This document shows, in pieces, positions 1 through 37,107 of a stretch of DNA of 37,107 bases. The notes under the pieces were generated by a model that had not been told where the DNA came from, searched no databases, and saw nothing but the letters and a program-made list of their open reading frames with translations. This stretch comes from Haloplasma contractile. GTDB taxonomy: Bacteria > Bacillota_I > Bacilli_A > Haloplasmatales > Haloplasmataceae. The position numbers and the translations under genes are program-made. The DNA is taken from assembly GCA_016841945.1 (NCBI GenBank), contig JAENYC010000035.1, positions 1 to 37,107 of the forward strand, given 5' to 3'. Position 1 is the stretch's first letter; the number at the start of each line of letters is the position of its first letter.

Positions 1-57
1 CTTTTTTGTTTATTCGGGGGTTAGTCAATTTTTAATTAACCGACAGCCCCTTATTTT
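1..57 (-). terminator. Probable terminator-like hairpin downstream of hcp
   Basis: Read on the minus strand, the stop of hcp is followed by a GGGG...CCCC outer stem that encloses GTTAATT/AATTGAC, with one wobble pair. The following A/T tract is poor in T, so termination efficiency is uncertain. The stem contains GGGGCTGTCGGT, a word that recurs just after the last gene of the window (37064-37075), so it may belong to a repeated extragenic family. Confidence 0.5.
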
Positions 58-1695
58 TCACTCTATAAATAATTTAATATCATCATCTACATCGTGAATA
101 GTATCAATTTTAAAGTTCTTAACTAATATATTCGTAACATTAGGTGATAAGAAAGCTGGTAACGTTGGTCCTAGATGAATATTTTTAACACCTAATGACA
201 ATAAGGACAGTAATACAATGACCGCTTTTTGCTCATACCAAGCAATATTATATGATATTGGTAAGTCATTAATATCGTCTAAACCTAATGTTTCCTTTAA
301 TTTCAAAGCAATTACTACTAACGAATAAGAATCATTACATTGTCCTGCATCTAACACACGTGGTATGCCTTTAATAGAACCTAAGCTCAATTTATTATAT
401 TTATACTTCGCACAACCACTTGTTAAAATGACTACGTCTTTTGGAAGTTTTTTAGCAAAATCTGTATAGTACTCTCGTTCTTTTTTGCGACCATCACAAC
501 CAGACATGACCACAAAACGTTTAATGTCTTTATTTTTTACTGCTTCAACAATTTGATCTGCAATACTTAATACTTGTTGATGCGCGAATCCTCCGATTAT
601 CGTTCCTTCCTCTAATGGTTGTGGTGGTTCACATGTTTTAGCCTGTTCAATGATTTCACTAAAATCTTTTTTTTCATTCCTAATTTTTATATGTTTCATA
701 CCTTCAAAACCAACATTACCTGTTGAATAAATTCTATCAGCATAACTTGCTTTAGGTGGAACTAAACAATTAGTCGTCATTAATATAGGACCGTTAAATG
801 ATTCAAATTCTTTGGCTTGTTTATGCCAAGCATTACCATAATTTCCAACTAAATGATCATATTTTTTAAGCTCTGGATAGTAATGGGCAGGCAACATTTC
901 ACTATGTGTATAGATATCTATTCCAGTTCCTTTTGTTTGTTCAAGTAACGCCTTAATATCATGCAAGTCATGACCCGATACTAAGATACCAGGATTATTT
1001 CCAACACCTAAATTCACTTCTGTTTTTTCAGGATGTCCATATGAACTTGTATTTGCTTTATCTAATAATGCCATCCCTTTTACACCAAGTTTACCAACTT
1101 CTAATGCAATTTCCACATAATCCTCTAGTTCTAAAGAAGGATTCATACAACTTACTAATGCTTGATGTAATCCAACTATCACTTCTTTTTCCACAAATCC
1201 TAATTTATCAGCATGTGATAGATATGCAGCTAAACCTTTAAGTCCATAACGAATCAATCCACGAACAGCTCTTATATCTTCATCACTTGTTGACAAAATC
1301 CCTACTCGTATTGCTTTTTTAATCATTTGTTCTTTGTTTATAACCTGAAAATGAACAACATCACAATCACAGATATTAACTCCTTTATTTTTGACTTTTT
1401 CTTTTAATTCATCTCTTTTTCTAATAACATCTTTAATTTTATGGATGAATACTTTATCATCAAAACTAGCATTTGTGATGGTTTTAAAAAGCCCTTCAAC
1501 GACATCAAAATCATAATGACTCGTTTCTATTTCACATTGATTAGCGAGTAATATAATCTTTGATAAGCCTGTTAATGCATATACATATGTATCCATTAAC
1601 GCTGATAATTCAGGTGATTTTCCACACACACCGTAAACTGTACATCCAACACCTTTTGCAGCTTCTTCACATTGATTACAAAACATTTCCATCAT
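58..1695 (-). CDS. hcp: Hydroxylamine reductase / hybrid cluster protein
   Basis: This is a 545-aa hybrid cluster protein, a cytoplasmic Fe-S enzyme known for hydroxylamine reduction and for NO reductase and nitrosative-stress roles. The N-terminal cysteine pattern C-x2-C-x8-C-x5-C ([19 protein letters not shown]) fits the class with a cubane cluster. Downstream Cys/His/Glu segments of the hybrid cluster are visible ([42 protein letters not shown]). The length is normal for the class. The ribosome site AAAGGAG lies 4 nt before the first ATG and 7 nt before the second, so either could start. The gene stands alone and is preceded by a perfect CRP/FNR-type palindrome, which suggests control by an HcpR-like or other Crp/Fnr regulator. 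Identification is firm; the physiological substrate is not. Confidence 0.97.
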
Positions 1696-1725
1696 TATAC
1701 TCCTTTCTCATTTATTCACAACGAT

Positions 1726-1768
1726 ATTATAACGGGTGCCACATAAAGATACTGTGACTTCTATCACA
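1726..1768 (-). promoter_or_regulatory. hcp promoter with CRP/FNR-family box
   Basis: On the minus strand the sequence TGTGATAGAAGTCACA (1753-1768) is a perfect TGTGA-N6-TCACA palindrome. A TATAAT -10 hexamer lies at 1726-1731. Placing +1 near 1719 puts the palindrome centre at -41.5, the classic class II activator position, and no good -35 hexamer is present. Crp/Fnr-family regulators such as HcpR are known to control hcp in anaerobes. The identity of the regulator here is inferred. The box could also affect the divergent small gene at 1820. Confidence 0.75.
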
Positions 1769-1819
1769 TTTAACATAAAAATAATTAATTTGAGAAAAAT
1801 AAAATTAGAGGTGATTTAA

Positions 1820-2002
1820 ATGAACAAAGATTACATGAAATCAGGTTTTGAAGAGTATGCAGATGAATTAAATACAAACATACCAAATTTAAACAGATTA
1901 GTATTTAAACGACGTAGTAAACCTTCGTTAAATCATATTTATGAAATGAAAACCAAAAATTATAACGATTATACGACGGATAATTATGAAAAGTTAGAAT
2001 AA
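1820..2002 (+). CDS. Small hypothetical protein (60 aa)
   Basis: This 60-aa ORF has a good ribosome site (AGAGGTGAT, about 5 nt before ATG) and ends just before a strong hairpin terminator, which supports a real gene. It is charged, with no membrane segment, cysteines or recognised domain. It contains KRRSKPS in the middle and a Tyr/Asn/Asp-rich tail. It is divergent from hcp and shares the intergenic region that carries the CRP/FNR box. Function is unknown. Confidence 0.6.
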   Translation: MNKDYMKSGFEEYADELNTNIPNLNRLVFKRRSKPSLNHIYEMKTKNYNDYTTDNYEKLE

Positions 2003-2004
2003 TT

Positions 2005-2038
2005 AATAATCGAGTAAGAGCATTCTTACTCGATTATT
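2005..2038. terminator. Bidirectional terminator between small gene and uvsE
   Basis: A 15-bp perfect stem (AATAATCGAGTAAGA / its complement) with loop GCAT serves two convergent genes. The last codons and stop of uvsE lie inside the right arm, so its 3' end is folded into the hairpin. Confidence 0.85.
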
Positions 2039-2967
2039 ATTGTCGTATTATCCATTAATTTATATTTATCTTTTATATCTTTAACTAACTTAAACATCGC
2101 AAAATCTTTCATCTTTGCCTCTATCATAATATCAAAATCCATATGGAGATCTTTAAAAATATTTACTAAAGCACTAAAATCTTTAGTTCTAACATAATCA
2201 GCATGACGTCTATCTAATTCATTTGTTTTAGGTGAAGAAAGATGTACTTTTGGTGTCCATAAACTTTTATTCCAAGTTTGAAATATCCTAGATGCATAAT
2301 CATAAACATGTTCTATTGAATTACATCTATGATGATGATAATCAAATACAAATGGAATTTTTAATTTTTCACTTAATTCTAAAACATCTAACACATTAAA
2401 AACCTTATCATCATTTTCAATTATAATTCTCTTTTTTAAGTGAAAAGGTAATTTTTCAAAATTGTTAATAAATCTTCTTTTGGCATTTTCTTTTCCTTTA
2501 GCTTTACTGCCAATATGTATGATTAATAGTTCATTTTCTAATCCCATTAAGTCTAATACCTGATGATGATATTCTAGTTGACGTATAGTATTCGTCACCA
2601 CATGAGGATGAATACTATTTAAGACATTGAATTGATCCGGATGCATATCTACTCTCATATGATGTTTTTTGATAAAATCACCAATTTGTTTTAATTTTTT
2701 TTCAAAAACACTGAAATCCCATAAAACATCAGGGTGTGTTGCAAGAGGTATTAAGCTTGAAGTAATTCTATAAAAATTAATTTTATTTTTTTGATTATAG
2801 ATTAATATTTGAGAAAGCGCCTCTATATTTCTTTTTGTCACCTCATATAGTTTATCTTTTTGTTCATTGTGACTTAGTTTTTTATAATAGGTATAAGTAA
2901 TGGTTCCACTAGGTGTTTTGATATTTTTTACCTTAGATAGTGAGACATAACCCAATCTGATTCTCAT
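2026..2967 (-). CDS. uvsE: UV damage endonuclease UvsE
   Basis: This 313-aa protein belongs to the UVDE TIM-barrel family, which nicks DNA 5' of UV photoproducts and abasic sites to start alternative excision repair. The start at the family-typical MRIRLGYVS was chosen because AGGTGAT lies about 5 nt upstream; an in-frame ATG 30 bases earlier lacks such a site. Recognisable metal-binding segments include MHPDQFNVLNS, IIHIGSK, IIIENDD, PFVFDYHHHRCN, VHLSSPK and IMIEAKMKD. The length is typical. It is divergent from the TM2 gene. Confidence 0.95.
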   Translation of the reverse strand: MRIRLGYVSLSKVKNIKTPSGTITYTYYKKLSHNEQKDKLYEVTKRNIEALSQILIYNQKNKINFYRITSSLIPLATHPDVLWDFSVFEKKLKQIGDFIKKHHMRVDMHPDQFNVLNSIHPHVVTNTIRQLEYHHQVLDLMGLENELLIIHIGSKAKGKENAKRRFINNFEKLPFHLKKRIIIENDDKVFNVLDVLELSEKLKIPFVFDYHHHRCNSIEHVYDYASRIFQTWNKSLWTPKVHLSSPKTNELDRRHADYVRTKDFSALVNIFKDLHMDFDIMIEAKMKDFAMFKLVKDIKDKYKLMDNTTIIIE

Positions 2968-3039
2968 ATTAATCACCTCATTCATAATTTTCTCCATATC
3001 ATCAATAATATTACTAATGAAATGATGGAGGTTATTTAC

Positions 3040-3258
3040 ATGGTTGGTAGAAATGTTTCGAATAAAAGTTGGGCTATCACACTATTTCTATGTATTTTTT
3101 TGGGTTATCTAGGTGTTCATCGATTTTATGTTGGTAAAATTGGAACAGGTATTTTATGGATGTTAACAGTTGGACTCTTTGGAATCGGATATATTGTTGA
3201 TTTATTATTAATCGCATCGTTCAAATTTAGAGACGCCTATGGGGATAAATTAAAATGA
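3040..3258 (+). CDS. TM2 domain-containing membrane protein
   Basis: This 72-aa protein consists almost entirely of a TM2 domain: two hydrophobic segments (about residues 11-29 and 36-58) around the conserved GYLGVHRFYVGK turn, with a VDLLLI second helix. Small TM2 proteins are widespread and of unknown function. The start at 3040 was chosen because GGAGG ends 7 nt upstream; two earlier in-frame ATGs overlap that site. It is monocistronic and ends in a perfect palindrome. Confidence 0.88.
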   Translation: MVGRNVSNKSWAITLFLCIFLGYLGVHRFYVGKIGTGILWMLTVGLFGIGYIVDLLLIASFKFRDAYGDKLK

Positions 3259-3284
3259 AGGGACTGTTTAAACAGTCCCTTCAT
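3255..3284. terminator. Bidirectional terminator (30-bp perfect palindrome)
   Basis: ATGAAGGGACTGTTT and its exact complement meet without a loop spacer, followed on the plus strand by a T-rich tract. It includes the TM2 stop codon and lies next to the stop of the convergent universal stress gene. Confidence 0.88.
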
Positions 3285-3285
3285 T

Positions 3286-3771
3286 TTATTCTTCATCTTC
3301 ATTATTTTCATCATCTTCATCATGTTGATGCTTTACAACTAACACATCACATGGTGCACTTTTGACTATTTCTGTCGCAACATTTCCAAACAACTTAAAA
3401 ATACCTTTGTTACTGCTAGAACCACATACGATTAAATCACAATCATAACCAGGTGTCACAACACCAGTAATCGCTAAAGCAGGTGTAGAACTTGCCGTAA
3501 CAGCAACATCTACTTTAGAAATCCCTTTTCTTAGTGCTTCTTCTTTATATTTATTTAAGGTATCTTCAATTCCGTCATTTGTTTCAAAATATACAATATC
3601 TTGAGGCATATAAACACTCCCATTTGTATAATTTGGCATAATGTATTGCATGTTCTTAATATGGCATAATGTTAGTTTTGCTTTATTTTTTAGTGCGATA
3701 TCTAATCCGACTTGAAATAAATGATAACCCTTAGTACCATGTGACACAGCGACTAATACATTTTGATACAA
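3286..3771 (-). CDS. Universal stress protein (UspA family)
   Basis: This 161-aa cytoplasmic UspA-fold protein starts with the usual strand MYQNVLVAVSHG and ends with PCDVLVVKH. The ATP-binding loop is only partly conserved: VCGSSSNKGIFKLFGNVATEIV resembles G-2x-G-9x-G-S/T but has Asn-Val-Ala where Ser is usual, so nucleotide binding is uncertain. An acidic tail (DEDDENNEDEE) extends the domain. Translation starts at TTG with GGGAGG 7 nt upstream. It has its own terminator and no operon partner. Confidence 0.92.
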   Translation of the reverse strand: MYQNVLVAVSHGTKGYHLFQVGLDIALKNKAKLTLCHIKNMQYIMPNYTNGSVYMPQDIVYFETNDGIEDTLNKYKEEALRKGISKVDVAVTASSTPALAITGVVTPGYDCDLIVCGSSSNKGIFKLFGNVATEIVKSAPCDVLVVKHQHDEDDENNEDEE

Positions 3772-3874
3772 AAAACCGCCTCCCTATTTTTCTTATTATT
3801 ACTATTATATCAAATAGGTCAAGCATCCTTCCATTATGAAAACCCATACATATTAAAAAAGTATCTTTTTTATG

Positions 3875-4447
3875 TTATTTAGACACTAATTTTTTAATTT
3901 GATAAAAACGCATACCTATTCCATAATCTTGAATTAAGGTTTCTTTAGGCATCATAAAAAGTTTTGAAAATACATATAAATCTCCTACACAACCAGAAAG
4001 ATGAAACGCAAAAATGAAATAAACTAAATAAAATAGGCCATCGGATAAAAATAATATAAGTAGTATGTAGAGAATATTTAAAATCAAGAATGGTGCAAGC
4101 GTAATAATAATATAGTGCCTTTTCTGATAATAGACATCAGGCACACTAGCACTCGCTGCAAAACCATGAAATTTATATTTTACTTTTACTTTATTACCAA
4201 TTCTAAAAAAGAAAGCATGTATTAGCTCATGAATAATAATAGTTATAATTACACCTATCAAAAAAGCTAATATTCCCAGAGGACTAATAGTAAATTCAAC
4301 TTCAATAAAAGCTAATCCAATCAAAAAAGGAATAAAAATAACATTTGTTAATACATTAATTAAAATATACTCTTTTCTATTATTTTTCATATCGATTTTC
4401 TTAATACAATCATAATTACTTGGTAATTCTTTATAAATTTTATACAT
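3875..4447 (-). CDS. DUF3267 membrane zincin-like protein
   Basis: This 190-aa integral membrane protein has a HELIH motif (HExxH zinc-protease signature) inside the segment IITIIIHELIHAFFFRIG, plus about four further hydrophobic stretches. That architecture is typical of the DUF3267 putative metallopeptidase family, with the signature in the membrane and no known substrate. The start at 4447 (MYKIYKELP) was chosen for GGGAG about 6 nt upstream; an in-frame ATG twelve bases earlier overlaps this site. It lies directly left of the prophage. Confidence 0.85.
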   Translation of the reverse strand: MYKIYKELPSNYDCIKKIDMKNNRKEYILINVLTNVIFIPFLIGLAFIEVEFTISPLGILAFLIGVIITIIIHELIHAFFFRIGNKVKVKYKFHGFAASASVPDVYYQKRHYIIITLAPFLILNILYILLILFLSDGLFYLVYFIFAFHLSGCVGDLYVFSKLFMMPKETLIQDYGIGMRFYQIKKLVSK

Positions 4448-4534
4448 AATATCTCCCATTTCAAAAAACTTATTATTATATGAATTATATCATCTATAAA
4501 TAGAATATACAATAATCTGTATATATATAAAAAA

Positions 4535-4552
4535 AAGACTGTTAAAAGTCTT
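4535..4552 (-). terminator. Displaced terminator of the tRNA operon
   Basis: On the minus strand AAGACT-TTTAAC-AGTCTT is followed by a run of eight T. It lies immediately beyond attL, in the position where the 3' end of tRNA-Phe would be if the prophage were removed. It therefore looks like the original terminator of the fMet-Asp-Phe tRNA operon, cut off by the integration. Confidence 0.75.
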
Positions 4553-4557
4553 AAATT

Positions 4558-4609
4558 AAATGGTGGTTCGGGGCAGAATCGAACTGCCGACACAAGGATT
4601 TTCAGTCCT
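4558..4609. repeat. attL: 52-bp copy of tRNA-Phe 3' region
   Basis: This is identical over 52 bases to 16691-16742. It contains the CCA end, T arm, variable region and anticodon-loop side of tRNA-Phe but lacks the 5' half, so it is a remnant and not a working tRNA. It marks the left prophage junction. Confidence 0.95.
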
Positions 4610-4622
4610 GCATATATTTATT

Positions 4623-4654
4623 CCTCTTACATAAACAGAATACAGTGTGAGAGG
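4623..4654 (+). promoter_or_regulatory. Leader hairpin covering the first phage ribosome site
   Basis: CCTCTTAC (4623-4630) can pair with GTGAGAGG (4647-4654), eight pairs with one wobble. The 3' arm contains the GAGAGG that serves as ribosome site for the TTG start at 4665, so folding would limit translation. The prediction is by eye; the arms could instead be recombinase arm sites. Confidence 0.4.
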
Positions 4655-4664
4655 ATTGATTAAA

Positions 4665-4826
4665 TTGAGGGTTTATTTAAAGGCTTCTAAATCAACTATT
4701 AATAAAAAAGAGAAACAATATGAAAAATATTGTTCTCGATTTTTAAATAGTGATAAGAGGCCTATTTCTTTTGAAAAATTTCTTTATCAGAATTTAGTTA
4801 ATTATTTAAAAAATCAATTTAAATGA
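4665..4826 (+). CDS. Small phage hypothetical protein (53 aa)
   Basis: This short ORF, MRVYLKASKSTINKKEKQ onward, starts at TTG with GAGAGG about 10 nt upstream and ends 17 bases before the next start. It is basic, with no membrane segment or recognised domain. It is the first gene inside the left end, so in the excised circle it would be the first gene downstream of attP. Its coding status rests on the start signal and continuity with the next genes. Confidence 0.5.
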   Translation: MRVYLKASKSTINKKEKQYEKYCSRFLNSDKRPISFEKFLYQNLVNYLKNQFK

Positions 4827-4843
4827 AAGAAAGGTGAGAAAGA

Positions 4844-5146
4844 GTGCCAGAAAACAGATTAAGGAAAGATGTTAAAAAGATATATGCTTATTTGAATGAT
4901 ATTGCATCAAAAATAATTAATAAATATCTCTTTGTTAAGGTAATACCTCGTTCAAAAACTATTTCATACAGATTTTGTTTATCTAATAATTTTAATCAGT
5001 TAAAAAGTAAGAATTATCAAATATTTTTAGATAAACGTGAATTACATCAATTATTAAATATTGAATATAATCAAGCTGAAAAGATTTTATACGATAAGAT
5101 AGTGAAATTATACAATCGAGATAAGGAAGAATTATATGCCTCGTGA
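4844..5146 (+). CDS. Phage hypothetical protein (100 aa)
   Basis: This 100-aa basic protein uses a GTG start with AAAGGTGAG about 6 nt upstream. No membrane segment is visible. The C-terminal half (LDKRELHQLLNIEYNQAEKILYDKIVKLYNRDKEELYA) looks like paired helices. The last 11 bases overlap the next gene, which points to translational coupling. Function is unknown; an early regulatory or DNA-binding role would fit its position but is not shown. Confidence 0.7.
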   Translation: MPENRLRKDVKKIYAYLNDIASKIINKYLFVKVIPRSKTISYRFCLSNNFNQLKSKNYQIFLDKRELHQLLNIEYNQAEKILYDKIVKLYNRDKEELYAS

Positions 5147-5342
5147 AATCATTTATGTTTATGAAGTAATTATTTTTCCAACTATTAAATTAATAGTTAA
5201 AACTGGGTTTGCTCCGGTTGAAATTGCTAAATTTATTGAATCTGGATATACAAAAAAAGTATTTTTAGAAAATGACGCAGAAATCTTTATAAATTTAGCA
5301 TCCGTTAAGTCATTTAAATTAATAGAAAAGTATCATAAATAA
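5136..5342 (+). CDS. Phage hypothetical protein (68 aa)
   Basis: This 68-aa protein overlaps the end of the preceding gene. It has a hydrophobic but strand-like N-terminal half (YVYEVIIFPTIKLIVKTG) and no clear membrane helix. The text FVEIAKFIESGYTKKVFL-like composition suggests a small alpha/beta domain. It ends just before hairpin element R1. No family is recognised. Confidence 0.65.
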   Translation: MPREIIYVYEVIIFPTIKLIVKTGFAPVEIAKFIESGYTKKVFLENDAEIFINLASVKSFKLIEKYHK

Positions 5343-5347
5343 AAATA

Positions 5348-5411
5348 TGTAGTACAAATATTTTATGATCAAGTTCTTCAGGAAAGGTCTTGGACGAAAA
5401 TTTGTACTACG
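5348..5411. repeat. Hairpin element R1 (64 bp)
   Basis: This 64-bp element starts TGTAGTACAAAT and ends ATTTGTACTACG, an 11-bp perfect terminal inverted repeat whose twelfth base does not match. The interior carries TTTATGATCA in the same register as R4 and R8 and a second small stem (CAAG/CTTG). It lies 5 bases after a stop codon and is followed directly by AGGTGAT. Confidence 0.88.
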
Positions 5412-5426
5412 AAATTAGGTGATAAC

Positions 5427-5591
5427 ATTATTGTTCAAGTTGAATTTTTTGGAATTAATATGTATTTATCTGAAGTAGATGAAGAGAATAGATTATTAAA
5501 ATATAAAGCTGATAAAGAGAAAGCAATCAAATTTAAGTCAAAAGATGAAATAGATAAACTATCAATATTATCTAAATATCTAATTGTATAA
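5427..5591 (+). CDS. Small phage hypothetical protein with probable ATT start
   Basis: This 43-54-aa ORF lies alone between R1 and R2. AGGTGAT (5417-5423) has no ATG, GTG or TTG at a workable distance in this frame. ATT at 5427 or 5430 is best placed, and the first ATG (5460) is 36 bases away. The codons upstream of 5460 (VQVEFFGIN) have the same usage as those after it. The protein is charged (YLSEVDEENRLLKYKADKE) with no recognised domain. Confidence 0.5.
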   Translation: MIVQVEFFGINMYLSEVDEENRLLKYKADKEKAIKFKSKDEIDKLSILSKYLIV

Positions 5592-5597
5592 AAAAAA

Positions 5598-5651
5598 TGT
5601 AGTACAAAAAAATACCTGGTATCCGGGTTAAATAATTAAATTTGTACTACA
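5598..5651. repeat. Hairpin element R2 (54 bp)
   Basis: TGTAGTACAAA and TTTGTACTACA form an 11-bp perfect terminal inverted repeat. The interior holds its own hairpin, ACCTGG-TAT-CCGGGT, with one G-T wobble. R2 lacks the GATC core found in most of the others. It starts 7 bases after the stop codon of the preceding gene. Confidence 0.88.
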
Positions 5652-5709
5652 AAAGGGGGGATAATTTTTAAAAAACAATTAATTAATTAAATTTTAAGGA
5701 GGTGAAAAA

Positions 5710-5901
5710 ATGGCAAAAGGTTATAGTTATGCGGAACGTGGTGCATATCATGCAAGAGTTGCAAAAAAAGGTTCAAAGAACCCAGATACTGGAAAAGAAT
5801 ATAGTCCAGAACAACGTGCATATTCGCGTGGTTGGTTAACAAAACAAAAACAAAGTAATAAAGCTTATAATTTTAATAAGAAATATAAAAAGAAAGCATA
5901 A
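5710..5901 (+). CDS. Small basic phage protein (63 aa)
   Basis: This 63-aa strongly basic protein follows an excellent ribosome site (AAGGAGGTG, 6 nt before ATG). The central segment GSKNPDTGKEYSPEQRAYSR gives it a compact conserved look, and the tail is Lys-rich (NKKYKKKA). There is no membrane segment, so it is not a standard filamentous coat protein. A nucleic-acid-binding role is plausible from charge alone. It is the only gene between R2 and R3. Confidence 0.8.
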   Translation: MAKGYSYAERGAYHARVAKKGSKNPDTGKEYSPEQRAYSRGWLTKQKQSNKAYNFNKKYKKKA

Positions 5902-5945
5902 TTAAACTATTAATATTGTACTTTATTTAAAAAAAATAATAAAAA

Positions 5946-5999
5946 TGTAGTACATGATTTTATGGCCATACTTGATGATCTATAGAATCATGTACTACA
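5946..5999. repeat. Hairpin element R3 (54 bp)
   Basis: TGTAGTACATGATT and its exact complement form a 14-bp terminal inverted repeat, the longest of the family. The interior contains the 10-bp palindrome TATGGCCATA and TTGATGATC. AGTAGGTGAT follows directly and serves the next gene. Confidence 0.9.
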
Positions 6000-6013
6000 A
6001 AGTAGGTGATTAA

Positions 6014-6256
6014 GTGAAAAAAAATCGGAAATATGCTGTTATTGGTAAACTATTTCAAAGTAAAAAAGTAGGTAATAACAAAATTGAATTACGTGAAGGA
6101 ATTAACAGCATGATAGATAATTCAAAAAATGTAAAAGTTTTAAGGGTTCTTTATCCAGATGGTCGTGTATGGTATGAAAAAACTCTTAAAAAAAATCAAG
6201 ATATTAGTAAATTGTTCTTGAAAGAAGAAAAATTTATTAAGAGTTCTCAATATTAA
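6014..6256 (+). CDS. Phage hypothetical protein (80 aa)
   Basis: This 80-aa basic protein starts at GTG after AGGTGAT. It looks like a small beta-rich domain (KYAVIGKLF, VKVLRVLYPDGRVWYEKTL) with a charged tail. It is the first gene of a tightly spaced five-gene block that runs to R4 and contains the candidate structural genes. No family is recognised. Confidence 0.72.
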   Translation: MKKNRKYAVIGKLFQSKKVGNNKIELREGINSMIDNSKNVKVLRVLYPDGRVWYEKTLKKNQDISKLFLKEEKFIKSSQY

Positions 6257-6278
6257 AATTTAAAGGGAGAGTGACAGT

Positions 6279-6803
6279 ATGTCAGAAAAACAAACTCAAC
6301 AAAAAGAAGTTAAAGAAAATAAGGAAGTAAAATCAAAAACAAGTAAAAAAGAAAATGTAAAAACAGAAGAATTTAAAAAAATAACTGATTTAACAGATGA
6401 TGAGATTAAAAATTTACCTCGTATTTCAGCTATTATAAGAAAACGTGAAAATAAAAGAAGTAAAAATATATTTTATGAAATCGAAGTTCGATTTAATGAA
6501 TATTTGAAAATGAAAACTAATCTTACTGAAACTAGATTTAATTTAATGAAGTTGAAATTAGGATTGGATTTTTCTAAAGCTGAAGAAACATTACGTGTTC
6601 CTGTTCGTCTTGTTAAAGGTCTACGTAAAGATGATAGTGAATATCATCAAGTTGAATTGATATTGGGTAAAGATGTTTATGAAACAGATATATTCTTTAA
6701 ATCTGATGAATTGGAATTATTACAATTAACAATTCCTAATATTAAGTTTGAAGTAAGACCTGAAAAGATTAATAATTTAGATTTAGATGGTTTTGAACAA
6801 TAA
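6279..6803 (+). CDS. Phage protein, possible ssDNA-binding protein (174 aa)
   Basis: The first 50 residues are low-complexity Lys/Glu. From about residue 50 on the protein looks like a beta-barrel (PRISAIIRKRENKRSKNIFYEIEVRF, VRLVKGLRKDDSEYHQVELIL). Filamentous phages encode an ssDNA-binding protein near the structural genes, and the size and strand pattern would fit, but no defining motif is seen, so this is a guess. The ribosome site is GGGAGAGTGACAG before ATG, almost the same leader as that of the gene at 14690. Confidence 0.6.
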   Translation: MSEKQTQQKEVKENKEVKSKTSKKENVKTEEFKKITDLTDDEIKNLPRISAIIRKRENKRSKNIFYEIEVRFNEYLKMKTNLTETRFNLMKLKLGLDFSKAEETLRVPVRLVKGLRKDDSEYHQVELILGKDVYETDIFFKSDELELLQLTIPNIKFEVRPEKINNLDLDGFEQ

Positions 6804-6823
6804 ATTGGTGGTGATAAATTTTT

Positions 6824-7432
6824 ATGAATACAGATTATGTAACATATTCTGATTCACAAAAAATTAATTATTATTCGAATCGTGTTAATGATATGTCTTT
6901 AACTAAAAAGCAACGTGGATATGCAAAGTATCGAATAAGTGTTTTAAAGAATAAATCTAAAAAGAATAAAACAATTGATATTTTATTTAAAAAGGATTTA
7001 ACTAATAATTTTAAGAAAAATAATAAAGAAATGAAAAAATTGAGAAATAAAGTTTCTTATGATGATATACATCAATTTAATAAAAAAAGAAAGCAATATA
7101 AAAAGCAAAAATTAAAAATGATTAATGATTATTTAAAACAAAACTATGTATTTGATTCGGAATTAATTTACAATGAGGATAATTTTGAAAAACCTAAATA
7201 CTTAGCAAATAATGAAGATGTATATCAATTATTAGATGATTTTTTAAAACATAATAAACAATATCAAAAAATTGTTTATAACGAATTATTTTTTGAAAAT
7301 AAGATGAATCGATTTGATGATCATACAGCTAAAGAAAAAGCTGTTAATCGATTAAAACATGAGTTAGGTGTAATGAATATTAAAGATATGTCATTAGAAA
7401 ATGTTTTTAAAATATTAAAAAATAAAGGATAG
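6824..7432 (+). CDS. Lys-rich phage hypothetical protein (202 aa)
   Basis: This 202-aa, strongly basic, helix-rich protein contains long Lys/Asn/Gln stretches (KKRKQYKKQKLKMINDYLKQ) and no membrane segment. GGTGGTGAT lies about 9 nt before ATG, and the next gene starts 10 bases after its stop. It sits between the candidate ssDNA-binding protein and the secreted Ig-like protein. A DNA-binding or assembly role is possible; no family is recognised. Confidence 0.7.
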   Translation: MNTDYVTYSDSQKINYYSNRVNDMSLTKKQRGYAKYRISVLKNKSKKNKTIDILFKKDLTNNFKKNNKEMKKLRNKVSYDDIHQFNKKRKQYKKQKLKMINDYLKQNYVFDSELIYNEDNFEKPKYLANNEDVYQLLDDFLKHNKQYQKIVYNELFFENKMNRFDDHTAKEKAVNRLKHELGVMNIKDMSLENVFKILKNKG

Positions 7433-7442
7433 GTGATAAAAT

Positions 7443-9065
7443 TTGAAAAAAATATTTTCTGTTTATTTTATTTATTTATTTATATTTGTAGTGCTGTTTA
7501 GTTTTACAATGAATCAAAATGTATCAGCTGCAACATATTCTGATTATAATTTAGTTCCAGTAGGTGATAGAACCTATGTTGATTATCCTTCATTAACTGA
7601 TATGTATATAAATGGACAGGATTTATCTTTAGGTGGTATGACTTATGAATGGTTTGTAGATGGTTCATATGATATGTTTGGTTTTGAAGTTTATGGTGTA
7701 GAAGGAACTACAATACAAGGTTTATACGATACAATAAATTATACTAATCAAGAAATTGGCACAGGTATTTTTACATTAGAAACTGATGGTTTTTATGGAT
7801 TTACATTAAAAAAAGATAATGTTACTTTGTTTACATATACACCTGATGAAGAAGATCCAGTTAATCCATTTATTTATGATACTGCTTATTATAAATTTTA
7901 TTATGTTAATTATCAAGAAGTTCTTCCAGATCAAACACCTGTGTTAAATGGTGAAACTGCTTTTGTTACAAATGTTGATAGTCCTTATACTGTAACTGAA
8001 ATTCAATCACATTTAACTGCTATTGATGATGTTGATGGTGATATTACAAATCAAATAGTAGTTGAAGAAGACAATTATACTACTTATATGAATACTATAG
8101 GTGATTATACTATTGTGTTTAGTGTTACTGATAGTGCTGGTAATAAAGCAACATTGACAGTAAATGTTCTTGTTAGAGATATTTCTGAACCAGTTCTTGC
8201 TGGTCAAAGTGAATATACACAATCTATGTCAAACTTATTAGATGTAAATACAATAAAAAGTGCATTAACTGTTACTGATAATTGTGATAATGGTTTACCT
8301 ATTGTTATTGAATCAGATAATTATACTCCTAATTATGATAGAACTGGTGTATATGCAATTACTTTTAAAGCAACTGATAATTCTGGGAATGTAGGTACTT
8401 ATGTTGTAAATGTTACGGTTGTTGATGATATAAATCCAACCATATCTGGACCTACTACAATCGTAAAAAATAATACAGAAGTTTTGACAGTGTCTGAAGT
8501 AAAAGCACAATTAACAGCTAATGACAATAAAGATGGTATTATTACTGAAAACATTGTTGTAAAAACTGATAATTATACTGGTAATGGACACATAACTGGT
8601 GATTATACTATTGTGTTTGAAGTTCAAGATAGTTCAGGTAATAAAACAACTCATACGACAACTATATCTGTTATGGATAATATTCCACCAGTTTTTTATA
8701 CAGATAATTATTATATTAGTGTATCTCAATCAATTTCATTAACCTTACAAGATATAATTGATATTCTAACCGCTACTGGACAAATAGAAGTTACAACACA
8801 AACTTATATAACAACTTTAAGTAATGAATATGAGGGAAATGAAACTAAAGTAGGTGTATATGCTGTAAGTCTTGAAGTTAAAGACCAAAGTGGTAATGAA
8901 GAAATAATTAATTCAGCAATAAAAGTATTACAAGATAATACTAATGACGTTGAATTAGAACCTGAAGATACATCTATTGTATGGTATCAATATATTTGGA
9001 ATGTATTTGTTTGGATATGGGAATTAATAGTTAAAATATTTAATTGGATAATAAATTTGTTTTAA
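7443..9065 (+). CDS. Secreted Ig-like repeat protein, candidate phage adsorption protein
   Basis: This 540-aa protein has a signal peptide (residues 1-30, ending NQNVSAA), a unique domain to about 160, then about four tandem Ig-like domains of the DUF5011 / Cry22Aa type (about 165-245, 246-330, 331-410, 411-495), with repeats such as IGDYTIVFSVTDSAGNKAT and DNYT. The C-terminus is a Trp-rich hydrophobic helix (VWIWELIVKIFNWIINLF) that can anchor it in the membrane. N-terminal receptor domains plus a C-terminal anchor match the layout of filamentous phage pIII-type adsorption proteins. It starts at TTG after AGGTGAT. Domain calls are by eye; the role is inferred from layout and position before the ATPase. 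Confidence 0.8.
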   Translation: MKKIFSVYFIYLFIFVVLFSFTMNQNVSAATYSDYNLVPVGDRTYVDYPSLTDMYINGQDLSLGGMTYEWFVDGSYDMFGFEVYGVEGTTIQGLYDTINYTNQEIGTGIFTLETDGFYGFTLKKDNVTLFTYTPDEEDPVNPFIYDTAYYKFYYVNYQEVLPDQTPVLNGETAFVTNVDSPYTVTEIQSHLTAIDDVDGDITNQIVVEEDNYTTYMNTIGDYTIVFSVTDSAGNKATLTVNVLVRDISEPVLAGQSEYTQSMSNLLDVNTIKSALTVTDNCDNGLPIVIESDNYTPNYDRTGVYAITFKATDNSGNVGTYVVNVTVVDDINPTISGPTTIVKNNTEVLTVSEVKAQLTANDNKDGIITENIVVKTDNYTGNGHITGDYTIVFEVQDSSGNKTTHTTTISVMDNIPPVFYTDNYYISVSQSISLTLQDIIDILTATGQIEVTTQTYITTLSNEYEGNETKVGVYAVSLEVKDQSGNEEIINSAIKVLQDNTNDVELEPEDTSIVWYQYIWNVFVWIWELIVKIFNWIINLF

Positions 9066-9078
9066 AGGTGTTGGTTAG

Positions 9079-10212
9079 ATGTTAAAAACCAAATATAAAA
9101 TATTATTTATAATTACATTGATTCTAGGGGTATTTTTTACCTCTAGAATTAGTGTTAATGCAAACATAACAACATATGAAATATATAATTATAATGATTT
9201 ACCATATGGATATGGTGAAGTAAATATAGTAACTGTTAATCCTAATGAAAATGAATATGATATATATTTTGTTATGAATGATAATAGTGTTCAATATGTA
9301 AGAAAGTCTACTGGTGTTCCAGCTTGTTATTATCATGAGAAAGATTATAGTATTACATGGAAAGTTGAAGATGATGAAAATAATATAAAAAGAATAATTG
9401 TAGATTTTTTTGAGTCAGATGGAAGAAATATTAAATGGGAATTAACTAGTGGTAAATATTTAGGTAAAGATATAATTGATATTCCAGTTAAAAAATTATC
9501 TAAAGAGCCATATTTTCCTTCTTTATTAGGTACTCCACATTATAAACATTTTGTACATTTTAATACTGATGTACAAATTGATGAATTATATCAAGTTGAT
9601 ATAGAGTTTACTACATATGAAATGTATTTGTTTTTTAAAACAAATAGAAAAGATCATACTGTATCAATTAAAAATGAATTAATTGAATATGATAATAATA
9701 TTTTTAATTCATTGACTGATTGGATACATGGTAATCAAACATATACAGAATATACAATTCAAGAAGATACTGATTATGATTGGAAAGTAGAATATTATGA
9801 AGATGTTGATAGAGTTCATGTTGAAGATCTTGTAATTATTAAATTATATTATGTTACTGATGGAAAATATTATGAAGATCCTGTTAATTCAACTCCAATA
9901 TCAGAACCTATAGGTGGTATTGATATAGGTGAATTAGATAATATAAAAGAAAAATTACAAGATATTATTTCATGGTTTAAAACTAATGGAAATTCTATTA
10001 TATTAGTTGTTGTTGCATTTTTTGTTACAACATTATTAACTGCTTTATTACCATTTGTAATTAGTGTAATTAATATAATTTTAAAATGTATTGTCAGTAT
10101 TATTAAAGGTATTATATTAATTTTAACATTACCATTTAAATTAATAATTGGTTTATTTTCAATATTTAGTAGTTTTAATAAAAAACAAAAATTAAATTAT
10201 AAAAAATTGTAG
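9079..10212 (+). CDS. Secreted/membrane phage protein with C-terminal helices
   Basis: This 377-aa protein has a signal peptide (IITLILGVFFTSRISVNA), a long Tyr/Asp/Asn-rich extracellular region, and a C-terminal block of about three hydrophobic helices (residues about 300-365) ending in a basic tail. A protein with membrane helices immediately before the pI/Zot ATPase occupies the usual place of the minor virion protein pVI, but this one is much larger. Its stop codon TAG (10210-10212) is bases 3-5 of element R4, so the repeat begins exactly at the gene end. Confidence 0.75.
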   Translation: MLKTKYKILFIITLILGVFFTSRISVNANITTYEIYNYNDLPYGYGEVNIVTVNPNENEYDIYFVMNDNSVQYVRKSTGVPACYYHEKDYSITWKVEDDENNIKRIIVDFFESDGRNIKWELTSGKYLGKDIIDIPVKKLSKEPYFPSLLGTPHYKHFVHFNTDVQIDELYQVDIEFTTYEMYLFFKTNRKDHTVSIKNELIEYDNNIFNSLTDWIHGNQTYTEYTIQEDTDYDWKVEYYEDVDRVHVEDLVIIKLYYVTDGKYYEDPVNSTPISEPIGGIDIGELDNIKEKLQDIISWFKTNGNSIILVVVAFFVTTLLTALLPFVISVINIILKCIVSIIKGIILILTLPFKLIIGLFSIFSSFNKKQKLNYKKL

Positions 10213-10271
10213 TACATATAATTTATGATCATGTTCTTCATGGAAACGTAGCTTAAAAAATATGTACTACA
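10208..10271. repeat. Hairpin element R4 (64 bp)
   Basis: TGTAGTACATA and its complement form the termini, extended by one more pair outward (10207/10272). The interior has TTTATGATCA in the same register as R1 and R8 and a TCATG-TTCTT-CATGG hairpin. The upstream gene terminates inside it. R5 follows after only 12 bases, with no gene between. Confidence 0.9.
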
Positions 10272-10283
10272 AATAATAAATAA

Positions 10284-10337
10284 TGTAGTACAAAGAGAAC
10301 CGGAGTTCCTGGAATGATCAATTGAATTTGTACTACA
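10284..10337. repeat. Hairpin element R5 (54 bp)
   Basis: An 11-bp perfect terminal inverted repeat (TGTAGTACAAA) encloses CCGG-AGTTC-CTGG and ATGATCAATT. The first 40 bases are identical to R7 at 14613. It lies directly upstream of the ribosome site of the ATPase gene. Confidence 0.9.
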
Positions 10338-10357
10338 TAAAGGTAGGTGATAAATAT

Positions 10358-11668
10358 ATTACTAAATTAATTATTTTAATTGTTGTTAATTTGTTATTAA
10401 TTATACCTTTGTTTAGTTTTAAAGGTTTTAGAAAATATTATGAATATCGATTTAATTCTACTATTATTTTTTTTACATATGCTTTAGGTTACTTAATAGC
10501 TATCATAGGTAAAATTCGTATAGGTAAAACAACTCTTATGAGTGGTTTGTCTCACGTAGCACAAATAGTAATACAAAATCGATTGAATAGTAAAATGGAA
10601 TTTATTCGTAATATATTTTATTTTATTGATTTTCAAGAATTTGAACAAATAGTTTTATATTGTTATTTAGAACAAAAATTAAATTTAAAAGATATTACAG
10701 ATTTTATAATTGATTATTATAAATTAGATTCTAATGAGTTATATTTTAATTTTTTAGAATTTGAAGTTATTAAAGATTTAGTATTTGATTATATTGATGC
10801 TTTTTATAAGATTTACATAAGAAATCAATATGTTTATTCAAAAACTCGATTTTATTCACATATTACAAATAAAACAAATATTCAATATAATCTTAATTGG
10901 ACAAAAATTAAAGAAGCTTTTAAGAAAAAAGAGTATATAATTGAAGATGATATGGTTGAGTTAATAGATGAAGCAACTGATGAATTAGGTGCGTCCTTCC
11001 AGTATGAAGATATGAAAGATGAATCAGGAGCTAAAGAATATAGACGTAAGTATGGTCATATTCATCGAGAAAGAAATTATATGATAATTTCTAAACAAGA
11101 TGCATCAGATGAAATAAAGCGATATAGAACACTAACACAATCGAATATACAAATAATTGAAAAAGTTGATGTTGTTGGTAACTTTAGATTGAGTAATAAA
11201 TTGATTAATTTAATTAAAAATTTTGTTAATCATTTTCATAAGTTTAAATGGAATTGTATTGCAATATTTAAAGGAATGATATATTCAGAAGATAGAAATA
11301 AATATATTGAAGAAAAATTTAAAGGTAAATATATAGGTAAATCATTAATTAATTATTTAACTTATATAGAAAAATTCCTATTTTCAAAATCATATTGTAA
11401 GTTTAAATGTCGATTATATGATAATGCACAAGATGTTGGTAAGATTGATGAAAAATATTATATAGAATATAAACTAGTAATTCCTTTACAATTTTGCTTT
11501 GGCTGCTTTTCTACTCATGAATATAGTTATATTCAAAATGAACTTATAAATAATTCAAAATTAAAGTTTGAAGATTTAGAACAATCATTGATGTTTATTG
11601 ATCCAAATAAAAAATATTTTGAAGATGATAGTAATAGTTTTGGTGGTGATGTTGATTATGAGTATTAG
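10358..11668 (+). CDS. Zot/pI-like P-loop ATPase for phage assembly-export
   Basis: From the proposed ATT start the protein has 436 residues. An N-terminal hydrophobic segment is followed by Walker A GKIRIGKTT (about 51-59), Walker B VELIDEA (about 200-206) and an RNYMIISKQDASDEIKRYR segment like the arginine/sensor region of Zot proteins. In inoviruses this membrane ATPase (pI, Zot) drives virion assembly and extrusion and is the hallmark gene. The start is odd: AGGTGAT at 10345-10351 has ATT at 10358 in frame, while the only upstream TTG codons lie inside R5 without a ribosome site. It overlaps the next gene by 11 bases. An FtsK-like coupling ATPase is the alternative. Confidence 0.8.
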   Translation: MTKLIILIVVNLLLIIPLFSFKGFRKYYEYRFNSTIIFFTYALGYLIAIIGKIRIGKTTLMSGLSHVAQIVIQNRLNSKMEFIRNIFYFIDFQEFEQIVLYCYLEQKLNLKDITDFIIDYYKLDSNELYFNFLEFEVIKDLVFDYIDAFYKIYIRNQYVYSKTRFYSHITNKTNIQYNLNWTKIKEAFKKKEYIIEDDMVELIDEATDELGASFQYEDMKDESGAKEYRRKYGHIHRERNYMIISKQDASDEIKRYRTLTQSNIQIIEKVDVVGNFRLSNKLINLIKNFVNHFHKFKWNCIAIFKGMIYSEDRNKYIEEKFKGKYIGKSLINYLTYIEKFLFSKSYCKFKCRLYDNAQDVGKIDEKYYIEYKLVIPLQFCFGCFSTHEYSYIQNELINNSKLKFEDLEQSLMFIDPNKKYFEDDSNSFGGDVDYEY

Positions 11669-11879
11669 AGAATTAATATTTTTACTTGTTGGAACTGCTG
11701 CAGCATTTATTGTTGCATGGTTTATAATTGTAAGAAAATTTATTTTATTTATTAATAATGAAAGAGAACATAACGAAGCCTATCGTCTGAATGCAAAAAA
11801 TGATTATAATAAAATTGCTCCAAATCATGAAAATATCAATGATTTAGGAGATGAAGAACATGAACAAATTGAATCATGA
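11658..11879 (+). CDS. Small single-span membrane phage protein (73 aa)
   Basis: This 73-aa protein has one N-terminal membrane helix (ELIFLLVGTAAAFIVAWFIIV) followed by a basic patch and an acidic C-terminal tail (DLGDEEHEQIES). ATG 11658 was chosen because it overlaps the end of the ATPase gene after a G-rich ribosome site; an earlier in-frame ATG lies deep within that gene. It overlaps the start of the Rep gene. It is one of few candidates for a small virion or coat protein, but its polarity differs from standard inovirus coat proteins. Confidence 0.65.
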   Translation: MSIRELIFLLVGTAAAFIVAWFIIVRKFILFINNEREHNEAYRLNAKNDYNKIAPNHENINDLGDEEHEQIES

Positions 11880-13098
11880 TAAGATGGGTGGGTTAGGTAT
11901 AACCCACCTAAATTATACAAAATTAGATTCAAATGAGCATATTAAGGCTTCTATTGACTATTTTTCTGTTACTTTTGATAAAATTAAGTATTCATATAAA
12001 AATGGTCAATATTTAATTAAAAAAGATTCTTATAATGATTTAGATGTTTTGTTTAATATGCTTACTGCTGATAAAGAATGGTATGAGTATCAGCATGATT
12101 ATGGAATGCATGGATATAAACATTGTATTATTATTGGTGAGTTTATACGTGTACAGTTTTATGGACCAAAAAATGGAAATGGATATCATACTACAATGAT
12201 AGATATGTCAGGTTCTGCATGTAGAGAATTTCTTGGCCGTGGTGGGAATTATTTAGAATTTATTTCATTAATGATTAAATGGGATGCTAAATGTACTCGT
12301 TTTGATTTAGCCATTGATGATCATAGTGGTGAAATATGTGATATTTATGACTTATGGAAAAATTATATTGAACCAACTAATTATACTTCACCATTTCATG
12401 ATGCATCACCAGTTATGCCTAAAAATTGGCGTAAAGAAACATATTCAGGTTTTGGAATATATTTTGGCAGAACTGGTTCTAATCAATTACTTATTTATGA
12501 TAAAAAATTAGAAAGAGAAAACGCTGGAAAATCAGTATTTGATTATAAAGTATGGTATCGTTATGAAATGAGATTTAAAGGTGGAAAAGCAACAACTATA
12601 ATGAAGAATTTTTTAATAAATCTATTGAAATCACAAGAAGATTTTAATCAATTTGCATTTGAATGTCTATATGGACTTTTAGACGTAAAAATTAGAAATA
12701 ATAATGATTCTAATAAAAATCGTTGGAAAACTGCTCCTATGTGGTTAGATTTTTTAAATCAAGTAAAAAAACTAAAAATAGTAAATGAATATAAACCAGA
12801 ACAAACAATAGAAAAAAAAGAAAAATGGATAATTGATAATGTAGATAAAACTTTAGCTAAATTGTATTTAACAAGAAAAAATTTTTTATTAGATAGATTA
12901 AAAAATATTGGACTTAAAATTAATGATTTTAAGGATAAAGATTTAGAAGAAGTAAATAAAGATTTAAAAAAGAATGATTTACCAATTTTAACAAAAAAAG
13001 ATTTAGAAGAAATAGCAGGCTCTCTTGTAGAATCAAATGAGTTTGAAGTATATGAAGATGAATCAGAAGAGTTTGATGAAAATAGTTTACCATTTTAA
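11860..13098 (+). CDS. Rolling-circle replication initiator (Rep_trans family)
   Basis: This 412-aa protein matches the pattern of Rep_trans replication initiation factors. KCTRFDLAIDD (about 144-154) supplies acidic metal-site residues, YFGRTGSNQLLIYDKKLE (about 201-218) contains the YDK motif with the likely nicking tyrosine, and WYRYEMRFKG follows. Such proteins nick the double-strand origin and start rolling-circle replication of phages and plasmids; the MobT relaxases of ICEs belong to the same family. The C-terminal 150 residues are charged and helical. ATG 11860 has GGAG 9 nt upstream, whereas ATG 11851 abuts it. The origin is not identified. Confidence 0.88.
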   Translation: MNKLNHDKMGGLGITHLNYTKLDSNEHIKASIDYFSVTFDKIKYSYKNGQYLIKKDSYNDLDVLFNMLTADKEWYEYQHDYGMHGYKHCIIIGEFIRVQFYGPKNGNGYHTTMIDMSGSACREFLGRGGNYLEFISLMIKWDAKCTRFDLAIDDHSGEICDIYDLWKNYIEPTNYTSPFHDASPVMPKNWRKETYSGFGIYFGRTGSNQLLIYDKKLERENAGKSVFDYKVWYRYEMRFKGGKATTIMKNFLINLLKSQEDFNQFAFECLYGLLDVKIRNNNDSNKNRWKTAPMWLDFLNQVKKLKIVNEYKPEQTIEKKEKWIIDNVDKTLAKLYLTRKNFLLDRLKNIGLKINDFKDKDLEEVNKDLKKNDLPILTKKDLEEIAGSLVESNEFEVYEDESEEFDENSLPF

Positions 13099-13112
13099 AG
13101 AGGTGAATATTT

Positions 13113-13457
13113 ATGAAAATTCAAGAAATATTAAATGACCATCGTTTAAGATTGTTAAAAAAATATGTTGATCATGCTTTAGATGTATCAAAATCATATT
13201 ATCAAAGTATTGATGAAACTAATGATTTTGATAAAAAAATATCAATTACAAAAAAATATCATCATTGGTCAAGACGATTACATTTATATATTTTGTTTTA
13301 TGATAAACGTAGAGAGTATTTAGAAAAATTAAATAATGAAGAATTAAGAAAATATCGTTTAAGACATAAAGAATTATTAGAATCATTAAAATTAAATTGT
13401 TTTAAAATTAATAATCAAAAAAATGTAGATTATTCTAATATGAATATATCAATGTAG
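13113..13457 (+). CDS. Basic helical phage hypothetical protein (114 aa)
   Basis: This 114-aa protein is rich in Lys, Arg, His and Tyr with probable long helices (YHHWSRRLHLYILFYDKRREYLEKLNNEELRKYRLRHKELLE is split here by several charged turns). AGAGGTGAAT precedes its ATG. The TAG stop (13455-13457) is supplied by element R6. It may assist the replication protein upstream, but no family is recognised. Confidence 0.7.
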   Translation: MKIQEILNDHRLRLLKKYVDHALDVSKSYYQSIDETNDFDKKISITKKYHHWSRRLHLYILFYDKRREYLEKLNNEELRKYRLRHKELLESLKLNCFKINNQKNVDYSNMNISM

Positions 13458-13506
13458 TACATATTCAATTCTTGATCAACTGCACCTGAAGAAAATATGT
13501 ACTACA
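13453..13506. repeat. Hairpin element R6 (54 bp)
   Basis: TGTAGTACATATT and its exact complement form a 13-bp terminal inverted repeat. The interior contains the palindrome TTGATCAA and a TTCTT/AAGAA pairing. It supplies the stop codon of the preceding gene and is followed at once by AAGGAG. Confidence 0.9.
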
Positions 13507-13519
13507 AAAAGGAGTGATA

Positions 13520-13795
13520 ATTATTAATTCTGTTAATTATTTAGAATTACAACAAAGATTATTTGATATGGAAGACCCACCAGTAAAATATAAGAAACAA
13601 GTATTTGCTAAAAAATCTCATGTATGTGAAAAATGTAGATGTGAAATACATCCCAATGAATTATGTTGGTGGTGGAAACCAAGACCTAAATATAATAAAT
13701 TGAGTAAGAAAAAAAGATTTTATAAATGGCGTACTCGGTGTATGGATTGTGAACCTAAAAGACAATCTGAACTAGATTTATATTATGAAAGGTGA
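13520..13795 (+). CDS. Cys-rich zinc-ribbon-like phage protein
   Basis: This protein of about 91 aa carries two cysteine pairs, HVCEKCRCEIHPNELC and RCMDCEPKR, around a basic aromatic stretch (WWWKPRPKYNK), which suggests a structural zinc site and nucleic-acid contact. AAGGAG (13509-13514) directly abuts a GTG at 13514, too close to use it, so ATT at 13520 or 13523 is the likely start. Its stop overlaps the ribosome site of the HNH gene. It might act with that endonuclease; no named family is recognised. Confidence 0.62.
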   Translation: MINSVNYLELQQRLFDMEDPPVKYKKQVFAKKSHVCEKCRCEIHPNELCWWWKPRPKYNKLSKKKRFYKWRTRCMDCEPKRQSELDLYYER

Positions 13796-13800
13796 TTTTT

Positions 13801-14400
13801 ATGAATACTTTGAGTTTTTCTAAAGAAGAATTAGATCAAGAAATTTGGAAATTAATTACATGGTCGAATGGTACATATTATATTTCTAATTTAGGACGAG
13901 TTAAGAAAAAGTATAAAAATTATGAAAGAATACTAAAACCATACTTAAAAACTAATAAAAGAAAATATTTATATATTAAAATATTTTTAGATAATAATAC
14001 AAAAATACAAAATAATAAACGAAAATATAAGCAAAAAATGATTCATCAATTAGTAGCTGAATTTTTCCTTCCAGTTAAACCAGGTATTGATTATGTTTTA
14101 TTTCATAAAAATGGTGTATTAACAGATAATAGAGATTTTAATTTAACTTGGATAACAAAAAAGGAATTAGGACGTATAACTGGTGGAAAAACAAAGAGAG
14201 TTAAAGGAATATTAAAAATTGATCCTAAAACTAATAAAATAATTAATTATTATAAAACTAGTCGCGAAGCTGGAAAAGCAAATTATTGTTCATATCAAAC
14301 TATTTTAGATTCATGTAATAGAAAGAATAAAAAACGAATTAATTGTACTGGTTTTATATTTGCCTGGGATACAGGAAATCAAAAATATAAATGGAGTTGA
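13801..14400 (+). CDS. HNH homing-type endonuclease with NUMOD4
   Basis: This 199-aa protein opens with a NUMOD4 motif (EIWKLITWSNGTYYISNLGRV, ending near ILKPY). An HNH region follows (MIHQLVAEFFLP then FHKNGVLTDNRDFNLTWITKKE), and then a NUMOD1-like DNA-binding repeat (ILKIDPKTNKIINYYKTSREAGKA is its core, split around residue 150). These are modules of phage homing endonucleases that cut a recognition site and promote spread of their own gene. ATG 13801 was chosen, with AAAGGTGAT 5 nt upstream. It lies in the R6-R7 block. The target site is unknown. Confidence 0.85.
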   Translation: MNTLSFSKEELDQEIWKLITWSNGTYYISNLGRVKKKYKNYERILKPYLKTNKRKYLYIKIFLDNNTKIQNNKRKYKQKMIHQLVAEFFLPVKPGIDYVLFHKNGVLTDNRDFNLTWITKKELGRITGGKTKRVKGILKIDPKTNKIINYYKTSREAGKANYCSYQTILDSCNRKNKKRINCTGFIFAWDTGNQKYKWS

Positions 14401-14404
14401 TATT

Positions 14405-14617
14405 ATGTTTATTAAATTTAATAATAGTTTAATTAATATACTAGCAATTATGTCTATTGATATAAACAAAAATGATGTTATATTAATATATTCAAAATTA
14501 CATTGTCCTAAGAAAAAAGATGATGAGTGTTATATGACAATTGAAGAATATGAAACAGAAAAAGAAGCTCAATCAAGATTAAAAGAATTGGAATTAATAT
14601 TAATTAAAAAAATGTAG
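14405..14617 (+). CDS. Small phage hypothetical protein (70 aa)
   Basis: This 70-aa protein starts at ATG 14405, four bases after the HNH gene stop. It appears to be one small beta-sheet plus helix (IKFNNSLINILAIMSIDINK; ETEKEAQSRLKELELILIKK). The stop TAG (14615-14617) is bases 3-5 of R7. No family is recognised. Confidence 0.65.
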   Translation: MFIKFNNSLINILAIMSIDINKNDVILIYSKLHCPKKKDDECYMTIEEYETEKEAQSRLKELELILIKKM

Positions 14618-14666
14618 TACAAAGAGAACCGGAGTTCCTGGAATGATCAATTAATATTCTACTACA
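14613..14666. repeat. Hairpin element R7 (54 bp, right arm degenerate)
   Basis: The first 40 bases match R5 exactly. The right end reads ATTCTACTACA instead of TTTGTACTACA, so the terminal inverted repeat is broken at two positions. It supplies the stop codon of the preceding gene. Confidence 0.88.
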
Positions 14667-14689
14667 AAAATAGATTGGAGAGTGACAGA

Positions 14690-14983
14690 ATGTCAAAATC
14701 AAATGTATCAAGTATTAGATATACAGATGAAGTAAAAAAAATAATTGATTCAATAGAAGGTAATTCATTTTCGGATAAATTTCATTCATTGGTAGAATAT
14801 TGTTATAATAAAATACCATATTTAGAAAAAAAGGAAAAAGATATTTTAAATAGAATTGAAAATAGAAAATTAGAATTAAAAAGGATAAATGATAAAATTA
14901 ATTCAATGAATGATATTATTGATGATATTGATTCAATTCAATATGCAATAAAAAGATTAACTGAAGATATTAATAAAATGTAG
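14690..14983 (+). CDS. Coiled-coil phage hypothetical protein (97 aa)
   Basis: This 97-aa protein has GGAGAGTGACAGA before its ATG. The N-terminus (SNVSSIRYTDEVKKIIDS) resembles small DNA-binding or ribbon-helix-helix starts, and the rest is a predicted coiled coil (KKEKDILNRIENRKLELKRI). It is the only gene between R7 and R8, and its stop is supplied by R8. A regulator is possible; this is inferred from shape only. Confidence 0.65.
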   Translation: MSKSNVSSIRYTDEVKKIIDSIEGNSFSDKFHSLVEYCYNKIPYLEKKEKDILNRIENRKLELKRINDKINSMNDIIDDIDSIQYAIKRLTEDINKM

Positions 14984-15042
14984 TACAAAGATTTTATGAT
15001 CAAATTGTTCATCAAGTAGAAGCTTAGAATAATTGTACTACA
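14979..15042. repeat. Hairpin element R8 (64 bp)
   Basis: A 10-bp terminal inverted repeat (TGTAGTACAA) and TTTATGATCA in the same register as R1 and R4. It supplies the TAG stop of the preceding gene. It is the last copy, followed by a terminator and then the integrase gene. Confidence 0.88.
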
Positions 15043-15069
15043 ATTAAATTAAATAATATAATTATTAAA

Positions 15070-15094
15070 GGCTAGTATAACTAGTCTTTTTTTT
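15070..15094 (+). terminator. Terminator of the main phage operon
   Basis: GGCTAGT-ATA-ACTAGTC (one wobble pair) is followed by eight T. It separates the R1-R8 gene array from the integrase gene, so the integrase is probably a separate transcript. Confidence 0.85.
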
Positions 15095-15105
15095 AAGAAA
15101 AGGGA

Positions 15106-15141
15106 TTTCGCTACTATTTTTTATTTAATAATTAAGCGAAA
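15106..15141 (+). promoter_or_regulatory. Integrase leader hairpin next to ribosome site
   Basis: TTTCGCT (15106-15112) can pair with AGCGAAA (15135-15141). The 3' arm runs into AAAGGAAG, the integrase ribosome site, so pairing would partly hide it. This is a by-eye prediction. Confidence 0.4.
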
Positions 15142-15154
15142 GGAAGTATGAAAT

Positions 15155-16036
15155 ATGTTATTAGAATTAGCAATTAAAAAATATTTGAAAAATAGTAAAT
15201 TAATTAAAAGTATTGGTACTTATGACTATGAAAAAGGACATTTAAATTATTTGATTAAATATTTTTATTCAAAAAATCTTAATGAACTTGAAGATTTAAC
15301 AGAAAATGTTATTAATGAACTTATTGTTAATATGAGAAATGATAATTGTAAAAATATTACAATTAATAAAAGAATCAAATTATTAAAATCTGTTTTTGTT
15401 TATAATAACTATCATAATGATTATTTATTAAAATTTAAAAAATTAAAAGAAACAAAAAAGAGATTTGATTTATTAAAAGAAAATGATTTAAAAAAATTAT
15501 TAGAATATTTAGATACTTTAGATGAATCAAATCCTATATTATTAACAGAAAAAATAATTATATATTTATTTTTTGAAACTGGTATAAGAAGAAATGAAAT
15601 TTTAAATATTAAAATAAGTAATATTTGTTTAGATGAACAATTTATTTTATTAACTGAAACAAAAACTAAAGATGAAAGAGTTATTTATTTTACTCCAAGA
15701 TTGTTTAAATTATTAAGTAAATATTTAGATATTAATAATGATCATATATATCTATTGTGGAATTATCGAACTAATAAACGATTTACTGGTGATAACCTTA
15801 GAAGATTATTTGAAAAAATAAAACGTGAAACTAAAATAGTTAAATTACATCCGCATATGTTACGACATACATTTGCGACTTATTATTTAGAACGAGGTGG
15901 TAATTTAACTACACTTCAATCAGTTCTTGGTCATAATAATTTAAAAACTACTGAAATTTATTTGCATATGTCAATTAAACATCATAAAAAAAATTATGAA
16001 GATAATTTTACTGGTATTTATAATGATTTGAAATAA
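15155..16036 (+). CDS. int: Tyrosine site-specific integrase
   Basis: This 293-aa XerC/D-like tyrosine recombinase has a SAM-like core-binding domain (about 1-100) and a complete catalytic set: Arg145 in TGIRRNE, Lys near 170-172 in ETKTKDER, His234-x-x-Arg237 in HPHMLRHTF, His260 in VLGHNN and the nucleophile Tyr269 in TEIYLHM. The N-terminal arm-binding domain of lambda-type integrases is missing. It presumably joins attP to the tRNA-Phe 3' end. No excisionase is recognised. ATG follows AAAGGAAG. A second role on the R1-R8 elements is conceivable but unproven. Confidence 0.95.
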   Translation: MLLELAIKKYLKNSKLIKSIGTYDYEKGHLNYLIKYFYSKNLNELEDLTENVINELIVNMRNDNCKNITINKRIKLLKSVFVYNNYHNDYLLKFKKLKETKKRFDLLKENDLKKLLEYLDTLDESNPILLTEKIIIYLFFETGIRRNEILNIKISNICLDEQFILLTETKTKDERVIYFTPRLFKLLSKYLDINNDHIYLLWNYRTNKRFTGDNLRRLFEKIKRETKIVKLHPHMLRHTFATYYLERGGNLTTLQSVLGHNNLKTTEIYLHMSIKHHKKNYEDNFTGIYNDLK

Positions 16037-16041
16037 TAATT

Positions 16042-16073
16042 AAAAAGCCTTTGGATTATTCCTCAGGCTTTTT
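16042..16073. terminator. Bidirectional terminator between int and the small minus-strand gene
   Basis: AAAAAGCCT (16042-16050) and AGGCTTTTT (16065-16073) pair perfectly, with an inner GGA/TCC. A and T runs flank both sides, so it can stop the integrase transcript and the convergent repressor transcript. Confidence 0.88.
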
Positions 16074-16247
16074 ATTATTTTTTATATTTACTATTTTAAT
16101 TATTTTTTGAAAATTATTATCTTTTTTTATTTTATTTAATCCTTCATCAGATACTTTTGACATCATTTTTTGTCCATTTTTCTTTATCCAATATACTATA
16201 TAATCAGCTTTCATTTTTTTGAATAAATTAATTGTTTCTTTGTTCAT
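16056..16247 (-). CDS. Small hypothetical protein downstream of repressor (63 aa)
   Basis: This 63-aa basic protein starts at ATG 16247 with AAAGGAGG 5 nt upstream; a longer frame lacks a ribosome site. It lies 20 bases after the XRE gene in the same direction, so the two are probably one transcript. Segments such as MKADYIVYWIKKNGQ suggest a small folded domain. A partner of the repressor is possible; function is unknown. Confidence 0.62.
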   Translation of the reverse strand: MNKETINLFKKMKADYIVYWIKKNGQKMMSKVSDEGLNKIKKDNNFQKIIKIVNIKNNKKPEE

Positions 16248-16267
16248 ATATCCTCCTTTCAATTTTT

Positions 16268-16582
16268 TTATTTTTCTTTTTCTGGTGGATAAAATTCAGC
16301 AGCTAATTTATCTAAAGTTTCTTTTGCATTAATTATTTGTTCAACTGTTAAATTAGTATTTGTTTTTTTTATTATAGCTTCAGCTTGTTCTTTGTATGGT
16401 TTTCTTCCAAGTAATTCATCTGCTGTTATTTCTAAATAATCACATAGAATATTAATTTGTTCACTGTTTAATTTTGATTCATTATTTTCTATTCTTGATA
16501 CTTGTGTTTGTGTTAATTTTAATATTTCTGCAATTTTCTTTTGTTTAATACCTTTTTTTAGTCGTATTTTTTTTAAATTCAT
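16268..16582 (-). CDS. XRE-family HTH repressor
   Basis: This 104-aa protein has an N-terminal HTH_3 domain (about 4-58: IRLKKGIKQKKIAEILKLTQ, VSRIENNESKLNSEQINILC) and a short helical C-terminal part. It is transcribed away from attR. Such proteins are the usual prophage repressors. ATG 16582 was chosen because GGAGGG lies about 6 nt upstream. Its upstream region holds an opposing promoter under an imperfect palindrome, as expected for a lysogeny switch. Direct binding is inferred. It may also receive transcripts from the tRNA operon. Confidence 0.88.
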   Translation of the reverse strand: MNLKKIRLKKGIKQKKIAEILKLTQTQVSRIENNESKLNSEQINILCDYLEITADELLGRKPYKEQAEAIIKKTNTNLTVEQIINAKETLDKLAAEFYPPEKEK

Positions 16583-16617
16583 ATTTTTCCCTCCTTTTTT
16601 ATAAAAAATGCAAAAAA

Positions 16618-16657
16618 TATGCATTATTTATTGAATTTTTTTTACAAATAATGTATA
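16618..16657. promoter_or_regulatory. Putative repressor operator palindrome
   Basis: TATGCATTATTT (16618-16629) and AAATAATGTATA (16646-16657) form a 12-bp inverted repeat with one mismatch. The right arm overlaps the -10 and the left arm ends one base before the -35 of the plus-strand promoter. That placement is what a XRE repressor operator needs. Binding is inferred. Confidence 0.55.
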
Positions 16658-16659
16658 TT
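16631..16659 (+). promoter_or_regulatory. Rightward promoter facing attR
   Basis: TTGAAT (16631-16636), a 17-bp spacer and TATATT (16654-16659) form a good sigma70-type promoter. In the prophage no phage gene lies downstream before attR, and transcription would run antisense through tRNA-Phe. After excision it would cross attP and reach the gene at 4665 with a leader of about 130 bases. Confidence 0.6.
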
Positions 16660-16690
16660 TAAAGTAAGAACTAATATTGTAAGAGGGATA

Positions 16691-16742
16691 AAATGGTGGT
16701 TCGGGGCAGAATCGAACTGCCGACACAAGGATTTTCAGTCCT
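16691..16742. repeat. attR: 52-bp tRNA-Phe 3' region
   Basis: This is identical to 4558-4609. It spans the CCA end to the anticodon stem of the intact tRNA-Phe plus three bases beyond the CCA, so the gene was rebuilt on the right side of the element. Confidence 0.95.
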
Positions 16743-16769
16743 TTGCTCTACCGACTGAGCTACCGAACC
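16694..16769 (-). tRNA. tRNA-Phe (GAA)
   Basis: This is a 76-nt cloverleaf with encoded CCA, acceptor stem GGTTCGG/CCGAACC, T loop GTTCGATTC and anticodon GAA in CTGAAAA. It is the third gene of a minus-strand fMet-Asp-Phe operon and the integration site of the prophage; its 3' half is supplied by the attR copy. Confidence 0.97.
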
Positions 16770-16772
16770 ATA

Positions 16773-16848
16773 TGGCGGTCCCGACGAGAATCGAACTCGC
16801 GATCTCCTGCGTGACAGGCAGGCATGTTAACCGCTACACCACGGGACC
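16773..16848 (-). tRNA. tRNA-Asp (GTC)
   Basis: This is a 76-nt cloverleaf with CCA encoded, acceptor GGTCCCG/CGGGACC, anticodon GTC in CTGTCAC and T loop GTTCGATTC. It lies three bases from tRNA-Phe and three from tRNA-fMet. Confidence 0.97.
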
Positions 16849-16851
16849 ATT

Positions 16852-16928
16852 TGGTTGCGGGGGCAAGATTTGAACTTGCGACCTCCGGGTTATGAGCCCG
16901 ACGAGCCACCAGACTGCTCCACCCCGCG
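16852..16928 (-). tRNA. Initiator tRNA-fMet (CAT)
   Basis: This is a 77-nt tRNA with encoded CCA and anticodon CAT. The initiator features are visible: an unpaired C1 opposite A72 and three G-C pairs (GGG/CCC) next to the anticodon loop. It is the first gene of the tRNA operon. Confidence 0.95.
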
Positions 16929-16947
16929 ATCATTAAGTACATTTAAT

Positions 16948-16975
16948 AGTATAACATGTTTTCTATAGATTTCAA
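16948..16975 (-). promoter_or_regulatory. tRNA operon promoter
   Basis: On the minus strand TTGAAA (16970-16975) and TATACT (16948-16953) are separated by 16 bp, about 20 bases upstream of tRNA-fMet. This is a strong stable-RNA-type promoter. Confidence 0.75.
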
Positions 16976-16992
16976 CCCTCAAATAGCTTTTT

Positions 16993-17175
16993 TTATAACT
17001 TGGTTAATATTAACAAAATAACCAATCCTGGAATTCTTAAAAAACCCACAATTAAAATAGTAAGAATATTTATCGGAATGAAAATATTAAAATCAATTCC
17101 TAAGAAGTTCACAACATATAATACAACGATACCAATTAAAATGTTTTTAATGACCCATTTAATATTTTTAAACAT
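16993..17175 (-). CDS. bofA: BofA-family membrane protein (pro-sigmaK processing inhibitor type)
   Basis: This 60-aa protein is almost entirely two hydrophobic helices with the BofA pattern (NILIGIVVLYVVNFLG; INILTILIVGFLRIPGLVIL). In Bacillus, BofA holds the SpoIVFB protease inactive in the forespore outer membrane, and it lies just downstream of recR, as here. The family also occurs outside proven sporulators, so sporulation cannot be concluded from it. Its ribosome site is AGGTGATGGTGT before ATG. Confidence 0.82.
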   Translation of the reverse strand: MFKNIKWVIKNILIGIVVLYVVNFLGIDFNIFIPINILTILIVGFLRIPGLVILLILTKL

Positions 17176-17234
17176 ACACCATCACCTATAGATAATGTAT
17201 GCGAAAAGGTTACATATAATACATTTTTTTAACT

Positions 17235-17837
17235 TTATTTTAACTCTCTTCTACCTTCAAGTGCCTTTAATAAAGTCACTTCATCAGCATATTCTAATCC
17301 ACCGCCTACTGGTAACCCTCTAGCAATTCTAGTGACTTTAATATCTGTCTTATCAAGCAATTTTGCGATATACATCGCTGTTGATTCGCCTTCAATAGTT
17401 GTATTTGTTGCGAGAATCACTTCACTTACTTCTTCATCTTTTAGGCGTTCTAATAAATCCTTTATATTAATATCCTGTGGACCTATACCATTAATAGGTG
17501 AAATGACACCGTTTAACACATGATATAATCCTCTATATTCCTTCATCTTTTCCATCGCAATTAAATCCTTATTATCTTCAACAACCGCTATCACTGAACG
17601 ATCCCTTGATTGATCACGACATATATTACATGGATTTTTATCGGTAATATTCCCACATATTGGACAAGTCATTAATTCTCTTTTTACTGCCACTAACGAT
17701 TTTGCAAAATTCAAAACGTCTTCTTCCTTCATTTTATTCGCCACATAAAAAGCCAATCTTTCAGCTGTTTTTGGACCAATCCCTGGTAATTTACTATAAC
17801 TTTCGATTAATCTTGTTATTGCCTCAGGATAATGCAT
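17235..17837 (-). CDS. recR: Recombination mediator RecR
   Basis: This 200-aa protein has an N-terminal helix-hairpin-helix ([18 protein letters not shown]), a C4 zinc finger ([16 protein letters not shown]), a Toprim domain ([16 protein letters not shown]) and a Walker-B-like C-terminal motif ([21 protein letters not shown]). It works with RecF/RecO to load RecA at gaps. AGGTGATTTT precedes ATG. A strong palindrome separates it from ybaB, so read-through from dnaX-ybaB may be limited. Confidence 0.98.
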
Positions 17838-17861
17838 AAAATCACCTCAATCATTGAAAAA

Positions 17862-17887
17862 GTTGTATTGAAATATTTCAATACAAC
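17862..17887 (-). terminator. Internal terminator between ybaB and recR
   Basis: GTTGTATTGAAAT and its exact complement make a 26-bp perfect palindrome, followed on the minus strand by TTTTT. It would stop or attenuate transcription after ybaB inside the otherwise conserved cluster. Confidence 0.75.
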
Positions 17888-17906
17888 CTACTCTATTTCC
17901 ATTTTT

Positions 17907-18215
17907 TTAAAACATTCCACCCATACCAGGTAAGCCAGATGTATAAGGTGCCATGACTTCTTCTGTTCTTTCTTCTACTTGTCTCATCGCATCGTTCATC
18001 GCAGCTAAAATCATATCTTCTAATAAACTTACATCTTCAGGGTCAACAGCTTCTGGATTAATTTTAACAGAAAGTACTTCCTTATTTCCTTTTACTTCAA
18101 TCGTTACGACGCCACCACTTGTACCGACAAAAACAGATTCTTCTAATTCTTTTTGTGCTTTCATCATTTCTTTTTGCATCTTTTTTAACTTATTTAACAT
18201 ATTAGGATTAAACAT
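17907..18215 (-). CDS. YbaB/EbfC nucleoid-associated protein
   Basis: This 102-aa protein shows the family plan: N-terminal helix (LNKLKKMQKEMMKAQKELEE), central strands (VTIEVKGNKEVLSVKINPE), C-terminal helix and a Gly/Met-rich tail (LPGMGGMF). It binds DNA as a dimer and is typically encoded between dnaX and recR, as here. ATG follows AAGGAGAG. Confidence 0.96.
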   Translation of the reverse strand: MFNPNMLNKLKKMQKEMMKAQKELEESVFVGTSGGVVTIEVKGNKEVLSVKINPEAVDPEDVSLLEDMILAAMNDAMRQVEERTEEVMAPYTSGLPGMGGMF

Positions 18216-18228
18216 TTTAAATCTCTCC

Positions 18229-19896
18229 TTATTTTATAATTATCACATCATCACCAAACAAATTAACTGCTTTTTTTACAAAATCTGGTTCGAATTCATA
18301 TTTATTGGTGTTTTTTTTTACAATAATGGCCTCTTTAATTGGTGATAATTTAGGTCGTTTAATTTTTTTCTTAAATTGCTCTACAAATTCATCCCGCTTA
18401 TCATTCCATATCCGTTGAGGTAAAGCCATGATTTCAAATTTTTCTTCAAAACTACTCTCTAATATCTCAATGGCTTTATCGTATATCTCTTTTTCATACA
18501 ATTTAGCACATATTCCATCATGTTCATAAGATAGGATTATTTTATTATCTAATGAAACGGCTTCGACTTGACCATCTACTAATAACTGTTCTATATTTGC
18601 GAGGTTTATATTTCTTCCCTTTATTGACTGCCACTCCATGACAAGTTTTAACTTTTTCTCTTTACTAGCATGATTTAATATTTCCTCAATCTCTTTAGCA
18701 TCAATAAACTTCTTTTCTGTATAATTTTCATCTTGCTTTTCTTCAGTCACTGCCTCTTTCTGTGGCTCTTTTTCTACAATCTTTTCTTCTCTTTGTTCTT
18801 CTACTTCATCATTTTCAAAAAGCTGAATCATCTGAAACACAGCCAGTTCAATAAATACACGCGGTTGATTAGTCTTACGCATCTCATATTGCGTGTTATT
18901 TAAGATAGAAATCCAGCTATAAAGTTTATCTTCTGATATTCTCCTTGCAAGAGATTTAGTTCCTTCTTCATTATTGGTGACAATTTGTTGATCGATTTCT
19001 TTCATTTTTTTAATTAAAAATAAATCTCTGCAATAAAATATCATATTCTCAACCAATCGAAGAGGTTCTTTTCCCAATGACATTAAACCGTCAAGTAACC
19101 GGATGACTTCATTGGCATTCACATCAGTCATTTGTTGAAATATTTTAATAAGGTGTTCCTCGGAAACTGTCCCTGTTATTTCATGAACACTTGCTTCTGT
19201 TACTACATCTTCACTATATGAAAGTGCTTGATCTAATAATGATAATGCATCTCGCATACCACCTTGAGCATTTTTAGCAATGGTATATATTGCCTTTTCT
19301 TCTATTTTAATATTTTCTACAGATATTATTTGTTTCATACGATAAATTATATCTTTTATTGAAATCGACTTAAAATCAAATCGCTGACATCTTGAAATAA
19401 TGGTTGCTGGTATTTTATGGGGTTCTGTTGTTGCCAAAATAAAAATGACATGACTGGGTGGTTCCTCTAATGTTTTTAACAATGCATTAAACGCCCCTGT
19501 AGACAACATATGAACTTCATCTATAATATACACCTTAAAACGCCCAATTGTCGGCGCATATTTCACTTTATCACGAATTTCTCTTATCTCATCGACACCA
19601 TTATTACTCGCTGCATCCATCTCAAATACGTCACTATCAAACCCTGTATTGATACTTGTGCAACTTGAACATTCATTACATGGTTCACTAGTCGGTGCTT
19701 TTTCACAGTTTACTGCCTTGGCAATAATTTTTGCGACAGATGTTTTACCTGTTCCGCGTGGACCTGTAAATAGATAAGCATGTGATATTTTATCTTTACC
19801 TAATGCATTCTGAAATGTTCTTGTGATATGGTCTTGTCCCACAACATCAGAAAAATTTATAGGTCTATACGTTCGATACAATGTTTTATAGCTCAA
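18229..19896 (-). CDS. dnaX: DNA polymerase III subunit gamma/tau
   Basis: This 555-aa clamp-loader ATPase has Walker A GPRGTGKTS (about 45-53), a C4 zinc module (CEKAPTSEPCNECSSC), Walker B IIDEVHML, sensor 1 LATTEPHK and the arginine-containing ISRCQRFDF. A Glu/Lys linker (about 360-400) leads to a tau-type C-terminal domain. Translation starts at TTG with AAGGGA about 5 nt upstream. It is the first gene of the dnaX-ybaB-recR-bofA cluster. I did not find a clear frameshift site for a short gamma form. Confidence 0.97.
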   Translation of the reverse strand: MSYKTLYRTYRPINFSDVVGQDHITRTFQNALGKDKISHAYLFTGPRGTGKTSVAKIIAKAVNCEKAPTSEPCNECSSCTSINTGFDSDVFEMDAASNNGVDEIREIRDKVKYAPTIGRFKVYIIDEVHMLSTGAFNALLKTLEEPPSHVIFILATTEPHKIPATIISRCQRFDFKSISIKDIIYRMKQIISVENIKIEEKAIYTIAKNAQGGMRDALSLLDQALSYSEDVVTEASVHEITGTVSEEHLIKIFQQMTDVNANEVIRLLDGLMSLGKEPLRLVENMIFYCRDLFLIKKMKEIDQQIVTNNEEGTKSLARRISEDKLYSWISILNNTQYEMRKTNQPRVFIELAVFQMIQLFENDEVEEQREEKIVEKEPQKEAVTEEKQDENYTEKKFIDAKEIEEILNHASKEKKLKLVMEWQSIKGRNINLANIEQLLVDGQVEAVSLDNKIILSYEHDGICAKLYEKEIYDKAIEILESSFEEKFEIMALPQRIWNDKRDEFVEQFKKKIKRPKLSPIKEAIIVKKNTNKYEFEPDFVKKAVNLFGDDVIIIK

Positions 19897-20043
19897 GGTA
19901 TCCCTTCTTTCCTTGACATGAATTCTTAGTTATTATAACATATATTACCTAAATTTAACACATCCTTTTTTATTTATGATTTATATTTCATAAAGGGAAA
20001 AGAATATGATAAAATATAAAAGAAAGATAAGAAGGTGAAAATA

Positions 20044-20754
20044 ATGATATTAAATAATGTGTTAGTTTTTCAAGGAGATTATAGTGAAATAAAATTAATT
20101 AGAAATGAATTACAAACATTTTTAAAAAATAAGAAACAGTCAAAATTTTATCATGAAAAAACAACAAAATTTATAAAAAAATTATCCGTTGTAGATGAAA
20201 GTGAACGCAACTATTTATACGAGTTAAGAATATTTTTCCGTTATTCAAAAAATAACTTGAAAGAACTCATCAAACAGTTTCAAATCTCTAATGTAACAAT
20301 TGCACACATGGCATGGAATGAAAAAAAGAATATCTGGATTGTTAATCAATATGAAAATATTTTAGAATTTAAACTGATTCCCTCATATGCGATTAATCAA
20401 ATCATTTTAGATTATATGCATTATAAAGAATCTTCTATTGTCTTAGATTCATTTGAGACTATAAAATATGATCAAAATAATAATACCATTGTTGTCAATG
20501 AAAAAATATTAAGTGACGATGAACTATTAGACCTTTTATTCAATAAAACCATAAAAGGAAAACCATTTTATCAGATTTTAGAATCATTTATACATAATTT
20601 TCATGAAAAATGCATAAATAGTTACGAAGATATCTATTCTATTAATAAGGAATCTATTTCTAGTGAAGAACCAAGTCCCTTAGCTTTATTCATCGTAACC
20701 TTTGGTATTATTGCTATTCTCTTTTTATTAATTAAAGTTATGGGATATTTTTAA
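20044..20754 (+). CDS. Hypothetical protein with C-terminal membrane anchor (236 aa)
   Basis: This 236-aa protein starts at ATG 20044 with AAGGTGA about 6 nt upstream. The body is mixed alpha/beta and Lys-rich. The last 25 residues form one membrane helix (LALFIVTFGIIAILFLLIKV), so it is tail-anchored with the bulk probably cytoplasmic. Its neighbours are a coiled-coil protein and a LysM protein in the same direction. No family is recognised. Confidence 0.75.
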   Translation: MILNNVLVFQGDYSEIKLIRNELQTFLKNKKQSKFYHEKTTKFIKKLSVVDESERNYLYELRIFFRYSKNNLKELIKQFQISNVTIAHMAWNEKKNIWIVNQYENILEFKLIPSYAINQIILDYMHYKESSIVLDSFETIKYDQNNNTIVVNEKILSDDELLDLLFNKTIKGKPFYQILESFIHNFHEKCINSYEDIYSINKESISSEEPSPLALFIVTFGIIAILFLLIKVMGYF

Positions 20755-20767
20755 AGAGGCGATTAAT

Positions 20768-21229
20768 ATGTCAATTAATTCTGTTCTTTTAGAGTCGATT
20801 GAAAATGAATTAATAGAAAATCAAAAACCATCCTATCAAAAAATAATCCCAATTAAAAACTATTCTTTTGAAACAAAAAAGACACTTGATTATTTAGTCG
20901 AAAAATATGGTGGTTTTATTAATCGATATGATGATAAAATCATCATTTTTATTAATTATTCAACAAATAAAAATCAACAATCTACTCCCCCAACCTTTAA
21001 GGAAGAGCGTTACGCATCAATTAAATTTGAAAAAGTGAATTCCTCAATCAATTATTTGAATGAACGATTAGAGAGTATAGAAGAAAAAGTCAGTCATATC
21101 ATAGATGAACAAAATAAAAACAAAATCTATCAAAATAAGTCTCTAGAAAGTTATTTACAATATTTTAGAAGTGATGTGAAAAAAAAAGAAGTAAAAAAAT
21201 TAATTGATGAAATAATAAATCATCACTAA
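20768..21229 (+). CDS. Hypothetical coiled-coil protein (153 aa)
   Basis: This 153-aa soluble, charged protein follows the tail-anchored protein by 13 bases (GAGGCGATTAAT before ATG). An N-terminal alpha/beta part (KTLDYLVEKYGGFINRYDDK) is followed by a coiled coil (SSINYLNERLESIEEKVSHI). It is probably cotranscribed with its neighbours. No family is recognised. Confidence 0.75.
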   Translation: MSINSVLLESIENELIENQKPSYQKIIPIKNYSFETKKTLDYLVEKYGGFINRYDDKIIIFINYSTNKNQQSTPPTFKEERYASIKFEKVNSSINYLNERLESIEEKVSHIIDEQNKNKIYQNKSLESYLQYFRSDVKKKEVKKLIDEIINHH

Positions 21230-21278
21230 ATTGTAATAATTTCATTTATATCACATAGACATTAGTTAGGTGATATAA

Positions 21279-21551
21279 ATGAATGAACATATTCATTACA
21301 AAGTAACTTGGGGTGATACATTATACGGTATCTCTAGTAGATTCGAAATAGAACCCCACATCATTAAATATCGGAATCATGTGAATGATATTTATATTGG
21401 ACAAGTCTTGACTATACCGATTAATTCTCCTCAAATAAAATCAGTAAACATTCAGACAAAACAAAAAACAATAGAATATTATTTAAAAAGACATGCCAAT
21501 AAAAAACACATTTTTAATTATTACACCTATAAAAAATCACATTACCATTAA
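21279..21551 (+). CDS. LysM-domain protein (90 aa)
   Basis: This 90-aa protein has a single LysM domain at residues 5-48 ([18 protein letters not shown], then [10 protein letters not shown]), the usual glycan-binding module, and a basic His/Lys-rich tail. There is no signal peptide, so it is either cytoplasmic or exported by another route, as for small spore-associated LysM proteins. It ends in a bidirectional terminator. Confidence 0.85.
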
Positions 21552-21562
21552 TGTGATTTTTT
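21531..21562. terminator. Bidirectional terminator between LysM gene and ygiQ
   Basis: AAAAAATCACATTA and its exact complement with loop CCAT serve the convergent LysM and ygiQ genes. Both stop codons lie within the hairpin. Confidence 0.9.
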
Positions 21563-23347
21563 TCTTTTATCTGGAATTAAACATTTCTTTTTATTTCCTA
21601 TTAAATCATATCTTCCTGCTTTCTTCAATGCTTCTTTTACTAAATGGTAATTTTTTGGCTTATGATATTGAATTAATGCACGTTGCATCGCTTTTTCATG
21701 TTTGCTTTTTGGGACATAGACCTTTTCAAAAGTACGAGGGTCTAAACCCGTATAATACATACAGGTGGATAAAGTACCCGGTGTTGGATAAAAATCTTGT
21801 ACTTGTTCCGGGATATAATGATGGTCGCGTAAATATTCAGCTAACTCAATCGCTGCATGTAAATCACTACCAGGATGACTACTCATGAGATAAGGCACTA
21901 AAAATTGTTTCTTATGGTATTTTTTATTTTTTTCATAGTATTTTTGAACAAACTTATCATATAAGCTTCTCTTTGGCTTACCCATTTTATCTAGAACACG
22001 TGGGGATACGTGTTCTGGTGCTACTTTTAATTGCCCAGAGATATGATGTTTTATGAGTTCATTAAAAAATGTTTCATCTTCATCATACATCAAATAATCA
22101 TACCGAATACCAGAACGAATAAATATTTTTTTTATATTCGGTAATTTTCTAAGCTTTCTTAATAATTTGACATAGGTTGAATGATCAACAATTAATTGAT
22201 TGCATGGTTCTGGATGCAGACATTCCTTATTAACACAAGCCCCATATTTTAATTGTTTATCGCAGCTTGTCCTTTGAAAGTTAGCGGTAGGTCCACCAAC
22301 ATCATGAATATAGCCTTTAAAATCTTTATCTTCAGTAATTCTACGTGCTTCTTGTAAGATTGAGTTTTCACTTCTTGTTGAAATAACTCTTCCTTGATGA
22401 TGAGTTAAGGCACAAAATGAACAAGAACCAAAGCAACCCCGATTAGATATAATACTATGTTTCACCTCTTCAATGGCAGGAATCTTACCTAATTTATGAT
22501 AGCTAGGATGATAATTTCTTTGATAGGGTAAAGAATAGATAAAATCCATTTCATCTTGAGTTAATGGTAATGCTGGTTTATTTTGAACAACATACCAATC
22601 TCGATAGGATTCAACTAATGTTTTGGCATTTATCGCATCGATATTCTCATGTTGAATCTTAAAACTCTCTGCATACTTTCTTTTATCACCAATTATATCA
22701 TCATAACTTGGTAACACGATAGGTTGATAAACTCGACTGACTTCTTTTGTCTTCCAAACTGTTCCAGGGATATATATAATATCTTTTATATCAAGACCAC
22801 TTTCTAATGCTTCTGCTACTTCTATGATTGTATTGTCTGCCATTCCATAAATTATTAAATCAGCATGTGAATCTAATAAAATTGAACGCCTTACCTTATT
22901 ATCCCAATAGTCATAATGTGCTAAACGTCTTAAAGATGCTTCCACTCCTCCAATAATAATCGGAACATCAGAAAAATATCGTCTTGCCATTTGAGAATAT
23001 ATAATCGTCGCTCTATCGGGCCTTTTCCCCATCTCCCCATTAGGTGAATAATAATCTTTTTTTCTTCTTTTTTTGGAAACTGTATAATGATTAACCATCG
23101 AATCTATATTTCCTGCCGTTACTAAAAAAGCAAGCCTAGGTCGTCCAAATTGTTTAAAATCATCCTTGTTTTTCCAATCTGGTTGTGGTAAAATAGCCAC
23201 CCTATATCCATGGGCTTCTAAAACTCGTGAAATAATGGCAACACCAAAAGAGGGATGGTCTATATAGGCATCCCCCGATATAATCACAAAATCTACTTCA
23301 TCATATCTTTCAAGCATTTCTTTTCGGTTAATAGGTAAAAAAGACAT
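21548..23347 (-). CDS. YgiQ-family radical SAM protein
   Basis: This 599-aa protein of the UPF0313/YgiQ family has an N-terminal cobalamin-binding-like region ([18 protein letters not shown]) and the radical SAM cysteines C-x3-C-x2-C in [11 protein letters not shown] (about 300-312). Extra conserved cysteines follow ([15 protein letters not shown]). The biochemical reaction is not established for the family. It is followed upstream by the Cys-rich CopZ-type gene 16 bases away, probably in one operon. Confidence 0.94.
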
Positions 23348-23363
23348 CGCTTCACTTCCGTCT

Positions 23364-23828
23364 CTATCTACTTGTTAAGGCAAATTTAATCGCATTTGTA
23401 AATAATTTTGTACAACATAACCCGGTTGGATTATGGTGTAAACAATCCGTTTCTATCTCTTCTTTTTTTAAATAACATAATACATCCTCTATTGTAATAT
23501 CATCTTTATCTATTGAGACTACTGCCTTTTTTATATCATTTAATGTAATATAACGACAATAGCAAATCATATAACGAACTTTTTGTGTTTTAAACCAAAT
23601 GGGTACTTTTATTTGTTTTAAATTTATTTTTTCATTTTCTGTATTAAAATATGCAATATCACATGCTTTATTTACACATAAATAAAACTGACTATTACTT
23701 GTTAGTTTTTGTTTACTTAAACTTTTGACGGTTTCATTAGGCACTTTTAAACCTTTTGAACCACATTGAGGACAACATACCTCTTGACAACTTTCACAGT
23801 ATTTTTGACAATTTGTACAATTTTCCAT
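23364..23828 (-). CDS. CopZ-N-terminal-like zinc / [2Fe-2S] protein
   Basis: This 154-aa Cys-rich protein has [20 protein letters not shown] in the N-terminal part and [15 protein letters not shown] in the middle, the pattern of the zinc-binding N-terminal domain of Archaeoglobus Cop[18 protein letters not shown] then resembles a BFD-like [2Fe-2S] region. An extra Cys-rich head ([11 protein letters not shown]) precedes it. The heavy-metal-binding domain of CopZ itself is absent. ATG 23828 was chosen for the AGGTGAT about 4 nt upstream. Metal handling or electron transfer is likely; partners are unknown. Confidence 0.75.
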
Positions 23829-23878
23829 TCTATCACCTATCATATTTTAACATACTTAGATGAAGATGAATAGATAAA

Positions 23879-24538
23879 TTATTCAGCGTTAAATCTTTTG
23901 CCTTTAATCAAATATAGAATTTGTTCAGATATATTAGTGAGATGATCACCTGAACGCTCTATTTGCTTATTTAAAATGAGTGCTTTTGAAATCATGTGTT
24001 GAATGGATTCATCCTCAGTATTTTTAAATCGATTTAATAATTCATTGAAATTTCCTCTATATATTGTATCTATTTCATTATCCATCAATAAGGCTTCACG
24101 CGCTAGATTTTTATCCTCGTCTAAAAATGCTTGTAAATTGGTTTCTAACATTTTAAATATAATATTAAACATTTTATCAAAATTAGAGATAATTTCAGTC
24201 GTCTTTTCAACATTCTTTTTTTTACCGGTAATCACATACTCCGCTATATTCTTCGCATAATCAGCGATTCTTTCTAATTCATAGGCTAATTTGTTAATCG
24301 TCATAACCCGTCTTAAATCTGAAGCTACTGGTTGATATCTTGCGATAACAATGATGGTTTCTAAATCTATATCTTCTGAGAGCATATTAATTTCACCATC
24401 ATTTTTAATCACCTCTAACGCTAAATCGCTGTTTAGTGTTTTAATTGATTCAATCACTTTTTTATACTGACTGACAATCATTGACACTAATTTTTTAATA
24501 TCTTGCCTTAAAACTTCAATACTATCTAACAAACTCAT
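23879..24538 (-). CDS. phoU: Phosphate regulator PhoU
   Basis: This 219-aa, all-helical protein has two PhoU repeats with the E/D-x3-D metal-binding pattern (NKLAYELERIADYAKNIAEY; NKQIERSGDHLTNISEQILY). It tunes phosphate uptake and PhoR signalling. ATG 24538 was chosen because GGAGG lies 6 nt upstream. It is divergent from the Na/Pi cotransporter gene, with no Pst transporter nearby, so its partner here is probably that cotransporter and the PhoPR pair. Confidence 0.94.
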   Translation of the reverse strand: MSLLDSIEVLRQDIKKLVSMIVSQYKKVIESIKTLNSDLALEVIKNDGEINMLSEDIDLETIIVIARYQPVASDLRRVMTINKLAYELERIADYAKNIAEYVITGKKKNVEKTTEIISNFDKMFNIIFKMLETNLQAFLDEDKNLAREALLMDNEIDTIYRGNFNELLNRFKNTEDESIQHMISKALILNKQIERSGDHLTNISEQILYLIKGKRFNAE

Positions 24539-24677
24539 AGTAAACCTCCACATTTTTTTTATTAAAATGATTTTATAATTTAATCATATTTTATCAGTTC
24601 TCAGACAAAAATGAAAGCAACTTCTTTTTATTATACATATAAAGTATCACTACTATTTAAGTTTAATTTTAATTGTG

Positions 24678-24733
24678 TTAATTTTTTGTTAATAATAAAT
24701 AATAGTCTTTAATAAGTATTAAGTAAATGTTAA
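24678..24733. promoter_or_regulatory. Putative PhoP box: TTAA repeats at about 11-bp steps
   Basis: TTAA starts at 24678, 24689, 24709, 24719 and 24730, with TAAT at 24700, giving steps near 10-11 bp in the phoU/cotransporter intergenic region. PhoP of Bacillus binds TTAACA-like direct repeats with 11-bp periodicity. The AT-rich background makes this suggestive only. Confidence 0.35.
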
Positions 24734-24775
24734 TATTAATAAGGTATTATTAATTCGTAACATGGAGGTATAAAT

Positions 24776-26530
24776 ATGTTACAAAATTTAATGGATTTTT
24801 TTGGAAGAAATGATTTTCTTGATATTTTTTTAGGACTAGTTGGTGGTTTAGGTATTTTTCTTTTTGGAATCAGTTTAATGGGAGAATCGTTAAAAACCCT
24901 TGCTGGTGATAAATTAAAAAATACGATAGAAAAATTAACCAATAATGTCTTTATGGGAATCCTAGTCGGGGTTGTCGTCACAACAATTCTTCAATCTTCT
25001 TCTGGGACTACTGCTTTATCAATTAGTTTAATACGTGCTGGACTTATGAGTATGCCGCAAGCAGTTGGTATTATAATGGGTGCTAACATCGGTACAACCG
25101 TTACCGCGTTTATTTTTAGTTTTCCTAAAATATCAGAATATTCCCTTTTATTAATTGGAATCGGTTCAATTCTTATTTTCTTTTTTAGAAATAAAAAGAC
25201 AAATAAAATTGGTCAAGTTATCCTAGGCTTTGGGCTATTGTTTTATGGTATGGATTTAATGGGTACTGGCTTAAAAGAATTAGCAAAAACAGAAGCATTT
25301 AGTCAATTTATTTTAAGGTTCTCAACTAATCCTATACTTGGTTTAATAACTGGTGCTGTAGCTACCGCAATAGTTCAGTCATCATCTGCAACAACTGGAA
25401 TTGTACAAAGTTTATTTGAATCGGGTGCCATAACTGAAGTAAAAGGCGCTATTCCTATCTTACTCGGTAATAATATAGGAACAACCATCACTGCTGTTAT
25501 TGCCGCTATAGGTGGGTCTATCGCAGCTAGAAGGGCTGCAACCTTTCATGTCCTATTTAATATCTTTGGAGCAATATTATTCTTATTTTTATTAACACCT
25601 TTTACATATGTTGTTGAAATTCTTCAAACACAAACAAATGCTTCTCCTAAACTCACGATTGCTTATGCACATTTAATATTTAATTTCATTAATACTTTCT
25701 TACTTGTTTGGTTCGTATCTCAACTGATATGGTTAATTAAGAGATTGATTCCAGGTAATGATGATTTAGAAGATTCATTTAATATAGATGTATTCAATGA
25801 AGGAATTATTAATGAATCTCCTATAATAGCATTAGGGAGCACGAAAAAGGTTATTCTCCATATGGGTAATATTGTACAAAAAATGTATGATTTAACCTAT
25901 GATTATGTTAAAACTCCTAATCCGAAAATATTAGAAGAAGCAAAACAACTTGAAGCCATCATCAATACATTAGACCATAAAATACATGAGTATCTAGTCA
26001 AAATTACATCTAATATTGATGAAGCTCATTCTGGTGAATTATCAAAATATATTGATACTATCAGGGATTTAGAACGGATTGGTGACCATTGTGAAAACAT
26101 ATTAGAAATTTCAGAATATTTACATGATAATAAAGGTACCTTTACAGATGATGCCATAAAAGATTTAGATCAAATGTTTTTAACGGTTAAATCCATGCTA
26201 AATGATGATTTAATTATCATAGAAAACAATGATAAGATAATCGCAAATAAAATAATTGAAATAGAGGATAATGTCGATAGACTAGAAAAGAAAGCGCGTA
26301 AACGTCATACCATTCGCGTAAATGAAGGCATATGTACATCTGAAGCTGGGTTTAATTTTATAGAAATCTTATCTAATTTAGAAAGAATTGGAGACCATTG
26401 CTGTAACATTGCTGAATACACTATAAATGATGAGTATTATATCATTATTGATGAAAAAGAAATTGATTTTAAAACAGTCTCTAATCAAAATACAATTAAT
26501 ATTAATATTAAACCTTATGATAAAAAATAA
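24776..26530 (+). CDS. Na/Pi cotransporter family protein (NptA/YjbB type)
   Basis: This 584-aa protein has an N-terminal transporter half with about eight hydrophobic helices and the duplicated QSSS signature (TTILQSSSGTTALSISL; TAIVQSSSATTGIVQSL) of Na/Pi cotransporters. Its C-terminal PhoU-like half (about 350-540) carries SRDLERIGDHCENI-like and NLERIGDHCCNIAEY motifs. It mediates sodium-linked phosphate transport, probably regulated by its PhoU domain. ATG follows GGAGG. It ends in a long hairpin terminator facing phoR. Confidence 0.95.
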   Translation: MLQNLMDFFGRNDFLDIFLGLVGGLGIFLFGISLMGESLKTLAGDKLKNTIEKLTNNVFMGILVGVVVTTILQSSSGTTALSISLIRAGLMSMPQAVGIIMGANIGTTVTAFIFSFPKISEYSLLLIGIGSILIFFFRNKKTNKIGQVILGFGLLFYGMDLMGTGLKELAKTEAFSQFILRFSTNPILGLITGAVATAIVQSSSATTGIVQSLFESGAITEVKGAIPILLGNNIGTTITAVIAAIGGSIAARRAATFHVLFNIFGAILFLFLLTPFTYVVEILQTQTNASPKLTIAYAHLIFNFINTFLLVWFVSQLIWLIKRLIPGNDDLEDSFNIDVFNEGIINESPIIALGSTKKVILHMGNIVQKMYDLTYDYVKTPNPKILEEAKQLEAIINTLDHKIHEYLVKITSNIDEAHSGELSKYIDTIRDLERIGDHCENILEISEYLHDNKGTFTDDAIKDLDQMFLTVKSMLNDDLIIIENNDKIIANKIIEIEDNVDRLEKKARKRHTIRVNEGICTSEAGFNFIEILSNLERIGDHCCNIAEYTINDEYYIIIDEKEIDFKTVSNQNTININIKPYDKK

Positions 26531-26534
26531 AATA

Positions 26535-26579
26535 AAAAAAAGTTGTTCATTGTTAATAATAACAAGAACAACTTTTTTT
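26535..26579. terminator. Bidirectional terminator between cotransporter and phoR
   Basis: AAAAAAAGTTGTTC (26535-26548) pairs perfectly with 26566-26579, and an inner TTGTTA/TAACAA extends the stem after one bulged base. Confidence 0.92.
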
Positions 26580-27918
26580 ATTCTAAGGTTTTATTAAAAT
26601 ATATAATGAATTCTGTTCCTTCATTTTCTTTACTCTTGACTTCAATTCTTGCTTTATGAATGTCTAACGTAGATTTTACAATAGCAAGTCCTAATCCTGT
26701 TCCTCCGGTTTCTCTACTTCTTGCTTTATCGACACGATAAAATCTTTCAAAAATATGAGGCAACTCACTTTCATCAATACCGATTCCTTCATCTTTAATA
26801 GAAAACACAACTTGCTCATTTTCTTGATAGGTTCTAATGTATATGGATTTATTCTGATTGGTATAACTAATTGCATTTGAAACTAAATTTAGGAATACAT
26901 GTTTTAATCTTTCGTAGTCACCATCAATTATTAAATGATTACCTAAATCTAAATATAGATTTTGATTTTTGTGTTTCAATCGAAACTCTAGAATATTAAT
27001 AACTTTATGTATTAATTCATTAATATCTATCTTTTCATTTTTAATAATAAATTTTTCATTTTCTAAACGTGATATTAAAAGAATATCTCGAACGATTCTA
27101 TCCATTCGATCGTTTTCTTTTTTAATAATCGTTAGAAACTCATTGATTGTTTCTTTCGTATGCTTTTCTCCATTTAAAAGAATTTCTGATGCTCCTTTAA
27201 TTGCTGATAATGGTGTTTTTAACTCATGAGAAGCATTCGCTAAAAATTCTCTTTGTAGTTTTTCATATCGTTTAATTTCTGTAATGTCATGAAAGATAAA
27301 CAAAATACCCATAAAAGAAGTAATATTATTAATAGTGTGATTAATAGGAATTGCACTTGCTTGATAATATTTATCTTCAATTAACAATGTTTTAATTTCT
27401 TTCATTTCAAATATAAAAGCATCATCGATAAACTGAAATAGTTTTTTTACTCTTAATTTTTCATAAATATCATTAATTTCTATTGGGGTGTCAAAACAAT
27501 TTAAAAAAGGAAGATTCACATACTTTATCCTACCATCACGATCTATATAAATAATAGGACTATTGATATTGTTCGTTAATATTTTAATTGTCATTTCATC
27601 TTCTTCATTTTTAAATGACATGCGATTTATTTTTCTTACTAAACGGTTTAGATTCGCATTTAATATTCGATATGATACAAATCTAGAAATCAACCTTGTA
27701 TCAAACTTATCATTTATTACGCCTTCTATTGTCTGATTTATTTTTTTATACTCTCTTAAAAATTTATAATGATAGAAGTATATAATTGTATGAAAAACAA
27801 GATTTAAAATCAGGAAAATGATGAATAGAGTTAAATTTACAAACCCTTCTATATAACTAAGTAAGATGAATAACGAAATTGACAACAAAAAAACAATCCA
27901 CAGTTTATTAGTTTTCAT
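26578..27918 (-). CDS. phoR: PhoR-like sensor histidine kinase
   Basis: This 446-aa membrane kinase has two N-terminal helices with almost no external loop (IVFLLSISLFILLSYI; LTLFIIFLILNLVFHTIIYF), a PAS domain (about 118-220), an HisKA box ASHELKTPLSAIKG with the phospho-His, N box HVFLNLVSNAISYT, G1 DEGIGI and G2 GGTGLGLAIV. The minimal external part fits sensing through PhoU/transporter contact as in PhoR. It overlaps phoP by 11 bases. Context (phoU, Na/Pi cotransporter) supports phosphate control; other HKs of this type such as WalK differ by a large external PAS domain. Confidence 0.88.
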   Translation of the reverse strand: MKTNKLWIVFLLSISLFILLSYIEGFVNLTLFIIFLILNLVFHTIIYFYHYKFLREYKKINQTIEGVINDKFDTRLISRFVSYRILNANLNRLVRKINRMSFKNEEDEMTIKILTNNINSPIIYIDRDGRIKYVNLPFLNCFDTPIEINDIYEKLRVKKLFQFIDDAFIFEMKEIKTLLIEDKYYQASAIPINHTINNITSFMGILFIFHDITEIKRYEKLQREFLANASHELKTPLSAIKGASEILLNGEKHTKETINEFLTIIKKENDRMDRIVRDILLISRLENEKFIIKNEKIDINELIHKVINILEFRLKHKNQNLYLDLGNHLIIDGDYERLKHVFLNLVSNAISYTNQNKSIYIRTYQENEQVVFSIKDEGIGIDESELPHIFERFYRVDKARSRETGGTGLGLAIVKSTLDIHKARIEVKSKENEGTEFIIYFNKTLE

Positions 27919-28594
27919 TACTCTCTTCTTCTAACATGTAGCCTAACCCACGTTTTGTAATGATGACAACACCACTATCTACTAATTTTTCTCTTAACTT
28001 AAAAATATGAACATCGACAATTCTCGTATCTCCATCATACTCAAACCCCCATAAGGATTCTAATAATATATCTCGCGATAATGCGATGCCTTTATTATTT
28101 AATAAAAATAATAATAATTCAAATTCCTTATGAGTAAGTGGTACTAGTTTATTGTTAATATACAATTCATGGCGATTAATATCTAATGTCAAATTCTTCA
28201 AAGCAATTGAACGATTAGGATGTTTTGTTTTCTTCTGTCGTCTTAGACCAGCTTTTATTCTAGCAACAACCTCCCGTGGTGAGAAAGGTTTAGTCATGTA
28301 ATCGTCTGCGCCTGAATCTAGACCTGTTATTTTGTCAAATTCATCATCCCGAGCTGTTAACATAATGATATACACATCATTATTACTTTTTCTTAGCTTC
28401 TTACAAATCTCAATTCCATCCATTCCAGGTAACATTAAATCAAGGATAATTAAATCATAATCGTTTTTTTCTGCCTTTTTTAAACCTGTCGTCCCATCAA
28501 GTGCTGTATCAACTTGATAGCCTGCTTGTGTTAAATCATAAGATAATAATTTTTGAATTGATGACTCATCTTCTATTACTAGTATTTTAGCCAT
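27908..28594 (-). CDS. phoP: PhoP-like OmpR-family response regulator
   Basis: This 228-aa protein has a receiver domain with phosphorylation site Asp52 in LIILDLMLPGMDG, acidic pocket EDE (8-10), switch Thr in MLTARDD and Lys in MTKPFSP, followed by a winged-helix DNA-binding domain (LTHKEFELLLFLLNNKGIAL; GDTRIVDVHIFKLREKL). It forms a two-gene operon with the kinase and probably binds the TTAA repeats upstream of the transporter gene. Confidence 0.93.
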   Translation of the reverse strand: MAKILVIEDESSIQKLLSYDLTQAGYQVDTALDGTTGLKKAEKNDYDLIILDLMLPGMDGIEICKKLRKSNNDVYIIMLTARDDEFDKITGLDSGADDYMTKPFSPREVVARIKAGLRRQKKTKHPNRSIALKNLTLDINRHELYINNKLVPLTHKEFELLLFLLNNKGIALSRDILLESLWGFEYDGDTRIVDVHIFKLREKLVDSGVVIITKRGLGYMLEEESNEN

Positions 28595-28692
28595 AACATC
28601 ACTCCAATGCGATTATTTAATAAATCTAATTTTATTTTACTTTAAATTAATGATAAATCAAATTATTTTACAATAATTTAACAAAAATTAAA

Positions 28693-28802
28693 AACTCTCC
28701 TTAGGACCCCTCACCCACATGAATAAAAACACTTAAGGCTGCTTCGGTTAAGATCTGACCTGGTTCATGCTTACCCATTGGATGAGGGTTCCTAAAGAGA
28801 GC
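28693..28802 (-). ncRNA. ffs: Signal recognition particle RNA (small bacterial type)
   Basis: Read on the minus strand, complementary ends (CTCTCTTTAGGAACCC with a matching 3' arm) enclose the conserved SRP Alu-less domain IV hairpin: GAACCAGGTCAGATC...CCGAAGCAGCC. This is the Ffh-binding site. It lies upstream-adjacent to tadA as in many Bacillota, with a TATAAT -10 at 28818-28823. The remaining bases between here and phoP (28595-28692) show nothing notable. Ends are accurate to a few bases. Confidence 0.92.
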
Positions 28803-28842
28803 TTACATACATTCTATATTATACACAATTACACGCATTTAA

Positions 28843-29310
28843 TCAATCTTTTTTTATTTGTCGTAATCTTTTAAAAAAACATTTTAATACTGCTTTACAT
28901 TCCTCTTCTAATATACCACCTTCATAAAGTACCTGATGATTATATTTTTTGATATCTAATACATTTGTAATACTTGCCACTGAACCAAATTTTGGATCAT
29001 AAGCACCAAAAACTACCTTCTTAATTCGTGATAAAACAAGTGCACCCGCGCACATTAAGCATGGTTCTAATGTAACATATAGTATGCAGTCAGTTAAGCG
29101 CCAAGAATTGAGTTTATCACAAGCTTTATTTATCGCGATGATTTCTGCATGATGGGTCGCATCTTGTGTTGTTTCTCTCATATTATGACTTCTTGCGATG
29201 ATTTGGTTATTTTTAACAATCACAGCTCCAACTGGTACTTCACCTAATTCATACGCTTTTTTTGCTTCTTTTAAAGCTTCTTTCATATAATAGATATGAT
29301 TAACATCCAT
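28843..29310 (-). CDS. tadA: tRNA-specific adenosine deaminase TadA
   Basis: This 155-aa zinc deaminase converts A34 to inosine in tRNA-Arg(ACG). The zinc and catalytic motifs are HAEIIAINKAC and PCLMCAGALVLSRI. The start at MDVNHIYYMKEAL (29310) was chosen for GGTGAT about 5 nt upstream; the longer frame has no better site. Next to SRP RNA and tRNA-Ser. Confidence 0.94.
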   Translation of the reverse strand: MDVNHIYYMKEALKEAKKAYELGEVPVGAVIVKNNQIIARSHNMRETTQDATHHAEIIAINKACDKLNSWRLTDCILYVTLEPCLMCAGALVLSRIKKVVFGAYDPKFGSVASITNVLDIKKYNHQVLYEGGILEEECKAVLKCFFKRLRQIKKD

Positions 29311-29380
29311 TTGTATCACCATTATCATTATATCACAAACACATTAAAAAAAACCCAAAACAGGCGTTTTAGGTATATAA

Positions 29381-29473
29381 TGGCGGAGGAAAAGGGATTC
29401 GAACCCTTGCGGCGCTCGCACGCCCTGTCGGTTTTCAAGACCGATCCCTTCAGCCGGACTTGGGTATTCCTCC
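29381..29473 (-). tRNA. tRNA-Ser (TGA)
   Basis: This is a 93-nt class II tRNA with encoded CCA, acceptor GGAGGAA/TTCCTCC, anticodon TGA in CTTGAAA, a long variable arm (CAGGGCGTGCGAGCGCC region) and T loop GTTCGAATC. Confidence 0.96.
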
Positions 29474-29526
29474 ATAGTTGTCAAAGTATATTATATACAA
29501 TTTTAAAATTTTGTCAACAGGATTTT

Positions 29527-30114
29527 TTAGATTCTAGGTTTATTGGGAACTTGATGACAATGACGGCATCTTGGCTCATATGATTCATTTGCACCCACTA
29601 AAACAATAGGGTCATGATATGATGCTGGTTTATGATTCACTAATCGCTGTGTTCTTGAAGCAGGTGCACCACAAACACTACATATAGCAGTTAGTTTAGT
29701 TACAAACTCAGCGACAGTTAATAACTGTGGCATTGCTCCAAAAGGTTCTCCACGGAAATCACGATCTAATCCCGCAACAATAACGCGAATTCCTTTATCA
29801 GCGAGATAATCTACAATATTGACAATTTCCTTATCAAAAAATTGAACTTCATCAATAGCAACTGCATCAACACTACCATCTATATATTCAAGCAAATCAC
29901 TCGGTTTATCAATTCCAATAGATTGAATACTTGACCCATTATGTGATACCACTTTATCTATACTATAACGATCATCAATATTGGGTTTAAATACCAATAT
30001 ATTTTTTTTAGCATATTGTAATCGTTTAATTCTTCTTATTAATTCTTCAGTTTTCCCCGCAAACATACTACCACATATAACCTCAAGCCATCCATCTTTC
30101 CCAGTATAATACAT
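29527..30114 (-). CDS. tdk: Thymidine kinase
   Basis: This 195-aa type II thymidine kinase has P-loop [15 protein letters not shown] (about 11-25), Walker [10 protein letters not shown], and a C-terminal zinc ribbon ([21 protein letters not shown]) with the lasso residues YEPRC. It salvages thymidine to dTMP. Located upstream of nothing in operon; rpmE lies beyond a terminator. Confidence 0.97.
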
Positions 30115-30202
30115 CCATAAACACTCCTTTCACATTTATCCATATTCTACTATTTATCTTGACACCTTTCAACAGTTTTCATCAAATTTTTGAAAATAAA
30201 AA

Positions 30203-30219
30203 GACTGTTTAAAACAGTC
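30203..30219 (-). terminator. Terminator downstream of rpmE
   Basis: GACTGTTT and its complement AAACAGTC pair across a one-base spacer and are followed on the minus strand by TTTTT, 20 bases past the rpmE stop. Confidence 0.8.
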
Positions 30220-30237
30220 CTTTTTAAAACATTTATA

Positions 30238-30456
30238 TTACTCATCTTCTTCTGATTTGAAACCGTATTTTTTATTAAATTTATCAACTCGACCAGCTGC
30301 AGCAATATTCTTTTGTTTTCCTGTATAAAAAGGATGACAATTAGAACAAGTATCCACACGCAATTCCTTTTTAGTTGATCCAGCTTCAAATTCATTTCCA
30401 CATGTGACACAATATACTTTTACTTTATTGTATTGTGGATGTATTTTTTGTTTCAT
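30238..30456 (-). CDS. rpmE: Ribosomal protein L31
   Basis: This 72-aa protein has the zinc-type (C+) L31 cysteines in [10 protein letters not shown] and [14 protein letters not shown]. The start [10 protein letters not shown] (30456) is the family start with AAGGAGTG about 8 nt upstream; the longer frame runs into the leader. Zinc content links it to zinc status, since C- paralogs replace it in starvation. The upstream hairpin may autoregulate it. Confidence 0.96.
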
Positions 30457-30475
30457 ATATTTCACTCCTTCCGCC

Positions 30476-30498
30476 CTGAATACGATATTGTTATCCAG
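30476..30498 (-). promoter_or_regulatory. Possible L31 leader hairpin
   Basis: On the minus strand CTGGATA and TATTCAG pair (one wobble) just 5' of GGCGGAAGGAGTG. Autoregulatory L31 leaders that bind the protein are known in Firmicutes; this matches in place, but the motif was not checked against the family model. Confidence 0.45.
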
Positions 30499-30565
30499 AG
30501 TAAGTTGCACTAAATAATTATAACATAAATATTATCTTTTTCAAGCACCTATCATAAAATATTTG

Positions 30566-31816
30566 TTATTCAGATATAATTAACTGTCCACCCAAACCTT
30601 TTAATTTATTGACAATATTTCCATAACCACGGAATATGTGTTCAGCTTCGTTGATAATGGTTTGATGATGTGCAATTAATCCCGCTAATACAAGAGACGC
30701 ACCTCCACGAAGATCACTCGCTATGACTTCAGTTCCTTTTAATTTACTTGGTCCACATACAATTGCGGAATTATTTTCTATTCTAATATTAGCTCCCATT
30801 TTATTTAAATCATCACAATTTTTAAAACGCGATGCGTATATTGTTTCTTTTATAATACTCATTCCACTCGCTTGTGTCATCAACGCTGTTGTTATTTGTT
30901 GTAGGTCTGTTGGAAAGCCTGGGTACACAGATGTCATTATATTTATTGGTAATAATTTTTTTGCTTTCGATACTATTATTTTGTCATTATCGATAAAAAT
31001 ATTCACATTAGCTTCTAATAATTTGGCGATTACGGCTTGTAAATGTTCAGGGTTAACATGATGAATTTCTATATTATCTCCTTTTGCTGCACCTATAAGT
31101 AAATATGTACCAGCTTCAATTCTATCTGGTATAACATGATGATGTGTTCCTTTTAAATTCTTCACACCTGTTATTTTAATTTCACTTGTTCCTGCTCCTT
31201 CGATTTTTGCCCCCATTTGATTTAGAAACGCTGCAACATCAATTATTTCTGGTTCTTTGGCAGCATTTTCAATGACTGTTACACCTTCTGCAAAAATTGA
31301 TGCTAACATAATATTTATTGTCGCACCAACACTTGCAATATCAAGAAATACTTTGTTTCCTATTATTTTATCAGCATATAAATGTAACATACCATTATCC
31401 CTATCATATTTGCAATTTAATAATTCGAATCCTTTAAGGTGTAAATTAATAGGACGTGGTCCAAGATAACATCCACCAGGTAATGAGATATTGGCTTCGT
31501 TAAATAGTGCTAATAATGTACCCATAAAATAATAAGATGCTCTTAACAAAGACATCTTTTCATTAATTAATGAGGTGTTTTTGACATTCGAGCTATCAAT
31601 TTCTATATATTTATCTTTTATATTTACCAACACATTTAAATCTTTTAAAATCTCCAATAATACAAAAACATCCGATATTTTCGGATAGTTATAAATTCTT
31701 ACTATATCTCTACATAATATAGATGCTGGAATCAATGCCACTACACTATTTTTTGATCCATCTATATCAACAATTCCTTCTAATTTCACACCTCCATTAA
31801 TGATAATTTTTTTCAT
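30566..31816 (-). CDS. murA: UDP-N-acetylglucosamine 1-carboxyvinyltransferase MurA
   Basis: This 416-aa EPSP-synthase-fold enzyme catalyses the first committed step of peptidoglycan synthesis. The catalytic cysteine lies in PGGCYLGPRPINLHL and the substrate lysine in DGSKNSV near the N-terminus; the DLRGGASLVLAGL segment is conserved. ATG 31816 was chosen for AAGGGA about 8 nt upstream. It argues for a walled cell or an ancestor with one, since wall-less relatives lose this gene. Low-GC bacteria often have two MurA copies; the other is outside this window. Confidence 0.94.
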   Translation of the reverse strand: MKKIIINGGVKLEGIVDIDGSKNSVVALIPASILCRDIVRIYNYPKISDVFVLLEILKDLNVLVNIKDKYIEIDSSNVKNTSLINEKMSLLRASYYFMGTLLALFNEANISLPGGCYLGPRPINLHLKGFELLNCKYDRDNGMLHLYADKIIGNKVFLDIASVGATINIMLASIFAEGVTVIENAAKEPEIIDVAAFLNQMGAKIEGAGTSEIKITGVKNLKGTHHHVIPDRIEAGTYLLIGAAKGDNIEIHHVNPEHLQAVIAKLLEANVNIFIDNDKIIVSKAKKLLPINIMTSVYPGFPTDLQQITTALMTQASGMSIIKETIYASRFKNCDDLNKMGANIRIENNSAIVCGPSKLKGTEVIASDLRGGASLVLAGLIAHHQTIINEAEHIFRGYGNIVNKLKGLGGQLIISE

Positions 31817-31905
31817 ATCATTAATCCCTTCCATAACATGCCAATTATGATATAATTTTTAAAAAATAATCATAAAATAGCATTTTTTTCTTAAGCATTG
31901 TACGT

Positions 31906-31911
31906 TATAAT
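31906..31911 (+). promoter_or_regulatory. -10 element upstream of the fumarase operon
   Basis: TATAAT lies 34 bases before the fumarase alpha start. The -35 region is only a T-rich tract, so strength or activator need is uncertain. Confidence 0.5.
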
Positions 31912-31944
31912 AGTATGTAGAAATACATAAGGTGGTGCATAAAA

Positions 31945-32784
31945 ATGCGATACATTAAGAGAGATGTTATAGTAGAGACAGTCGAGAGACTATGTATTGA
32001 AGCAAGCTATAATATTGGAGATGAGATGATGAAAGCGCTTCAATCAAGTAAGGTCAAAGAAAAATCATCTGTTGGAAAAGAAGTGTTAACGCAAATTATA
32101 GAAAATGACTTAATAGCACAACATGATTCTGTTCCAATGTGTCAGGATACAGGAATCGTAGTTGTCTTTATTGAAATTGGAAATCAAGTTTCAATTGATT
32201 TTGATCTCTATGATGCCATTAATGAAGGCGTAAAAAATGGTTATGAAAATGGATACTTACGTAAATCAGTCGTGAAGCATCCATTTAATAGGGTAAATAC
32301 CAATGATAATACACCTGCAATAATCCATACCAAAATTGTAAAAGGAAATCAATTGAAAATTTTAGTAGCACCTAAGGGTGGCGGAAGTGAAAACATGAGT
32401 TTAGTAAAAATGTTAACACCTGCTGAAGGGTATGATGGCGTTAAAAAACTCGTAATCGACACTATTACAAACGCAAAAGGTAAACCTTGTCCACCTATTA
32501 TAGTTGGTGTAGGGGTTGGAGGGAATCTTGAAAAAGCAGCTCTCATCGCAAAAGAAGCTCTAATGAGACCAATTAACGATTCTAGTGATGATGAACTTGC
32601 TAAAAAACTTGAAGATGAACTGTTAGAAGAAATTAATCAATCTGGTATTGGACCCATGGGTTTTGGTGGGACACAAACCGCTCTTGCCGTAAAAGTTAAC
32701 TTATATCCGTGCCACATCGCCTCACTACCTGTTGCGATTAATATACAATGTCATGCAGCACGTCATAAGAAAGCAATAATATAA
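31945..32784 (+). CDS. Class I fumarate hydratase, alpha subunit
   Basis: This 279-aa protein matches the Fe-S catalytic N-terminal part of class I fumarase/tartrate dehydratase. Cluster cysteines are in VPMCQDTGIVV, near CPPIIVGVG and in PCHIASLP/NIQCHAARH, with the KGGGSENMS substrate loop. With the beta subunit it interconverts fumarate and malate. ATG follows AAGGTGGTG. It opens a five-gene operon for aspartate/fumarate/malate metabolism. L-tartrate dehydratase is the alternative, less likely given aspA and malic enzyme. Confidence 0.93.
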   Translation: MRYIKRDVIVETVERLCIEASYNIGDEMMKALQSSKVKEKSSVGKEVLTQIIENDLIAQHDSVPMCQDTGIVVVFIEIGNQVSIDFDLYDAINEGVKNGYENGYLRKSVVKHPFNRVNTNDNTPAIIHTKIVKGNQLKILVAPKGGGSENMSLVKMLTPAEGYDGVKKLVIDTITNAKGKPCPPIIVGVGVGGNLEKAALIAKEALMRPINDSSDDELAKKLEDELLEEINQSGIGPMGFGGTQTALAVKVNLYPCHIASLPVAINIQCHAARHKKAII

Positions 32785-32795
32785 GGGAGGTAAAT

Positions 32796-33344
32796 ATGAA
32801 AATTACAACACCTTTAACAAATAAAGTAATTGAATCACTACATGCAGGTGATAAAGTCTTGATAACGGGAACAATATATACTGCTAGAGATGCTGCACAT
32901 CTACGACTTGTCAATTTAATTAAAGAAAATAAACCCTTACCTTTTGATATAAAAAATCAAATCATCTATTATGTTGGCCCGACACCTGCAAAACCAGGTC
33001 ATGTAATTGGTTCTTGCGGACCTACAACAAGTTATCGTATGGACCCTTATACTCCAATTTTAATCAAACATGGACTAAAAGGAATGATTGGAAAGGGTGA
33101 CCGTAATGATGAAGTAAAAAAAGCGATTAAAGAACATAAAGCAGTCTATTTTGGTGCTATTGGTGGTGCAGCTGCTTTAATTGCTAAATCCATAAAAAAA
33201 GTTGAGCTCATTGCTTATGAAGATTTAGGAGCAGAAGCCATAAGAAAACTAGAAGTTATTGATTTTCCAGCTGTTGTTGTTAATGACATTTATGGAAATG
33301 ATTTAATGATAGATAATATTAAAAAATTTAAAGTGGAGGTATAA
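32796..33344 (+). CDS. Class I fumarate hydratase, beta subunit
   Basis: This 182-aa protein matches the C-terminal swivelling domain of class I fumarase (YVGPTPAKPGHVIGSCGPTT; MIGKGDR; FGAIGGAAAL). GGGAGGT lies before ATG, 11 bases after the alpha gene, and the malic enzyme gene begins one base after its stop. Confidence 0.94.
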   Translation: MKITTPLTNKVIESLHAGDKVLITGTIYTARDAAHLRLVNLIKENKPLPFDIKNQIIYYVGPTPAKPGHVIGSCGPTTSYRMDPYTPILIKHGLKGMIGKGDRNDEVKKAIKEHKAVYFGAIGGAAALIAKSIKKVELIAYEDLGAEAIRKLEVIDFPAVVVNDIYGNDLMIDNIKKFKVEV

Positions 33345-33345
33345 A

Positions 33346-34527
33346 ATGAGTAATGTTTATGAAGAATCCTTAAAACTACATGAACAAAATAAAGGGAAAA
33401 TTGAGATTCGTTCCAAAGTATCTGTTACCAACCAACACGAGCTTAGTTTAGCTTACTCTCCAGGAGTTGCTGAACCTTGTAGAGCAATACACAAGAACAA
33501 AGAAGAAATTTATCGATATACGAGTAAGGGAAACTTAATCGCCGTTGTCACTGATGGCTCTGCTGTACTAGGTTTAGGAAATATAGGACCAGAAGCAGCA
33601 CTTCCTGTAATGGAAGGTAAATCTATTCTAATGAAACAATTTGGTAATGTAGATTGTTTTCCATTATGTCTAAATACTCAAAATACAGAAGAAATTATCC
33701 AAACTTGTAAGTTAATAGCTCCAGGTATTGGGGGAATATTATTAGAAGATATATCAGCACCTCGATGTGTCACCATCGAACGAAAACTAAAAGAATCATT
33801 AGATATTCCAGTATTTCATGATGACCAACACGGAACAGCTATCGTAACAATCGCCGCATTATTAAATTCTTGTCGTCTAACTGGTAAAAAAGTAGAAGAT
33901 TTAGTAGTTGTAGTATCTGGAGCAGGTGCTGCAGGTAGTTCAATTATCAGGATGCTACATGATTTAAACGTTAAAGATATCATTGCTTTAAATAGTAAAG
34001 GGATCATTCATGAATCTAAAATCGATATGTACAATGATTTAACAAAAGAATTATTGACGATTACCAATAAAAGTGGTAAACAAGGTGGTATCGCTGAGGC
34101 GATGGTTGGTGCTGATGTATTTGTCGGTGTTTCATTAGCTGGCTTGGTCACCAAAGATATGGTTAAAACAATGAACAAAGATCCATTCTTATTCCCAATG
34201 GCTAATCCTATCCCTGAAATCATGCCTGAAGATGCAAAAGAAGCTGGTGCCTATATCATCGGTACAGGACGTAGCGATTATCCGAATCAAGTAAATAATG
34301 TTTTAGCTTTTCCTGGATTATTTAGAGGTGCATTAGATTGTCGCGCAACTAAAATAAATGAAGAAATGAAGTTTGCTGCTAGTCAAGCAATTGCTTCATT
34401 AATTGAAAATAAAGATTTAAGAACAGACTATATCATACCGTCACCATTTGATGATAGAGTTGCCTCTGCGGTATGCAAAGCAGTTGTACAATGTGCAAAA
34501 GATACAAATGTCGCAAGAATTAAGTAA
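33346..34527 (+). CDS. NAD(P)-dependent malic enzyme (decarboxylating)
   Basis: This 393-aa short-form bacterial malic enzyme oxidatively decarboxylates malate to pyruvate. Visible segments are AYSPGVAEPC, TDGSAVLGLGNIGPEAALPV, the metal site LEDISAPRC / FHDDQHGTAIV, the NAD-binding VVSGAGAAGSSI and ANPIPEI. It lacks the phosphotransacetylase-like extension of long MaeB forms. GGAGGT precedes ATG. Confidence 0.95.
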   Translation: MSNVYEESLKLHEQNKGKIEIRSKVSVTNQHELSLAYSPGVAEPCRAIHKNKEEIYRYTSKGNLIAVVTDGSAVLGLGNIGPEAALPVMEGKSILMKQFGNVDCFPLCLNTQNTEEIIQTCKLIAPGIGGILLEDISAPRCVTIERKLKESLDIPVFHDDQHGTAIVTIAALLNSCRLTGKKVEDLVVVVSGAGAAGSSIIRMLHDLNVKDIIALNSKGIIHESKIDMYNDLTKELLTITNKSGKQGGIAEAMVGADVFVGVSLAGLVTKDMVKTMNKDPFLFPMANPIPEIMPEDAKEAGAYIIGTGRSDYPNQVNNVLAFPGLFRGALDCRATKINEEMKFAASQAIASLIENKDLRTDYIIPSPFDDRVASAVCKAVVQCAKDTNVARIK

Positions 34528-34542
34528 CGGGAGTAGATAATA

Positions 34543-35997
34543 ATGGATATTTCAAAATATCGCATTGAAACTGATTCTTTGGGGGAAAAATTAGTACCCG
34601 TTGAAGCTTACTATGGTATTCAAACATTAAGAGCGAAAGAAAATTTTCAAATCACCAAACAAAAAGTGCATAAAGAAATGATAAAAGGTATTGCAATTTC
34701 TAAAAAGGCGGCTGCTTTTGCGAATTATGATGCTGGAATGATTCATGAAGAAATATATAAAGCGATTGCTAAAGCGTGTGATGAAATCATATCAGGAAAA
34801 TTTTATAGACAATTTATTACTGACATGATACAAGGTGGAGCTGGAACTTCTATGAACATGAATGCAAATGAAGTCATCGCAAATCGTGCTCAAGAAATAT
34901 TAGGTGGCAAAAAAGGAATTTATGATATCGTACATCCTAATGATCATGTCAATTTTGGACAGTCTACAAATGACATCATTCCTACCGCTGGAAAAATTGC
35001 TGCTATTAAGCTAACAGAAAAACTATTATTAGAAATGAGACGACTACATCGCTCCTATTTAGATAAAGCAAATGAATTTGGTGGCGTTATAAAAATGGGA
35101 AGAACACATTTACAAGATGCAGTCCCAATTCGATTAGGTCAGGAATTTAATGCATTTGCTTCTGCATTAGAAAGAGATATTAAACGTATTGAGTGTGCGA
35201 TAAAAGATTTGAAGATATTAAACATGGGAGCAACTGCTGTTGGAACCGGTTTAAATGCCAATACAACATATATTGAAACAGTCGTCAAAATCATATCTGA
35301 TTTTACACACATAGATTTTGTTCAAGCTGATGATTTAGTGGATTCAACAAGAAACCTTGATCCATTTGTATGGTTATCATCAGCACTAAAAACTTGTGCA
35401 ATATCATTATCAAAAACAGCAAACGATTTACGTCTGATGGCATCTGGCCCAAAGACCGGGTTTAATGAAATTAATCTACCTCAAATGCAACCTGGTTCAT
35501 CCATTATGCCAGGAAAAATAAACCCTGTAATACCAGAGGTTATTAATCAAGTTGCTTTTCAAGTAATTGGAAATGATGTTACCATTACGAAAGCAGCCGA
35601 AGCTGGACAATTAGAACTAAATGTCTTTGAGCCTGTATTATTTGCAAATTTATTTGAAACACTTGATATCTTAAGAAGGGGCATTAGAACATTTTATCGT
35701 AGAGCAATATCTGGAATTACTGTAAATAAAGATTTGTGTGTTTTATATGTAGAAAGAAGTGCTGGAATTGTTACAGCACTAGCACCACATATTGGATATA
35801 AAATAGCTGCAGATATTGCTAAAGAAGCAATAAGGTTAAATAAGCCAATTAAAGATTTGGTTATAGAGAAGGAAATATTATCAAAAGAAGATTTAGATGT
35901 TATTTTAAATATTAACAATTTAACCTCTCCAGGAATTTCGGGGGAAGAATTATTGATTAAAAAAAAGAAAATGCACGAAGAAAAATCTGGAGGTTAG
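34543..35997 (+). CDS. aspA: Aspartate ammonia-lyase
   Basis: This 484-aa fumarase/aspartase-superfamily enzyme releases ammonia and fumarate from aspartate. Signature regions are QGGAGTSMNMNANEVIAN, NFGQSTNDIIPT, GRTHLQDAVP and the mobile loop GSSIMPGKINPVIPE with the catalytic Ser. The QGGAGTSMNMN form is characteristic of aspartase, whereas class II fumarase has a different version. ATG follows GGGAG; apbE starts one base after its stop. Confidence 0.95.
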   Translation: MDISKYRIETDSLGEKLVPVEAYYGIQTLRAKENFQITKQKVHKEMIKGIAISKKAAAFANYDAGMIHEEIYKAIAKACDEIISGKFYRQFITDMIQGGAGTSMNMNANEVIANRAQEILGGKKGIYDIVHPNDHVNFGQSTNDIIPTAGKIAAIKLTEKLLLEMRRLHRSYLDKANEFGGVIKMGRTHLQDAVPIRLGQEFNAFASALERDIKRIECAIKDLKILNMGATAVGTGLNANTTYIETVVKIISDFTHIDFVQADDLVDSTRNLDPFVWLSSALKTCAISLSKTANDLRLMASGPKTGFNEINLPQMQPGSSIMPGKINPVIPEVINQVAFQVIGNDVTITKAAEAGQLELNVFEPVLFANLFETLDILRRGIRTFYRRAISGITVNKDLCVLYVERSAGIVTALAPHIGYKIAADIAKEAIRLNKPIKDLVIEKEILSKEDLDVILNINNLTSPGISGEELLIKKKKMHEEKSGG

Positions 35998-35998
35998 T

Positions 35999-37057
35999 AT
36001 GCGCAAAATAATTACAATATCCATTATTATATGTATCATCCTATTAACTGGATGCACGAAAGAAGAAAAACAAGTTGAACTATCTGAAATAGAATACTAT
36101 CAATATTTTGATACAGTAATTACTTTAAAAGTATGGGATACCTCGACTTATTCAAGGGATTCAGACCTTTGGGAAGGGGCTGAGGAAATTATTCAACATA
36201 TACAGGACACTTTTGAACGGGATGAGCCAGAAAGTGAACTATATCAATTAAATGCATCAGCTGGTACTCAAACACCATTTGAATGTTCTGATGATTTATA
36301 TGAAGTTATAAAAATTGCACTAGAATTTGCAGAAGGCACACAAGGAAAATTTGACCCTACCATTGGACCATTAGTAGATTTATGGAATATAACTAATGTG
36401 GAAGAATCACATCCAGCCCCATCTATTGATGATATAAATGTTCGAAAAGAACTAGTCGATTATACTAAGGTAGTATTAGATGATGAAAACAAAACCGTCT
36501 TATTACCGACAGAAGGCATGATTATAGATTTAGGGGGTATAGCCAAAGGTTTTGCGGCAGATCAATTAAAATCATACTTTAACGACAAAGGGATTAAACA
36601 TGCCATCTTAAATTTAGGGGGTAACATATATGCATTAGGAACACGCTATGCTGAAAGAGAAGATGGCAACAATAAATGGTCTATTGGAATTAGGGATCCA
36701 CAAGAATATTTTTCAACACCTATAGCAACAGTATTTTTAGAAGATAAGACAGTCGTAACATCAGGTATCTATGAGCGATATATTATTGATCCTAACGACA
36801 ATAAAATGTATCATCATATATTAAATCCAGATACAGGTTATCCTGTTGAAAATAATCTCAATAGTGTCACCATCATCACAACTAGTTCTACAGTAGCCGA
36901 TGCATTGTCCACATCTATCTTTGCCTTCGGAATAGAAGATGGGATTGCTTTAATTGAAACAGAGTATCCTGATGTTGAAGCCGTATTCATTGATAAAGAT
37001 GGACAAATCTACAAAACTTCTGGTGTTGATACAATCTATAATTTCACTTTACTATAA
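35999..37057 (+). CDS. apbE: FAD:protein FMN transferase lipoprotein ApbE
   Basis: This 352-aa lipoprotein (lipobox LLTGC at 18-22) attaches FMN to Ser/Thr of secreted or membrane flavoproteins. ApbE motifs are QYFDTVITLKVWD, GKFDPTIGPLVDLWN, DLGGIAKGFAADQL, LNLGGNIYALG and TSSTVADALSTSIFAFG. GGAGG overlaps the end of aspA. Its presence suggests a covalently flavinylated partner, for example an Rnf/Nqr subunit or an extracellular fumarate reductase, not encoded in this window. Confidence 0.94.
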   Translation: MRKIITISIIICIILLTGCTKEEKQVELSEIEYYQYFDTVITLKVWDTSTYSRDSDLWEGAEEIIQHIQDTFERDEPESELYQLNASAGTQTPFECSDDLYEVIKIALEFAEGTQGKFDPTIGPLVDLWNITNVEESHPAPSIDDINVRKELVDYTKVVLDDENKTVLLPTEGMIIDLGGIAKGFAADQLKSYFNDKGIKHAILNLGGNIYALGTRYAEREDGNNKWSIGIRDPQEYFSTPIATVFLEDKTVVTSGIYERYIIDPNDNKMYHHILNPDTGYPVENNLNSVTIITTSSTVADALSTSIFAFGIEDGIALIETEYPDVEAVFIDKDGQIYKTSGVDTIYNFTLL

Positions 37058-37107
37058 AAAAAAGGGGCTGTCGGTAAATAGAGTTTTTTGAACCTAAATT
37101 TATCAAG

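What the first reader, a model, noticed from the sequence alone, without database searches (positions are those of the whole stretch)
5348..15042. Family of eight structured intergenic elements confined to the prophage
R1-R8 all begin TGTAGTACA and end TGTACTACA or a one- to two-base variant. Each end is itself a pseudo-palindrome, TGTA-S-TACA. Terminal inverted repeats are 10-14 bp and, in several copies, compensating bases extend the arms differently (R3 with TGATT, R6 with TATT, R4 with TA), so pairing is kept while sequence varies. Most contain an internal GATC core and a second small hairpin. No copy is seen in the host flanks. No T run follows, so they are not intrinsic terminators. No named repeat family comes to mind.
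Basis: seen in the sequence. Interest (0 to 1): 0.9.

Follow-up and report, generated by a model that had tools for sequence, protein, structure and literature searches.

The report
Repeated hairpin elements inside one prophage
A virus lying dormant in a bacterial chromosome carries eight copies of a short two-ended DNA element set between its genes, a family not found anywhere else we looked; it may be a phage-specific control or mobility element, but what it does is unproven.

Summary
Eight elements (54 nt x5, 64 nt x3) lie at gene borders of a tRNA-Phe-integrated, inovirus-like prophage. Their 9-bp ends TGTAGTACA...TGTACTACA are nearly invariant (2 of 144 bases differ), interiors vary widely, and bases inside the ends pair within elements more than between them (28 or 144 of 40320 permutations). 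No paired copy lies elsewhere in the 3.43-Mb genome. None is in a sibling prophage or a same-genus prophage. No comparable family turned up among pattern hits in IMG/VR and GTDB contigs or in a lossy model search of 395 class genomes.

New here: two exact lengths, 10 bp apart; GATC about 20 nt from one end in 7 of 8; probable insertion in both orientations; recent element-bounded copying (R5/R7); two copies in a junction that is tight in the relative.

Invariant palindromic ends with a variable interior favour recognition as DNA over RNA. My best, unproven reading is paired DNA recognition sites acting as dispersed operator-like elements (0.35). A phage-borne miniature mobile element is almost as likely (0.30). 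Cognate protein and function are not shown.

The parts
5348..5411 (+). element R1 (64 nt, GATC at 20; right end TGTACTACG)
5598..5651 (-). element R2 (54 nt, no GATC; reverse orientation by best alignment)
5946..5999 (-). element R3 (54 nt; 20-pair outer stem with two G-T pairs; reverse orientation by best alignment)
10208..10271 (+). element R4 (64 nt); supplies the TAG stop of the upstream ORF
10284..10337 (-). element R5 (54 nt), 12 nt after R4, identical to R7 over the first 40 nt; reverse orientation by best alignment
13453..13506 (+). element R6 (54 nt); supplies the upstream TAG stop
14613..14666 (-). element R7 (54 nt; right end TCTACTACA); supplies the upstream TAG stop; reverse orientation by best alignment
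14979..15042 (+). element R8 (64 nt); supplies the upstream TAG stop; followed by a terminator-like site at 15067-15089
4555..4609 (.). left attachment-site duplicate (3' part of tRNA-Phe)
   Evidence: family D6 (98% of 55 nt)
16688..16742 (.). right attachment-site duplicate, overlapping the intact tRNA-Phe gene 16694-16769
14690..14980 (+). 97-aa protein between R7 and R8, ribbon-helix-helix-like N-terminus (my reading) plus a long coil; candidate binder, unproven
   Evidence: no Pfam match above cut-off, only weak PHROG matches, no useful fold match
13801..14400 (+). NUMOD4-HNH endonuclease, between R6 and R7
11851..13098 (+). replication initiator (Rep_trans)
15155..16036 (+). tyrosine recombinase (phage integrase)

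Best explanation
A phage-specific DNA element made of two palindromic 9-bp protein-recognition sites in inverted order, 45 or 55 bp apart centre to centre, i.e. with a similar helical phase. A dimeric DNA-binding protein, most likely phage-encoded, binds both ends, and the pair works as a dispersed operator at gene borders, controlling read-through of the long one-way run of prophage genes. It would work like mycobacteriophage stoperators but with paired palindromic sites. Copies multiply inside the phage by copying the exact unit, and selection keeps ends and spacing while interiors drift.

Shown: anatomy, confinement within what was searched, end and length conservation, placement, absence from two related prophages, near-identity of R5 and R7. 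Inferred: a DNA-binding protein, its identity (the 97-aa protein at 14690-14980 is only the best-placed candidate), the copying mechanism and the transcriptional role.
For: Each end is a pseudo-palindrome with 2 of 144 bases changed while interiors differ: 28-30 of 46 identical within the 64-nt class, 9-20 of 36 between members of the 54-nt class other than R5/R7. Poorly alignable 54-nt members still share one length, and the other class is +10 bp. All eight lie at gene borders although my ORF set covers 90% of the prophage. No paired copy lies elsewhere in the genome. A GntR/FadR operator (DgoR IR1) contains the same TGTAGTACA word, so the word is credible as a dimer site on DNA (passages of PMC12288454). 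GATC starts at 19-22 from one end in 7 of 8. Dispersed repressor sites across a phage genome have precedent in stoperators (passages of PMC6550527).
Against: Operators do not need inner arms that pair, yet they pair. The centre bases are G on the left and C on the right in 8 of 8, which an independent pair of symmetric sites need not show. No TGTASTACA lies in the presumed immunity region beside the XRE repressor, so that repressor is an unlikely binder. The 97-aa protein has no good family or fold match, and its homologue in Dulem virus 51 comes without such elements. No excess of promoter-like sites (101 found, 119 in shuffles). A virus inverted repeat with the same end word sits in a presumed replication origin, which points elsewhere. 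Nothing here shows binding or regulation.
Confidence: 0.35

Rival explanations
1. A miniature mobile element of phages: a non-autonomous inverted-repeat unit that inserts at gene borders in either orientation, moved by an enzyme that recognises the ends, perhaps only on replicating or single-stranded phage DNA. Ends are kept because only intact copies move; interiors are lineage labels.
For: R5 and R7 share 40 identical leading bases, with different flanks from the element boundary outwards. R4 and R5 sit in the p9079/ATPase junction that is tight in the same-genus relative. The best of 128 orientation sets is four copies each way (445, against 415 all-forward, ranked fourth, and a mean of 335). 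Absent from both related prophages, so gained or lost since they parted. Several interior families with one type of end.
Against: No paired copy in 3.4 Mb of host DNA although that is the larger target. No transposase was recognised among the prophage proteins scanned and no parent transposon with these ends was found; two suggestive host pairs were looked at, one end lying in a resolvase gene and the other pair in a region without a transposase ORF of 100 aa or more. Target-site duplications cannot be judged in A-rich flanks. Exact length classes are not expected of a transposon relic (inference).
Confidence: 0.3
2. RNA hairpins between cistrons of the phage mRNA that set stability, processing or translation of the next gene.
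For: Seven of eight fold better than shuffles (RNA z -2.3 to -7.6). The arms pair beyond the repeat. Most sit a few bases after a stop codon and six have a Shine-Dalgarno-like GG or AGG within about 11 nt downstream (my reading).
Against: The stem sequence is invariant and the loop variable, the reverse of what I know of most protein-bound RNA hairpins. R7 does not fold better than its shuffles. No G-T over A-C bias (8 against 6). Minus strands fold about as well. Exact length is unexplained.
Confidence: 0.15
3. Single-strand recombination sites that work like integron attC: folded hairpins on phage ssDNA let a tyrosine recombinase gain, lose or reorder small genes.
For: Conserved ends, variable interior that keeps pairing near the ends, location at the 3' ends of genes with the stop codon inside the site in 4 of 8, one small ORF between R1/R2, R2/R3 and R7/R8, a tyrosine recombinase next after R8. 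p14405 lies elsewhere in the relative.
Against: The ends do not fit the attC R-box cores and no second conserved box shows in the alignments. Probable mixed orientation. The long R3-R4 and R5-R6 segments are not cassette-like. The recombinase is explained by tRNA integration. At R4/R5 the neighbouring genes are also neighbours in the relative, so the elements came or went without gene exchange.
Confidence: 0.1
4. Something else at the DNA level, for example replication, packaging or segregation sites of the phage.
For: Phage-confined; the phage has a rolling-circle type initiator. The archaeal virus APBV1 has, in its presumed origin region, a 19-nt perfect inverted repeat that begins TGTAGTACA and ends TGTACTACA around 68 nt; its function is stated as unclear (passage of PMC12841604).
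Against: Eight origins or packaging signals would be unusual; no ParA or partition gene was recognised in the family searches. APBV1 is unrelated as far as I know, with one copy and another length; the shared 9 bp may be chance.
Confidence: 0.1

Closest known systems
REP/REPIN (GTAG-tagged) repeats
   Same: Short extragenic palindromes, often as inverted dimers with a spacer; T-GTAG...CTAC-A ends here; mostly downstream of genes (PMC3733652, abstract and one section read).
   Different: In REPs the GTAG tag is unpaired; here it is inside the stem. REPs are high-copy in host chromosomes; here none in the host.
T4-type PeSL cassettes (promoter early stem-loop)
   Same: Repeated stem-loops in phage genomes linked to gene shuffling (only passages of a citing paper seen, PMC4503421; primary papers not held).
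   Different: PeSLs combine a promoter with a stem-loop/terminator motif (titles seen); here no promoter excess and no T run on the + strand.
Stoperators of Cluster A mycobacteriophages
   Same: Dispersed phage sites linked to one repressor (PMC6550527 passages).
   Different: Asymmetric sites, predominantly one orientation relative to transcription; here inverted pairs of palindromes at two fixed spacings, probably both orientations, no site at the repressor gene.
Integron attC sites
   Same: Sequence similarity confined to the ends, variable interior (PMC2727003 passages).
   Different: Other end sequences, no L boxes seen, no integron context.
APBV1 (Clavaviridae) origin-region inverted repeat
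   Same: Same 9-bp ends, TGTAGTACA...TGTACTACA, as a perfect inverted repeat between genes (PMC12841604 passage).
   Different: One copy, 19-nt arms around 68 nt, archaeal virus, no stated relation; function unclear there too.
MITEs
   Same: Terminal inverted repeats, non-coding, several copies.
   Different: No parent transposon found, no provable target-site duplication, strict lengths, not in the host.

Membership tests
REP/REPIN | unpaired GTAG tag beside the palindrome | tested here: not met
   GTAG is bases 2-5 of the paired arm in all 8 copies
REP/REPIN | many copies in the host chromosome | tested here: not met
   0 paired copies outside the prophage (lossy, agrees)
REP/REPIN | dedicated RAYT (Y1) transposase | tested here: inconclusive
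   host has 3 Y1_Tnp matches (2 over the cut-off, 1 near full length) on contigs C25, C71 and C68, none on the prophage contig; not linked to the elements
MITE | terminal inverted repeats | tested here: met
MITE | target-site duplication | tested here: inconclusive
   A-rich flanks, short ambiguous matches only
MITE | parent transposon with the same ends | tested here: inconclusive
   24 other TGTASTACA in the genome; only the two closest spaced pairs (C24, C60) were looked at and show no transposon; imperfect ends were not searched at transposon spacing
Integron attC | R-box heptamers (AAC/GTT cores) at the ends | tested here: not met
   ends are TGTAGTACA/TGTACTACA (cores as)
Integron attC | conserved extrahelical bases in the folded strand | not tested
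   no comparison of bulged bases was made
Integron attC | integron integrase | not tested
   only Phage_integrase and SAM-like matches seen; IntI-specific features were not examined
Stoperator | sites scattered over the phage genome and confined to it | tested here: met
   single 9-mers also occur elsewhere in the genome (24 of 38)
Stoperator | a site at the repressor or early promoter | tested here: not met
   no TGTASTACA, up to 1 mismatch, in 4610-4843 or 16625-16690
Stoperator | bound by the phage repressor | not testable with these tools
   needs a binding assay
Stoperator | one predominant orientation relative to transcription | tested here: inconclusive
   ends symmetric; interiors best aligned 4+/4- but with modest cross-family signal
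PeSL | early promoter plus stem-loop | tested here: inconclusive
   101 promoter-like sites against 119 in shuffles; host promoter type unknown
Intrinsic terminator | stem followed by a T run | tested here: not met
   no T run after any copy on the + strand; none among the 5 sites, whose loop limit of 3-8 nt would miss these long loops anyway; minus strand not excluded for copies with an A run on the left
Known RNA family | match to an Rfam model | tested here: not met
   only tRNA reached its gathering score in 4400-17000

The most novel reading that the evidence does not exclude
The elements are hairpin recombination or insertion sites of an ssDNA phage: they move and exchange while the phage genome is single-stranded, recognised by fold plus the TGTASTACA ends, and let the phage pick up, lose and reorder small genes - an integron-like cassette system (or a miniature transposon restricted to ssDNA) inside an inovirus-like prophage.
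Probability: 0.13. Interest if true: 0.9.

Novelty: new variant of a known kind. Interest (0 to 1): 0.55.

Why it matters
If the elements are control sites, they show another way for a temperate phage to silence or meter a whole run of genes from its gene borders. If they are mobile, they are a miniature element that lives in a phage and spares the host, which would make the question of how small phages shuffle genes directly testable. Either way the family is compact, sequence-defined and easy to test.

Tried and rejected
Other places for the ends. The exact-end pattern gave 63 stretches in IMG/VR and 102 in GTDB contigs; the matched sequences are listed. Of 185 pairs in these 165 stretches, 70 lie wholly inside a reading frame of 100 aa or more. 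15 stretches hold two or more pairs and none has more than two places over 300 bp apart. Only parts of long contigs are held, and I looked at genes around the pair in L008, L012, L019, L142 and L208 alone. What I saw: Cytophagia RDZP contigs with a 48-nt palindrome, often near contig ends; a Rahnella cluster beside a large replication-type gene (L142); 56-58% GC phage contigs, of which L012 has its matches in reading frames; L008/L019 in another phage. L172/L208 in the same genus (52 nt; 31.8 bits, E 0.00025) lies between genes beside an IS3-type transposase gene and its inner arms do not pair; I treat it as chance, but it is the strongest match outside. CM hits L290/L291 lie in actin-like (MreB-type, my reading) coding sequence, L290 by its ORF, L291 by likeness to it. 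L247 is a 27-bp hairpin upstream of an IS3-type transposase gene.

Lossy searches. The whole-genome CM searches score few candidates per genome (150 of about 3000, 13): one search did not list the L208 match that and the exact pattern found. Absence there is weak; the exact patterns carry the claim. The loose pattern found 8 places, all in this prophage (one an R4/R5 overlap; R7 is missed), while the same pattern read backwards found 3.

Relatives. Five protein queries of IMG/VR found no close phage (one search gave 23 distant integrases, not examined for elements). Interior motifs gave 0 hits. DNA searches of phages and plasmids gave only weak short matches. L203-L207, L209-L212, L237, L239, L240, L245 and L246 hold no exact-k-mer hairpin family of three or more; L238 gave only copies of one duplicated block and L241 one local 8-mer cluster. 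The 97-aa protein had weak hits in two other class genomes (E 2e-4 and 5e-4; 395 searched), not followed.

A possible remnant at the L237 junction (TGTAATATATATGATC, similar to the start of R4) is noted but not counted. AlphaFold of the 97-aa protein as a monomer without alignment gave two helices (pLDDT 85); the fold search gave one match at E 8.6. One ORF (p11660) was translated in the wrong frame and left out. ORF borders are partly hand-set, so its probability (2.1e-10) is only indicative. A note says that elements flank the terminase gene of L012; both matches in fact lie in reading frames, corrected here.

In print: one search looked for the two end words (208 papers, 20 listed; passages of two read). 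Searches looked for attC, the guessed host genus Haloplasma (recalled, not established), miniature elements, stoperators, inovirus repeats, REPINs and PeSLs; I saw listings only, apart from the passages and sections cited. None that I saw described this element. That is not proof of absence.


Full report
OBSERVATION. The left end is TGTAGTACA in 8 of 8; the right end is TGTACTACA in 6 of 8, with one changed base in R1 and one in R7, so 2 of 144 end bases differ from consensus. Nine end pairs (8 elements plus one R4/R5 overlap) were counted in the prophage against a mean of 0.005 in 200 order-1 Markov simulations; the best-recurring exact 9-bp inverted pair occurs 6 times here and 1 to 3 times in 100 simulations.

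HOST ELEMENT. The prophage lies between a 55-nt duplicate of the 3' part of tRNA-Phe (4555-4609 and 16688-16742, 98% identical). It encodes a Rep_trans initiator, an ATPase-like protein with a P-loop motif (my reading; no Pfam match above cut-off), an Ig-domain surface protein, a NUMOD4-HNH nuclease, a tyrosine recombinase and an XRE-type repressor. 'Inovirus-like' is an inference. Weak Rep similarity to Dulem and bajarodino virus records (Dulem virus 68 is listed under Inoviridae), the g2p-type Rep in the relative L237 and a homologue of the 97-aa protein in Dulem virus 51 (Inoviridae) speak for it.

ANATOMY. Lengths are 54 (R2, R3, R5, R6, R7) or 64 (R1, R4, R8). Gapless interior identity is 28-30 of 46 within the 64-nt class and 33 of 36 for R5/R7. 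Among the other 54-nt pairs it is 9 to 20 of 36, with R2 close to R5 (20) and R7 (19) and the rest 9-12. So about four interior families (64-nt; R2/R5/R7; R3; R6) share one type of end, and three of them share one exact length; gapped local alignment does find short likenesses between some families (for example R3/R8). GATC is in 7 of 8 elements, while the prophage has 19 in all. Among 128 orientation sets the best one places R1, R4, R6, R8 forward and R2, R3, R5, R7 reversed (445; all-forward 415 ranked fourth; mean 335). The same relative orientations come out best when R7, R4 and R8 are left out (111.5 against 95.5 all-forward). In that set GATC starts at 19-22 in all seven. The cross-family signal is modest and some single pairs prefer the other orientation (R3 with R4 and R8, R1 with R5), so mixed orientation is probable, not proven.

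PAIRING. Column 10 pairs in 8 of 8 as A-T (5) or T-A (3), column 11 in 6 of 8. The summed contiguous extension is 21 against a permutation mean of 8.25 (144 of 40320 permutations as high); pairs in the first ten inner positions number 45 of 80 (28 of 40320 as high). With R1, R7 and R8 removed it is 16 against 6.2 (4 of 120). RNA and DNA folds beat shuffles in 7 of 8, R7 failing (RNA z -0.25, DNA z -1.38). The minus strand folds about as well. Appositions at inner positions 10-20: 49 Watson-Crick, 8 G-T, 6 A-C of 88, so no strand preference. Shuffles keep no relatedness, so its covariation score alone is not decisive.

PLACEMENT. My ORF set covers 90% of the prophage and no element lies inside an ORF except for the 5 bases that give the upstream TAG stop in R4, R6, R7 and R8 (ORF ends). 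The mechanical ORF list starts the ATPase ORF at a TTG inside R5; I take that start as too early, because the RBS and the L237 homologue point to a later one. Six elements are followed within about 11 nt by a GG- or AGG-containing Shine-Dalgarno-like stretch (my reading).

DISTRIBUTION. Paired ends occur only here in the 3.43-Mb genome, even with the first and last base of each end dropped and either centre base allowed (8 places, all here; backward control 3). TGTASTACA alone occurs 38 times, 14 here, 24 elsewhere. A covariance model with the outer 11 pairs finds the eight at E 5.2e-8 or better; in the 8 genomes of the order the best listed match outside is E 0.047, and 395 genomes of the class gave two other matches, in coding sequence. 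Both searches score only a part of their candidates and missed a match that one search shows: L208 10115-10166 in the same genus (31.8 bits, E 0.00025), a single copy between genes whose inner arms do not pair. A sibling prophage in the same genome (L203, Rep 73% identical) and a same-genus prophage (L237; ATPase 55%, integrase 53%) have no such element. At the p9079/ATPase junction L237 has about 32 nt between the stop and the likely start where the window has R4 and R5, so the elements were inserted, or lost, without exchange of the neighbouring genes.

HOW IT LIKELY WORKS. An invariant palindromic end, a strict spacing and a variable interior are what I would expect of protein recognition on duplex DNA, and the word TGTAGTACA is inside a known GntR/FadR operator (PMC12288454, passages). 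That favours paired DNA sites; placement at gene borders favours control of read-through. Against this, the inner arms pair and the centre bases are G then C in every copy, which favours a fold or a copying mechanism that mends the arms. Element-bounded copying (R5/R7), the tandem R4/R5 and probable mixed orientation favour mobility, but no paired copy is found in 3.4 Mb of host DNA. I therefore hold 0.35 for paired operator-like sites, 0.30 for a miniature mobile element, 0.15 for RNA hairpins, 0.10 for attC-like sites and 0.10 for other DNA roles. The binder is unknown. The 97-aa protein at 14690-14980 is placed between R7 and R8, reads like a ribbon-helix-helix protein with a coil (my reading; two helices in the model) and has no match at E 0.01 in the relatives, as the elements have none, but the same holds for several other genes.

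COMPARISON. It resembles REPINs, MITEs, PeSLs, stoperators and attC sites in one or two features each, and fails or could not be shown to meet a defining feature of every one (membership table). In print the same 9-bp ends bound one inverted repeat in the presumed origin region of the archaeal virus APBV1, function unclear (PMC12841604, passage); I take this as a lead, probably chance. I rate the finding a new variant of a known kind: a dispersed, phage-confined inverted-repeat element. A categorically new system is not excluded.

LIMITS. All evidence on covariation comes from eight copies in one prophage. The metagenome collection could not be scanned. Contigs with pattern hits were held in part.

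Noticed in passing
window 5427, 10358, 13523: Three genes directly after elements R1, R5 and R6 have no ATG at Shine-Dalgarno distance but an in-frame ATT; for the ATPase this ATT lies close to the start of its L237 homologue. Possible ATT start codons (for the third, GTG 13514 is an alternative). Read by eye.
   Followed up: partly
L237, p9079/ATPase junction near 11270-11290: The tight junction of the same-genus prophage holds TGTAATATATATGATC, similar to the start of R4 with a gap; remnant or chance.
   Followed up: partly
L203 (G000:C53:1-20000), about 8379-16659 and 3387-3530: Second related prophage or remnant in the same genome: Rep 73% identical, other ATPase, plus a separate Rep C-terminal fragment at 3387-3530; no match to the window's integrase at E 0.01.
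   Followed up: partly
L245 (Dulem virus 51) 4718-5023: Homologue of the window's 97-aa protein directly after a recombinase gene in an inovirus; similar short N-terminal region plus long charged region.
   Followed up: partly
PMC12841604 (APBV1), no window coordinates: A 19-nt perfect inverted repeat with the same 9-bp ends lies in the presumed origin region of an archaeal virus; function stated as unclear.
   Followed up: partly
L208 5398-5457 and 14377-14436: Small clusters of TGTACAACA repeats in a same-genus region with integrase and IS3-type genes.
   Followed up: no
L247 around 1485-1545: A 27-bp hairpin containing TGTAGTTAGTACAAAT upstream of an IS3-type transposase gene in the same genus.
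   Followed up: partly
L071, L075, L078 and other RDZP01 loci: A 48-nt palindrome TGTAGTACACACTTTTAGTGTGTCGAC... recurs, often near contig ends, in one Cytophagia MAG; a repeat family that shares the end word.
   Followed up: no
L118 704-1352 and L145 7279-7514: Regularly spaced (mostly 128-bp) TGTAGTACA...TGTACTACA units in a Bacteroidales MAG.
   Followed up: no
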